DNA from: Phytopythium helicoides
Lineage: Eukaryota > Oomycota > Peronosporomycetes > Pythiales > Pythiaceae
Assembly (NCBI GenBank): GCA_024867545.1
Contig: JANFNE010000013.1
Coordinates: 1,148,470-1,212,469 of the forward strand
Length of the DNA stretch: 64,000 nt
Reading direction: 5' to 3'
The notes beneath the pieces were generated by a model that was given only the letters and a program-made list of their open reading frames with translations, was not told the origin of the DNA and made no database searches. Both the position numbers and the translations under genes were made by a program. Shown here piece after piece: positions 1-64,000 of the stretch (position 1 is its first letter; each line of letters begins with the position of its first letter).

Positions 1-1616
1 CGAGATCCAAGTCAAATGATGACAGCTTGAGGCGAACCAAAGATGTGCCAACAAGTTCAAGAAAACGGTAAAGTGCTTCTCCAGCTTCAGGAGAAATTAC
101 ACACGGCAGACTTAGACTTGAGACCCCCCGCTTGAGTCTTTGACCTGATAAAGCGTCGCTCGTATCGATTGGCACAAGCAAGCGGCGATTTACTTCACAG
201 ACTCCATATCCAGGAATGACCACTACAGCACATCCCGCATCCGTGTCAGATAGCAATGAGATCCCCGCTACATCAGAATCAAGAGTCCAAGTTGCTGATT
301 CGGGCAATATAGTCTCATCAGGATGCATTTTCTGGAGAGTAACCGGAGATCCTCTCTGTAATATCCATCGTGTAGCGGAGTTGGTGGTACTTTCAATCAC
401 GTCAGATCTGCTGAGCTCGTCGTACAGATTGTTGTAGAGATAGTTGACTGGACTATTGCTCGATAGAACAGCCTCCATAGCATCGACGTCCGACTGTGTT
501 ATGATAGCGTCAATAAGCTCAACGTGAGTGATCGATGAGCGTTCTCGAGCTACATCAGAGAACAACGCGAATGCTATAAATGCCCAAGCTTCCGAGGGCT
601 CTCTTCGGGATACGAGCATCGAATCAAGCGACAGTTGAAGTCGAGTAACTGTACGTGTTTCAAGCAACGCAGAGCAGAGCCGTGCGATCGGGGCCACTTC
701 CCTCAGCATCCAGCTCAAGCATACGGTACCGATGGTATGAACCTCGCTTGGAGCGGAAGTCCCACCGCAGAAAACTCGCTCGAAAACCTTCCCAATCATT
801 TGTGCAGTGCGAGCAGAGTCAATGTTGAGCTTCCTATGCATCTGCGGCATGAACGTAAGATATGACAGTGGAATCGTGTTTTCTTTGCGTAGCATCTCAG
901 TCACAGTGTCGATCTCGATTGGCGTCAAACTGTCGGCTTCCAGATTCATCTCCATTGGCTCCAGCACGGCAGTACACTCGATGGGAACCTGCTTGTGACC
1001 CACAGCAGTCAAGTTTATAGGTATACACCAGCCATCATGCTCCTTCTTGATCGCTCTTAGCGCATTCTGGATCATCCCAAACCTCGGCAATCCGATCCGA
1101 TCAGCCCATGCGAGCGTGAACATGAATCGGATCGGTATTTCTAAGCATCTCGAGTCTCGATCAAACCCCCCAACAATGCGCTTTGCAGCGACTGTAAATG
1201 CTGCGCTTGGTGGAGCAACAATCCCTTCGACCAGCGTCTTGATCAACTCTGCGATCCACGCCTCGCTGCCATCGGTCACCCACAGCTTTAGCGCAAATCG
1301 CGCAATTCGGTAGTCTTCTGCCTCTCTGTAGCTCTCCAGCGTATCGAGATCAAGTTCACAGTGCGCCTTTAGCACGTAGCGCCAGGCGCCTGTGGTCTGC
1401 TCGCGCCACCATCGCCAGCAGCACGATCGCGTCACCAATGGCGCGCAGTTGGCCCGGATGAGGGTGCTCGAGATCCTTCGGGAGCGGGAATAAGACGCCC
1501 GCGAAGCGCTTCGACGGCACGCACATCTCATTTTGGACACGCAGCGCCAGCAGTCCACGCAGCGGCGCGCACCAGGGGCGCAGGAAGTCCCAGCGAGCGC
1601 CCTGGTCGACGTCCAT
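1..1616 (-). CDS. Unrecognised protein, C-terminus beyond left edge, two frame breaks
   Basis: Start chosen at the ATG at 1616-1614 (protein begins MDVDQGARWDFLRPW). The frame is open to about 1390, continues one base out of frame (TTGAWRYVLKAHCELDLDTL), shifts again by one base near 1080, and then stays open to the window edge (about 350 further codons), so the gene is cut at its 3' end. Each break needs removal of one extra base. I recognise no domain. The protein is acidic to neutral, without a signal peptide or clear membrane segments, and has several Trp/Leu-rich helices such as WVTDGSEAWIAELI. The long uninterrupted last stretch with normal codon use suggests a real gene with sequence errors, although a young pseudogene is possible. 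The function is unknown. Confidence 0.55.
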
Positions 1617-2189
1617 GAGGCGGCACTAGCGACTGTGTACGAACTATACGATCTTTCAGATGATTTTATCCGGATGTTCACCGCTTATAAGTATAGTATG
1701 CGACTTTTTATCCGGAAGATGGTCATCACTTCAAGTTGAGCCGCACTCGTCCTGCCGCAGCGCTCAGCAGCTTGGTGCTTCTCTCTGTCGCAACGCTGCG
1801 GCAGACTGCCATGTTGGAGGAACGGTTGGTTGCTCTGCTGATACTGGGCGTCGTAGACAACGAAACTCTGAATGTTACATGAATCGCGCATATTCTGAGC
1901 ATGCCGATCGCTTGGATTTCCGCGCTCTTGACAATAGTAAAGTGATGCTGCATCAATTCGACACCGATCCGCGTCGGCTTATATCGCTGCAAAATCCTGT
2001 CGCGTGAAGGGAACGACAAATGTGAGACCACATAACGACATTGATCGCGATACGGCCTCACTGACTGTCGGCTCACGACCCGGGGTCGCGCAGCTACTCC
2101 AAGCAGCCGGCGTTTTTCGACGACGACATCGACGACCGGGAGCGATGCTGCTCAACTCGACGTGACCTTTTTGGCTGGCTTTTGAGGCG
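1617..2189. other. Intergenic, no gene recognised
   Basis: AT-richer than the flanks. Only short overlapping frames are present, without motifs or codon bias. It probably holds the promoter of the leftward gene that starts at 1616. Confidence 0.4.
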
Positions 2190-2330
2190 ACACCTAGCCT
2201 GTGAAGCTCGCCTATCCTTTTTCCGCGGCCAGATGTCTCGGCAGGACTTGCACTGTTGCAGATCACAGTCGAAGCAAGGCCAACCATCCGAGTTATCGAC
2301 AGTGCCGCGTGGATTCAGTAGGTGTCCCCC
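2190..2330 (+). repeat. Dispersed repeat copy 1 (coding-like fragment)
   Basis: This stretch reads as a peptide containing LHCCRSQSKQGQPSELSTV and PRGFSR. A clearly related segment lies inverted at about 29176-29320, reading LHCYREQRKQGQPTEPSTV and PRGFSK. The similarity is visible at DNA level over about 90 bases (for example the shared run aggacttgcactgtt) and extends weakly upstream, where VKLAYPF matches VKLANPRF after one frame change. It is probably a fragment of a transposable element or of a dispersed gene family; I could not name it. Confidence 0.55.
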
Positions 2331-2967
2331 ACCGGAGCGCGGACCCACGGAGGAAGGCCATTGCGAGCAGGCGACAGGCGTTTCGCCTCGGCGCTAGCTA
2401 CACAGGACGCGTCGACGTCAAGGACAACTCCAATATCGTGGTGGTGAGGGAACACCACCACACGTGGTAACCAGTCTACGCTGTGGAGTATACTGGGAGT
2501 CCCGTATAGCTCTAGTGGAGAGGGCAAAGGGTAGGAACCTCGGTGAAACAAGAGCTAATTTACGCAGCCTTTCCTAGACAGCATGACTGCTGGAGCACGC
2601 TGCTATCGTCCTAGAAACACCCCAAATGCGATTTCCTCGCAGCACAAGTTCATCGACGCCGCCGCTAGAGGTGCTCGTACCACAGGCAAGCGTCTCAATG
2701 TCAGCCGTGCTCCCCAGGCACCTACCACACCGTGTTGGGCACAGCTAGCCCCTGGAATGATGCCCCAAGCATCTTTGAAGTTGACGCTCGTTGGCAAGTC
2801 AGTCAGTCAGTTGACGTCTCCATCGGAGAGCGTCGTCGGATAGCGGTGCATCAATTCCGACGGCGGGTCGTTGAGGTATCGCATGACGCTTCACGTCTAG
2901 ACGCGTTCGTTGTGAGAGCCACTGCGGAAGATCGCGCGTCTGCTCACAGGCGCTGCTCCAGCCGTCA
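2331..2967. other. Intergenic, no gene recognised
   Basis: Several overlapping short frames on both strands, none with recognisable motifs. The last 100 bases are probably the leader of the ankyrin-type gene that starts at 2968. Confidence 0.35.
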
Positions 2968-3774
2968 ATGGCGTCGCTAGACCAAGTCTTCAAGAGCGTC
3001 GAGGTGGTCCTCCGCGAGCGCGATGAACTGGCTGAGCTCGACCACGTGTCTGTAGCCATCACAGACTTCCTCGACTGCATCTGCCTGAAGTGGACGCTGT
3101 CAAAGGCGGCAGCCACTGGGTCAGTGCCGCTTATGGCTCGGCTTGCCGCGAAACGACTTCAGCACGATCCATGGCCACAGCAGGAGCTGGCAAGCGCTAT
3201 GGAGGTCGCGGCTCAGCTCGGACACATCAAGGCGATGGATTTTATCCACCAGCGCTTCCACGATCGAGCCCGGATCGCTTGCAGCCGACGCGGCAGCTAG
3301 GCGCAGGGCGCCTTAAATGCGCTGCAGTGGCTGCAAGCCAACTCGTCGATCGATCGCGTCACTGAGTCTGCAATGGACAACGCGGCTGCCAATGGGCATC
3401 TGGAGGTAGTCGAGTGGCTTCACGCGAACAGCGATGAGGGGTGCACGACGCGGGCAATGGACTTGGCGGCGGGAAATGGGCGTCTCGAGGTCGTCCGGTG
3501 GCTGCACGAGCACCGCCGCGAGGGCTGCACCAGCCAGGCAGTGGACTGGGCAGCTCGTGGCGGGCACCTGTACGTGCTGCAGTGGCTCCACCGCACTCGC
3601 CGCGAGCGGATCTCAGTTAGCGCCATGGACGCAGCGGTCGCGCACGGCCGCCTGGAGACCGCAAAGTGGCTCCACAACCACCTGGAGCTGCGGTGGACGT
3701 CGTTCGCGGTCGAAATGGCCGCCAGCAACGGCAGGCGAGCCGTGCTGCAGTGGGTCGCGAGCCTTGAGGAGTGA
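2968..3774 (+). CDS. Oomycete-type ankyrin-repeat protein, interrupted by an in-frame TAG
   Basis: The ATG at 2968 starts MASLDQVFKSVEVVLRERDE. After about 110 codons a TAG lies at 3298-3300, but the same frame continues to 3774 with at least five degenerate ankyrin-like units of about 33 residues (AMDNAAANGHLEVVEWLHAN, AMDLAAGNGRLEVVRWLHEH, AVDWAARGGHLYVLQWLH, AMDAAVAHGRLETAKWLHNH, AVEMAASNGRRAVLQW). This AMDxAAxNGHLEVVxWLH pattern is typical of a large oomycete family of scaffold-like proteins of unknown partner. Just before the stop another frame reads LAADAAA, the expected helix, so two nearby indels that cancel each other may have created the TAG. It is either a two-error gene or a recent pseudogene. 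Confidence 0.65.
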
Positions 3775-4048
3775 GCCGCAGTGGGCCAAGCCACTGCAAC
3801 CGGTTGCTTTTAGCAACGCTGCAGGCGATGGCAGACACTGGTTCGGGTTCATGGCAGGCGGCGAGCGAGCAAGCTGGCGTTGGCTTTTAGTACTGTCCAG
3901 AGAGCATTGAGCGGATGTCGATGGCAAACCTCCAGTGCGACGGCGAAAGTTTCTTCGCGACTGAGCTCATTGGGCATTTCGACCGCAAGAGTGCAAGTCC
4001 ACGCCATGTATCCTAGTTCTCCGCCATTGCATCGAGCTTGATCAAACT

Positions 4049-4321
4049 ATGCGGCGATCCGCTTCTTGCATGGTTTCTGTCGCCTTGACAGTTGTGTTCC
4101 TGCTTCATCTTCTCGGTGTAGTATCGGGTAAATCTCCCGCACCAACGACACTATCGATATTATTGATAACACCAATGAGACCATTTCCGTCAGCAGAGGT
4201 CTTTGGAGCGAATGCGTTGTCTATAATGGCCTTCCGAGATGGAAGGAGAGGAGCAGCGAGTAGAGATTCTGTCCGAGAACTAAATGAAGGGAGCTACGGC
4301 TACCAAGGTGAACGATGTTGA
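4049..4321 (+). pseudogene. Broken membrane/secreted protein fragment (claudin-like first loop?)
   Basis: The ATG at 4049 opens MRRSASCMVSVALTVVFLLH followed by LLGVVSG, a good signal peptide or first membrane segment. The same frame then gives an undistinguished 60 residues. In another frame, from about 4150, the sequence reads DTIDIIDNTNETISVSRGLW and then SECVVYNGLPRW. A GLW..C motif soon after a first membrane helix is the layout of claudin/PMP22-type four-helix proteins. This suggests a frame-broken, truncated remnant; the later helices are not visible before the convergent gene ending at 4389. No RxLR or LFLAK effector motif was found. Confidence 0.3.
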
Positions 4322-4388
4322 TTGACTGCCACAGAGTTAGCTTGGGCAGATGGAGGCGACGACAGCGACGGAGAGGAAGGAGCAAGCG

Positions 4389-5574
4389 CTACGTGCGGCC
4401 CTGGCGGATCTGCTGGGTCTTGTACCGCGTGAAGGTGATCTTGTCGCGGTACATGAATGGCGTTCGCGTGCTGGCCCAGTGCGTCGGCCGTGAGGCTCAT
4501 GACTCGCTGCGCAGTGTCCAGCGCGTCCTCGCCCGGCAGCATCTCGGTGCGTGGCAGACACTTGATGGTGTACATATGCCACGGTACGAAGAAGTACCAT
4601 GCAACGTTCGCAGGCGAACGTGCTGGTCTCGTCGTTGATGTTGATCGGCTGCACGTACGCGCCGAGGCCGCAGTCAGCACCTCCCATCAATGGCCCAATC
4701 GTGAACAGAGGAACGTACGAAGGGGCCGTCGGAGGCCTGGATGGCGAGCGGCTGCACGGTCTTGCCGAGCGAGAACAGGAAACTTGTGGTACTGCAGTAG
4801 CCCCACCTGTCCGTTTGTCAAGCCGCCCTACGAAGACAACCCCCCGTCAGCCGTCTCGTCAAACAGCGATGCCTGCATGCAGCATGTGTCCACCCACCCA
4901 CCTCTGGGAAGGCCATGAGGGGCTTGTCACCATTGGCGAGCCTCTCCATAATGATCTCGCGGACCTGGTCGCGGCCATCGGCGCCGCCTCGGTTGCGAGA
5001 CGCGTAGGGCACGAACACGAGCCCGCTCTTGCCCCGCAGCAGGCGGAAGAAGAGCATTTTGTTGTAGAAGTCGTAGCCGAGGATGTAGCCTGGTCCGATG
5101 CCGCGCAGCAGCGCGAGCGCGTCGAACTCGCTGATGTGGTTGGCGACCACGATGTCGCTCTTGTCGAGCAGGTGTCTTGTCCTTGACGCGCACGATGGTG
5201 CCTGTGAGCACCGCGAAGAGCGTGTGGACGCGCATGCGGTCTAGCTGCTTCTCGGACAGCAGCGCGGGCAGCACGAGCGCGACGAGGAAGACGAGCATGG
5301 CGCGCAGCAGCATGAGCAGCAGGCCGAGCGGCGCGTAGAGCAGCAGCGCGGCGTGTATGGGCCGCAGCGGCGACTTGACGCGCTCGAACTGGAACATGGC
5401 GGCGAAGGGCTCCAGCTGGCGCTCCGACTGCGCGTCGAGCTGCGTGGCGCTGGCTCCGGCGCCGCCCGCTGCCAGCAGGTCGAGCGCACGGCGGACGTCG
5501 GCGCTCGCGGCCGAGTTGCCGGCCATCGACAGGTCCGCGCGCGCGGCCTGCGGGGCCACGGCGCTCGACTGCAT
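4389..5574 (-). CDS. AUP1-like acyltransferase-fold membrane protein
   Basis: Start ATG 5574 (MQSSAVAPQAARADLSMAGN). Order of parts: a polar N-terminus of about 75 residues; a hydrophobic hairpin (AALLLYAPLGLLLMLLRAML, then VFLVALVLPALL); then the glycerolipid acyltransferase motif NHISEFDAL; then KPLMAFPE, an intron starting gtgggtgg, and LTNGQVGLLQYHKF with KTVQPLAIQASDGPF; and finally WYFFVPWHMYTIKCLP and a tail ending QIRQGRT before the stop at 4391-4389. The TNGxxGLLxF..VQPLxIQ and FVPxxxYxxxxLP segments match animal AUP1 (ancient ubiquitous protein 1), a lipid-droplet/ER hairpin protein, better than plain LPAATs. At least four single extra bases break the frame (about 5180, 4770, 4620, 4445). 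The CUE domain of animal AUP1 is not seen. It is divergent to the gene at 5681, with about 106 bp between them. Confidence 0.7.
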
Positions 5575-5680
5575 GTCGGAGAGTGGCGCCTGTCACGGGA
5601 GCTGCCCATCCATCCCGCCTGCCGCGACCTGGTTCTGCAGCTGCTTTTAGAACGCGCCGCTAATTCCAGCGAGAGCCGCC

Positions 5681-6278
5681 ATGATCATCCGCGCCGCGAG
5701 CGACGACGAGAGCGACAGCGAGCAGGAGCTGCAGCGCTCGCGCTTCGGCCGCGCGCCAGACCGACCGGACGCCCCTGTCTTCGACTTTGGCAGCGCGCCC
5801 GTGCAGCAGGCGGCCGGCGCGACGGGAGCGAGAGCCGCGTGGGTGCTGGCGACGGTGGGCGTCGTGCTGCTGCTGCTCTTCGACACGGCGGCGCTAGTGG
5901 GCGGGCTCGGCACGCGAGGACGCCGCGCTGCCGACAGACGCCTTTGGACTCGCGCCGGTGCTGCTGGCCGCGCTGTTCCCAGTCGAGGGCGATGGATGGA
6001 CCATCGCGCGCGCGCTGCCGGCGTGCAGCGCCAACTACTGCGCGTCGCTGCTGCTGGCCGCGGCGTGGATCTACTCGCGAGAAGACGCCAAGGCTGAGAG
6101 CTTGAGGGCGAAGGGGGCGGTCAATCGCGCGTGGGGGTGGATTGCCGCGATTGCCGTGTTCGGACACGTCGCCACCTGCGTGTACGTGCTGGCGGCGCTG
6201 ATGGAGAGCGACGGGGACCGCGCCAAGTTCTGGGCCGGGCCTAGAAGGCGATCGTCCCGGACGTATCCAAACGTATAG
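5681..6278 (+). CDS. Small multi-pass membrane protein, DUF1475-like
   Basis: The ATG at 5681 gives MIIRAASDDESDSEQELQRS, an acidic cytosolic head. Three or four hydrophobic segments follow: AAWVLATVGVVLLLLFDTAA, FGLAPVLLAALFPV, YCASLLLAAAWIY and WGWIAAIAVFGHVATCVYVL. The ending GDRAKFWAG with a nearby membrane helix resembles the DUF1475/plant membrane-protein group of unknown function, but this is only a weak resemblance. One extra base near 5925 must be removed to join the N-terminal part (frame of 5681) to the C-terminal part (frame of 5958). It shares a short divergent promoter region with the AUP1-like gene. Confidence 0.5.
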
Positions 6279-6689
6279 ATTTGGTGGCGGGTGTTAGCGC
6301 GAGCTGGCAAGGTGCGAAGGTCGGTCCGAGTGCGATGAATAGAGGAAACTCATCCGACGCATCAGCGATTAGGATGGCACACGACTCTATCATTCAATCA
6401 ACTGCTTTCACTTTCATTCGTTGACGTTCACCTGGTCAGGAACACGACATTCCATTCACAAGTGAATTCACGCAAAGCATTCGTTGACTTCTGTTCTTAC
6501 TGCACGGTTTGATGCTGGCATGCTATTCTCCTTTGTTCCCACAGCAGGTCCTTGTGCGACGTTCATACCGAAATGTCAGCTCTCACAGACCATTCCCCTC
6601 AGTCTAGCATCTTTGGCAGCCTCTCGAGTGATTTGTTTGCAGGGCTCCTCGGCCCTTTACGAGCTTATGAACAAAGTATATGCACACAT
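6279..6689. other. Intergenic, no gene recognised
   Basis: AT-rich stretch between the membrane-protein gene and the kinase pseudogene. It includes three close copies of a ttcattcg/ttgacg-like motif around 6410-6490. No supported coding sequence. Confidence 0.4.
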
Positions 6690-8225
6690 CTCAATCTTGG
6701 TGTTTGATCTCTGGAGTCAACAACTCACAACATCGATATCGTCACAATTTGCTGCTCTCGTCCTCGCACCACTTCCCAGATTCAACCATCTTGTCCAGAT
6801 TTCGATGCAAGGCGTACCCTTGCATAGCCGTTTTCGTGAATGCTAACAGAGTCTCTTTTTGATTTCCAACTTCATTGTATAGTATCGAGCTTCTTCGACG
6901 AGAAGTCTCAAGCGCTTGTTGTCAGCAAACTTTGGCGCATTTATCTCTCTCAGAAACAGACGCCAAACGTGCCAATCGGGACCACAGTAGCTCGAATATT
7001 CGACTCAGCATCATACGATCGCTAAAAGTATCATTGCCATCGAACTGTTGACACATTTTCTTCATCTCGTCGATAACTTCTGGTAGAGAGGAGGACTCTC
7101 CATATGACAATTCATCTTCTAGATAAGCCCCATCAGCTGCATTCCCTCTCGCGAGTGCTGAAGATTCGTCCACCACAGTCAAGATCGAAATGCGATCGGC
7201 AGGCTCGTGCGCACACATTTGATCAATCAGCTTCCATTGTTCATCCGTACACAACTCAGGACGTGGCGGAAAATTCTTCCCCCTGAGGCAAGCCTTCACT
7301 ACCAGGTATTCCAAATTTCCCCACGGTAGCGGTGATAATGCTTTAGACCCAGCCTTATCAAACTCAACGACTCGAAGCGCCTCCACAAAACACATCCCCA
7401 GAGAGGTTGTCCATGTTTCCCCATGGTAGTGGCAAAGATGCTTCGCAATCCATCTCAACCTGCTTCACTTGCTCCACCACGCGAAGCGCCTCCACAACAC
7501 ACATCCCCAGAGAGTATATGTCCGATGCAAACGATCGCTCCGAAGCGCCATGCAAAATACACTCTGGTGCCACCCACTGCCAAGCACCACTCAGCTTTGC
7601 TTCTTTCCCATCTTCTTCAAACGAACTCAACCCGAAATCAGTCACCTTCGCCTTCCCATCATTACACGTGGATGCCATGGAGTCGTTGTTGCTGTTGTTG
7701 TCTGATCCGAGAGCCTTCACCGTGTCTCGAATCCTTGCTAGCAGTTGAACCGATACTCCGGTTTTGTACTCGTTGACGTTCACATCGATGTTTTCAGTCC
7801 TGGGTTGTGTAGTCTCGAGTTCCCTTGATTCCTTTGTAGCAAATTGTTTGAGTAGCCGAACAACTGTCGTAGCTGATGATCGAAGATCTGGGTTGTGAGC
7901 ACACATTCGGGACATCAGAGTATTAGTGTCTTCATCGAGGTAATTGGGGCTATACAGCTCTGAAGACTCGGGACACCAAAATCCTTTTCTGCTTCCGAGA
8001 CTACTGCTTTCATTTGATGTTGCCACGGTTCTTGCCCTGTCACTGCTTCCACTATACACAGACCCAAAGAGTAAATGTCTGAAGCAAATGACGCTCCTTC
8101 ACCTTCCAATTGCTCAGGAGCCTGCCAACGCAATGATGAGGCTGTATTTCCAACGCTTTCAGTCACCTTTGCCAATCCAAAGTCAGCCAATTCATTTTCC
8201 TGTCGCTTCAACTTGGCTCCCCACC
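6690..8225 (-). pseudogene. Mosaic remnant of the ankyrin/tandem-kinase family
   Basis: Read leftward, this is a patchwork of pieces that align with the gene at 18835-22944. From 8211: the C-lobe of the first kinase (ELADFGLAKV, SLRWQAPEQLEGEG, ASFASDIYSLGLCIVEAVTG), then the linker (SRMCAHNPDLRSSATTVV). Next, the second kinase starts at VKALGSDNNSNNDSMAST but jumps directly to NDGKAKVTDFGLSSFEEDGK, so most of the N-lobe and the catalytic loop are deleted. A segment around GMCVVEALRVVE..LPLPWGN occurs twice in succession (about 7400-7510 and 7300-7400). The kinase tail (WKLIDQMCAHEPADRISILT, FTKTAMQGYALHRNLDKMVE) follows to about 6690. Three frames are used. There is no N-terminal half: it stops at the promoter of the PPR gene. 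It cannot encode an active kinase. Confidence 0.8.
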
Positions 8226-8294
8226 TAAAGTTCGCTTTTCACTGCGACATTCGTGCCCATGCGCACCTAGCGCGTCTCCGCCTCAGTCCACCGC

Positions 8295-9460
8295 ATGCTC
8301 GTCACTTCCACGCGCGAGATGCTGCGGCTCGTGGCGCTGCCGGCGCTGCGCCGCTGCGCTCCGCCCGCCCGCCGCGCGCGCCTGCGCCTGCGCTTCTCCT
8401 CTGGCTCATGCGCGGCGCTCCCTGGGGCTCCGGCCGCGAGTTCCCGCGCTTCTCCAGGCTCTGCGGAGGCTCCAGGAGCGCCAGAAACGTCAGCGGAGGC
8501 GACGCTGGCGCTGCTGGAGCGCAGCATCGCGCAGCGGCAGTCGGCGCGCGCGCTCGCGCTGTTCGCGCAGCTGGAGCGTCCGCCCAGCACGACTCTGCTG
8601 CAGAAGCTCGCGGTGCTGCTGGCCAAGCAGCCGGCGCGCGCGCACTCGTCGCGTGCCTTCGACATCTGCTCTCGGTCTACAGGTGCGGCTTGGCGGAGAG
8701 GGGGGAGGAGGCTGGAGAGGGACTGAGCGGACTGATGGAGCGCAGGATCGCGGGGTTCCAGCCGGACGACTACACGCGACTCGCGTCCATCCACGTGATC
8801 GAGTCGTGTCTGCGCCACAGGCAGCTGGACCGAGCTATGGAGGTGGGAACGCAAGCACTTGAGCTGAGTGAAGCGAGCTTCTTTGCTGAGTGGATGCTGG
8901 TGCATGCAGCTGTATGACGAGGCGTTCAACCTTGGAGTGTCGCTCGACCTGAGCGCGTACGACGCACTGCTCAGCGCGCTGGTGGAGAATGGTCGCGTGG
9001 ACGAGGCGGCAGAGATCCTCCAGGACATCGCCGGGCACAAGGACGCCAACCCGAACGAGCACGCGTACCTGCCGGTGCTCGTGTCACTCGTGCAGGACCG
9101 AGAGTACCACCGAGCGCTGGAGCTGCTCAAGCAGGGCGAGGAGCGTGGAGTCCCGTTCACGTCCGAGGTACGGAAACTGAAGACTGTCCATGATGGGAAG
9201 ATAGTTGCGCTAACTAGCTGTTTCGAACGGTCACGGAGCAGACATTTGCGCCGCTTGTGGAGATTGCCGAGACGGACGAGGATGCGACGGACGCGCTTGT
9301 CACGTTTCTGTCGTACATTGAGGACTCGTGGGAGAAGCCAAGGTATGGGGATTTCAATTGATAAGCAGTTTTTTGGATACCTAACGAGTGTTCTTCACAG
9401 CTGATTGACGAAATGGTAGCCGGCATGAACGACAGCGAGGATGACAACCAGATGAACTAG
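8295..9460 (+). CDS. Mitochondrial PPR-like protein
   Basis: The ATG at 8295 (or the inner ATG at 8319, MLRLVALPALRR) starts an Arg/Ala-rich leader typical of mitochondrial import. Then come helical repeats of pentatricopeptide type: SARALALFAQLERPPSTTLL, DYTRLASIHVIESCLRHRQL followed by DRAMEVG, LDLSAYDALLSALVENGRVD followed by EAAEIL, and HAYLPVLVSLVQDREYHRAL followed by ELL. PPR proteins bind organellar RNA. The frame changes near 8665 (one base missing or two extra) and near 8905 (one extra). An intron runs from about 9169 (gtacgg) to 9219; after it LFRTVTEQTFAPLVEIAETD continues to a second intron starting gtatgg at about 9342. The last exon probably gives LIDEMVAGMNDSEDDNQMN and ends at 9460, although strict splicing would stop at 9403. 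Confidence 0.65.
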
Positions 9461-9564
9461 TTCAGTCGTCGAATGAAAACCCACGTCCGCCAAATTTGCT
9501 GTATTTGTTCGTTCGTTAGCTCATCGCAACACATTGGACGATGAGCCAGCTTTGGATGCTGGCA

Positions 9565-11892
9565 CTATTCGTCCGATTTTTGGATCGCTCTGCCTTTGTT
9601 TGAAGCTGCCTGATTCGACCCTGCTCCTTGCAACACGTTGTTGCTGCTCCCTTTTTCCGGTCCATTATTGTTACTTCGAGGATTGTTGTTGCTTGAACCA
9701 GACACTGCAGGAAGGTGCAGCTTGCGGCTAGACCCCGTTTTACTCTCAAGACTGCCAACCCGATCCTGCAGCTTGGAAATTGCACTTTCGTAGAGTGTCT
9801 CCATCTGCTGAATCTGTTGGAGAGACTGCATTAGCAAAACTGAAAATTTTAGATAGGTCTGTGGAAATGTACATGCTCACCGTTTCCCGTGGCACATAGT
9901 CCGCATCTAAGTTCCTCTTTGATGCGGTCTCGTTCGCCTTCTGCATCTGCCAACTAAAAGCCACAGAGACCGGTAAATCCTCGATACTATGTATCACCAG
10001 GTCGAGGGATATCGCACCTTCTGTCTGGTTTTGTTAAGCTCCTTTCAAAATCTCGAAGCGAAGCAATCGCAAGGTCTCGTTCCCGTTCGCGCTCCTTCTG
10101 CTCCTGGAGCAGGTCATCCAAACGCTCAGCTGTGTCCTCTTCAAGCTGGAAAAAGCGCAGCTTGAATTCCTTCAACTCTTGCAAGAAGCTTAGCGCTTGC
10201 GTCTTTTCTGCGGCGAGCTCATTCTCGACCTCGTGCCATTCCTGTGAAGCCTCTTCTGACAGCTTTCGATAAGTTGCGACTTGCTGGTCGCACTTGCGCT
10301 TGATTTGCTCTAGGTCGCGTTCATGCTGAGCAATTAGAGCCTCGAGAGCTGCTGTTGGGTTTGCTTCTGATGGTAAATCTGCGTTGCTGTTGCTCCTGCT
10401 ATTGGTGCTCGTGTTGGAAGACGAGCTAGAATTGGAGCAACTGACTGCCTTGGCTGCTTGGTTTTCAAACTCGAGGTGCTGAATTCGTATGGAGGCCTTC
10501 AACAGTTGATTCTCGAGTGCATCAGCCCTCTCTCTTGCCTCCGTTAGCTCAGCTTGAGTTGTTCGCAAACGCTGCCCTTCTTCATCCAGTTGCTGCCTTG
10601 CATCTTCGTATAGTGCGCGATAATCAAGTACAGATAACACATTTTGCTGAGCACGCACGGCAACTTGCATAGCTCGTTGTCCGAATTGGATGGTTGATAG
10701 TGTCTCATGAGCGTCAGATGCTGCCTGTGTGACCGTGACTACAAGTGCGGTCTTGGCGTTTCCCCCCAGACTTGACTGTAGTAGTCGAGTGAGTTTGCTA
10801 TCGCGGTATGGTACGTGCCGTTGCTGATTGGCGAGTGCCGAAACGCAGTTACCCAAAGCTGATAGACTCAGATTGATTGCTTTGAGCTCGTTGACGTGAC
10901 GTCCAGTCACACGCGTCTTCTTGACGCGCTCTGAGCCTGCAAGGTCCACGAGAAAAAGATTGCTCAGCTTGACAACTTGTCGTGGCGGGTCAGTAGAGTT
11001 GTTGGATGGTGCAACAAGCTCTTTTCGCTCGATGCGGAGAATCAGAATGGCATGCGAGCGACTCGAATGCTCATTCATGGCTGTGCTTGACACCGCACGA
11101 TTTTCCGAGCCACGTCGAAGGAGTTCTAGGCAGTCGTCAACACTAGAGACGCTGACAATCGAGGCACCATCAAGGTATACACCGCGCTCGGGGTCTTCCC
11201 GAATGACAATGCCTGACGGTGCGATGCTCGGATCCAATAGATCAAAGATGCGCTCACAGTAAATCTGGACATAGCTTATGGCCACACTCGTTTTGGCACG
11301 TGCTCGCGTTTGTTCTACGCGCTGAATAATCAAGCATGTAGAACTGTTAGTGAGAGTGTTGCCAATGAAGAAACGAAAACTGACTCACGTTGAAGATATC
11401 CTCGAGTGCACGAGGGATGATGCCACGGCCATCACCTTGAGCGTCATCGTCTCGTCCGACCATTGTGTGGGTCTTGCCGGTCGAAGTTTGGCCGTAAGCA
11501 AGTACGGTGCCGTTGTATCCGTCGAGTACATCGTGAACTATGTCGTATGCAACGCGCTGGTACACACTTTCCTGGTCTGTTGACTCGTCCAAGCTCGCAT
11601 CAAAGGCGAACTTTCGATTGTCGGACAAGAAAACTACACTCTTTCCGTCCTGTTGCACACGTACGCATGGTCCACCACCACTAGCTCGACCACCTTTGTC
11701 TGTGAGGAATGTCGGGTCTTCGCGGTTGCTCCCGTTCGCTTCCGTACTTTCAGGAGATGCACTCTCGACTGCTTGCTGCAGCTGCAGCTGCACGTAATCG
11801 TCGTAGCTCAAGCCTTCGCGCTCGCGCTGCAGCAACGGTCTTAAGCGACAGAAAACCTTGACACGCTCTGCTGGTCGTGAAGTCGCCTCCAT
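9565..11892 (-). CDS. Kinesin with N-terminal motor and coiled-coil stalk
   Basis: Start ATG 11892 (MEATSRPAERVKVFCRLRPL). The motor domain holds all nucleotide motifs: P-loop GQTSTGKTHTM, switch I NEHSSRSHAI, switch II DLAGSERVKKT, and the neck-proximal SALGNCVSALANQQRHVPYR DSKLTRLLQSSLGG. An intron lies at 11388-11322 (gtgagt...ttcag), joining EDIFN to RVEQTRARAK in phase. After the motor comes a long coiled coil (VLDYRALYEDARQQLDEEGQ, then QLEEDTAERLDDLLQEQKER). One missing base near 10050 is needed to enter KELNKTRQK. Two further introns follow, and the last exon (QSLQQIQQMETLYESAISKL) ends at 9565 in an Asn/Ser-rich tail. It resembles the plant/protist ARK-type kinesins in motor and neck, but no armadillo repeats are seen. 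Role: a microtubule plus-end-directed motor, inferred from the N-terminal motor. Confidence 0.85.
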
Positions 11893-12078
11893 CTTCGTTT
11901 GGCGACTCAAAGTTTTGATCCAGTCTGCTCGGATATCAATAGTCCGCAACCGCCTGCAATAGGAAGAAATGGCTACACTTTCAATTGCAGTCAACTTCAA
12001 CATCATCAGCGCCATCAACTTGTAGGCTACAATTTCCTTTCATTCAGGATGGAACAGACATAATTTAGTGAATGCAAC

Positions 12079-15000
12079 TCACACAATCTCTAGCTCGCTC
12101 GCCTGACGCTGCGCGTGCATGGCGGCGGCGATGGCTACCTGCATCCCGAACGCGGTCAGTCGGATCCAGGGAGCACAGGCGGCGAATGAGCGTCCAGCCA
12201 TCTTTCTTGACATTCGCGGGCTGCTGTGGGAGCTTGCCCTCGCGCACTTGCTGCACGACGTTGTCCTCCGAGACGTCAGCACCCCACGGATATCGCCACT
12301 CAGAGCTTCCAACACGACCATGCCAAACGCATAGATGTCGGATGCCACAGGTTGGTGCATCATCATTCAGCAGCTCTGGAGCTGCCCAACGTGGCGTCAA
12401 GCCGTCCTTAATGGTGACTTGAGCACGACCGTCAGTTGTTACGTTGATCGCACTGGCCGTCAAATCACACACACCAACATTTGCAGTGTGGAGAAACTGG
12501 ATGCCAAGCGCTGTGTCCAACAACTGCGTCCAAGTAGCTGCATTCGGCTTCTTCCTCCCGAGCGTCAGCTTATCTAACGACTTGCCAGGCTTCTCCCAAA
12601 CGATATATCGCCCATGAGTGCCCTCGTAGCACCCGCCGTAGCAAGTGTACACGTTTGGGTGCTTGAGCTGGTAGAACGTCTCAATCGTGTCCGCAACGTC
12701 GTTCGGTGTCTCCATTTCGTGTGAATTGCGGACAAGAACGGATCGACCACGCCACTTGCCGGTGATCTCTTGCCCAGGACGAGCCGTGCACAGGGCTGGC
12801 ACACAATTCAGCTCGTACATCGGGATAAACCACTCGGGCAGAGGCGACCATGCCTCAAGCCCAGTTAGCCGGATCACCTTGAGCAGATTGGACGCGACCT
12901 TCGTCATGAGCTCCAGCTCTTCCACAGCGTAGCGATGACGTCTCTTTCGACAGCTCAAACTGCAAGAGCGCGTACGTTTCCGCAAGATCCTGTCCAGCAG
13001 CGCTCTGCACGCCACGTGGGTTCATCAGCTCGTTCTCTAAAGCAGTCGATGCCTTCTCCAAGCCACCCATCAAGATGGCACGCTGCTTTTGGTGGAGCTG
13101 TGCCCAGCGTGACTGCCACTGATACACTGTTGGTGGTTCTGGCTCGCCTGGTCGCTGAATCACCGGGCCAAACTCCGCGAGGCAGTCGTCGATTCCACGG
13201 TGCAGGTCGACGTACACCTGAATCTGCGCATAGTAAGCGATGAAGTCGTAAATGTCTCCAGTGTTTGGCTCTGCACACGACTGCAATAGCGCGTTGAACT
13301 CGACAATCCGGCGACCCAGCTTCTCAACAGGCTTCTTTGGCAGAGTTCCATGCTTGACCAACAATCCATGGATAGCCCAGCAGCGCGTGTACAAATGCAT
13401 GTTCATTTCCCGCCTCGCGAGCGCGCCGGGTACCGTGGTTCTTCCCACGAGCTGGAGGCACTGACGCAGCACACCTGCCATGTGCGTGTCAAAGGGAGGA
13501 CAGTTGATGGCGTCGACACCAGCTACAGTCTCCTTGACACTTGTCAAAGGCCGAAGAATCACAGCTTCCTCAGTCATAAGCCAATAAAGACTGCGCAGCA
13601 AATTTGCTGCCGTCGGTCTCTTCGCAGCAGCAGGTTTACATAACGCCTCGATGAGCCAGTATGTGCTCTCGCGGATATATGCTGGACGGCGCGGCAGCGG
13701 CTTGCCATACTGAATAGCAATGGGGCGTCCAGGGTCGTTCGCTTCGACAAGCAGCTCAAAGATACACTTGCCGAGGCAGTAGACATCCCAAGCTGTAGAG
13801 GGATCCTCCCGCGCGGATGACGGCCACATATGGTCAACAACCGCTTTATCTCTCGCGGTAGCATTCGGTCCAAGTAGCGGACAGCAGTAGCGAATGCTAT
13901 TGAGTTTGAGTGCGCGGTTCGGAGCGCACAACTCGACGTGATCCCACGAGAAGTTCCCAATCACAAGGCCGCGATCGTGGAGTGACAGAATAGCCTGTGT
14001 GATCTGGAAAAGGTAGTGCCATTTCTCGGCCGTCGGTAACCGCAGCAGCTTGATCGCGTTGACGGCTACCACAGGCTGGTGGAGATAAGCGCGCTTTCCG
14101 ATGTGTGATGCAGCGGTGACGCCAATATCGAACCCCCGTCCCCGCCGCGACATGAGGTCCATGCGAATGAGCATGGACTCTTCGTCTTCGTCTTCCATCT
14201 CCGTCACGGTGCGCAGCTGCTTGCCCTTCTCGTCATAGCGCACGTTGTAGTGTGCCTCAAGCTCGAGCGAGGGGACGGAACCAGTGCGGAGCGTCATGAC
14301 CTGCGATGCCCGAGATCTCGGTGATTCGGTTGAACGCGACCGGTGAGAAGCTGCAGCTCGCTCCTCGCTAGACGGTCGGGATACGCCATGAAGTTGTGCT
14401 TGAGCAGCGTGAGCAGCTCGTAGCTCTGGTCGTCGCCGTCTTCCGTGTCCAGCTCCGCGCGCAGCCGCGCTGTCGTCGTCCAGCAGCTCTCGAATTTCTT
14501 GAGTCGTCCAATGCGCTCTCGGATCATGAGCTCCTGCGGGGCCGTGAGCGCCTGGGATGTCGAATGCCGCGAACATGGCGTCCAGCAGCTGGTCGAAGCG
14601 GTAGATGAGGTCGAGATAGTACCCTGACTGCGCGAGCTGGAAGAGCACGCGCGCGTCGGCCTCGAAGGCCTCCAGCTCCGCAGCCATGCGCTCCGCCTGC
14701 TCGCGCATCACCCGCAGCGCTTCCGGCACGCGCGCCATGCGGTCGCTGAGGTCCTGAAGTGCTTCCAGCGCTTGGCGTGCAGCGGCTCCGGGCCCGTCAA
14801 TGGCCGGCGCGTTCTCGTCCTGGCAGCTTGGCCCAGAGCACCTGCCAGAACTCTGCCTCGTCGTCCGGGAAGAGCTCGCTGTGCTCGACGAGCGCGCGCG
14901 CCTCGCCCTCCTTCTCTCTCGGCGCCGACGGCGCGGGCTCCGGCGGCTGGGACCGGCGCGCTCTGGCTGCGCAGCCGCTGCTCCAAGGTCCTGCTCCTCC

Positions 15001-15192
15001 CTGTGCTTGCGGCGCATGCTGCGGTAGCTCCATCCCTGCGTGCGAGCCGCGCGTGCTGCCGCTGCTGCTGCCGCGCGAGTCAAATCGGCTCTTGCGCTCC
15101 TGCAGCTGCCGCTCGTGCTGCCGCTCCAGCCGCTGCAGGAAATCGCGGTACTCGGGGTCGCCCGCGCGCTTCTTGCTGTGCGAAGAGCCCAT
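12079..15192 (-). CDS. Tandem pseudokinase with Src-like N-myristoylation signal
   Basis: Start ATG 15192: MGSSHSKKRAGDPEYRDFLQ. Gly2 with Ser6 and basic residues is a classic myristoylation and membrane-binding signal. Then come a Ser/Gly/Pro linker, helical segments (DLSDRMARVPEALRVMREQA) and two kinase folds. Domain 1: VNAIKLLRLP; the catalytic loop reads LHDRGLVIGNFSWDHV instead of HRDLKxxN; DFG is replaced by LNSIRY; the APE-to-C-lobe part is kept (STAWDVYCLGKCIFELLVEA). Domain 2: VLVR instead of VAVK, LHTANVGVCDLTASAINV for the catalytic loop, IKDG for DFG, then WAAPELL and ASDIYAFGMVVLEALSG. Neither domain should phosphorylate. Frame corrections are needed near 14845, 14555, 14330, 12940, 12355, 12290 and 12150, mostly one extra base. 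It is divergent to the RNA-repair gene. Role inferred: membrane-tethered scaffold or allosteric regulator. Confidence 0.75.
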
Positions 15193-15815
15193 GGCGGTCA
15201 GCAGGACAATCGCGCTGTGCGCATGCAGTCCCGCCCGCGGCGCGCAGGAGCTCCGCAAAGACACGCATGGAGCGAGCCAGCGAGGCGGCGCATGTCGATG
15301 CTGCATGTGGCCTTGCGCTTCCGACGACGAGGGCAGTGACGCGGGGGAGTGACGTGTTGAAGGGGTGGCAACAACATGGGCGATGGAGTGGCTTTCGCAC
15401 GTGACGAATGGAGGGGGAGGATGGCGAGAGGGCAGAGGTGGCGAGAGGATGCGAGGGCTACGAGTGAGAGCTGAGAGCATTGAGGTCGGGGGTGACGGGC
15501 TCTGGTGGTGACTCGGACTTGACGTGACTGGGCTGGGATCACCACCACCACCGAAACAAAAAAAAAAAGCTTGTCGCGTGAGTCATGAGAGGTGCACGCG
15601 CACACCACAGAGGTGCAGAGGACCGTCTTGAACGGACTGCTGGTTTGACAACGCGTGCTGAACGAGTGAAATGCCATCGGCGGAGATGATGCGATTTGCT
15701 GTGACGCGCGCAATGGGTACAGTGGTGAGTGATGGTGCGTTTGGTGGCGTCGCGTGTCATCATTGATTGCCACTCCGACATTCGCCGTCTGCACATCAAC
15801 ACCTTCGACTGCACC
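15193..15815. promoter_or_regulatory. Divergent promoter region between pseudokinase and RNA-repair gene
   Basis: About 620 bp separating two head-to-head genes. It contains an A-run at 15562-15569 on the + strand and Pur/Pyr-biased tracts (gggggaggatggcgagagggcag, 15413-15435 region). No coding sequence is supported. The in-frame ATG at 15732 is a possible alternative start for the rightward gene. Confidence 0.35.
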
Positions 15816-18601
15816 ATGGGCGAGCCCCATCTCAACACAGTTGCCAAGTTCCGAGGGTGTCTGGCACTCATGATCAACTACGAGCCCGCAGTTTTTCGCC
15901 TAGTGCACAGGATGCTGCGGGTGCTGCCCCACGACAGCCGGTTCGCTCAGGTGAAGGGCTGCAGCCCCGAGATGTGGCACGTGACGCTCGTGACCAAAGA
16001 AGAGAAGCGATTGCTAAGTCTGGAAGTGACAAAAGAGGCCACGAGAATGTCTGGGGGACCACTTTACCCTATTGGACTTGGCGCGAGCCGCAACTATCCG
16101 AGTGTGCTCTTTGTTGTCTGCGTGTGGCCGCGGGGACGAGCATTCCGAGCCAAGCACGGGCTGCCACCCAAGGACTTCCACATCACAGTCTCCGTCGACG
16201 ACGAACATGGCATTGACAAAAGTTACAGCTCATTGGTGGATCCGGAATGCGTCTACCTACGAGATATGGACACATTGAGAGCGCTCTCGAGGCAGCTAAT
16301 GTTGGAGGGCAAGCCGCAGCAGGCACTCCAAGTCGCGACCATTCTATGTGAAAAGTTTTTACCGAATGTGGGGGAACGTGAGTGGATGCGATTGGGAGAT
16401 GCAGCATTTGCGTCTGGCATTTTCAAGCTCGCGATGCTCAGCTACGCTCAAGCACTCTCCTCCGTACGAGCTAAAAGCGAGCTGGTGGACGCTGCTGTGG
16501 CAACTCACTGCCTCAGTCACATGGGATTGAGCGCCAAGCACACCGAGTATGGACCTGTGTTTGCAGATAGCGAGCTCGACCAAATCCCGCCCGAGCTTCA
16601 AGATCCCCTTTGTCGTCCGTGGTCAGTTCATCTCTTAGCTTCCGCACCAGAAGAAGACGATACTTGCGCCAAAACGTTGCTGCCTGCACATCCAACAGCA
16701 TCGCGCGAGCAGCTATATTCATTAGACTGGTCACCACTGCTCGGAAAGCCTGGGATTTTCAAGCTTCCCCGATTCTTCAGTTGGGTTATACCCATGCATT
16801 TGGCTGCCATGTCCACACCCCGCAACCGTGAAGATGTCCGCATTCTCGTTGAGTCTCTGAGTATTCGTCAAATTGTGACGCTCACAATCGAGAGTCCGCT
16901 AGAAAGCGAATGGTTTGAAGGACTTCATTGCGTTCAGCATACCTTCCTACCCACCGATAACTACAAGCCGCCATCTCTAGCTCAAATCAATATCTTCATG
17001 CACATCTGCTGTTCGGGTGCAAAAGAAGCAAGTACTCCTGTTCTTGTGCATTGTGGAGGGGGAAAGGGTCGTGCTGGCACCATGCTGGCATGCTATCTGG
17101 TTGCATTTGGCTTCAACAGGCCACCGACGGATATTTTGGAGATGACAGATTTTACCCCAGCGATGAACGCTGCAGAAGCAATCCAAGCTCTACGATCTAT
17201 TCGCCCTGGAAGTATTGAGACTACCGAGCAAGAGGCAGCAGTGCACGCGTATTGCTCGGCACTCTGGAAGCGCAGATCAATATTGCCTCGTGTTGTGTCA
17301 GAGCCGACTGGGACTTTTCCTAACATCTCTGGAAAACCGGTGGGCACAACTGACTTTCTTGTCTTATGTGGACTTCCGGGCTCTGGCAAGAGCTCCTTCA
17401 GTCGTGCTCTCATCAAGAGATCAAATGCAAGCGTAGTTGTTGGCCCGAATGGCAAGTCGAAGCCTGCTCAAGGAGCATGGATCGAGGTAGACAGCGATGT
17501 TGACGGCCGTGCCGGTTGCGAGCGAAGCGTGTCCACTGGAGGAAAAGGCAAGAAACTCATTCTCGATCGGTGTAATGGAACTCGAGAGGATCGCGAGTGG
17601 TTTCTGAAACTTGCATCCTCGTGGAGCTCGCACCCAACTGCCGTCTGGTTTGATTTCCCAACCGAGATATGCGAAGCTCGAGCTATGACGCGGAACAACC
17701 ACCCTACTTTACCCCCAGGTTCAAGGGTGCGGCGAGCCATCGAACACCATGGGAAATCGTTTACTCCACCAGATGTCAGCGAAGGTTTCCACTCGGTTGT
17801 ACGCATCACGTCGATGGACGCGGCACTGGCACTTGTGGATACGTTGTCCGCGTCACTTCCTCTCATGAAGTTTCCTCGCACTCCGCACCTGATTGACCTC
17901 GGTGGTGCAACAGGTGACGACATTGTTAGCATTCGTGACAATGGCCTCACTGATGGAAATAGGGCAGCAGCATGGCCCGAGTCACTTGTTCCCCCTGGCA
18001 CGGCGATCATAGTGACTGAAAAGCTCGACGGAGCAAACCTCGGTATCTCTTTGGCGCCACACGCACTGGGGATTCATCATCCAAAACCGATCACACTACA
18101 TCACCTCCGAGTATCATCGGCAGTTCCAAGCTCTGGACACGTTTATTGCGGAGCACCGTGAGTCGTTGTTTGCCATCCTGAACCGGGACCCTCTCTTCCC
18201 GGTAGGTTTGTGCTGTACGGTGAGTGGCTCGCAGCCACGCATTCGGTCGAGTACACCTCGCTGCAGAGCCTGTTCTACGCGTTCGACCTATACGACCGCG
18301 AGACGCGGCAATTCTGGGACCGGCGGTCCCTCGAGATGCTGCTGGACGCGTGCGGTGCGAGGTTTCCTCTAACTCCTGTGATCTTCGCTGGCCCAAACCT
18401 GCCACCAAGACCAGACCTGGAGCGTCTTTCAAGACGAGAGTCTCCGTTTTGCGATGGTGTTGGCGAAGGGATCTACTTGAAATGGGAGCGAGGCGGGGTG
18501 GTCGTGGACCGCAGCAAGGTCGTGCGTGGAGACTTCATTGCTGGAATGAGCACTGGACGAAGGGGGTGTTGCGCCTCAACCGAGTGGTGCAGCTAAACTA
18601 G
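15816..18601 (+). CDS. Multi-domain RNA repair protein: 2H phosphoesterase, phosphatase, P-loop kinase, RNA ligase
   Basis: The start is taken at ATG 15816 (context caccatggg); an upstream in-frame ATG at 15732 is possible. Domains in order, with rough residues: a 2H phosphoesterase domain with the two HxTx motifs (MWHVTLVTKEE about 54; DFHITVSVDD about 122); a helical, TPR-like stretch (LSRQLMLEGKPQQALQVATI) at 150-240; a dual-specificity phosphatase with the HCx5R loop VLVHCGGGKGRAGTM near 411; a P-loop polynucleotide-kinase-type domain, LCGLPGSGKSSFSRAL near 522; and a covalent nucleotidyltransferase (RNA ligase, Rnl2-like) with motif I EKLDGANLGISL near 735, then IIQNRSHYITSEYH, VLYGEW, FYAFDLYD, motif IV GEGIYLKWE and motif V VDRSKVVRGDF. 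The C-terminal ligase part needs frame corrections near 18045 (extra base), 18195 and 18555. The parts together could trim, phosphorylate and seal broken RNA ends. Confidence 0.85.
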
Positions 18602-18834
18602 CAAATAAATCTCTCGTTGATTCGCGAACCCTCACTTGTGTCTGCCTCCGACTTTGTCCAATCATGTTGGTCTCGGTAGAGATTTAGCGAGGTGTCGAGC
18701 TTCGCTGTGAATGAAGACACCCCACCGCCGTGATGTGAGCAAGTACGCGCATTTCCGATACAACATGCAAGTCAATCGGCAGTGGGTCCACGTGCAGAAA
18801 CATCGTGAGAATCGTATGTCATCCTTTGACAAGC

Positions 18835-21800
18835 ATGGAGGCGAAGGTGGGAGCATCAGTCCATGGCGGCGCGGACGTGAGCGCTGCGACCAGGGATAGG
18901 ACGCCATTGATGGTCGCGGCGTTCGAGGGAAATCTGGAGGCGATGGAGAGTTTGCTGGACCAAGGCGCGGCCGTGAACGCCGTAGACAAGAGGAGAAACA
19001 CGGCGCTGATGGCTGCGACGAACCTGGAAGCAGCAAAACTCTTGGTGGAGCGAGGCGCTGATCTGCATGCTGTGAACGACGACGGGAACACGGCCTTGAT
19101 GGTAGCAGTTTGGAAGCTCAGATGGGAGGTGGTCAAGTATTTGGTGGACCGCGGCGCGGATGTGAACGCTGTCAACAAGTTTGGACTGACACCGCTGGCA
19201 TATGTGGCGGAGTACGGTGAGCTGGATCTCGTGGGGCTATTGGTAAACAGAGGCGCGCACGTGAACGTCGTCGACAATAGCAACTACACGCCACTCGCCC
19301 GTGCGATACAGCGTGGCAAGTTGGAGATCGTGACGTTCTTGGTGGACCGAGGTGCAGGCGTCAACACTTTGGACAGCGACGGAAGAACTCCTCTTGCCCT
19401 CGCGGCAGCGAGGGGTGAATGGAGGATTGTGGAGCACTTAGCTGATCGAGGCGCAGACGTGAATGCCGCAGATGGCAACGGGCTGACACCGCTGATGCAT
19501 GCAGTCGATAAAGGGAATCTAGATATGGTGAAGTATTTGCTGAAACGTGGCGCAGTCGTCAACAGCGTTGACATCAACGGCAATACTCCATTGGTATATG
19601 CAGCATCAACTGGCGAGCTCGAGGTGCTGGAATACTTGATTGAACATGGCGCAGACGTGAATGCTATTGACAATGGTGGTATGACTGCACTCATTTGTGC
19701 GGCAAAGTCGTTGGGTAACTCGGAAGTGATGACGAAATACTTTCTAGATCGAGGTGTAGACGTCAACGCAGTGGACAAGGATGGCATGTCAGCTCTGATG
19801 TACGCGGCAGACAGCAGTAACTTGAAAACGGTCGAGTTGCTGGTGGACCGAGGTGCGGATGTCAACATAGTAGACAACAACGGGATGACGCCACTGATGC
19901 GGGCGATAGTTCGTTGCAAACTTGAGATCGTGAAGTATCTAGTCGACCATGGTGCAGATGTGAATCTCAAGACTACCCTAGGACAAACAGCAGTGCATCA
20001 AGCAGCAAAGCGCGGCTATATTGCTATTCGAGACTTCTTGCTTCAACATATCAAGGTTGCGCCGTCTTGGAATGGGTCAAGAAGAGGCATGCAGCTTACG
20101 AATTTGTCCTTAAGCTCACTGAAACTCCACTCAGCGTCGAAAAGTTGGGCTATCTCTCCGTTCGACATTGCTTTGGTTCGACATGACCACACCAAGACGA
20201 TCGGAGGAGAGTATCACGCCAAGTGGCTTGACGCCGATGTTGTTATCAAACTGTTCACACCAGAAGCGTCAGCCTCGACATTTGTAGATGAAGTAACCAC
20301 GTGGCACCAATTGCGACACCCAAACGTCATCAAGTTGTATGGAGCGTGTGGCGTCGGTCACTCGTTCTTTGTTCTGGAGTATGCGAGCAATGGGTCTGTG
20401 GTGGAGTTTCTCGCCGAATGTGAAAAGCGAGGTGAGGGACGGAGGCCGTGGAAGTTCATGTATGAAGCAGCATTGGGTCTCGCATATTTGCATGAGCGAG
20501 GTATTGTGCATGGTAACCTGCGCAGCAGCAATATTTTGGTGGGAAGTGATGGTGTGGCGAAGTTGGCTGACTTCGGATTGGCGGCAGCGTCATCGCAGAC
20601 TATCGATAACGCAGCCTCATCAGGTTTCGGCTCCGTGCGTTGGCAGGCTCCTGAGCAATTGAAGGCGGAGAAACGTTATTTGCTTCAGACGTTTACTCTT
20701 TGGGTCTGTGCATTGTGGAGGCAGTGACAGGGCGGGAACCGTGGGAAGGAAAGAGCGATTTGGCGATTAGACTCTGTAAGAGCCGATGGCTTCCTGGGAC
20801 ACACTCCACCAACCCGTTTGGTCCCAACCGTCTGGATGCAGACTTCGGGCAATTTATATCCAACGTGTGCGCTCCAGCTCCGAGTCATCGATTGCCAGCA
20901 GTAAAGGTTGCTCGATTACTTGAGCACTTCGCTGCAAAGGAAGCCAGAGAGCAGAAAACATCACACCTTGAGGTAATCGGCGAGGATGTCAACGAGTACA
21001 AAGCCGGAGAATTGCAGCAACTCTTAGCAAAAGTTCGAGGTGTGGCATCATTGCACAATGCTCGGAATCCGATGTATCAAGTCATTCAACAAGAGATCGA
21101 AGCGATTCACAGACATTTCGAACGCGGAAAACGTCAACTCGAGACATTCGTGGCATATCATTCGCTTCTCGTGGATTTGGTGGATATACTTCAGCCAAGA
21201 CCACTTCGAGACCAAGTCGGCTCTCTTTCATCGAAACGAGCGACTCACAACAATTTGGCAGTGTTTCGGCGTCGTATCAACAAATTATGGATGATGATCG
21301 GCGAATCTGGTGTTGATGTCCGGGAGCGAGAGCTGCGATGGAGCCTACAGCGCAGCAAACAGTTCGAGTTGTTGATTTCCGATGTATCCGAGACGATGAC
21401 TGTTCTGAGTCCAGATGGATGACGAAGAAACCCAGTCGGAACTCGTCACTTTCCTCAAGACGGAAATTGAGCACCACGCATCCAGTTACACTGACGATCA
21501 ACTTGCCGTGATGAAAAAAGCGTACGAGGACTGCTGTCAGGGCGAGTGGGACAAGTCTGTGACGACTGTTCCAGTATGGTTTCTGCCATGGCATGAATTG
21601 GTGATCAACCGAATGAATCGAATTGGCGAAGGCGGGTTTGGTGACGTGTATCTCGCGAAATGGCTTGACTCGGAGGTCGTCGTGAAAGAGGTGAAAACAC
21701 TCGGATCTGGCAATAACAACAACAACGATTCCATGGTATCCACTTGGTTTCGGAGTGCTTCACGATGGTCTACGAGTATAAAAGACAATACACATGACTC

Positions 21801-22944
21801 ACGGAAGGCTCTTCGTGCGCTATTCGAGCAAGAAGTGAACGTGTGGTTTGGACTGAGCCACCCGCATGTGGTCCGTCTATTTGGTGCCTGTCACGTCGGC
21901 ACTCCGTTTTTCGCGTGTGAGTATGCTGGCGGTGGGTCACTTGACAAGTATTTGCGACGGCATCCGGACGAGATCTGGATCAAGTTGCATGAAGCTGCTC
22001 TCGGTGTGCTGTACTTGCAATCACGAAACATCATCCATGGTGATCTCAAGTGCAACAACATTGTGGTGGGTACTGATGGGAAGGCGAAGGTGACTGATTT
22101 CGGCTTGAGTTCGTTTGAAGAAGATGGGAAAGAAGCAAAGCTGAGTGGTGCTTGGCAGTGGGTGGCACCGGAGTGTATTTTGCATGGCGCTTCGGAGCGA
22201 TCGTTTGCATCGGATGTATACTCTTTGGGGATGTGTGTTGTGGAGGCGCTTCGCGTGGTGGAGCAAGTGAAGCTGGATGAGACGGATCGTGAAGGATCTC
22301 TGCCACTGCCATGGGGAAACATGGACAACCTCATAGTCAAGCACTATGTGGCTCGACAGAAGTTACCCGAGCGTCCTGAGTTATGTACGGATGAACAATG
22401 GAAGCTGATTGAGCGAATGTGTGCGCACGAGCCAGCCGATCGCATCTCGATCTTGACTGTGGTGGACGAGCTTCGTGCGTTCACACAATGCAATGAAGGC
22501 AGCGAAAGTGACGAGGATCAACCATATAAAAAGATACCAGATCCAGACTCCTCCTCAATGACGGAAGTGATCATCGAGATGGAAGCTATGTGCCACCAGC
22601 TCTACGACAACGCATACTCTCGTGATGTGAAGGTGCTGTGTCGGATATTCGAGTTGTTGTGGAGTCGACTGTCACGTTTGATGTATGGAACTGATAAACT
22701 CGACGACACTGACACCAAGCGCCTGGGAGCTCTCGTCGATCAAGCTCGAGAGAGCACAGAGGGCCTTGAGAGCCAAAAGGATACGCTGTTTGCGTTCACG
22801 GAGACGGCTCTGCGAGGGTACGCCTTGCATCGATATTTGGACAAGGTGGTGGAAGCGGGGGATTGGAGCGCTGATGACGACGTTGGTGCGTGGCGAGATC
22901 GGTGCTGGGAGTTGCTGACTCTGGGAGGTGAAGTCTTGAGTTGA
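18835..22944 (+). CDS. Ankyrin - pseudokinase - kinase protein (TKL-like)
   Basis: The start is ATG 18835 (MEAKVGASVHGGADVS). Twelve ankyrin repeats cover residues 15-415 (TPLMVAAFEGNLEAMESLLD to TAVHQAAKRGYIAIRDFLLQ). Kinase 1 starts near residue 440 with no GxGxxG loop, has VVIKLF, and carries HGNLRSSNIL at 20506-20520: Asn in place of the catalytic Asp, with DFG kept. A linker follows (about 21000-21420). Kinase 2 has a full glycine loop (IGEGGFGDVYLAKW), VVVKEV, HGDLKCNNIV and DFGLSSF, so it is probably active, and is followed by a helical tail ending at 22944. Two frame corrections are needed: one missing base near 20680 (kinase 1 C-lobe, YSLGLCIVEAVTG) and one extra base at about 21412. 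The extra base is supported by the paralogue at 27537-29175, which reads TVLSQMDDEETQSEL without a break. The order pseudokinase then kinase recalls animal JAKs but arose in a different kinase group. Confidence 0.8.
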
Positions 22945-23229
22945 GCTCAGGATAGTGCTATCGTCAGGAGTAGATCTTCGGTCCACCTGTGATTGCAAAA
23001 CGAGCCTCCACTTGCATGTTTCCTTTCAACTCGCGATGAACAGGAATGCCGACCCCATGACCTGCACCCAACCCCTCGCCACGTCAGTCCACCACCTTGC
23101 ACGTCACCTGCGACAGCGACGTCACACCCATCAACCCCATGTTGCGCGAAGGTGTTCACCCTCGCCGCACCGGCAACGGCCCCCTCGACCACGCAGTTCA
23201 ACAAGCGATCCGACCCCAAGCCGCCCCGA

Positions 23230-24935
23230 TGCTCGCCAGACTCGCGCGCGCGCGTCTGCTGCGCGCCGTGGCGCCCGCCTCAGCGCTGACGCAGCGCTCG
23301 CTGGTCGCGGGCCGCGTGGGCCGCCGGCAGCTCGCGGTCGCGACGGCCGCGCGCTTCTCCGTCGCGTCCCCGTCTCAAGCTCCGCCGGTGCTCGCGGAGG
23401 CCGCTGGCGCCGCTCCGTCGTCTGCTGCCGCTGCCGCCGGTGGGTGCGGCGCGCTCCGCTGCGGTTTGAGCTGCTGCTGACGGTTTTTTCGCGCAGCTGA
23501 GGCGCAGGAGAGCGCGCCGATGGACCTGAGCGAGGTCGGCGCCGAGTCGTCCAAGGTGCTGACGATCGCCGACGTGCTGTCCACGCGCGAGAGCGAGGTG
23601 CTCGCGGCCGCGGGCAGCGCGGGGCTCGGCTGGTTTGAGGAGTGGGAGAGCGTCTCGGGATCGGTGCGTGGCTCGCTGCGCTTTGGACGGAGATGGAGTC
23701 TGACGCGCGTGGCAGGAAACCGTGCACGATGCCGGTCGCGCTCATGGTGGAGCGCAACATCGGCTCGCTGATTGTGACAGAGGAGAACGCGGGCGTCGTG
23801 GGCATCGTGACGGAGAGAGACGTGCTCACCAAGATGTCGCCGCGCTCCGTGCTCGCCGAGGAGAAGCTCGTGCGCGACATCATGTCGTCGCACATCATGT
23901 GCATCCACCCCAGCACCACCGTCATCGAGTGTGCTCTCGTATTTTCGCAGGTGCTGCTGCTGGATGAATGACTGACTTGATTGTGCCACCTACTATTAGT
24001 GCGCTCGCCACGATGACGAAGGAGAACATTCGCCACCTCGCTGTCCTGCACGGCGAGCTCTCGACCGTCGTCAAGAAGGGCTCGGTCCCCGAGGAGGCTA
24101 TGCGCTGCGTGCTGTCCATCACAGACATCCTGAAGCGTACTCGCGCTTTGAGGCTCAGAAGAAGGCACCGAAGGTCGAGTCTGCGGATGCTGGAGCGAGT
24201 GCCACGGTTGAGGCTGCTGCCACGACTGAGGGAGCTGCAGAGTCCGCCGAGGAGGCGCCCCCAACCACCGCGGCGACTCTCTTGAAGAAGAAGGCGAAGC
24301 ATGTCAAGCTGATCTTGAACACTCGCCCGGAAGACAACATCTCGGTCGCGGATGCTGTCGATGAGATGCGCAAGCACAACTTTGGCGCGGTGCTCGTCGT
24401 CGACAAGGAACAGCGCGTCCAGGGCATTTTCACCGAGCGCGACTATTTGCTGAAGGTGCTGTTCGAGCACAAGGACCCGACGCAGGTGCGGCTTACGGAG
24501 GTTGCGTCGACCGTGCGGACGTATCTTCAGATTGAGGACCCGCTCGAGAAGTGCTGGAACCTTGCGGTGACCGAGGACTGCCGCCACTTCCCGGTCATCG
24601 GTGTTATGCGAAAGGACCGCGAAAAGGAGCTAGCAGGCATTCTGTCCATCAAGGATATTGTGCGTGAGATTTCCAAGGGCCATGAGACGTCGACGGGCTT
24701 TCGCCTCATGGACTTCTTCAAGTCGAAGCGTGACTCTCTGAAGCAGGAGCCGAAGTCCGAGCAGCCGAAGCCCGAGCAGGCTGTCGCCGCTGCTGTGGCG
24801 GCTGCTGCGGTGGAAGCTACCGCATCAGCTCCCAGTGCTCCTGCCGAGGACTCAACAACCTCCGCGGAGTCTAAATCGGATGTAGCTAGTTCATCAGGCA
24901 GCGAGGTGACGGAAGCAGTCGAAAAGAAGGACTGA
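23230..24935 (+). CDS. Four-CBS-domain protein with mitochondrial leader
   Basis: The ATG at 23230 opens MLARLARARLLRAVAPASAL, an Arg/Ala-rich amphipathic mitochondrial presequence. Three introns are placed: about 23440-23499 (gtgggtgcg to cgcag); about 23661-23719 (gtgcgtgg to ggcag), after which the exon starts ETVHDA and needs one extra base removed before VALMVERNIGSLIVTE; and 23929-23999 (gtgtgctc to ttag), joining TVID to ALATMTKENIRHLAVL. CBS motifs: GVVGIVTERDVLTKM, RHLAVL..LSITDILK, then after an Ala/Glu linker FGAVLVVDKEQRVQGIFTER and HFPVIGVMRKDREKELAGIL followed by SIKDIV. A frame change near 24145 must also be crossed. The C-terminus is a low-complexity Ala/Ser/Glu tail. CBS pairs bind adenine nucleotides or S-adenosylmethionine and act as energy sensors. 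No enzymatic domain is attached, so the target is unknown. Confidence 0.8.
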
Positions 24936-25059
24936 GATGGAGATTGGATCCAATGAAGTTTCCAGCAGTTTGGTGAATTCAACATGCACGTCCATCAAGG
25001 TATCGTTCTCACAGTTTTGCTTGATTGGATTTGCAATCGATGTACATTTAGGGATGCAG

Positions 25060-26576
25060 CTACTCTATGGTGAACACCGGCTCGGCAGCGCGGGACGTTG
25101 CGCAGGACGCGCGAGGTACCGACATCATGGGCGAGTCAGTGTCGAACGTAATGCCCAGGCAGCTGCCTCCCATGATCTTCCCGGTCTCGTCGTCATCGAA
25201 CCCCCACTGGCTGTCGCCGGGCAACGGCTCGACCTGCACAGTCGGGTGTCGAACTCCGACAGCACGCAGCAGTCGCTGGGTGTCGCGCAGAGCAGGAAGG
25301 GACTCACCATTCGGGATCACATGAATGCTCGCTGCCAGGTTGCCCTCTGTCAACGCCCAGATGCGAAGGTCGTGGCAGTCGTAGACACTCTCGAGCGCGC
25401 GCACGTGGCGTTCGACGCGCTGGAGATCCACCGACAGCGGAGCCGCCTCCATCAGGATGCCAACACTGCGCGTGAGTACGCCAATGGTCGTATAGAGCAC
25501 GAGTACAGAGAAGACGAGGGTCGTCAGCGGATCAGCAATCTGCCACGCCGGGTTGTACCAGATGAGTGCGCCGGCCACACAGACGCCGAGGCTCTGCAGG
25601 AAGTCGCCGAGCGCGTGGATGTACGCCGCTTGGACGTTGAGATTTTCGAAGACGGAGTTGTTCTTGACCTGGCGCCGCGGGCTCGTGCAGCACCGATGGC
25701 GAGTCGAGACTGGCGCGCGGCGTCGCGTCCACATCGTCGATGAGCGCGACGGCCGACATGGGGGTCTTGAGGAACGTGTCAGAGATGATCATAACGCTCG
25801 GGACTGGCCTGCGCTCCGTCCTCCAGGATCGACCGCGTCGCGCGCGGCTCCTTGCCGTGCCCGTGCCCATGTGCGTGTCCGTGGCTGTGACCGTGTCCGT
25901 GGCTGTGGCCGTGCCCATGGCTGTGGCTGTGGCTGTGACCGTGGCCGAGGATGTGCATGAGCAGCAGGTTGATTCCGAGCCCGAAGCCCGAGACGATGAA
26001 CATGGCCTTGCCGTTGACGGGCTCGACGTCGTCGCCGTCGTCGTGGTGGCGCAGGTCCGAGATGAGCCTCGCGATGGCCGCGTACACGAGTCCGAGCGTG
26101 AGCACCCAGATGAGCAGCACGCTAACGAGCGCGCCGATGACCTCTGCTCGGTGGTATCCGAACGGCATGCGCGCCGTGGCGGGCAGCGCGCCGACGTAGA
26201 CGGCGAAGAGCGAGACGAGGAAGCCCGCGACGTCGGCCAGCAGGTGTGCGGCGTCCGTCATGACGGCGAGGCTGCCGGCGTAGTATCCTCCCGCGAACTG
26301 CACGCACATGAAGACGACGGAGCAGGCGCACGCGCGCTGCAGCTTGCGCACGGCCGCGCGCGTGGCGTCGTCGTCCTCCTCGGGCTCGTCGTCGAGCTCC
26401 TTGGCCTGCTCGAGGTCGCGCTCGTGCTCGTGCTGCTCGTGCACCGCCACCACCTCGAGCCGCTCGCGGCTCTTGGGCCCCAGCTCCTCCTCGCGCAGCC
26501 CCAGCGCCTCGTCGACCGGGATGCGCAGCGCCGGCAGCGCGCGCGGCGTGGCCTTGGGCGCGGCGTCGGCCGTCAT
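25060..26576 (-). CDS. CDF-family zinc transporter
   Basis: Start ATG 26576 (MTADAAPKATPRALPALRIP). After a polar, acidic head come the cation-diffusion-facilitator membrane segments: CSVVFMCVQFAGGYYAGSLA, then VMTDAAHLLADVAGFL with the HxxxD zinc site of TM2, FGYHRAEVIGALVSVLLIWV, and SGFGLGINLLLMHILG. A long His/Gly/Ser loop (about 25875-25945) follows, as in vertebrate ZnT and plant MTP1 transporters. The second half has NVQAAYIHALGDFLQSLGV (TM5 HxxxD), TM6 and the cytosolic domain (DCHDLRIWALTEGNLAASIH). Two single extra bases break the frame, near 25795 and 25690. Known role: exports or sequesters Zn2+ into vacuole-like compartments in exchange for protons. It converges with the CBS gene; its 3' end is 125 bp from that stop. 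Confidence 0.9.
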
Positions 26577-27536
26577 GGCGAGCTTCTCGAGTGGGGACGC
26601 TGCGGACCCCCTCGCCCATCAGGCGTTACGCGGGGATTACGCACGGGTACGCGGGGGTACGGTCGTAGGGTTGTGCGGTCGCTTGGGGAATCGTTTTAAC
26701 AGGATATGTAACTATAAAGGATAATAACCCAGACAACCAATCTTTTTATGGAGTAAGTACGATATTATGCCATGCAGGGGCGTGCGGAACAGAGGGTGCA
26801 ACAGGACCGGCTTTGCGCTTGTACTCAGACGGTTCAGCGGGCCACGCACCCTCGGCCATGACGCGACTCGCTGGACCAGAAGCGGCCGCCGCGCAGAGTA
26901 TGCGACGCGCTGGAGACTTTGGCAGTCAGCGGACGCGGCGACTCGGCGATCGCTCCGGAATGCATGCAGCTCCAGTGCCCAAGAGCCCAAGAGGGCGGAG
27001 CTGCGACGGATTGCGGCGGAATCGCAAGGAGCAGCCGCGTGTGCGGCCAGGCTGCCGCTCAGTGCCGCTGGGCGTTGCGACCACATGATCCTGGATTAAT
27101 CGGGACAAGCGCGAGGGATCGGGAGCGGCTGGAGCGAGCTCCGCAGCCGCTGGACTGTGCGCTGAGCGGCTACTGTACTTCAAATCCTGAAGCGAGTCAA
27201 ATGCGTAAACCGCTGCTGACTCGACGGCTGCGATTGGCTCAAATCAGCACCCACCAGAATTTCAGCTAATCGGTGTCGTCACAAGTGAAGCCATCCAAAA
27301 GTGGAGCCATGTTGAAGCACTCGAGCCCCCATTTTCAGCCGAGTGAAGTGTAAGCTGTAAGCTAGACGCCATGTCAAGCTCCTTTTCAAATAGAATCGAA
27401 ATCTGCTCGCATAGAGAACGCTCCATGCGGCCACACGAGTCAAGCGTGCAGAATTAGTCGAGTTAATTGTTCTAAGGTATCATGAGCAATGAAGGAGGAG
27501 TTACAAGCCGTGTCCCCACTCTTTAGTCTTCTGGGA
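26577..27536. other. Intergenic, no gene recognised
   Basis: About 960 bp. The right half is AT-richer, with a near-direct repeat gtaagctgtaagctag at 27350-27366. Short open frames at 26767-27099 lack codon bias agreement and motifs, so no gene is called. Confidence 0.4.
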
Positions 27537-29175
27537 TTAATGTTTACCGCTACCAAGGGATAGCAGTTCCCAGCACCGATCTCGCCACGCATCAACGTCG
27601 TCATCAGCGCTCCAATCCCCCGCTTCCATCAACTTGTCCAAATATCGATGCAAGGCGTACCCTCGCAGAGCCGTCTCCGTGAACGCAAACAACGTATCCT
27701 TTTGGCTCTCAAGCGCCTCGGTGCTCTCTCGAGCTTGATCGACGAGAACTCCCAGGCGCTTGGTGTCAGTGTCGTCGAGTTTATCAGTTCCATACATCAA
27801 ACGTGACAGTCGACTCCACAACAACTCGAATATCTGACACAACACCTTCACATCACGAGAGTGTGCGTTGTCGTAGAGTTGATGGCACCTTCCTTCCATC
27901 TCGATGATCACTTTGGACAGTGAGGACGGATCTGGATCTGGTATCTTTCTATATGGTTGGTCCTCGTCCTTTTCGCTGTCTTCGTTACATTGTGTGAACG
28001 CCCAAAGTTCGTCCACCACAGTCAAGATCGAAATGCGATCGGCTGGCTCGTGCGCACACATTCGCTCAATCAGCTTCCATTGTTCATCCGTACACAAATC
28101 AGGACGCTCGGGTAACTTCTGTCGAGTCACATAGTGCTTGACGATGAGGTTGTCCATGTTTCCCCATGGTAGTGGCAGAGGAGCCTCGCAATCCATCTCA
28201 ACCTGCTTCACTTGCTCCACCACGCGAAGCGCCTCCACAACACACATCCCCAAAGAGTACACGTCCGATGCAAACGATCGCTCCGAAGCGCCATGCAAAA
28301 TACACTCCGGTGCCACCCACTGCCAAGCACCACTCAGCTTTGCTTCTTTCCCATCTTCCTCAAACGAACTCAACCCGAAATCAGTCACCTTCGCCTTCCC
28401 ATCATTACCCACCACAATGTTGTTGCACTTGAGATCACCATGGATGATGTTTCGTGATTGCAAGTACTGCACACCGAGAGCAGCTTCATGCAACTTGATC
28501 CAGATCTCGTCCGGATGCCGTCGCAAATACTTGTCAAGTGACCCACCGCCAGCATACTCACACGCGAAAAACGGAGTACCGACGTGACAGGCACCAAACA
28601 GACGGACCACATGCGGGTGGCTCAGTCCAAACCACACGTTCACTTCTTGCTCGAATAGCGCACGAAGAGCCTTTCGTGAGTCATGTGTATCGCCTTTTAT
28701 ACTCGTAGACCATCGTGAAGTACTCCGAAACCAAGTGGATGCCATGGAATCGTTGGTGGCGTTGTTGCCAGATCCGAGTGTTTTCACCTCTTTCACGACG
28801 ACCTCCGAGTCAAGCCATTTCGCGAGATACACGTCTCCAAACCCACCTTCACCAATTCGATTCATTCGATTGACCACCAACTCATGCCACGGCAGAAACC
28901 ACACTGGAACAGTCGTCACAGACTTGTCCCGCACACCCTGACAGCAGTCCTCGTACGCTTTTTTCATCACAGCAAGTTGATCATCAGTGTAACTGGATGT
29001 ATGGTGCTCAATTTCCGTCTTGAGGAAAGTGATGAGTTCCGACTGGGTTTCTTCATCATCCATCTGACTCAGAACAGTCATCGTCTCGGATACATCGGAA
29101 ATCAACAACTCGAACTGTTTGGTGCGCTGTAGGTTCCATCGCAGCTCTCGCTTCCAGTCATCGACACCAGATCCG
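27537..29175 (-). CDS. TKL-like kinase, 5'-truncated relative of the tandem-kinase gene
   Basis: One unbroken frame, closely matching the second half of the 18835-22944 protein from GGSGVDDWKRELRWNLQRTK onward. It has IGEGGFGDVYLAKW, VVVKEV, SRNIIHGDLKCNNIV, DFGLSSF, WVAPECILHGASERSFASDV and a C-terminal helical region (ALHRYLDKLMEAGDWSADDD). It lacks the ankyrin repeats and first kinase. The frame remains open upstream to 29327, but there it runs through the dispersed repeat, so the true start is uncertain: either a start inside the repeat, or an internal Met such as MTVLSQMDDEE. The catalytic residues (Lys in VVVK, Asp in HGD, DFG Asp) are intact, so the kinase may be active. The homology edge at about 29175 looks like a duplication breakpoint. 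Confidence 0.8.
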
Positions 29176-29320
29176 CCGATTATTTGCTGAATCCACGCGG
29201 GACGGTCGATGGCTCGGTTGGTTGGCCTTGCTTCCGTTGTTCTCTGTAACAGTGCAAGTCCTCCCGAATCAACTGGCGGCGGAAACGAGGATTGGCGAGT
29301 TTCACAGGCTGGGTCTCGCC
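29176..29320 (-). repeat. Dispersed repeat copy 2, abutting the truncated kinase
   Basis: Inverted relative to copy 1 at 2190-2330. Read leftward it gives VKLANPRFRRQLIREDLHCY then REQRKQGQPTEPSTVPRGFS, directly followed by the kinase sequence. The frame of this copy is cleaner (no internal shift for about 50 codons), suggesting a once-coding element. Its upstream extension to about 29560 stays open (YSDEDNASAYLNVTNSGRCC) but is unrecognised. Confidence 0.55.
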
Positions 29321-29645
29321 GCAACAACGACCCGAATTAGTCACGTTGAGGTAAGCAGACGCGTTGTCTTCGTCGGAATAATCCAGTTGCTCGGAGCTCG
29401 GAGCAGCGTGACCCTGGGTCGTGAACTGGGAAGCGCGGCCGCTTGGATTCCATCTTGAAAATCGCTGATTGAGGGCGGAAAAGTGGTTACGGTCGAATGG
29501 ACAACTTTGCCGAAGGTTGCAAGTTGAAATCCTCGAGCTTTCATGCATCCCATGTTGCATGCAAAACGTATGAGTGGGCGGGGCGTCGTCCTCCTCTCTC
29601 TAAAGGTCATTTGAGCAGCCAGGACTCAGCACTTGTATTGCAGAC

Positions 29646-29973
29646 TCACGAACCCGTGCGTTGGGTGCTGCGACGGCCAATACCCGTGCCCGGTACGGGC
29701 CGTGCGGACGTGACGGTGAGATCTTGTAGTTTGCAGCCACCTGGACAATCCCAAAGCTGGATTCTTGGATGACGCTCAAAAGGAACGGTTATCGGGCCAT
29801 CCGACAGGTGAGAAAACTCGGGATCGCAACCCATCAGAGCCAGCATGACGCCCGCCACTTGCTGCTTTGAAGGATCTCTGGCTCGTAGTAGCAAAGGGAA
29901 GGTTGTCCACGCAGATGAGCTCCAACTGCTCATATATTAGGCGTAGCTCCATTCCATCGAGTTGTGATGCCAT
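29646..29973 (-). pseudogene. Possible remnant of an IRG/dynamin-type GTPase
   Basis: The leftward frame reads MLALMGCDPEFSHLSDGPIT and then ERHPRIQLWDCPGG. A hydrophobic strand plus WDxPG after an acidic/Thr segment resembles the G3 region of immunity-related GTPases (usually WDLPG). The expected P-loop GxxxxGKS is not seen; the corresponding stretch is frame-disturbed. Evidence is thin: one motif only. It could be chance. Confidence 0.15.
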
Positions 29974-30423
29974 TGGGCGAAGTCAACACAATGGGCACTC
30001 ACTCTCACTCTTCATGCGGACAAACGTGAGCCATGCAGATGGTAGTGACGTTCGCCAGAAGGACCACGGAACCCCGTTTGTGCCAGACACCGGTAGACAG
30101 GAAGTGTGGTACAAGGTGCTGCCACAACCACTGCCAAGGCCGACTCGCTCATTTTGGTCTCGAACGCTCACTGGATACGAGGGACCTGCGATTGAGCAGC
30201 GATGCTGTCATCAACATGAACGCATCGTGTTTTACGCGTGTGTCTCTGCGAGCTTCAAGCGGCGCAGCCAGCGCGCCTGACGTCACCAGCGGTGGTTTCT
30301 TGGCGGTTCGCTGGGTCGCGCTTGTCTCTGCGGCGTCAAACCGCTGGCGACTTTCCCGCGGGCCAAAGCTCTCGGGATGGTGGCGGGTGTCTCGGCAGTC
30401 CCCAATCCGACGAGAAGCCCGAG

Positions 30424-30684
30424 ATGCAGACCGAGGTGCAGCCCCAGACGAGCCCGAGCGCGACCAAATCGCTGCTGCGCGGCTCTCGCGCGGCCTTCTG
30501 CGCCCGCGTGGCCGCGTGCTACGCGCTGTGGCTGCTGCTGCGCGCGCTGGCGCGCCAGCCCTGCCTCGCATATCTGCTGCAGTACTACGCGCTGCAGTCT
30601 CCGCGCGCGGTGCTGCTGCTGGGGCTTCGGCGCAGCTCGGCGCCCGCCGCGGTGCGGCAGCAGCTCCTGCTCGCCTTCATCTGA
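30424..30684 (+). CDS. Small hypothetical helical protein
   Basis: The ATG at 30424 gives an 86-residue product starting MQTEVQPQTSPSATKSLLRG. The remainder is a Leu/Ala/Arg-rich helix pair (CYALWLLLRALARQ, YLLQYYALQSPRAVLLLGLR) ending LLLAFI. Third-position GC is very high, as in the flanking real genes, and frames upstream of the ATG lack such bias, so it may be a true small membrane-associated protein. No family recognised. Confidence 0.35.
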   Translation: MQTEVQPQTSPSATKSLLRGSRAAFCARVAACYALWLLLRALARQPCLAYLLQYYALQSPRAVLLLGLRRSSAPAAVRQQLLLAFI

Positions 30685-31637
30685 CGAGCAGCTAGGTATT
30701 TATGACGTCCGAGCAGAGCCGGCGTGACGAGCGCCCAGCTGCGCGAGAATACACCATGCGGCGCCATCGTGTGGCTGCCGCGCCGCCGTCTTTACCGAGT
30801 CCGTTGGTCGCGGCCTTTACCGAGCGCGCGTCGCGATCTGCCGCCTCTCGCGCCTTCCACGGACGTCCACATGTGCAATCGCGCGCGTCGACTCCACGCG
30901 CGGCGCTCCTTGAAGCGCGAGCGCGCACTCGAATCCTGCGCCGTCGCTCGGTCGCCGCGCGTTCCAGCGGCCCCTGCCGCTCGTCCTGGTCACCCGCGCG
31001 CCTGTCCTGATCCTGTTGATCCAGTCGCGGCGCCTGTCTTGATCATCCTCACGCCAGGATGAAGCAGCCTCCTCCCCTTTCGCCAGCGTCCACCGCTGGC
31101 CCCACAGGCGCGCAGTACTCGTCAGCCGGCCGCATGAGGCGTCAAGCGCGTCCCACTGGCGCTTGTGGCTGCGCGACTCGCGGTCGTTCGATCGCAGGTG
31201 CATTTCGGCGGCGCATACTCGCGGCGAGTCATCTGGCGCTGCACTGGCGCTCGCTCACTCGTCGGACCGAGCGAGTGACCGCGATGGCCGCATACTGAGC
31301 GCAAGAGTGCCCGCCGCCGTCGCTCCCTCGCGCCGCCAGGTGGCGCCCGCCGTGCTTTTATGGCCGGCTGCCGGCTGGCTCCGCACGTGCAGCCAGCCTA
31401 CAGGCCAAGGAGCCTCACCGGGGAGAGGGCGCATCCCAGCGAGCGCCGCCGACAAGATCACAACCAAAGCGCCCAACCGACCGCAGGCGAGCCGAGTCGA
31501 GCCGCATCCTCGTGACCAGCGAGGCGAGGAAGCGGCGCGGAAGCCGAGGCGGACCGGCTCCACGTCTGAACCCGCGCGTTTCCCTTTTGACGCCTCATTG
31601 CCGGAAATCCGCGCCGAGTACTAGCGACAGGCGCCTC
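30685..31637. promoter_or_regulatory. Upstream region of the START-FYVE cluster
   Basis: About 950 bp, GC-rich, with many gcgc/cgcg steps. Short overlapping frames occur on both strands but carry no motifs. It is presumed to be the promoter and leader of the gene at 31638. Confidence 0.3.
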
Positions 31638-34600
31638 ATGAGCCGCGCGAGAGGCACCAGCCGCGCCAACAGCGCCTTCCCGGGCGTCACGGGCGGCTCG
31701 CCAGCCACGCAGCGCGGCGCGAGCGAGGACGCGCGCTTCCCGCCGAATGACCCGAGAGGAGCCAAGATGCCCGCGCTCAGCGCGGCCGAGAGAGCCTACA
31801 TGGAGCGCAAGGCCAAGGAGGCGTCGCTCGCGCTCATCGACCACGCGCACACGCTCGACGGACCCGTCCAGTGGCACTACACGGGCAAGTTCCGCGGCAT
31901 CCAGATGTACAGAGGAGAAGGTAGCTTCGAGAACGCCAGCACGGCCGGCACCGAGTTCCTCTGCGGCGTCACCACCATGCTGGGCACCATCGAGGAGGTC
32001 TCGTGGTTCTTTGACCAGCCCACAACCGACAAGATGCGCGCGCGCCAGCCAGACGACGTGCTGGACGCCGGGCGTGCTGTACTCGCTCGTGCACGGACAG
32101 CTCGACAACCCGTTCTACCGAGTGGCCGTCAAGTACCAGTCGTACGAGGGGCCCTCGCGCTTCTCGCGCGCTCGAGACTACTGCTTCCTAGAGTGCCAGA
32201 ACACGTTCAAGCACGCGTCAGGACGCAGAGGATGGGTGCTCAGCATGCACTCGATCAAGCTGCCCAGCTGCCCTGAGATCGACGGCATCGTGCGAGGAAG
32301 CATGTACCACTCGGGCTACGTCTTCGTCGAGGCCGAGCGCGAAGGGTACATGGACGTCATGCACAGTCTCCAGATCAACTTCAAGAGCAATAGCCGACTC
32401 CCGCACTTCCTGCTCAATGCGGCGCTCAAGCGACGCATTCTCTCGGTTGTCAAGATCAGCCGCGAGATCCAGATGGCGCGTCTGGGCCGCCAGGGGCTGC
32501 TGAAGAAGAAGGAGCTCATGCCCAAGAAGTCCCGCTCGCAGTGCCTCAACTGCTCGCGCAAGTTCACGCTTTTTGTGCGCAAGACTCGTTGCCGAATGTG
32601 CGGAGAGGTCGTATGCCAGGCATGTGCGCCGGTCATGGAGGTGGATGTGCCTGGACGCCCACTCACCAAGACGCGGGTTTGTTCTCGATGCTACAGCTCA
32701 TCGCCTACGTCAGATGAGAGTAGCGATGACTTCGTCGCAGCGGCTCGGCTGCAAGCGACACCAACCTACTCTCAGATTCGTCGCGATGAAAATGAGACGC
32801 ACTACTCGATGATCCGACGAGATGAGAACGGGACGCACTACTCTTTCTCGAAGCGCGACGAAAAGACAAACAACTACACTGATGGAACGGAGCCGAAGCC
32901 CAAGATCGACAAGCGCGATGGCAGCCTGAGTGACGATGATGACGATCTGGAGGAAGATGGAGAAGAAGAAGGTCTGCTTGAGCAGTCGATGTACAGTGTG
33001 TTTGCTCAGTCGAGGTTCACGCGAACCTCCGCCGATTCGATGGTGCTGCCTGAAGCTACGGATGCTGAGCCGGACGATATCAGCGAAAGTGACATTGAGC
33101 GCTACAGCGAAGTCAGCAGTGCTTTCTGGAAAGAGAGCAGTGTGTCCAACTCGGCTTGGAAAAAGCAAAGTGCGATGGAACCACTTGATGAAACGAAGAA
33201 ATTTGAGCCTGAAGCATCTCTGCCAGCAGTATGTTTGGAGCAAGCCACTTTCTTACACCAGAGGATACCGATGAAGAGCTCGACAAGCGCGCAAGGCGCT
33301 ACAACCCAACCCTTTCAATCCGTGATTTGTCTCGCGAGTATGGGCGAGCTACTCGCCCTGTTCGCCCTTCGACTACTTCTGCTTCGCGAGGCAGTCTTCC
33401 ACCTCCACCACCTCCCCCGTACTCTCCTACCAGCGAAGATGCCGAGGACCGTGATGACAGCTTTAGAGAGTTAGATGCAAGTGCTCTTCGAGAGCACAAT
33501 ACTAAGCAGCCTCACAAAAATACGGACGGCCCGTTGATGTCAGAGAGGAAAATGTTTGCCGCCGACACGACCGTGGAGAACGACATGAACTCGATCAACA
33601 AGGGGGGTCGGCTGACTACTGGAGTGAAGCGTGGAACGACTGGCAAGATGGAAAACACGTTTTTCGATCCTAGTCTGCGGGATACAACGGGCTCTGCGAT
33701 TCTGAACCAGGTTCGCGCCAACCGAAGCCGTACCATCCAGTTCTCGTCAGAAGGTGATTACCGGTCCGAGGAGGCTATGAATCAGATTGCCGCGGAGCAT
33801 GCGAAGCGAATGGCGGATATCAAACGCTTGCAAGAGCTTGCTGATGAGGCTGAGAGAGCTTCGAAGCGCGAAGTAAGCACGGCGAGCATCCCGACCTCTC
33901 GTTCGTCGTCCAACAGAGGTACGGAACGTGAGAAGAGCAGTGGAAGTATTGCATCGTCGCGCTCATCGTCCAACAAGCTGGGAAGCCCTGAGCTGCGACC
34001 GGGCAGTACGACGTCATCTCGTTCTTCGTCAAACAAACTCAGCAGCCCGAACGAGCGCCCCGGCAGCGTCGCTTCTTCTCGATCGTCTTCAAGCCGGAGA
34101 ACGACGCAGGCGAAAGCGAGCTCCATTCCTCCGCCCGCGCCCGAGGTTAATGTGCCCGTTCCGAGTCCACCCGTATCATCTAGTGGCTCGGATCGGGGAA
34201 GTGACAAAAAGGAGGAAGTGGAGGTGAAGAGTGTGCCGAGCAACCCCAAACTCCTCTCGATTCGCCGGACTACGTCGACTCAAAGCCGGTCAACTGATAC
34301 CTTCTCCCAGGACTCGGTTCGTGTGAGTGGACCGCCTGTCGACCACATGGACGATTTGGAGTTTAGCACCTTTGGTGGTGCGAGTCCAGAGCTGCGAAGC
34401 GCTCCGCAAGAAGACCCACTTGCTAGCCCTGCGGTTGGCCCAATTGCTGGTTCACCCTTAGAACTCGATGCTCTTGCGCTAGAAAGTGAGAGCACGATCA
34501 TGGAGGACCCGTCATCCCCTCGGCGGTCCACTGTTGTTCTCCTTGAGCGTATCAGCTCTCCACGCGAATCAACCATGTTCGACGAGGACCTCATCAATCG

Positions 34601-35935
34601 CCCCACCGAGGATTTGATGGAGCAAGTTCGTTCCAACCGCAAGGTGACCACATCCACGCTTCCTGAGGAAGAGTTCCGATCAACGGAGGCGATGCTGTCA
34701 CTTGAGGAGGAGCACCGCCGGCGCATGGACGAGCTGAACAGAATCGCCATGGATGCTACGGGTGCTCGTATTTCGCACTTGCTCGACTCCGGCATTAATG
34801 AGGACGAGGAGTATGATGAGCTCGCCATGTCTCAAACACGGGTCAAGCGCAGCGGAACGTTTCGTGTTCGATGCAGAAGAGGTCGAACGATCGACAGAGG
34901 TGATGCAAGATTTGGAAGCCGAGCACCAACGGCGCATGGAGGAGCTGAACCGCATTGCGGTTGAAAACGTGGGCACTCGAATCTCAAAGTTCGGTGTCGA
35001 GGATGATGATGACGATGACGACGAGCATGAACCTCAAGAGATCGATGTGGACTCCAGGTGCGCTTTCTCCAGTGGGCAGCTCGCCGAAGGTTAACGTCCG
35101 CGTCAGCAACGATTTTGATCAGAGTCACCTGGAGTTTGTGCCTACCATCGAGGAGGACAGCACGTACGCGTCGTTCAAGCAGAATATTGGCAGCTCGTCA
35201 AGTACAGAACAGTCCGAGCGGCCAAGTACGCCGCGGGAGTCCAATATGTCGGATATGTCGCTCTTAGACGAAGAGCTGATCAACCGGCCAACGGAAGATC
35301 TAATGGAGCAAGTGCGGGCGAATCGCAGCCGGAAGCTGGTTAGCGTCGCAGACATGTCGCGCGGGCTGCACTCGACGATGACAATGCGCGATGTAGAGGC
35401 CCAGCACAAGAAGCGCATGGAGGAGCTGAACCGTATTGCGCTGGATCATGTTGGCCAACGTATTTCCAAGTTCGGCATGGAGCACGACGAACGCGCAAGC
35501 GAAGAGAGCATGGCGTGGCGCAACACCGACATGATGGAGCAGTTTGAAAGCGACCACGAGCGCAAAATGTATGCGCTACAAGAGAAGTTGCGCCAGCTTG
35601 AGTTCGAGTGCCGCGAGTCGATTGCTTCTGTGCTGACTATCGAAGAGATGCAGCTCGAAGACGAGGCGTTCGATGAAGCGACTAGTGCGAAAAACAATGA
35701 CGCCAGCTGGATTGGAGCTACGAAGCCGTCCAAGCTGCTGCGCACGACGCGGGCGAATGCCCCTCAGTTCGCCGAACCTGTGTCGGCGCGCACCTTATAC
35801 GAGCAGATCGCCGAGCTGTCGAAGCTTCAGCAGGAAATGGCACTCGCTCAGACAGACGGCGATGAGGAGGAGTTCCGCGAGCGTATCAAGGAGCAGTACC
35901 GCGTGCTACGGTCGCTCAAGCTGCGCGGATGGTAG
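31638..35935 (+). CDS. START-FYVE-like protein with long repeat-bearing tail
   Basis: The ATG at 31638 starts MSRARGTSRANSAFPGVTGG. The START-like lipid-binding domain lies at residues 50-310 (WHYTGKFRGIQMYRGEG, CGVTTMLGTIEEVSWFFDQP, RDYCFLECQNTFKHASGRRG, SMHSIKLPSCPEI). A FYVE-type zinc finger follows (SQCLNCSRKFTLFVRKTRCR, then MCGEVVCQAC, RVCSRCYSS); the usual R+HHCR is RKTRCR, so PI3P binding is uncertain. Then come three short repeats, RRDENETHYS / RRDENGTHYS / KRDEKTNNYT, and a long Ser/Pro-rich tail with repeated helices (EDLMEQVRSNR ... RRMDELNRIA). It ends QYRVLRSLKLRGW. Frame corrections: extra bases near 32075, 34860 and 35055, and a missing base near 33225. Predicted soluble, endosome- or membrane-peripheral lipid sensor. 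First and longest of the local family; the DLSYL tail of its neighbours is absent. Confidence 0.8.
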
Positions 35936-37160
35936 ACGTTTTCAATGGAGTAGCATCTTCTCGTCGCCGGCGTTACCGATGTGATGATGAGTCCTCGCGC
36001 CGAATTCCAGCGGGTCTCGAGGTGACGGCCGGCAAGTAATTTCTAGTAAGAGAGTTCCATGTTCCGACCTGACGGAATCTCCATTTTGCACATGTAACGT
36101 GACCTGAGCGAAACGGGGAGAGGATTTCGCGATAGGAGCTCAAGAGCGTGCTCGACGCAGTGCAACTGGTTGCAACGCAGGCTGGCCTTGCAGAACGTCC
36201 CACATCTACGTGAGCGAATTTTGCCATCGACTGGTGACTGCCCAGTCGCAGCGTTGTGGTTTCTCTCGAGTCCAACGAGGCTGGGATGTGTAACTCGCGG
36301 ATCAGAACCCAAAGTCGCCCAGGCTTCCTGGCAGCCAGTCGGAATCGTCGAGCACCACTCTGGCGTTGCTGATATCAAGTGAGCCCGAGATCGGCCATCG
36401 TCGCATTGATGAGTTTCCTCGCAACGCTGAAGAGCGCCGAACACAGTTGGAGGGCGAGCTGGGAGTGCGGCGTGAACGCGTGATTCGGATGGTCGGTGGC
36501 AGCAGCGTGGATCGAGTTGAAGTGAGCAACTCGCTCGAATTTTCTGTTTTCTCTAGATTTCTGTTGACGAAACAAGGTCGGTGGAGAGGAGTGTACACTC
36601 GCGTGCCCGACCAGCGCGCTGAACTCTTGGTCCGTACACCTTGGCAAGTGAGCCCGTCAGGGCATCCACGGTGGTTCGCGGGATCACAACTCATTCCGCC
36701 ATGATGCTACCCCATCCTACGGTATGCACAGGATGGCGAGCGAGCGGCTGCCCATCACGGGCGGCTCTCCTCGGTGTGCTCCCTCCGAGCACGATAGCGA
36801 CCGCACCATTTTCAAATCCGTTCCCGATCGCAGGCAGAGCTCTTCGATCGAGCACAGCCACTTGCTGTGCCTGTCTGTGGTGCCGTTGAACGCCAAGCGC
36901 TACAGCAGGGTTCAGTCCGCTGCACTGTCCGCGGTGAAGCCAAAGCCAGGGTTGACGGCTCTGGACAGTCCAGTGTCGCACTGCTGCTGTACGGCGTGTC
37001 GGGCAGCCGATCCACGGGCATTCGTCAATCGCGCAGTTCTGCTCTTTACGCCACACAGCGCCGTTCCATCCAGGGCCGGCTCGTCTCTAGTGACGTTGAC
37101 TGAGAGAGAACACCGGCAGTCTGGAATTGAGCGCGCCCCACCGATATCTCTCGTTTCGCC
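35936..37160. other. Intergenic, one possible orphan exon
   Basis: About 1.2 kb. A stretch at 36366-36530 reads SSEPEIGHRRIDEFPRNAEE and then RRTQLEGELGVRRERVIRMV, followed by gtgagc, a good donor site. It might be an exon of an unrecognised gene or a relic. Nothing else is supported. The last 150 bp should carry the promoter of the gene at 37161. Confidence 0.25.
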
Positions 37161-38972
37161 ATGGTTCAGCACGTACTAGACGTTCATGAGCGTGAAGAGC
37201 TCATCGCACAGGGTAACGCAGCCTTCATCGAGCTGCTTGGGCGTCTCTACGCATCGGAGCGGCTACCTGGAAGTGGCAAGAAGCAGAGGCGGCATCGAGG
37301 TCTTCGCCGTGCGCAAGACTCGGTCGGCTCTGAACGCTCCGACAGCGTCAAGGGAACCGACGACGACGACGAGCGCGGGTTCATGTCGCTATTCGACCGC
37401 CACGCGGTTCGCGCGACGCTCGAAGAGGTGGCCGACTTATACCTGAACGAAGAGAAGAAGATGGTGCTCGACTTCTCCGAGTCTCGCGAACTCGTCGCGC
37501 TTCAAAAGCCAAGTACGATTGCTCCGCTCGAGTACACGGGAGTGCGCTGGTCGCTGTACCGGTCGCCCAACCGCACGCTTGCAAAGGACCAAGACTTCTG
37601 CTACCTCGAAGTTATGAAGCCATTCACGTCTCCTAGCGGCCATCGCGGGTGGGCGAAAGTGCTCGCATTCAATTGAACATCGAATGTGCCCCGATCTGTC
37701 TGAAACACCTGTGGGCATCAATCGTGGCAATCTGCACTACTGTGGCGTCTTCTTTATCGAGACGGATGAACCAGGTGTGCTTGATGGCATCTTCTACTAC
37801 AACATTGCGCGTGCCAACATCCCATCGATGATTGCCAAAGTCGTAATGAAGTCTCGCGGCCGCAACAATGCACAGCTGCTGAACCACTATGCCAAGATGG
37901 CTCGCCTGAACGCTCGTCAGAAGCGCAGTGGACAGAGTACCGACGGCAAAGCGGCTCTTGCCAGTCAATTACAGGCGGAGCGTCGATGCGGGGCGTGCTC
38001 TGATCGCCTTCCAGGATGGAAGACGCGTGCCAAGTGCGTTCTCTGCAAGGCGGTGCGTTCCTTTGATGATTTACAGGTGCTTTCTGGGAGGTGACTCACG
38101 AGCTCTTTTGACAATGACAGTACATGTGCAAGAAGTGCAGCTTGATCGTGCAGCAGAACTACCGTGTTCGAGATATCGGACGCAACCACGTCTGTTTCTC
38201 GTGTGCGGAGCAGCACGGAGCACGGGTTGCACGTAGCGACAGCAACCAGGACGAAGCCAGCAACTACCTTACGGATACCGAGTCCGTCACGAACTCGCTC
38301 AACGATTGCGACGACGGCATCAGCAACGCCACGGCCACAGATGAAGAGCTAGATGACGAGGACGTCCCGATGCTAGAGGCCGGTGTGCATCCAACTAGCG
38401 GAGAAGCAGCAGCGGTAGCGCGAAGAATCATGCTCGTCCTCGGCCTCTATCAGCACATCACAGTACGTTTCACGCTTCGCTCTGTTGAAAGTGCACTCTG
38501 AGGGAGCCATAGCTAACGATGTCTTGACTGCAGTTCTGAGTAACCCGGCAGTGATTTCACCTACCAAGCACAGGGATCAGAGTCGAACTGCACGCGCTGC
38601 AACAACAGCCACAGCTTCGACAACAGATGAGCACACATCAGCCGATGGGCCCACACTCCACAAGGTCCGCAGTGTGCCGCACTTGGACTCTGCAGCTCGC
38701 CGACTGGATATGCACGGAAAGCGTCCGACACAGCCACCAGCACCCGTGCTGTCGTTCCACAGGCGGAGACCGCAGTCGAGCGACAGGCTGGTAGGTCTCG
38801 GAGCCCGAAGGGACTCAATCTGGACGAGGTCAACCTTCGCAATCGATCGCACACAGCGGACGAGATGCCGGGAGACAGTGACAAGCAGCAGGCACGGGCT
38901 CGAGCAGTCACGGCGGCCACGTACGCTCGAGAAAAACCTGTGGATCTGTCGTACCTGAGCGGGTTTAAGTGA
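37161..38972 (+). CDS. START-FYVE-like protein 2, DLSYL tail
   Basis: Start ATG 37161 (MVQHVLDVHEREELIAQGNA). START-like domain: LEEVADLYLNEEKK, GVRWSLYRSPNRTLAKDQDF, GHRGWAKVL, then after removal of one extra base near 37660 HSIEHRMCPDLSETPVGINR and LHYCGVFFIETDEPGVLDGI. The zinc finger starts RRCGACSDRLPGWKTRAKCV then LCKA, is interrupted by an intron at 38053-38120 (gtgcgttc to gacag), and resumes YMCKKCSLIVQQNYRV..HVCFSCAEQHG. A second intron (38463-38533) leads to a disordered tail that ends AREKPVDLSYLSGFK at the stop 38970-38972; a one-base change near 38800 is needed. The eight Cys positions of a FYVE-type finger are kept, but the R+HHCR motif is absent. Predicted peripheral membrane lipid-binding protein. 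Confidence 0.75.
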
Positions 38973-39309
38973 GCAAATCATAGTGATCGCGTAGAAGAGA
39001 GCAGTCGCTCGCGGAGCCGCCAGCAGCGCGTCGCTGCCCAGTAGGCAGGCAGCGGCCAAGGCGTGCCCCCACGAGCTCTAGATGTGAGCGAACGTTGAAT
39101 GCAAGTGTCTGTAGCATTGTATTCGTCCGCGTGCAGGCCCGTTCCTGCCAAAAGTGTAGGTAGCTCCAGTTGAAGAGACCGCGCGTACGTGGCAGGCCAG
39201 AGTCAGCAACCGCTCGCACGCTCTCTGCCTCACTATCCACCTGCCCAGCTTCCGCGGTGCCAGCCGCTGCGCGATCTGACGTCACATCGTTTCATCCGCT
39301 CACAGATGT

Positions 39310-40387
39310 CATGGCGGACGCGCCTGCTCGGTATCAGCAGGTATCAGCAGCGCCGCCGCCGCCGCCGCAGTGTTCTACCTCCACGCTCGCGTCTCGAGCG
39401 ATCGCAGCAGTCCGCCCATTGATCCCAGAAGCTCATGACCAACTGCGTCACCAACCGCAACGACAAGTGGCGCGCTCGACAGCCGCGGTGCTCGCAGGTG
39501 CCGAGCGGTGCGTACGGCCTTGCTATCGAGGCCTGCGACGCGCGCACTAACTCTCGCCACTCAATGCGCCGCAGCCCATCTGCAGGACGTGCGCGGCCAT
39601 CGTGGCCCACCGATCGCCCGGGTCCGTCGCGCCAATGGCCGAAGATCATACGTGCCCTGACGCAAGGAAGCTCAGGGGGACTCGAGCAAACCACCGGCAA
39701 GCACGCGTGCTGCTGTGCGCCACATGCTCGAAGGAGCCAGCAGTCGGCGCTCCTACGCCGGAGAGGCTCGGCCGCGCCGTAGAGCGACTACTGACACGGC
39801 CCCGAGCGAGGGAGAGAACCTCTTCTCGGCGCTGTTTGAGCGCCGACAGACCAAGGCCCGCGAAAATACAGACGATAGCGAGAACCCGTTCAAGGTGCTA
39901 CTCGAGAGTCGCAAGACGAGAACGCGAATGCGCACTTCGAGCGCTAATCTACTCGGCCTCGGTGAGAGACTTGACCGAACCTTGAACGTGTCAAAGGTGT
40001 CTGAGACGGCGCGGAGGAACGCCCACCATCGCAGGACAGGAGGCAGCCATGGCTCGCAGCATCAACGGACACCAAGCGATTGATGCCGAGACGCCGTATC
40101 ACAGGAGTCAACATTTCAAGAATGATTCGCATGCGCATGAGTTGCAGCAGGTGGGGGCTCAAACTCATCCAAAGGTGCGACCACGCCGGCACACGACCAG
40201 CACACTGTCGCTGTCGACATCAGCTGCACCATCTTACAAGACCCAGACCTCCAGCGAGGAGGAAGAGGACGAGGAAATACGACAGATCGCCAAGTGGTCT
40301 GCAAGGAGGCGCATGGAGCGCGCGATGTCGACACCTGGAGGCGGGCTACCGGTCGTCGACCTATCGTATCTAAGCGACTTCAAGTGA
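39310..40387 (+). CDS. START-FYVE family member 3, START domain not recognisable
   Basis: From ATG 39310 (MADAPARYQQVSAAPPPPPQ) a short Pro-rich opening is followed by changing frames. The zinc-binding part can be followed as PICRTCAAIV at about 39570-39600 and VLLCATCSKEP near 39710, with the CxxC spacing of the family. The tail (ENLFSALFERRQTKARENTD; SSEEEEDEEIRQIAKWSARR) ends with LPVVDLSYLSDFK at 40386, nearly identical to the tail of its upstream neighbour. No START motifs (SIEHRxCP, GWA) are visible, so the gene is either truncated, with an N-terminus in undetected short exons, or decaying. Exon limits are uncertain; outer limits are given. Confidence 0.45.
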
Positions 40388-41100
40388 TTAGCGCCGCTGT
40401 GCCTGCGCACTGAGCAGCATCCGCGGTCATGTATAGTACGGTCGACCGCTAAACAGGATGCAGGTCTGGATGTACACAGCGAGTAGAAGCAGTGCTATGT
40501 ATTGTCATGACAGCTCATCAGTCCAACGTCTCGTCATGCCATCTCGGTTGACTGCGTGCAGACACAGACAGCGGACCGCTGAGCGGTCCCGTCAAAGCTC
40601 ACCGGCTCAATCCTTGAGCAGCGAAGTTACGGATTGCCACACCCAAGATCCTTTACGTTGTCTCGTGAAGATCATCAAGATGCTCATCCTCGTCCACTGT
40701 GGTGTGCGTGATGCTAGATGCTTTGAATCATCTTTGGTGAGCCCCTGGCGCGAGTGTCGAGCTCTCATTCTGCATCGATCAACGAGGACACTGCTCCGTA
40801 TCAGACAGCCATGGCACGGATATGACTTGGCCTGGGCGTTTCAAGCGCTCAGCTCACACGACAGACGTCTACGGCAGTCCTCGTCGCCAGCTGTCCGGGT
40901 GCGCAGGTCCACATGTCCATCACCGAGGAGCTTCAGCACTCGGGCTCATAGGCGAGCGCAAGGATCGCACAGACGACTCCCACTGTGCGTAGAGTACTTC
41001 CAGTCCACACCTGCCGGTCGACAGCAAGATGCTGGATGCCATTGTTATTGTTGATCCAGCACTGCCGGCGCCGCGCCTCACTTCCGATCTGCAGCCGTGG

Positions 41101-42454
41101 CGTCAACACGTCACTCGCCTCGCCATGGCCAACAGCCGCCGTGGTTCGGATGGTCGACGCCGCATGCATTGCGAGCTATGCATCTTTTGCCGATCGGTAC
41201 GTGAAACGCTTCAGGCTAACTTTGAGATGAGGTCCTGCTCACCGATGTGGTCATGCCGATCTTTCAGCGAATGTGCCACAAGTGCGATAGGCAGGAGATC
41301 AGGACACCAGAAAACGACAGAGTCACCCCGCCACCTCGCCCGAATCACCACCATGTCTGTCTTCCATGTGCATCGGGTCAACCGCTTGGCCCCCCTCGTC
41401 GCCGAGGTTCGCATTCGTTGCCATTTGCGTTCGCATTGAAGCTCAAGCAAGGGGACTCACTCGCTATCCTTCAGTAATGCTACATGCCAACAGCCTCCAA
41501 GACGACCGTCTCCTGGTGCACCGCAACGGCGGGATGCGTGCCCCAGCAGTCGAGAGAGTACCGCTGGACGACTACATCAACTGGCAGCCGTCCCAACGGA
41601 AGGATTCAAACAAGGCTCCAGCCACGGGAGGTCACCATGAGCACGAAGAAGGCAAAGCCATGTCTGAGGCAGGGAGCAGCGGCAGTAGCAAGAGTTCCTC
41701 GAACGACTCGGTCATCGCACAAATCGTCGCGACAGCAAGGTCTTCACTGAACTCGTGGAGAAGACGGAAGGCGTCTCGTACACCCAGTGGACTATCCGCT
41801 CTTGTAGCCGTCCCCACGCCAACTTCCTACGTGTCGCCTTACTCATCTTCTGCGGACATGACCAGCGTCTCGGACGACGAAATCACCACGGCTACGGACC
41901 CACGGAACCGCGCTTACAGCCGCCAGCATCGCCGTCGGCCAGCGACTTCGATGGACTCGGCCGGCAGTGACATCAACTTCGACCTTTCCACTGTCGACCT
42001 TCGCAAGCGCGCCTACAGCCGACAACCTCGGCGGCGACCGTCGTCTTCATCTTCTACAGACTCGATCGAGTCCTCTGTGAGCAACCTTGAGCTTTCTACT
42101 GTGGACCTTCGCAAGTACGACCTGCGGCGACAGCCTCGCCGTCCCCCGACGTACTCGATGGACTCGGAGGACTCGGTGACTGATTTGGAGCTATCGACGA
42201 TCGACCTTCGCTCTGCGCGTGACAAGCGTGAACGTCGACCTCCTCTCCACGTCGCACACTCGCTCCCGGAGATGCACATGAAAGAGCAAGCAGCCGCTTC
42301 AACGACAATCGCTGCATCAAAAACAGCAGCTAAGAAACCTGACCAAGAGCGCAGGCGACGCCCCGATATGTATGTCGGAGTAGCGATGCCTCCGACAAAG
42401 AGTGCGTCGGCGCAAGAGCTGCTTAGCATCTCGTACATCAAACAGTACAAGTAG
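41101..42454 (+). CDS. START-FYVE family member 4, zinc finger plus repeat tail
   Basis: Three exons can be placed. The first ends RRRMHCELCIFCRS at 41196. The second, 41268-41406, reads RMCHKCDRQEIRTPENDRVT with HHHVCLPCASG, the second half of the family zinc finger, spliced at the same place as in its neighbours. The third, 41475-42454, follows a 68 bp intron (gttcgc to ttcag) in phase. The tail has four copies of a unit of about 34 residues (LSTVDLRKRAYSRQPRRRPS / LSTVDLRKYDLRRQPRRPPT ...). It ends QELLSISYIKQYK, a diverged version of the DLSYL tail. Upstream (40460-41100) I could not find a START domain; the start is unknown and the left limit is arbitrary. Confidence 0.5.
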
Positions 42455-43729
42455 GTCGATCGTGTCGCGGACGTCAGTGTCAAGGAAATCCTGCAGAGGC
42501 GCGATTAATCTTTCCGATCTGCTTTGGCAAAGGCGAGAAACTCGGCGGTTGTCTCCACGCACGTCGTGCAGGCGTAAATCAACGAAATGATAGTCTAAGC
42601 GGAGCTACAGCAGCATAACTTGGAAACGAACTGTGTCGTTCAGTATGAAGTGGAGAACAAGTGCACGAACGAGTCGCATCGGCCGTCACGTCGCGCTTCA
42701 AGTGTTGGCGTGGAGGACCCGTCGCCGCTCGCACTCTGCACTCGTCGAGTGGCACGTTTCCCGCCAGCTTCAAACCTGACGCTGCACACGGTGCAACGCG
42801 TTCAGTACCGTAGCAACGCGAGACACTTTGCATCACCGCAGTCTAGCAGGCTCGTTGGCTGTTCACGCGATTAGTCCACAAACTCATTTCGGGCAACGAG
42901 TAACGCCACTGTGCGTTCCTTGAATGGAGACGCAAGCTGGCCACGGTGCCCAGTGCGCACTCTGATCCAGCGAGTCAGCCGATTGATGCTCAGGCCCCGA
43001 ATGATGTCGTGGCTGTCGTGGCTGTGATTCACGGTACCTGTCAGGCTCGGCTGACGAGCAGAGCCCACTCTGCTGCTGCCTGATTGCTTCGGCACCTTCG
43101 CTCCATCTCGGAACCCAAGGTCCAGCCAGCCACACAACGCTCAGCCAGCCGCCAGCCACCACCCACGGTAAAGTCCATGTGAGCGGCGCGCGGTGTGCGC
43201 CATGATCCGCAGCGCCGAGTTCTGTCTGTCTGACTTGTAGGCGATCCACACACACGCCAAGATGCGACCAAAGCCTGGCTCTCTGCGCGGTGGTCTCCGC
43301 ACCAAAACTTGCTCATGCCAAGCCGGCCCGCCGTGCCGCGCCTCCCACAAGGCTCACCAGTAGTCAATCGATATACGTAGGATATCGTTTCCTGCAGTTG
43401 AAATGTACTATGGATCGTTCTGCTCTTGATCTCGTCACGTGGTCTGGGGATGCGTTCATAGAGGTCGTGAATGCTCGTGCACAGCTGGTGACGCCGACTT
43501 GCAATGGAGGGGCAGCGCTCCCACTCCTCGCGGCACGCATGCGCGGCTCTGTCCTCCATGCGGCGTCTCTGGTGCTGGCCGTCTCGGTCGACCGCGTGGG
43601 GAAAGGCTCGCGCATCTCCTTCGTTCCCACCCGTGGGTTGGGCGAAGCGGTCTCTGCAGACTGCAGCATCACTTGCGATTGTCCCGTTGCGTCAGCAGTG
43701 TTGAGAGCAGCAGCCCATTGCACGGCAGG
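42455..43729. other. Intergenic, no gene recognised
   Basis: About 1.27 kb without recognisable domains on either strand. The frames here are short and overlap. It includes the presumed promoter of the gene at 43730. Several GCCAGCCAGCCA-like tracts occur near 43120-43160. Confidence 0.35.
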
Positions 43730-45152
43730 ATGGCGCCGCCGGCGTCCGCGACGAGGACGGACGCGATCCACTTCACGCCAGCAGAGCTGTACGACAAGGA
43801 GCGGGAGGACCTCATCCAGTTCGCGCACGCGCAGTACAAGGCGCTGTTCCAGATCATCCGCTTCTCGCTCTCCAACGGCTTCGCCACCAAGGTGAGCGTC
43901 TTCGGACGCTCCACGCGCGCCACGGTCTGCGCCACGGCGCGCATTCGCGCCAGCATCCCAGAGATGGTCGATGTCTTCCTGGGCGAGCGCACCAACGCCG
44001 CCATCGGCTTCGCCCAGTCACAACTGCTGTACACGTTGATGACGCCGACGGAAGATCATCCGTTCCGGTCCTGTGGAATGCGATGGTCGCTCTGGCACTC
44101 GCCGTCTGCGCTCATCCGCCAGAGAGACATCGTCTACCTCGAGTACATGGACACCTTTGTGGACGAGCGGGGTCGCAGAGGCTGGGCACGCATGACGCAG
44201 TCCATCGAGCACCGCAGCTGTCCGTCCATCATGGACTCGCACGGCATCGTGCGCGCACACCTCTACTGTTGCGGCACGCTGTACACCGAAACGGAGGAGC
44301 CCGGCGTGCTAAAGGCGACAACCTTCTACGACTGCGACACACAGGGCGTCCCCGTGTGGATGACCAAGATCGTGGCTAACCGCAAAGCCAAGAACCCGCA
44401 CAACCTCGAGCACCTCATCCGGCTCAACCGCATCCAGAACGATGGCGTCGAGCTAGACGCCAAGATCCTGCAGCTGCGAGGCAAGATCTGCTGCGGCTGC
44501 AACGCCGAGCTCCCCAGGTGGGGCAAGACTCGCAAGTGTCGCGACTGCAAAGAGGTGTGTTGAATTGGTGATCTCGAAGTGCCAGGTGGACAACTAACTG
44601 CTGCTCCGTGTGTGCATCAGCATTTATGCAAACAGTGCAGCGACGTCGTGTACTGCGCGATCGAGGGGCGAAAGAAGCTCAATCGTATCTGCGTGCACTG
44701 TGTCGACGATTTCCTCGCGCGCGAGGACCGACAGCTCGACATCTACACGGCCTCACGCACGTCGCTCGGCTCGGACTACACAGGCCGGCACGCCCGACAG
44801 TCGGAGGTATGCGCGGCAGCACACCAACTCGTCCGACCTCCGTACGTGGATCTTTTGTTGAGCTCACCTGCTGGTGTCCCATGACGTAGCAGAGGGCTGA
44901 CTCAGCGCCTCTATCTTGGGGGATTTGCCATTTGACACAGGCTCTGGGCGGCGAGAAAGCGGTCTGTCGAACAGCAACTCCAACTCGAGCACAGCTGGGT
45001 CGGAGAGCCCGACAGCAGGCGGCAGCTCCGCCAAGACGGTCGCAATAGAGGATCTCGTGCGGCAGCGTGTGGCTGTGCGGCAGCAGGCGCGCAAGGCGTC
45101 GGCCGCCGCTGCACCGGGCAAGCTGGACCTGTCGTATCTGACAAGCCTGTGA
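43730..45152 (+). CDS. START-FYVE-like protein 5, DLSYL tail
   Basis: The ATG at 43730 starts MAPPASATRTDAIHFTPAEL. Exon 1 (43730-44554) carries the full START-like domain: LYDKEREDLIQFAHAQYKAL, GMRWSLWHSPSALIRQRDIV followed by YLEYMD, GRRGWARMTQSIEHRSCPSI and HLYCCGTLYTETEEPGVLKA. It ends in the first half of the zinc finger (KICCGCNAELPRWGKTRKCR, DCKE). An intron (44555-44620) is followed by HLCKQCSDVVYCAIEGRKKL and ICVHCVDDFLARE. A second intron (44807-44940) leads to a Ser-rich tail ending PGKLDLSYLTSL at 45152; the phase there does not fit exactly, implying one indel in exon 2. The clearest intact START part of the cluster after member 6. Confidence 0.8.
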
Positions 45153-46234
45153 GCGAGCACCCGCATCGATCTAATATGTAATGGCAAGTTATGAGCTGCT
45201 GCCTCTCTGGCAATAGACGTATGGGATCCACGATTTCCAGCCGAGCAGCGAGCCGCAGCGGCTGTCGCAGCGCGCGTAGCCGTCGCGTTGGCTGCAAAGA
45301 TTTGCGAGGCGGAGGATCCGCGGCGATCCGCTGGTCACGACCGACGCGCAAGTCGCGGGCCGCTCGGCCACCTCGTCAGCCCGCAGCTTAACAGCTCGAC
45401 GCCTCGACTCTCCCAACCAGCCAGCCAGTCAGCCAGCCAGCTATTCAGGCAGCCCCGCGCTGATTGCGCTCGGCGCTCTGCGAGATGGTAAAGGCCTCGC
45501 AGCGCATAGAGCGACGGAGGCGACGAGCCGACGGAGCTGCAGACGGGCATGTCCGCGGCTTCTACGGAGCTGCTCGACGGCGATCAGTCGGTCTCACTTG
45601 GGCTCCGTATGCCGCCGTGATCCGGCAGGCAGTGCAAGTCCGACGTGGCGCTTTCGTTTGCGTTCAGTTCGCCCCGGCTATGCGCGGGTTCCGCTCTCGG
45701 CGCCATACGGAAATCAAGATGTGCCGTCTACTATACGCTTCAACTATGTATACTAGTCAGCTCAGGGAGTTGACTGGTGGAATGTATGGCGCGCGTCGAC
45801 CGCAAAAGAAGCCAGATTACTCACGCGCCTCACGCGACACGCCCGGAGCTGCCTGTACCCTACAGTACAGCGCACTATGAAGCCGAGTACACCGCTCGGC
45901 GCGTATAGCGGAGCTCCTCAAGTCGACGTGTGGCCGCGGCGCGTTGCGGTGGAGCGTGGGGCGCGACATCGCGCGGCGGGTCATCAGTCATCGGCTACAG
46001 AAGCCTCGGCGCTGGCTGGCTGCGTCCACTCTGCGCTTGAAGCGTGGCTCGTTTCTCGCCTCTCCTCACTCTCTCTTTCTCGCGACGGCGAGCGCTTGCT
46101 GTGTGTGCGCGGCGGCTTGAGCTCTTCAGCGCGGCGTTGCGCAGTGCACGGGGTCGAGCGGAGTCATTTCCAGTGACTCACTCGCTAATCCGGACGACAC
46201 GCAGCACAGCAGCAGCAGCGACCAGACCACCGCC
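45153..46234. other. Intergenic, no gene recognised
   Basis: About 1.08 kb. A CAGCCAGCCAGTCAG tract lies at about 45418-45440. The open frame 45464-45880 shows no family motif and odd composition, so no gene is called. The last 200 bp are GC-rich and precede the ATG at 46235. Confidence 0.35.
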
Positions 46235-47728
46235 ATGCCGCAGCGGTACCAGTACTCGCGGCGTCCAGAGCAGCCGTTCGCAGAGGCCTTCCCGCCACTC
46301 TCGACCAACGAGCACCGCGCCATGCAGACGGAGGCGGTCGCGGGCTTCCGCACGCTCTTCCCCGCCGTCGAGGCCGCTGTGCAGGCCGCGGCGGACGGTG
46401 AAGTCTTCAGCGGGAGCGGCAACAAGTCACTCGCCATGTGGACGTCAAGCGTTGTCTTCGGCACCATCGAGGAGGTCGCAGAGCTCTACTTGGGCGGCGA
46501 CGGCGTGCCGCTCATTGCCCCAGGATACCAGCGCACCAAGCAGCTGTATGCGCTGCAGGACCCGACCAAGGACGCTCCGTTCTGCTCGACCAGCCTGCAG
46601 TGGGCGCTGTGGAAGTCGGGCACGACGCTTGCCGACCCGCGCGACTTGTGCTTCGTCGAGCACATGAATGTCTTCAAGGATAGTGCGAGCGGGCGGCGAG
46701 GGTGGGCTCGCGCTGGACGCTCTGCGAACCACTTGTGCTGTCCGGCGTCGCAGCACCCAGACGGACCTGTGCGCTCGACACTGCTGCTATTTGGAAGCAT
46801 CTTGCGCGAGACGGACAAGTTCGGTGTACTCGAGTGTGTCACGTTCGTGGAGGTCGACTCGCGAAGTGGGCCGTCTAAGGAGCTAATTGCTGGTTTCAAG
46901 CGCGCCGCACACATGCTCAACCACACGCTACTCGTCATGCGTCAATTCCACCAGAAATTCTCTCGACTCGATGGCAACTTCCTCAGCACGGACAGCAACG
47001 ACTGGAAGCTGCAGCGTCACATCAGCGACGCGAGCGAGGCAAGCAGCAGCGACGCTGGCGGCAGCGGAATCAGCTCAAGCAAGGATAGCAGCGGCAGCAG
47101 CCGCAACTGCCGGTCGTGCGATGAGCACATTTCTAAGTGGACGCCTGCCAAGCGCTGCCGGTTCTGTGATGCAGTACTGTGCAAGAAATGCATCGAGCTG
47201 TTTTACCAGGACGGGCAGCTCACCACCAAAAATTACCGCGTGTGCACACCATGTGCGCTTCGCGTGGCTGCCGATGGGAGGGGTCAGCGTCCTCGTGGCG
47301 CCACAAATGGGTCTGCACGCTCGCTGGGATCAGGGCTCCCGCCTTCGTCTCGGCGCAAGCCGCCGTCGTCATCCAGCAGCAAGGGGTCACTCGGTAGCGC
47401 ATCTGCTTCAGTGCGCTCTGCTGACACCGAGTCCGTTGGCGACGCTACTGAAATGCTCGAGCAGTTGGACCTGCCGGCCAGCCCTGCCAACAGCACAACC
47501 AGCAGTTCGCACTCGAGTGGCCGCCGCCGCGCACCCGTAGGCCCTCAGCGCAGTGACAGCACGCACAGCCAATCCTCAAATGGATCCAACAGTAGAACAG
47601 TGAAGGCTCGACGGCCGTCGCTGGCGATGGCACTGGAGCTCGAGCCTGAACGCCCCGCACCCGTGGACTTGTCGTACCTGACGACGCTCGTGACGCCACG
47701 CCATGCGCCGGCAGATGTGGCGATTTAA
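46235..47728 (+). CDS. START-FYVE-like protein 6, intact, single exon
   Basis: An uninterrupted 497-residue frame from ATG 46235 (MPQRYQYSRRPEQPFAEAFP). START-like domain at residues 20-240: VVFGTIEEVAELYLGGDG, SLQWALWKSGTTLADPRDLC followed by FVEHMN, SGRRGWARAGRSANHLCCPA, TLLLFGSILRETDKFGVLEC. The zinc finger lies at about 290-350: NCRSCDEHISKWTPAKRCRF, CDAVLCKKCIELF and NYRVCTPCALRV, all eight Cys present and, unlike its neighbours, not split by an intron. A Ser-rich tail follows, then RPAPVDLSYLTTLVTPRHAP at the C-terminus. Best reference copy for correcting the damaged paralogues. Predicted role: lipid-binding adaptor on endosomal or other membranes. Confidence 0.9.
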   Translation: MPQRYQYSRRPEQPFAEAFPPLSTNEHRAMQTEAVAGFRTLFPAVEAAVQAAADGEVFSGSGNKSLAMWTSSVVFGTIEEVAELYLGGDGVPLIAPGYQRTKQLYALQDPTKDAPFCSTSLQWALWKSGTTLADPRDLCFVEHMNVFKDSASGRRGWARAGRSANHLCCPASQHPDGPVRSTLLLFGSILRETDKFGVLECVTFVEVDSRSGPSKELIAGFKRAAHMLNHTLLVMRQFHQKFSRLDGNFLSTDSNDWKLQRHISDASEASSSDAGGSGISSSKDSSGSSRNCRSCDEHISKWTPAKRCRFCDAVLCKKCIELFYQDGQLTTKNYRVCTPCALRVAADGRGQRPRGATNGSARSLGSGLPPSSRRKPPSSSSSKGSLGSASASVRSADTESVGDATEMLEQLDLPASPANSTTSSSHSSGRRRAPVGPQRSDSTHSQSSNGSNSRTVKARRPSLAMALELEPERPAPVDLSYLTTLVTPRHAPADVAI

Positions 47729-48034
47729 ATTATCGAATGAAGATAGTATGAGCCAGCTAACTGTGTGCTGTCGAAGTTGAAGTCTGTGACGTGATCTGTC
47801 TGTCAATGGGTACACCCACCGTATCCAAATCACAGCAGATCCAACGTGACGGAGCTAATACTTGGAGTGTCTCGTTGCGGCGCCCGGGGACAAAATGGCC
47901 CTCATACCCTTTTTCTCTCTCCTCCATCTCCTCAAAAGACACGTACGCTACGCTCACCCGCCTCGGCCTTCCCCCAAGACGACCGCCACCTCCACCCTCC
48001 GTCAACCATCGCCGGCCACTTGCTTGATTGCTTC

Positions 48035-49708
48035 CTACGTGGAACCCGCCATGGCGGTTCCCTTGGCGGGGTCTGTCGCCATCGGTGCGTACGGTGCGCC
48101 GACAGGCGGAGCCATGTGCTGTTCGGAGCAACCAACCCAAATTACTATGCTTAGTGTCACCACTGCGTTCCCATAGCAATCTAGGGTCGACATGACGCAC
48201 CTGATATGCGCGTTGTGACGCGTAGCGGCGGTTCATAGCGTCCACATCTTCTGGACGCGTAAAGTCACGCTCCTGCTGCTGATGCTGGCGATGATGCTGG
48301 CCGTTATAATGGCCATGGTGGGCGGGTTGTCCCTGATGGTAACCTTGCTGCTGTGGCTGGCCCTGAGGGTAGCCACTGGCGTAGGCCCCGTAGCCTGCGT
48401 ACGCACCAGCCGCACCTTGCTGGTACTGCTGGTAGTAAGCCCCGCCATAGGCATAGTAGTTCTGACCGTATTGTTGCGCGTAGCCGTATTGTTGGTAGTA
48501 CGCGTTGGGGTTGGTGGTGGTGCTCGCCAATGCACGCGCTGCGGCCGAGCGGCCCCAGGCACAGCGCACTTTGGAGCCGTTGATGACCGTGCCGTTCATC
48601 TGCGTGATGGCCAACTCCGCCGCTTCCTTGGTTCCGTACTGCACGAACCCACAGCCGCGACCAGGAGGGACCTTGACCGACACGATCTGCATCATGCGTT
48701 CATGTTAGTGTGCTGAGCGCATTTTGCTACTTGGCAAACGAGTTGGCTGCGTGCTCACATCGCCGATGGCCGAGAAATGCGCGCGCAGGTCCTCGTCGGT
48801 CGTGGACGCGTCCAGTCCGCCCACGAAGACGGTCGTGTTGGTTCCCTCCTCCTCAACGTAGGCGCCAACGACGCCCATCTGGCCGCGCGGGCGGCTATTG
48901 CGGTCCGTCGCCACCGACACGCGCATGGGTCGCGACGAGCAGTACACGCCGTTCATGGTTTGCAGCGCCTGCGCACAAGTGCGTTAGCCACAGGCAGCGA
49001 CCCCACGGAGCATGGTGAGCCGTGAGCAGCACCTGGTCCGCCTCCTCCTTGACGGTGAAGCGCACGAAGCCGAATCCCTTGGGCATGCGCGTCACGGGGT
49101 CCATGACGACCTGCACGTCGCTCCATCCTCCGTCATGCGCCTCGTTCGCAGCCGGCATTTCGCAATGGCAGACGCACGCACCTTGGCGCCGCGCACGCTG
49201 GGGAAGCGCGAGCTGAAGGTGGAGAATAGCAGCTCGTCCGTGACGTCCGGCGCGAGGTCGCCAACGAATATGGAGTGGTCGTCTGCCGTCTCAATGCGTC
49301 GGCCGCCTGCGCCCCAGTTCATGCGGAATCGGTGCATGGTGTTGGCTGTCCCGTCACAAGGCGCGTACGTCAGTCATCGCGTCAGCAGCAAGTCGGCGGC
49401 GCGCCACGCACGGATGAGCTGGCCGTTGAACGACTCGAGCACGGCCTGCGCGCCGCGCTGCGTGGGGAACTCGAGGAAGCCGTAGCCCGCCGGGTAGCCC
49501 GTCACTTTGTCCCTGATGAGCTTGACCACGGGCTGCTCGGCTGCGGAGCACACACGGAGCAGCGCGTTAGTCGACGAGTAAAGCGCTGCAGATCGCGGGA
49601 GCGGCGCGCACGCGCAGAGGCGAAGAGCGAGCCGATGAAGGCCTCGTCCCAGTGCATCTGGATGTCGCCCATCCACAGCGTCTTGCACTCGGCGGCCTCC
49701 ATGGCCAT
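48035..49708 (-). CDS. Three-RRM RNA-binding protein (RBP45/Nam8/TIA1-like)
   Basis: Start ATG 49708 (MAMEAAECKTLWMGDIQMHW). RRM1: RNP2 LWMGDI, RNP1 AGYGFLEF. RRM2: RNP2 IFVGDL (HSIFVGDLAPDVTDELLFST), RNP1 KGFGFVRF. RRM3: RNP2 VFVGGL, RNP1 RGCGFVQY. The gene is cut by several short introns between and within the RRMs. The tail is rich in Tyr, Gln, Gly and Ala (YAQQYGQNYYAYGGAYYQQY). The last intron is 48200-48119 (gtgcgtc to gaacag), joining AYQ to HMAPPVGAPYAPMATDPAKG with the stop at 48037-48035. Plant RBP45/47, yeast Nam8/Ngr1 and animal TIA1 share this layout and bind U-rich pre-mRNA or stress-granule mRNA. Divergent to the phosphodiesterase gene. Confidence 0.85.
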
Positions 49709-49983
49709 GGCGGGCGGGCGGGGGGCGGCGGCGGAACGCCTGCGGGAAGCCAGAGGGGGAATGCGGCGCCAAGGGGGAAGAAAAGCCGCGCCTGACACTT
49801 GCGCGCTGTATGCCCCCTACCGTAGAATAATTGCGATTTTTTTTTGCGACCGGTCGGAATGCTGTTTTGGGGCGTTTTGAACCTATCCTGCTATTCTGGG
49901 CGCCGCGAAACGACGCCCAAGCAGCGCCCCGCGGCCGCCATGCGCGCCGCGACCGCGCCAAGGGAGACCGACGCCGCGCTGCC
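49709..49983. promoter_or_regulatory. Short divergent promoter, RRM gene / phosphodiesterase
   Basis: 275 bp between two head-to-head starts. A T-run (49839-49847, nine bases) sits near the middle, and ggggcg/cgccgcg steps flank it. No coding sequence is supported. Confidence 0.4.
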
Positions 49984-52818
49984 ATGATTGGAGGCACGAG
50001 GTTCATGGAGACCACGGTGGTAGACGCCTCCGTGACGCGCCGCAGCTCGCTCGGCGTGCCCGCGTCCGCGCTCATCTTCCCGCGTTCGGCCGAGGACCGC
50101 AGCGAGTCGGACAAGCTCACCAAGGCCATGGAGGAGAAGTACGGCTTCCACTACTTCACTAATGCTTTCTGCCTCGCACCGCTGCTCGAGATGGACTACA
50201 GAGACTACTACAACGAGACCAACCTGCTCCCCGCGCTATACGCGAGCGTCGCGGCGTGGCTATGCTGGGTCGTCATGTCCGTCACCGACCTCGTTGGGCT
50301 ATACGACGAGTCTCCCTCCGCACAAGCGCTCAGCAAAATGCACCTGCTGCTTGGACTGCTCGTGTTCATCCCGGTCCCCGTGTTCATAGCCTGCCTCCGC
50401 GCTGAACGCTTCCGCGGCCACGAGCAGACGCTGCTATGCATGATTGTGCACTGCTTTGGCTCCGTCATCATGGCAAACGGCCTCCTCGCCAACTCGAATG
50501 TGTACTCGTCTTTCCTCATGGAAGATGTCGAGTATCTTTTCAACGAGGCGCTCGCAGCATCCGTCGCCGACCCTAACATCAATCAGACCGTGCGACTGGA
50601 TGGCAATGACGACTGGTGGGACTTTGAAGACGTCGAGGGCACTGCACGCACCATCATCCTCAAGTACATTGAGCTCGGTGAGTGCTTGGTACTTGGCTTT
50701 GCTGTCTGTTCGGTCACCACATTCTATTGACGACATGTGCGTGATGCCCAGTGATGTTGCCGATCGCCAATCTCAACATCAACCTGCTGCGACCACTGCT
50801 GATACTCGTGATGGCACCGCTCTTCAAGCTGGACGCCTTTCACTACATCTTCACGGCTTTCTCCATCAACCTCAAGTTCATCCTACTTGTTTCCTTCTTG
50901 TATCCGAACACGCGATCGATGTTTTACATCGCCAACAAGTTTATTCTAATTTTTTGCCTCGCTGGAGTCTCGATCGTCATGATTTTTCGCGTTCGCCAAA
51001 CCGACAGGTTCCTGAGACTCAACTTCTTGCACGCGCGAACAGTCGAAGAGCGCGCTCGAGCATCTCACTTACAAAAGGAAATTATCATCAATGAAAACAA
51101 GTCGCTGAAGCAAATGCTCGAAGAAAGAGCACGCGGAGGTGGCGTCGGTCAGCCACTCGACTTTGACTCTCCCCTGGCAAAGGTTATCCAGGATTTAAAG
51201 AATCTCCAGCGGACGGCAGAATTATCTCCTGAGCTGCGCGAAAACCTTGATGGAATTGTTCTGCTACTCTCAAAGAAGGCGCAAAACTTGTTCGCCCCTG
51301 ACATTCACGAGCAACTCAAGCAGCGCCGTGATGGCGATTTGGATGGTGACATCAAGTCTTGGGCAGCCACCGTCCTTGCCAACAAGTCATATACACGCAA
51401 CCGACGCGCTTCGGCTGTATTCACAGCAGGTACCAGCGCCCCAGCAAGTCCAGACGGATCAGTACGGGATCCATCGGCAAAATCGGCAAATGGCAGCACC
51501 AAGCATTCTACGATGGGAAATGGGTCTATGAGCGGAAGCCACAGTGGTCGCCGTACTGTAGAGACGATTCTGCATCCTGACGTAGCCGCACCAAGCGATG
51601 ACATCCTTAACGATGTTGCAGATCTTCTCGAGAAAGGAGGATGGAGTACCGACGCTTTTGCGTGAGTTGTTTGTCGATTTGTTATGCGAGGCTGCCGAAA
51701 TTGCCATCTAAACCTATATTGCTGTGAGCAGGATTTCGCTGAGAACAGACAATAAGCCGATCACGTTCATCACATATATTGCGTTCGAGCAGCACAATCT
51801 GTTCGACTTGTGTGCCGTCAATAAGAACACGCTAGCAAACTTTCTTTACTTTCTCGACATCGGATATCATCGCAACCCTTATGTAAGATTACCTTGTTGA
51901 GATTTGTTTGGCTGTAGCGCTAACGACTACGACTTGTACAGCATAACAACGTCCATGCAGCAGATGTGGTCGCATCCGTGGATTTCCTGATATCGGACAT
52001 GGACAACGGCTACATTCGCGAACTTTTGACTTACCAAGAGGTGTTTGCAGCCCTTGTGGCGGCGGCTATCCACGATTTTCCGCCACCCTGGTAAAAACAA
52101 TAACTTCATGATCAAGAGCGGAAGTGATCTCGCGATTCAGTTCAGCGACTCTTCTGTGCTCGAACGCATGCACCTTGCCGAAGCCTTTTTCTTGGTCAAG
52201 GAGCCGCTCTTCAACATTTTTGGAGGACTCGCATCTGCGCAGTACTCAGAGGTCCGCAGGGCTATTGTAGAGATGGTGTTGTCAACCGATTTGACGGTAC
52301 ATCTCCAGCTCGTCGGCAGCCTCAAGACGGCTCTCATTTCGCAAGACACGTCAGAGGTCGTGCACTCGCCAATGTTCCTCATGAAAATCGTTATTAAGTG
52401 CGCAGACTTGGGGCATTCATCGAAGGCTGTCAAGCTCCACGCACGGTGGTCCGACTTGATTATCGAGGAGTTTTTCCTGCAAGGCGATGATGAACATGCG
52501 CTTGGGATGGACATCTCGCCCTTCATGAACCGCAACAGCGAGAATAGCGCAAAGAATCAGGTGGGCTTCTTTGAGTTCATTGTGCTCCCATTCTTCGAGG
52601 CGGTTGCCGAGGCCGTATTCCGCCCCGAGTTCAAGATGATTCTGGACCAGGCTCACCAAAACTACAAGCTGTGGAAGAAGGCTGAGGCACAGCAGCTGAA
52701 CTCAATCAAGGACATCCTGGACCACATCTTCGATATCGAAGGTGGTGGGTCGCCGAGCCTGCCTCCTACACCCCGAGTAAGTGCAAACAGTGGCAGCAAA
52801 CGAGCGCTGGTACCATAG
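49984..52818 (+). CDS. Transmembrane 3',5'-cyclic nucleotide phosphodiesterase
   Basis: Start ATG 49984 (MIGGTRFMETTVVDASVTRR). Exons: 49984-50677, 50752-51661, 51732-51882, 51942-52818, with consensus GT-AG ends that keep the frame. The N-terminal half has about six membrane helices (PALYASVAAWLCWVVMSVTD, MHLLLGLLVFIPVPVFIACL, LLILVMAPLF, FSINLKFILLVSFLY, FILIFCLAGVSIVMIF). A coiled segment (HLQKEIIINENKSLKQMLEE) and linker follow. The class I PDE catalytic domain carries HNNVHAADV, then IHDF-RHPGKNN (the HDxxHPG metal site), IKCADLGHSSK and FFEFIVLPFFE. One extra base near 52085 splits IHDF from RHPG. It hydrolyses cAMP and/or cGMP at a membrane; the substrate cannot be told from sequence. 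Membrane-embedded PDEs of this layout are typical of oomycetes and other protists. Confidence 0.88.
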
Positions 52819-52914
52819 TAATTCGACTGGGGGATTCGTACGTTGCATATTAGACGTCACCGCTCCCTTCGCGGTCTTCAAAACTAGAATAATAACACTA
52901 AGGCCCATTGCCAG

Positions 52915-53967
52915 CTATCGGTCCGTGAGTAGACGAAAGTCGGATGCGCTGAGAGATTGATCAGGCTCTGATCGGCTGGGTGTAGCACCCTCGTGACATC
53001 GACGTCGTGCTGGTGCTGCCATCTGTTGTCTTGATTTCCGCTGGTTGCGGTGAGCGAGGCAGAAGGGTATCGAAATGATAGCGACGAGAGCAACACCCGC
53101 GACGATCATCCCGATGAGGAGCGGCGTGTCGTTGTCTCCGTCGGAGGACGAGGAAGAGGACGAGGAAGATGTGGCGACAACCTGCTGTTCCAGCTCTACG
53201 AGCTCTGACTGCAGCCAAGCTGAGACTGTTGAAGTCCGCTTGGGCTCGCACCAGTTCGTCGTGTTGGAGACACTACTGCTGCCACTGCTGCTACTGCTTC
53301 TGCTGCTGCTTGTAGCGTTGAGAACAACGCATGGCGAGACAAACAGCGGTCCTTGGAGGCAGAAGGCTCCCTGTGTGCGCCACTCTCCGCGCGACGCGAT
53401 GACGACCACCTGCGTCTGGTCTGCTCCGCCCGTGAATCTCAGCAGCTGCGGGTCGAACCCTGCGTCGATCACGGCGTCGACCGCCACCAGCGGCCACGAC
53501 GCGTTATCCGCGATCTCCAGCTGTTCTCCTCCGTCCACGACGACCGCACACTTGGCCACCTGCTCCGCGTCCCCGCAGCTCCACGCCGACGCGTTCCCAG
53601 TGGGCCGTTGACACTCACTCTCGGCCACGCAGCCGTCTACCTCGCCCTCGTCCAGCACCGCAGCGTCCATGTGGCTCCCGCACGGCACCAGCACCTGCAC
53701 GTACTCGCTGTCTTCACCTCCGAGCCGCAGCCAGCCCGCGTCCCACAGCAGCGCGCGCTGCAGCGCCGCCGAGAGCGCCGAGAGCTTCGCCCCACCCAAC
53801 TCGAGCTCCAGGCGGCCGCTGAGCTCCGCCGGAGCGGCAGGAGGCGCCAGCGGGCCGCTCAGAAGCTGCAGCTGCGCCGCGACGTCCATGGCGGCGGCCT
53901 GCGTAGCTCGCGAGCAGCGCGAGCACCAGCAGCAGCGGCGGCGGCGCCAGCAGCAGAGGCGGCGCAT
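52915..53967 (-). CDS. Kinase-less receptor-like membrane protein
   Basis: Start taken at ATG 53967. In the strict frame the leader is Arg/Cys-rich, but one base further it reads APPLLLAPPPLLLVLALLAS, a good signal peptide, so a pair of compensating indels probably lies between the ATG and MDVAAQLQLLSG. The ectodomain contains ALQRALLWDAGWLRLGGEDS, the signature shared with the adjacent receptor kinases, and Cys-rich stretches (CVAESECQRP, CGDAEQVAKCAVVVDGG). A Ser run precedes a membrane helix (PLLIGMIVAGVALVAIISIP followed by F). The cytosolic tail is only about 55 residues (HRNQRKSRQQMAAPARRRCH ...) and no kinase follows before the stop at 52915. Probably a decoy or co-receptor. Confidence 0.7.
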   Translation of the reverse strand: MRRLCCWRRRRCCWCSRCSRATQAAAMDVAAQLQLLSGPLAPPAAPAELSGRLELELGGAKLSALSAALQRALLWDAGWLRLGGEDSEYVQVLVPCGSHMDAAVLDEGEVDGCVAESECQRPTGNASAWSCGDAEQVAKCAVVVDGGEQLEIADNASWPLVAVDAVIDAGFDPQLLRFTGGADQTQVVVIASRGEWRTQGAFCLQGPLFVSPCVVLNATSSSRSSSSSGSSSVSNTTNWCEPKRTSTVSAWLQSELVELEQQVVATSSSSSSSSSDGDNDTPLLIGMIVAGVALVAIISIPFCLAHRNQRKSRQQMAAPARRRCHEGATPSRSEPDQSLSASDFRLLTDR

Positions 53968-54039
53968 GCCCGCCGGACTAATACTGCCGGGCCATGGAGG
54001 AAGGTGGAAGACGGTCGTACCGTAGATTGTTTGAAGCAC

Positions 54040-54674
54040 GTGACACGCAGGGTTTGTTTATGTTGGGCTTTGTATGCTGCGGCGCAACCCAGAGATGCAA
54101 GACGAGAGCACCAACGTTGCGTGAGTCACGACGACGGTGATATCGTATCACATACAGTGCGCAGTATGAAAACTTCGGTACCGGCGTGAACCTTCACCTC
54201 TTCGTTGTACGCGCGCGTGTGGCTCTCAGCGGCCGTGAAGGGCACGGCCATTGCTGCTTCGTGCGGTCGCGCGGTACCTTGGATGAGACCTGAGCACCTG
54301 ATAACGAGCACGCAGGCCAATGGAGCGTGGGCTCTGCTCCATGCTACGATGGACATGCTCCATGCCCTGGTGACTCGGCTGGTCAACTGGCTGACATGCA
54401 CAGGTGTCTCAGAGTTGACTCGTTGGCTACGTCCTTCCGTCGGTCGGCTTCACCTCATCAAGAAGACTCGCCACGACAGGATACATTTGCACAAAACACA
54501 ACCCAGCTGCCTGTCAAGATACTTGCTGCATCGCCACACCGCCGAACGCGATGGAAATGGGAAGCTTTGCTAATGTGAAATGGGAAGTTTTGCTTTTGTG
54601 TTACGGACCCGATTGGCGGAACTAGGCCGAGCGACTCGCTCGGAAGAATACAGTCAGTGTGGCTGGCAGGCTGC
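54040..54674. other. Intergenic, no gene recognised
   Basis: About 635 bp; frames on both strands are short and unbiased. It includes a near-repeat gaaatgggaag at 54552-54562 and 54577-54587. Confidence 0.35.
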
Positions 54675-56675
54675 TCAGCCGCCGAGCATCTCGACGAGCT
54701 TGCTGGCGCTCGGACGAGCAGCTGGATCGCCCTGCAGACAAGCCTCGGCGACGCGCCGGATGCGGTCAGGGCAGTCAGCCGACATCGTTGGGCGGAGCGC
54801 ACCGGCCATCACCTCCTTGAGCACTTGGAAAGGCTTGAGCTTCTCGCCAGCAGCGTTGACGGCGTCGCTGTACGGCACCTTGCACGTGTCGAGCTCCGAC
54901 AACAATACGCCGTACGAGTAAATGTCGGACTGCTGCGTGTACTTGGTCCCCTCAAGCACCTCAGGCGCCGTCCAGTAGGGCGTGCCGACGCCCGCCGTCA
55001 TCTCCTCCTGCTGCGTGCGGCTCACGCCAAAGTCGATGAGCTTCGGGTCGAGCGAGCGCGTCAGCAACACGTTCTTGGACTTGAGGTCGCGATGAATGAT
55101 CGGCGGTTCGCGCTCGTGCAGGTACTGGAGTGCACGAGCAAGACCGATGGCGATATGGATCTTGTCGCGAGGCCATGACAGTAAGTCGCCCTGACGCTCG
55201 AGGTAGCTCTGGAGGTCGCCGCCGGGGAGGAACTCAAGCACCATCACGAGATTGTTGATGGTGTTCCACGCGACACCGATGAAGGAAATGATGTTCGGGT
55301 GCTCCAAGCTCGCGCTCAGCTGGATCTCGCTCGTGAAGTCCTGGAACTCGCCGAACGTTGGCTGCTTGTTCTGCAGCAGACGCTTGACAGCAACCTGCTC
55401 TCCGCGGAACTCAGCGACCCACACCTCACCGTAGGCTCCCTTCGACAGAGGTTTGACCAGCTTGACCTCTTCGAATGGCACTCGCTTGCCAGCGAGGTTC
55501 GGGTCGTTGTACAGCGCGCGGAGAATGCTGTTGGAGCCACTGTCTCCATCGTCACCGTAACCTGATGACCCGAACTGACTCATGTTGGTGGAGTAAAGCT
55601 CCGTGGTGCTCGTCGCCATGGTCGGACGGGAGCTGTCACTAACACCTGGCTTAGTGGCGGTCGAAATGACGCCCGACGCTGCGGGAGACAGCAGTGCGCT
55701 GGGGTCGACAGCAGCGTCGCTCTGGAACTGGTCCTGGTTCAATTGCTTGCGACGACGGCGAACACAGATCACGACAATGATAGCCGCAATAGCCAGCACC
55801 ACTGCGCCAACAATGATGAGAACGATTGCAATGGTGCTAATGCCTCCGCCGGAGCTTGTGTCCGTGTCCTGGAACTCAAGAAGCCATTCGTCGACCCATG
55901 CCGAGGGCGTGGGCTCTGAATATTTGGACGTCAGGGCTCCATCAGCTAGCTTGTTGACGCCGATGCACGGGATAGCGTACGACCCATACGAGCCGCGCGA
56001 GGGACAGTTGGGGTATGCAGGCTCGTATTTCTGGGAGATCGTGTGCACGACGTAGACCTCGTAGGAAATATTCGCGTCGGTCCAAGCGTGCTTGAGTAGC
56101 TGGATGTCTGGAGCTCCGTCCGGGTCGGCGCCGGTAGCCCACATGGCAGCGTGCACGTCCGAGGTCTCGCTGTAGACATCGGTCGCGCACTTGACAGCCT
56201 CGAGCATCTGCTCGCCATTGCACTGGTTGTTGCGGTACACGATCGTGCCGTCGGGTTGCGTGCAGTTGACGGCGGTGCATCCCACTGCTTCGTACTCTTC
56301 GAGCGAGACCACGAGCTCCGTGAGCGCGACATCCTTGAGCGTGTACAGCTGGCGCGCGCGATTAAAGCTGTCGAGCGTGTAGCCCGTATCCCAGAGCAGT
56401 GCTCGTTGCACGCGCGCGTCGAGCACGTCGAAGCTCGAGATGCCCGCGGCTTCCAGGCGGCTGGCGACCGCGTCAGGCACCGTCTCGAGCGTGATCTGCG
56501 AGAGCGTCGAGTCGCCGTTGGCCTTGTAGTTGATGTAGAGCTGCAGCGCGACGTCGGAGTTTTCGCCGTCGTTCACGTAGCTGCTGGTGTCGGGCAGCCC
56601 CGAGGACGAGGACGAGGAGCTCGCGGCCGCCGCGAGTTGCAGCAAGCCCAGCGACGCCAGCGCGAGCCGCAGCAT
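54675..56675 (-). CDS. Receptor-like TKL kinase, intact
   Basis: An unbroken 666-residue frame from ATG 56675 (MLRLALASLGLLQLAAAASS, a signal peptide). The ectodomain of about 290 residues has ARVQRALLWDTGYTLDSFNR, the family signature, and paired Cys (VGCTAVNCTQPDG; NPSRG-type Cys near CPSRGSYGSYAIPC). Membrane helix: ISTIAIVLIIVGAVVLAIAA followed by IIVVICV. The kinase domain has GKGAYGE-like loop LSKGAYGEVWVAEF, VAVKRL, ISFIGVAW, IIHRDLKSKNVLL, LIDFGVSR, GTPYWTAPEVL and DIYSYGVLLSELDT, all catalytic residues present. It ends KLVEMLGG. Predicted plasma-membrane receptor kinase of the oomycete TKL group; ligand unknown. Divergent to the receptor kinase at 57471 across about 800 bp. Confidence 0.92.
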   Translation of the reverse strand: MLRLALASLGLLQLAAAASSSSSSSGLPDTSSYVNDGENSDVALQLYINYKANGDSTLSQITLETVPDAVASRLEAAGISSFDVLDARVQRALLWDTGYTLDSFNRARQLYTLKDVALTELVVSLEEYEAVGCTAVNCTQPDGTIVYRNNQCNGEQMLEAVKCATDVYSETSDVHAAMWATGADPDGAPDIQLLKHAWTDANISYEVYVVHTISQKYEPAYPNCPSRGSYGSYAIPCIGVNKLADGALTSKYSEPTPSAWVDEWLLEFQDTDTSSGGGISTIAIVLIIVGAVVLAIAAIIVVICVRRRRKQLNQDQFQSDAAVDPSALLSPAASGVISTATKPGVSDSSRPTMATSTTELYSTNMSQFGSSGYGDDGDSGSNSILRALYNDPNLAGKRVPFEEVKLVKPLSKGAYGEVWVAEFRGEQVAVKRLLQNKQPTFGEFQDFTSEIQLSASLEHPNIISFIGVAWNTINNLVMVLEFLPGGDLQSYLERQGDLLSWPRDKIHIAIGLARALQYLHEREPPIIHRDLKSKNVLLTRSLDPKLIDFGVSRTQQEEMTAGVGTPYWTAPEVLEGTKYTQQSDIYSYGVLLSELDTCKVPYSDAVNAAGEKLKPFQVLKEVMAGALRPTMSADCPDRIRRVAEACLQGDPAARPSASKLVEMLGG

Positions 56676-57470
56676 GTTGACGAGGCAAAGGCAGAGGCCT
56701 GGACCAGCGAGGTGAGCGAGGGCGAGGCGGTGGATCGGAGACTGAGCTATCAGTGGAGACGCCACGCCGGACGCGGCAGGGGCGCTCCGTAGATGTCAGG
56801 TCGCGGCTGTTTCGCGTTGTGTAGTATGTGATATCTACGGTACACTGCAAGCACTGCAGAGTTCAGAGCAGAGGCGGGTACTGTACGGTGGGTACGAGCG
56901 CTACATCGTCGCTCCCAGCGGAAAAATAGATCACACGCTTGCGGACAGCGCGGCGGTGGCGTAATGCATGTCGACGGAGCTGCTGGTGGTCGAAGGAGCC
57001 GTCGGGAGTGGAAGAGAGCGCTCCGCCGCAGCTGTGGCGACACATGCCGAGGGTCATATACCAGTTCTGGCATCTCACAGCTCGCGTATATATCTTTAGT
57101 CGCGTCTTTAGTCTGTACGTAAATATTGACTATCTGGAAGTCATTTATACCTAGAAGTCAAGCAAAGTGTCCAATCGACATCGTCCTCTTTTGGGTATTT
57201 TCTACCTGAAATAAGACCGTTTGCGCCGACTGAAACCCAGGGTGGGTTCGCTTTCTGTGCCAACGTTGAACCCATTGCAAGTGGTACTGGACTGGACCGG
57301 TACCGTCCCTTCGCCAATATTTTCCATCGGAGACCGCCCGACTGTCTCGTCCTCAGTGGCGAATCGCCCGCCCCGCCCCGCTCCCGCCTCACGCCACCTC
57401 ACTCCGCCTGCTGCGGCTGCAGGCCACTCGCCAACTGTCCCCGCGGCTTCTCCAGCTCCCGACGACTCCG
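56676..57470. promoter_or_regulatory. Divergent promoter region between two receptor kinases
   Basis: About 795 bp. The middle is AT-rich (57080-57200) while both ends are GC-rich leaders. The frame open on the + strand across 56151-56792 is a shadow of the receptor gene. No gene is supported. Confidence 0.4.
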
Positions 57471-59473
57471 ATGATGTCACGCTCGGTGCTGTTGGTGGCC
57501 GTGGCGCTCGGCTCGGCCGTCGCCATCGACATCCCCAAGGAGATCAGCGAGGTCAGCACCCTGGAGAACCTCACCACGCCGCTGCCCACCATCGCCGAGT
57601 ACCCGACGCTCTACAACCGCGTGCAGACGGACGCGGACTTCGCGAGCCTGCCCGTCGGCGTGCAGCGCGCCGTGCTCTGGGATGTCGGCCTCGTGCGCCT
57701 CGGAGACTCTACCAAGTACACGCAGATCTACACGCAGTGCACGCGCACTATGAACGACATCTTCGTCACGGCGCAGTCCTTTGACGAGTCGCGCTGCGAG
57801 ATCCAGGAGACCTGCAAGGACGGCGTGCAGGCCTTCGCCGACCAGTCGTGCGAACCGGCGGCCGTGGTCGAACAAGCCATCTGCGCAGTCATCGACGACG
57901 AAGACATACCCGAGTGGAACAACATCACCATGTACTCCAAGGAGCCCGCCGAGCTGACCTTAGGTTATGACCCCGTGATCTACGCGCACAGCACGGACGA
58001 TAGCAACAACCAGACAACCATGGTCTACATGATCACGCAGTACAGCTCCACCTCGCTCGAGAACCTCGGCGAAGCCGACAACGCATGCCTTACCCAGAAC
58101 ACGTTTGTTGTCCCGTGCCGCAAGATCTCGTCTAGCGACGTCGACAACGGGCAATGCGCTCTGGTGCGAGCCCGAGCGCCTGCTCGGCGTCACGCTCTGG
58201 CAACAGTCGGTCAACACGACCACCACGGAGGCGGACTCGAGTAGCGGCGTGTCCTCGACAGTCGCCATCATTCTTGGTATCGTCGCCGGTGTCATGGCGC
58301 TACTGGCCATTGTCTTCCTAGTGCTTTGGCAGCGTTCAATGCATCGACCGCGCAGTGGGTCCCAGGGTTTTTACGTCGAATCAGCCACAAACCCCAACGG
58401 TTCTGCCCAAGCTTCCACCCGCCCGTCTGGCATGACCTCTGGTGCCTACAACAGCACCACCTCGGCACGCCCAAGCATGAGTGTGGCGCAGATTGACGCC
58501 ATCAATGAGAAGTACCGACAGAAGTCGGCGGTGCTCACTGCTTTCTGCTCGGACCAAGAGTTAACGCTCAAGCAGATCTCGTTCTCGGGCATTATCTTCC
58601 GCCAGAAGCTTGCCAGCGGGGCAAACGGCGAGGTATGGCAGGGCGAGTATGAAGGTCAGGCTGTTGCGATCAAGCGCGTCATGCTGACCAATGATGGTCA
58701 ACGCAAGCCGAACGGCAGCACAAGTGTGTCGGGAGGATCCATACCGGTTGTGGACGTGGACATCAAGGCACTGGAGCAGTTCACCCAGGAGATCCGCATT
58801 GCGTCGACGCTTGACCATATCAACATCGTCCGATTCGTGGGTCTCGCGTGGCGCACGCTACCCGAGCTCAGCATGGTGTCCGAGTTCATGGCCAGTGGCG
58901 ACCTGGCACGACTGCTGGCCTCGCCTGACAGCAAGGACCTGACGTGGGGCCACAAGATCTCGCTTGCGGTCGATATCTCGAACGCGCTCGTGTACTTGCA
59001 CTCGCTGCAGCCAGCTATCATTCACCGCGATCTGCAAGTCGCTCAACGTGCTGCTTAACGAAGACTTCCAAGCCAAGTTGAGCGACTTCGGACTCAGTCG
59101 CGAGCACGACATGGAAGTCACCATGACGAGCGGAGTCGGCACGGTACTGTGGACGGCGCCCGAGGTGCTGCGCGGTGAAAAGTATTCGGAGAAGGCCGAC
59201 ATTTACTCTTTCGGCGTCGTGCTGTCCGAGCTTGACACGAATCTCCCACCCTACAGCCTCAACAAGGAAGCTCAGGGGATCCGTGGCTCGAAGAGTCTGC
59301 ACCTCATGCCCCTTATCACCAAGGGCCAGATCACGCCCGAGTTCCGACCGGATTGCCCACCGGCTGTGCTCACGCTCGCCAAGGCTTGTCTGAGCGCCGA
59401 TCCGTCGCAGCGGCCGAACGCGAGTCAAATCGTCTACGAGCTTCGCTCCAAGATCTGGCCAACGATGGGTTGA
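57471..59473 (+). CDS. Receptor-like TKL kinase with two single-base breaks
   Basis: Start ATG 57471 or 57474 (MSRSVLLVAVALGSAVAIDI, a signal peptide). Ectodomain: VGVQRAVLWDVGLVRLGDST (family signature), then CEIQETCKDG and CEPAAVVEQAICAV. One extra base in a g-run near 58155 separates SSSDVDNG from NALWCEPERLLGVTLWQQSV. Membrane helix: AIILGIVAGVMALLAIVFLV. The kinase has LASGANGEVWQGEY, VAIKRV, IVRFVGLAW and IIHRDL; after a second extra base near 59030 it continues KSLNVLLNEDFQAKLSDFGL and GTVLWTAPEVLRGEKYSEKA. All catalytic residues are present once corrected. With the two bases removed, the gene is full length like its neighbour, so sequence errors are more likely than decay. Confidence 0.85.
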
Positions 59474-59655
59474 GAGCACTCGAGGGAGTGCTGACAGCAC
59501 AGAAATGCTGTACACAGTGATGGAGTTGTTGCTTTATCCTTCTTGAATAAAAAAGTTCTATGACTTTAGACTGCTTATCACCTCGGATGTTTCCCATCAA
59601 AACACGTGCACAGCATGCTTCTCTATTACACCACATGTCAAAACCAAGCCGACGT

Positions 59656-61338
59656 TCATCTTCCTTCGAGTGCGTCGAACGATTGTGCGAGTGCTAGAAG
59701 TTCCCCCTCAAGCTCTCGCGCGGACGGACGAGCTCGAGGATCCATGGCAATACATGACCGCCCGATTCGCACCACCTCGGCGTGAACAAAAGGAGAGGCT
59801 ACAAAAGAGGCAGCCGAGACAAGCGAGATCGCCGATCGCACAATAGCGGCTCCGGCTGGACCGTTGGAGCTGGTGGTACCACGAGCTTGCCGATAGCTTA
59901 CTAAATCCCCGACCGTTGCAGCAGACTTCTGCACCGACACTGTCGAAACTGTTGAGCTGGTTGCTACGCTCGAAAACTCGACACGAACACGGCCAGATGC
60001 AATTCGTGCGAGAAGATCCCGGTTGTTGGAGCTCGCTCGATCATCTTCAACCTCACGCATAGGCTGTTTCGCGGAGCTAGTGTCGACTTCCTTTCGCACT
60101 CGATGTCGCAGTGCTCGTTGTGCTGCTTGATGGTGCCAACGACGAGTATGGAGTGCAATGGGTATCCAACTCAGAGAGCAGCACGCCAAATGAGAAGATA
60201 TCGGCCTTCTCATCAGCCTTTTCACCTCGCAACACTTCTGGCGCGCTCCACACTCCTCGTGTTGAAGTGGAAGGAAGGTCGTAGATATATTTCTCGACGC
60301 TTGCAGCGCGAAAGTCGATAAGCTTGGCCGTCCACTGCGTCGAAAGAAGCACATTTCTAGAGCGAAGTGCCATGTGAACAAGAGTTCGCGGAGTTTGAGA
60401 GTGCAGATACGCTAGAGATGCCGCAACTTGGGCTGCAATGTTGACTTTGTCCTTGTCGAAGCCTCTTGGTCGACGAGTAGCCATGTTCTCGGTGTCGAAG
60501 CGAGTCAGGAGTGCTCGTAGGTCACCACCGTCCATGAACTCGCTAACCAATTGAACGTCTAGCAATGAGCGCCAGGCAACGCCGATAAACGTGACAATGT
60601 TGGGGTGGCGGAGCGATGCAAGGAGCCGAATCTCACAGAAGAATGCATCCATGTGCCGCACGTTGGCAAGCCACTGCGCAGATGGTTTCTTGACAGCCAC
60701 GAACGCACCTCGAAACTTGGCGCGATAGACATCACTTGTGGACCCGTGGTAGACGAGTTGTCCAAGGCGGATCTGATCGAGAGGCAGTCGACTCGCAAGC
60801 ACATCAGGATGCTCCCAAGATCCGCAGAACGAGTCACCTGCGCGTGTTTGGTCCACGTTGGGAGCCACGATCGACTGCATCCGTGGTGCGGAACCACTCG
60901 CTAAGGTTGGAGCGCGATACAACAGCTTCCAGCTCGTTGATGCCGAACACGCCTTGCTGTTGGTCTTGATGCTGCTCCATTACTGCATCTGTGCGTCGCT
61001 TCTTCCTCCGGACGAGTATCACGGCGACTACCATTACGAATAGTAGCGTGGCGATGATGGCGAGCCCGACCTCGCTACGATCGGGAGTGCTTGACGAGCT
61101 CGCGGTCGTTCGGCTGGATTCCTGTGAGCCAGCGGGAGTTGGAGTTGGCGCCGACACGTCTGCAAAGGTGGAGAGACACGATAGTAAGCGAAAATGAAAG
61201 TCTCCGTCAAACGAAACAGGGGTAAAGGATCCAACCTGACAGTGTCGACTCACGGCCAGTCGAGTCGTTGGCGGTCGATCCATCCTTGACCACGCTCGTG
61301 TTTTGGTTCATCTCGGCGAGGGAGGACAGCGGCGCCAT
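59656..61338 (-). CDS. Membrane pseudokinase without the family ectodomain
   Basis: Start ATG 61338 (MAPLSSLAEMNQNTSVVKDG). An intron of about 90 bp (gtgagtcg to ttgcag) leads to a Ser/Thr/Pro stretch and a membrane helix, GLAIIATLLFVMVVAVILV, then RRKKRR. The kinase fold starts IRLGQLVYHGSTSDVYRAKF (no GxGxxG), keeps VAVKK and FIGVAW, but the catalytic loop is LVHMALRSRNVLL instead of HRDLK..N and DFG is DFRAAS. Asp of HRD is lost, Gly of DFG is Arg. The C-lobe is normal (GVWSAPEVLRGEKADEKADI, FSFGVLLSELDTHCTPYSS). Extra bases near 60915 and 60110 must be removed; the tail then continues to VVRIGRSCIAMDPRARPSAR and ends ALAQSFDALEGR. No signal-peptide-like N-terminus or ALLW ectodomain. Probably catalytically dead. 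Confidence 0.78.
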
Positions 61339-61932
61339 GGCGCTCCATCAAATGGCAAATGGTCCAAGGTATCGAGGCTCTTGCTGATGCACGATCGTCA
61401 AGTGATCGAGTGGTGTGTGGTCGAGCAGGATTCGGCTTTTCGTGTGGTACGTGGCGCACCTCGGTGTCTCCTCTTGGAGGTGACTGCAGGCTCAGCTCCT
61501 CAAGACTGAGCGTTATGGAAGCCGGTCCGAGTCGCGCTCTGCGCTTCGCGTCCGTCCATTGCAGGCGCCAGCTTCGAGAGGACTGAAGGCGATCGAACCG
61601 CCGCAGACGCGAAACGAACTCGCGCGAGTCGTTTTTCCTTCCGCGTATCCGGTTCTTTGGTTCATCAGAGCGGCAGATGAGGCCGGAAGGTGAACTCCTG
61701 GAGTTGCAAATGGAAAGAACCGGCGATGGAGTCGGTGCGCGTCTCGCATTGCGGCTCGGAACGAGAATTACTCCCATTACGACTGGAGATGGCGCTCGTT
61801 CGATGTGTTTTCTGGTGCGCACGCCCCCAATCGCGCTGGTGACCACAATGACACGCTGAACAACAGGTTCGAAGCTACAACTGTATTGATACACTCGGCT
61901 GCGGTCCACGGTGGCCTCGGAGCGAGCCGGTC

Positions 61933-62915
61933 TCACCTGGCGACGTAGTAGTCGGACGCCACGGCGCCGTCGAGATGTGCGTCACTCTGCTCCCACGCTC
62001 GGCGTCGGTCTCGGGTGCGACGCCAGCGAGCGTAACCGAACGCAGCGGCGAGCACCACGAGCACGACGCCTGCGATGATTGGGATCAGGTAGAGCAGGTT
62101 GAAACCCGAGCTATCGTCGCCATCACCAGCAGCCGAAGTCGATGCTGCTATCGCGTCGATCCACGCGTCCATGGACGCGGGCCACTCTGGCTCAGCCCAC
62201 TGGGAGCTGTTGGCCTCCGAATAGACGGCACAAGGAATGATCATGGCCGCCTCGTAGTCGCCGCCGTCGCTGAGCGAGCACGTGTCCCACGAGGGCTGAT
62301 CGCTCGGCGCGGCCATGTGGATGGCGAAGACTAGATAGCTCTCGTTGGAGTAGTCGTCGACCCAGTCGTGACGAACAACGTTGGGCTGGGGCACCAGCGT
62401 CGCGTTGGCGACGCCCGTGGCCCACATGGACAGGTTCTGGTCGCTGCCGGGCCACGTCGACCACGGCGCAGCGCACAACGGACGTCATCTGATCGCCGTT
62501 GCAGTAGCGCGAGCGTAGCGTGAGGCTGCCGGCCGAGTCGGTGCAGTTCGAGTACGTGCAGCCTGCGCTGAGGTAGTCGCTCTTGGAGACGGCGATGTCG
62601 GCCATGGCCGCGCCGTCCGTCGTGTACACCTTGACGAGTGGGTCGGAGGCCTCAGTCGGGAGCTTTCACGTAGCCGGAGGCCCAGAGCAGCGCGCGCTGC
62701 TGCAGCCCATTGAGCTGCTCGAACGAGAGCTGCGCGGCGTCGAGGCGACTGGTGACGACGGCCGGCAGGTCGGCCGTCGACAGGTTGAGGGCCGAGGCCG
62801 AGACGCCGAGCGCGTCCAGGTCGTAGAGCTGCTGCACCAGGTCGGCGCTCGAGCCGTCGAAGGTCGCGGCCGAGGCCGACGCGAGCAGCAGCGAGGCGAG
62901 CACCGCGGCGAGCAT
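61933..62915 (-). CDS. Kinase-less receptor of the same ectodomain family
   Basis: Start ATG 62915 (MLAAVLASLLLASASAATFD, a signal peptide; an upstream in-frame ATG lies at 62963). Ectodomain: LNGLQQRALLWASGYVK, then after one extra base near 62660 LPTEASDPLVKVYTTDGAAM, CTYSNCTDSAGSLTLRSRYC, and after another near 62470 PWSTWPGSDQNLSMWATGVA. Membrane helix: LLYLIPIIAGVVLVVLAAAF, then GYARWRRTRDRRRAWEQ. The frame stops at 61933, directly at a gtgaga donor. A following exon ending near 61665 (HLQLQEFTFRPHLPL) is possible. In either case no kinase is attached. It lies directly upstream of the membrane pseudokinase, same strand. Confidence 0.7.
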
Positions 62916-63876
62916 TGCGGCGCAGTGAGCTGTTCGCGCAATGGGTACGGTCCGAATTGCCAAGTGAACCCACTCGAATTTGAAATTTTAGGGATAGACG
63001 TTGACTTGGCGTTTGTATGGAGCTCATATATCGCACATGCATCGCCTCTGTACGAGTGATACAGCGAGTGCTTCGTATGAGTCACGTCCATGTCGGTCGT
63101 CGACTGCAGTTTGCTGTGATGCCTCGCTCGTGAATCAACCAACACCTTCCCGCACCGGCCGACGCCTTCGTGAATCAAGCGTCTCCTCCTTCAGCCGACC
63201 ACGTACGCGTGTACGTCCGCGTCTGCTACAGGATTTCCAGTGAACCATTTCGGCGAGGGTCGGGAGCAAGTTGAAGCACGTAGCAACGCGATTGTCATGA
63301 CATGACGGACAGCGGGAGACTGGGTGCGGCTACACCTGTGCGGGTCATTCGGGTGCGGTCGACTAGCACCGCAAAGAGTCACATGCACGCACGATTGCGG
63401 CTTGCAAGGTACCCGTCGGGTCCAGCATGGCGCTGGATTTTTCTGCTCGCACTGGGGGCATCATCACCAGCTCAAAGCAGACCCGCCGGGTCGGCCGTCC
63501 GATGGCTGGCTGCGAGCGGATCGGATCCCTTGGTCCTGCCGGATCTGCCGCCGCCTCGACGCGAATCACTTCTCCTCGCCACTGTCTGCCCGCTCTCCGT
63601 CTCCGCACGCTGTCGTGAGACCGCCGGTTGCGGAGCTCGCTCGTCGTGACGAGTGCAGATCGGTCCGGCACACCTGGTTCGGGCGGCTCCATCTACTGAT
63701 GTCTTCTCTATAATATCAGTACATCGTGACCAACCCGCATCTCCCCGTATACAATATACCATATCCACCGATATCTCACATCTTTTCGCGGTTATCCGCC
63801 GGCCTTTCCGCCTTCCCGTCGCCGCCAGCGAAAAAAGAGAAGCCACCCGCCACTTGCGCTCTCTCGCCTCGGCGCC
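62916..63876. other. Intergenic, divergent region
   Basis: About 960 bp between two head-to-head genes. Frames at 63302-63713 show no motif. An AT-rich block lies at 63700-63780. Confidence 0.35.
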
Positions 63877-64000
63877 ATGGCGCGGCCGCAGCTGCGGCGC
63901 CTGGCGCTCTCGTCGCTGCTCTCGGCCTCCTCCTCGTCCACAGGCTTCGACTACGTCTACCTGGTGCCGATCGTGGGCGGCGCGGCGCTGCTGGCGGCGC
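63877..64000 (+). CDS. Start of a protein with signal peptide, cut by right edge
   Basis: The ATG at 63877 (context cgccatggcg) starts MARPQLRRLALSSLLSASSS, then STGFDYVYLVPIVGGAALLA, and is open to the window end. A signal-like leader followed almost at once by a membrane helix and no ectodomain resembles the layout of the membrane pseudokinase at 59656-61338. Too little is visible to classify. Confidence 0.5.
   Translation, partial: MARPQLRRLALSSLLSASSSSTGFDYVYLVPIVGGAALLAA

What the first reader, a model, noticed from the sequence alone, without database searches (positions are those of the whole stretch)
15816..18601. One protein carries five parts of an RNA (or nucleic acid) break-repair line
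Seen: two HxTx motifs of a 2H phosphoesterase, an HCx5R phosphatase loop, a GxxGxGKS P-loop and a KxDG ligase site with motifs III-V, all in one frame after small corrections. Known: 2H domains open 2',3'-cyclic phosphates, P-loop kinases phosphorylate 5' ends, and ligases seal; in fungal and plant tRNA ligases the order is ligase-kinase-phosphoesterase. Here the order is reversed and a dual-specificity-phosphatase-like domain and a helical region are inserted. Inference: a self-contained repair or splicing ligase distinct from Trl1, perhaps acting on cleaved tRNA or stress-cleaved mRNA.
Basis: partly seen in the sequence, partly recalled or inferred. Interest (0 to 1): 0.85.

Follow-up and report, generated by a model that had tools for sequence, protein, structure and literature searches.

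The report
Five-part RNA repair enzyme, known family
A water-mould gene encodes one protein with the parts needed to trim and rejoin broken RNA; the enzyme is real and intriguing, but it belongs to the already catalogued 'Swiss Army Knife' family of fungi and oomycetes, and its last part is split over several reading frames in this assembly.

Summary
ORF 15816-18161 (+, 781 aa) carries Pfam 2H-SAK (1e-15), a helical region, PTP-SAK (1.3e-56), a PNK-like kinase (AAA_33, 3.6e-12) and the start of an Rnl2-type RNA ligase. The rest of the ligase runs to 18601 in other frames, motifs intact. The relative P0001 (79% identical) has all of it in one 895-aa chain; its model matches DUSP23, PNK kinases and T4 Rnl2. 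This is Pfam's 'Swiss Army Knife' family, with 211 homologues found and 120 listed: a new member of a known kind. One unusual point: the DUSP23 Asp65 place is Asn in 118 of 120 members, while Glu134 and Gln138 places are invariant. The genome shows no RtcB but has Tpt1 and a plausibly split Trl1-like set, so the protein is probably an accessory RNA-damage repair enzyme rather than the tRNA-splicing ligase. The broken ligase frames are probably assembly indels; recent inactivation is not excluded.

The parts
15816..18161 (+). Main open reading frame (781 aa from the ATG at 15816; stop 18159-18161): 2H, helical region, phosphatase, kinase and first part of the ligase
   Evidence: 79% identical to P0001 over 92% of the query
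15864..16199 (+). 2H phosphoesterase domain (2H-SAK), HxT motifs from residues 55 and 122
   Evidence: PF22547 1e-15, residues 17-128; first His in 106 and second His in 109 of 120 homologues, 7 and 4 of the 120 having a gap there
16242..16766 (+). Helical region, tentatively TPR-like
   Evidence: Helices at residues 111-258 in the model of P0001; family profile columns 140-205 match TPR chains at whole-sequence E 1.5e-5 to 2.6e-4, but no single stretch passes alone; no Pfam TPR family matches more than 2 of 52 members
16767..17243 (+). DUSP23-like phosphatase domain (PTP-SAK): Cys413 in HCGGGKGRAG; Asn382 at the DUSP23 Asp65 place; Glu468 and Gln472 at the Glu134 and Gln138 places
17358..17867 (+). 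PNK-like P-loop kinase domain and linker (Lys525, Asp561, Asp584)
   Evidence: AAA_33 3.6e-12, residues 515-631; kinase module of bacterial Pnkp at 4.7e-7, 28.4 bits, far under that full-length model's cut-off; PDB 9drz, 9d8a and mammalian PNKP by profile
17868..18059 (+). Ligase N-terminal FPRTPHL stretch and motif I (TEKLDGANLG, Lys736), first frame
   Evidence: 54/63 identical to P0001; Lys in 120 of 120
18070..18189 (+). Ligase piece with QNRSH, second frame
   Evidence: 32/38 identical to P0001
18201..18545 (+). Ligase piece with motifs III (YGEW), IIIa (FYAFDLYDR), IV (EGIYLK) and V (SKVVR), first frame again (motif names recalled)
   Evidence: 103/115 identical to P0001
18545..18601 (+). 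Ligase C-terminal piece (NEHWTKG...), third frame, to the stop at 18599-18601
   Evidence: 14/16 identical to P0001; ORF end

Best explanation
The locus encodes an oomycete member of the 'Swiss Army Knife' family: a single-chain RNA end-healing and sealing enzyme for breaks that leave 2',3'-cyclic phosphate and 5'-OH ends. Inferred cycle (domain chemistry recalled from known relatives): (1) the 2H domain opens the cyclic phosphate to a 2'-phosphate/3'-OH end; (2) the PNK-like kinase phosphorylates the 5'-OH; (3) the DUSP23-like domain removes the leftover 2' (or 3') phosphate through its cysteine, with the conserved Glu rather than the usual loop Asp as proton donor; (4) the Rnl2-type ligase, which prefers plain 3'-OH and 5'-phosphate ends, adenylates itself at Lys736, activates the 5' end and seals. 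Step 3 would do within the chain what Tpt1 does after Trl1. The helical region is probably a TPR-like scaffold or contact surface. The likely role is repair of tRNA or rRNA cut by ribotoxins or under stress, beside a separate tRNA-splicing machinery. Shown here: domains, folds, catalytic residues, family. Inferred: substrate, order of steps, biological role.
For: 2H-SAK, PTP-SAK and AAA_33 over their Pfam cut-offs in the window ORF; RNA_ligase 9.5e-26 in P0001. In A1 (52 rows that I chose from the 120 listed) 52 have PTP-SAK, AAA_33 and RNA_ligase and 51 have 2H-SAK. Phosphatase Cys and Arg, P-loop Lys, kinase Asp and ligase Lys are each in 120 of 120 listed homologues. The P0001 model (pLDDT 89.2, pTM 0.88) matches DUSP23 and T4 Rnl2, Naegleria RNA ligase and PNK kinases. 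Accessory role: no RtcB, but Tpt1, endonuclease, kinase-CPD and DUF7920 proteins in the genome. DUSP23 uses Glu134 as primary acid, by passages of PMC5965843 and PMC9038691. A ribotoxin setting for horizontally spread RNA ligases is discussed in passages of PMC11258130.
Against: I saw no biochemistry of a SAK protein. The ligase frame is broken in this assembly, so this copy may not make a full protein. In 7 of 120 homologues the second 2H His is Tyr and in 7 more the first His is another residue or part of a different count (not gaps), so the 2H step may be dispensable in some. The phosphatase lacks the usual loop Asp, so its activity and substrate are uncertain. The TPR label is weak.
Confidence: 0.75

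Rival explanations
1. The ligase part of this copy is truly inactivated by recent frameshifts, leaving a 2H-phosphatase-kinase healing enzyme that ends at 18161.
For: Three frame changes within about 540 bases and none seen in the 2.3 kb before; the Tpt1, DUF7920 and kinase-CPD genes elsewhere in the assembly lie in unbroken frames. Two of the 120 listed homologues, both shorter (P0105, P0115), show no RNA_ligase domain.
Against: The ligase pieces are 84-90% identical to P0001, the upstream parts 72-83%; between P0001 and P0002 the same stretches are 73-80% and 55-71%, so there is no sign of relaxed constraint. The ankyrin-kinase gene starting at 18805 also changes frame inside a conserved domain without room for an intron, which points to assembly indels in this region.
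Confidence: 0.2
2. It is the tRNA-splicing (and stress mRNA-splicing) ligase of this organism, a replacement for Trl1 or RtcB.
For: No RtcB match in the genome (the control rang in 9 of 14 prokaryote genomes); the domain set would suffice in principle.
Against: The genome has a kinase-CPD protein, two DUF7920 proteins whose family model is nearest to fungal tRNA ligase domains, and Tpt1. No downy mildew, Albugo or Saprolegniales name appears among the 120 listed SAK homologues although DUF7920 proteins of such species are in the database; 91 of the 211 hits were not shown.
Confidence: 0.08
3. It is a DNA-end repair enzyme, as many database names ('ATP dependent DNA ligase', 'Dna ligase iii') imply.
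For: Names; the kinase resembles mammalian PNKP, a DNA repair enzyme by its PDB title.
Against: P0001 matches PF09414 and none of DNA_ligase_A_N, _M, _C, while a DNA ligase of the same genome matches all three (that protein also matches PF09414, at 1.1e-7). The best ligase fold hits are RNA ligases. A 2H domain suits 2',3'-cyclic phosphates, which DNA cannot form (recalled).
Confidence: 0.05
4. The phosphatase domain is a signalling, sensor or non-catalytic phosphate-binding domain attached to an RNA repair core.
For: DUSP23-like fold; the loop Asp is Asn in 118 of 120.
Against: Cys, Arg and the Glu134 and Gln138 equivalents are in 120 of 120, as expected for an active DUSP23-type enzyme; in nearly all listed homologues it sits in one chain with 2H and kinase domains.
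Confidence: 0.15

Closest known systems
Swiss Army Knife (SAK) proteins, Pfam PF22547 (2H-SAK) and PF22784 (PTP-SAK)
   Same: Same domains in the same order; 36-79% identity to the 120 listed homologues
   Different: The window copy has its ligase spread over several frames; otherwise an ordinary member
Fungal/plant tRNA ligase Trl1 (ligase-kinase-CPD; order recalled)
   Same: Works alike: 2H-type opening, kinase and adenylating ligase in one chain (recalled)
   Different: Order reversed, Rnl2-type ligase, extra phosphatase and helical region
Bacterial Pnkp and T4 PNK/ligase systems (recalled)
   Same: Kinase and phosphatase healing, then sealing; weak kinase match to the bacterial Pnkp model (4.7e-7)
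   Different: Phosphatase is DUSP23-like rather than metallophosphoesterase or HAD type
Human DUSP23 (VHZ)
   Different: Asp65 place is Asn in 118 of 120; loop is CGGGKGR; part of a five-part chain
Stand-alone bacterial RNA ligases
   Same: Match P0001 within residues 596-895, mostly 652-893, at 32-38% identity in the 80 loci returned
   Different: No match to the 2H, phosphatase or P-loop parts in these 80; 26 of the 80 that I put in a tree fall on one side of a 100/100 branch

Membership tests
Swiss Army Knife (SAK) family | 2H-SAK domain | tested here: met
   PF22547 58.5 bits, cut-off 27
Swiss Army Knife (SAK) family | PTP-SAK phosphatase domain | tested here: met
   PF22784 191.4 bits, cut-off 27
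Swiss Army Knife (SAK) family | P-loop kinase after the phosphatase | tested here: met
   PF13671 47.2 bits, cut-off 27
Swiss Army Knife (SAK) family | C-terminal RNA ligase in the same chain | tested here: inconclusive
   Met in relatives (P0001 91.4 bits; 52 of 52 rows of A1); in the window the pieces are present but in several frames
Swiss Army Knife (SAK) family | RNA healing and sealing activity | not testable with these tools
   Needs biochemistry
Trl1 tRNA ligase | N-terminal Rnl1/Trl1-type ligase, then kinase, then CPD | tested here: not met
   No PF09511 or PF08302 row for the window ORF (E up to 1) or P0001 (E up to 0.01); order is 2H-phosphatase-kinase-ligase
Rnl2-like RNA ligase | KxDG, III, IIIa, IV, V motifs and Rnl2 fold | tested here: met
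ATP-dependent DNA ligase | DNA_ligase_A_N, _M and _C modules | tested here: not met
   None in the P0001 table; all three in a DNA ligase of the same genome
DUSP23-type phosphatase | CX5R loop, Glu134/Gln138 pair and secondary Asp65 | tested here: inconclusive
   Cys, Arg, Glu and Gln kept; Asp replaced by Asn in the window and in 118 of 120 homologues
RtcB | RtcB domain in this protein or genome | tested here: not met
   0 matches of PF01139 in the own genome, six frames without intron modelling

The most novel reading that the evidence does not exclude
SAK is a self-contained broken-RNA repair machine that leaves a clean junction: its built-in DUSP23-like domain, working with glutamate alone as proton donor (the usual aspartate having become a fixed asparagine), strips the 2'-phosphate before sealing, so that fungi and oomycetes carry a second, Tpt1-independent RNA repair route beside tRNA splicing, used against ribotoxins or stress cleavage.
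Probability: 0.35. Interest if true: 0.6.

Novelty: new member of a known kind. Interest (0 to 1): 0.35.

Why it matters
The family is common in basidiomycetes and Phytophthora/Pythium-type oomycetes among the listed homologues, yet many copies are labelled DNA ligase, phosphatase or hypothetical protein. If its predicted chemistry holds, it is a one-chain RNA repair enzyme whose phosphatase step stands in for Tpt1, and it would tell what RNA damage these organisms meet. The alignment gives precise residues to test, notably the Asn/Glu arrangement of the phosphatase.

Tried and rejected
Introns as the cause of the ligase frame changes: rejected, the pieces abut. I first noted the kinesin break in the window (12018-9987, minus) as another indel; the translations show roughly 70-80 bases without kinesin-like sequence between the halves, so an intron is likelier. 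A programmed frameshift is not favoured: by my reading of the listing 118 of 120 homologues have the RNA_ligase domain in the same chain. Fungus-to-oomycete transfer is undecided: in the ligase tree (76 rows) 20 of the 21 rows I labelled oomycete form a clade beside two Rhizoctonia/Ceratobasidium rows at 90/73, and the other (P0026, unnamed source, my label) falls elsewhere; in the FastTree (120 rows) the 27 rows I labelled oomycete, window included, form one clade; neither rooting settles it. A phage source: only the ligase part is found, in 6 of 50,697 phage records. The PF08303 search of the genome found nothing, but its control rang nowhere, so it says nothing. P0001 has no PADLOC match. 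The fold of the helical region alone was not searched, and the 2H domain does not appear in the rows shown. The prokaryote scan used only two peptide patterns and returned 80 of 363 relatives, so it does not prove that no full-length SAK exists there.

Literature: one search gave one paper, whose only Swiss-army-knife hit is an unrelated reference title. Searches gave none. One search gave 4 papers, none on this subject by its listing. One search gave one (PMC11258130; in the passages seen, RNA ligases of rotifers, no SAK protein). One search gave 9 papers that cite Burroughs and Aravind 2016; I looked at passages of one of the nine (PMC9931718). So no paper on SAK proteins was found, within these searches of an incomplete library. 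Burroughs and Aravind 2016 (10.1093/nar/gkw722), which I recall as the source of the SAK name, is not held; I saw it only as a citation. Of PMC5965843 and PMC9038691 I saw passages only; of the other papers the listing only.

Full report
What is there. The window is a piece of contig C6 of an unnamed 49-Mb, 100-contig genome. The named relatives of its proteins are oomycetes, at about 43-55% identity for the SAK protein's oomycete hits and the DUF7920 hits of Peronosporales and Pythium type, so no call names the species. ORF 15816-18161 encodes, in order, a 2H-SAK domain (residues 17-128), a helical region, a PTP-SAK domain (318-476), an AAA_33 kinase (515-631) and the first part of an RNA ligase with KLDG. 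It is the only long match in the genome; the one other hit is a weak match (E 7.4e-4) to the phosphatase part.

The ligase and its frames. Windows of 12 residues of P0001, matched against the three forward frames, show the ligase continuing in a second frame, back in the first, then in a third, ending at the stop at 18599-18601. Taken apart, the pieces are 86%, 84%, 90% and 88% identical to P0001, against 72-83% for the upstream parts; over the same stretches P0001 and P0002 are 73-80% identical in the ligase and 55-71% elsewhere. So the ligase shows normal constraint. The ankyrin-repeat kinase gene from 18805 also switches frame near 20,680 inside its kinase domain. Against this, three other genes looked at in the genome are in unbroken frames. 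I favour assembly indels but cannot exclude recent inactivation.

Family. A search of 5.8 billion proteins (7995 candidates scored) gave 211 homologues at E 1e-3 or better, of which 120 are listed. By my reading of the listing, 118 of 120 carry PF09414, 116 of 120 PF22547, and all 120 PF22784 and PF13671. Named sources include Phytophthora, Nothophytophthora, Pythium, Globisporangium and Lagenidium, many Basidiomycota including Kwoniella, and Pseudogymnoascus. No downy mildew, Albugo or Saprolegniales name is among the 120, though DUF7920 proteins of such species are in the database. This suggests a dispensable gene, with the caution that 91 hits are not shown. The 80 loci returned out of 363 prokaryotic relatives match only residues 596-895 of P0001, and 6 of 50,697 phage records match only the ligase part.

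Catalytic residues. Across the 120 listed homologues the phosphatase Cys and Arg, the P-loop Lys, a kinase Asp and the ligase Lys are invariant; the 2H histidines are kept in 106 and 109. DUSP23 is the nearest solved phosphatase by single-sequence search and by fold; with the family profile a bacterial-type entry, 25xa, scores slightly higher. The DUSP23 loop Asp65 aligns with Asn in 118 of 120 members (Asp in P0081 and P0097), while Glu134 and Gln138 align with invariant Glu and Gln. Passages of PMC5965843 and PMC9038691 state that in DUSP23 Glu134 is the primary general acid and Asp65 secondary. I infer that the SAK phosphatase is an active, Glu-dependent enzyme. The residue numbering rests on the alignment and my own counting.

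Setting. The genome shows no RtcB match, one Tpt1 (5.9e-57), tRNA-splicing endonuclease matches (best 7.8e-18), a protein with an AAA_33 kinase and a weak CPD match (24.1 bits, cut-off 23) but no ligase match, and two DUF7920 paralogues with borderline RNA_lig_T4_1 matches (29.1 and 29.0 bits, 28.0 and 27.9, cut-off 28.3). The model of a relative, P0122 (pLDDT 90.6), is nearest to fungal tRNA ligase domains (6n0t, E 1.5e-10, TM 0.65 by target). Together these look like a Trl1 pathway split over two proteins, which is inference. SAK is thus unlikely to be the splicing ligase.

Mechanism and verdict. Best reading: 2H opens the cyclic phosphate, the kinase phosphorylates the 5' end, the phosphatase clears the remaining phosphate and the Rnl2-type ligase seals. 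Domains, folds and residues are shown; substrates, order and role are inferred. The family is known to Pfam, and this copy is an ordinary member with a frame problem. Interest is moderate and rests on the untested chemistry and the Asn/Glu arrangement.

Noticed in passing
L012:4816-7632 (C24), L003:901-2478 (C52), L004:901-2478 (C5): A kinase protein with a weak CPD match and no ligase match, and two DUF7920 proteins with KENG and other ligase-like invariant residues in their family; the model of relative P0122 is nearest to fungal Trl1 ligase domains. A possible split tRNA ligase of oomycetes; 63 homologues of the DUF7920 protein were found, the named ones oomycetes.
   Followed up: partly
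L014-L093, for example L014:1123-3687: In the 80 loci with stand-alone bacterial kin of the SAK ligase, 64 have an ATPase like that of L014 (AAA_15, DUF3696) and 45 a small gene like that at L014:2435-2986 (starts LIDTNV; PIN-like by recalled motif, no Pfam match); strict order ATPase, small gene, ligase in 36. In L014 these two match PADLOC HEC-03B (8.1e-81) and HEC-03A (1.1e-5), and HNH and SIR2-like genes follow. The ligase may be an unlisted part of that candidate defence system.
   Followed up: partly
18805-21422: Ankyrin-repeat protein kinase gene whose kinase domain changes frame near 20,680.
   Followed up: partly
9987-12018 (minus): Kinesin gene in two ORFs, probably separated by a short intron of roughly 70-80 bases.
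   Followed up: partly
12065-13015, 21415-22944, 27537-29327, 54675-56765, 58105-59058, 60077-60922: Several more ORFs of the window match protein kinase domains, with FYVE matches at 31747-33474 and (under the cut-off) 46235-47728.
   Followed up: no
homologue list: Many fungal SAK proteins carry the name 'ATP dependent DNA ligase' (one 'Dna ligase iii'), which the domain evidence does not support.
   Followed up: yes
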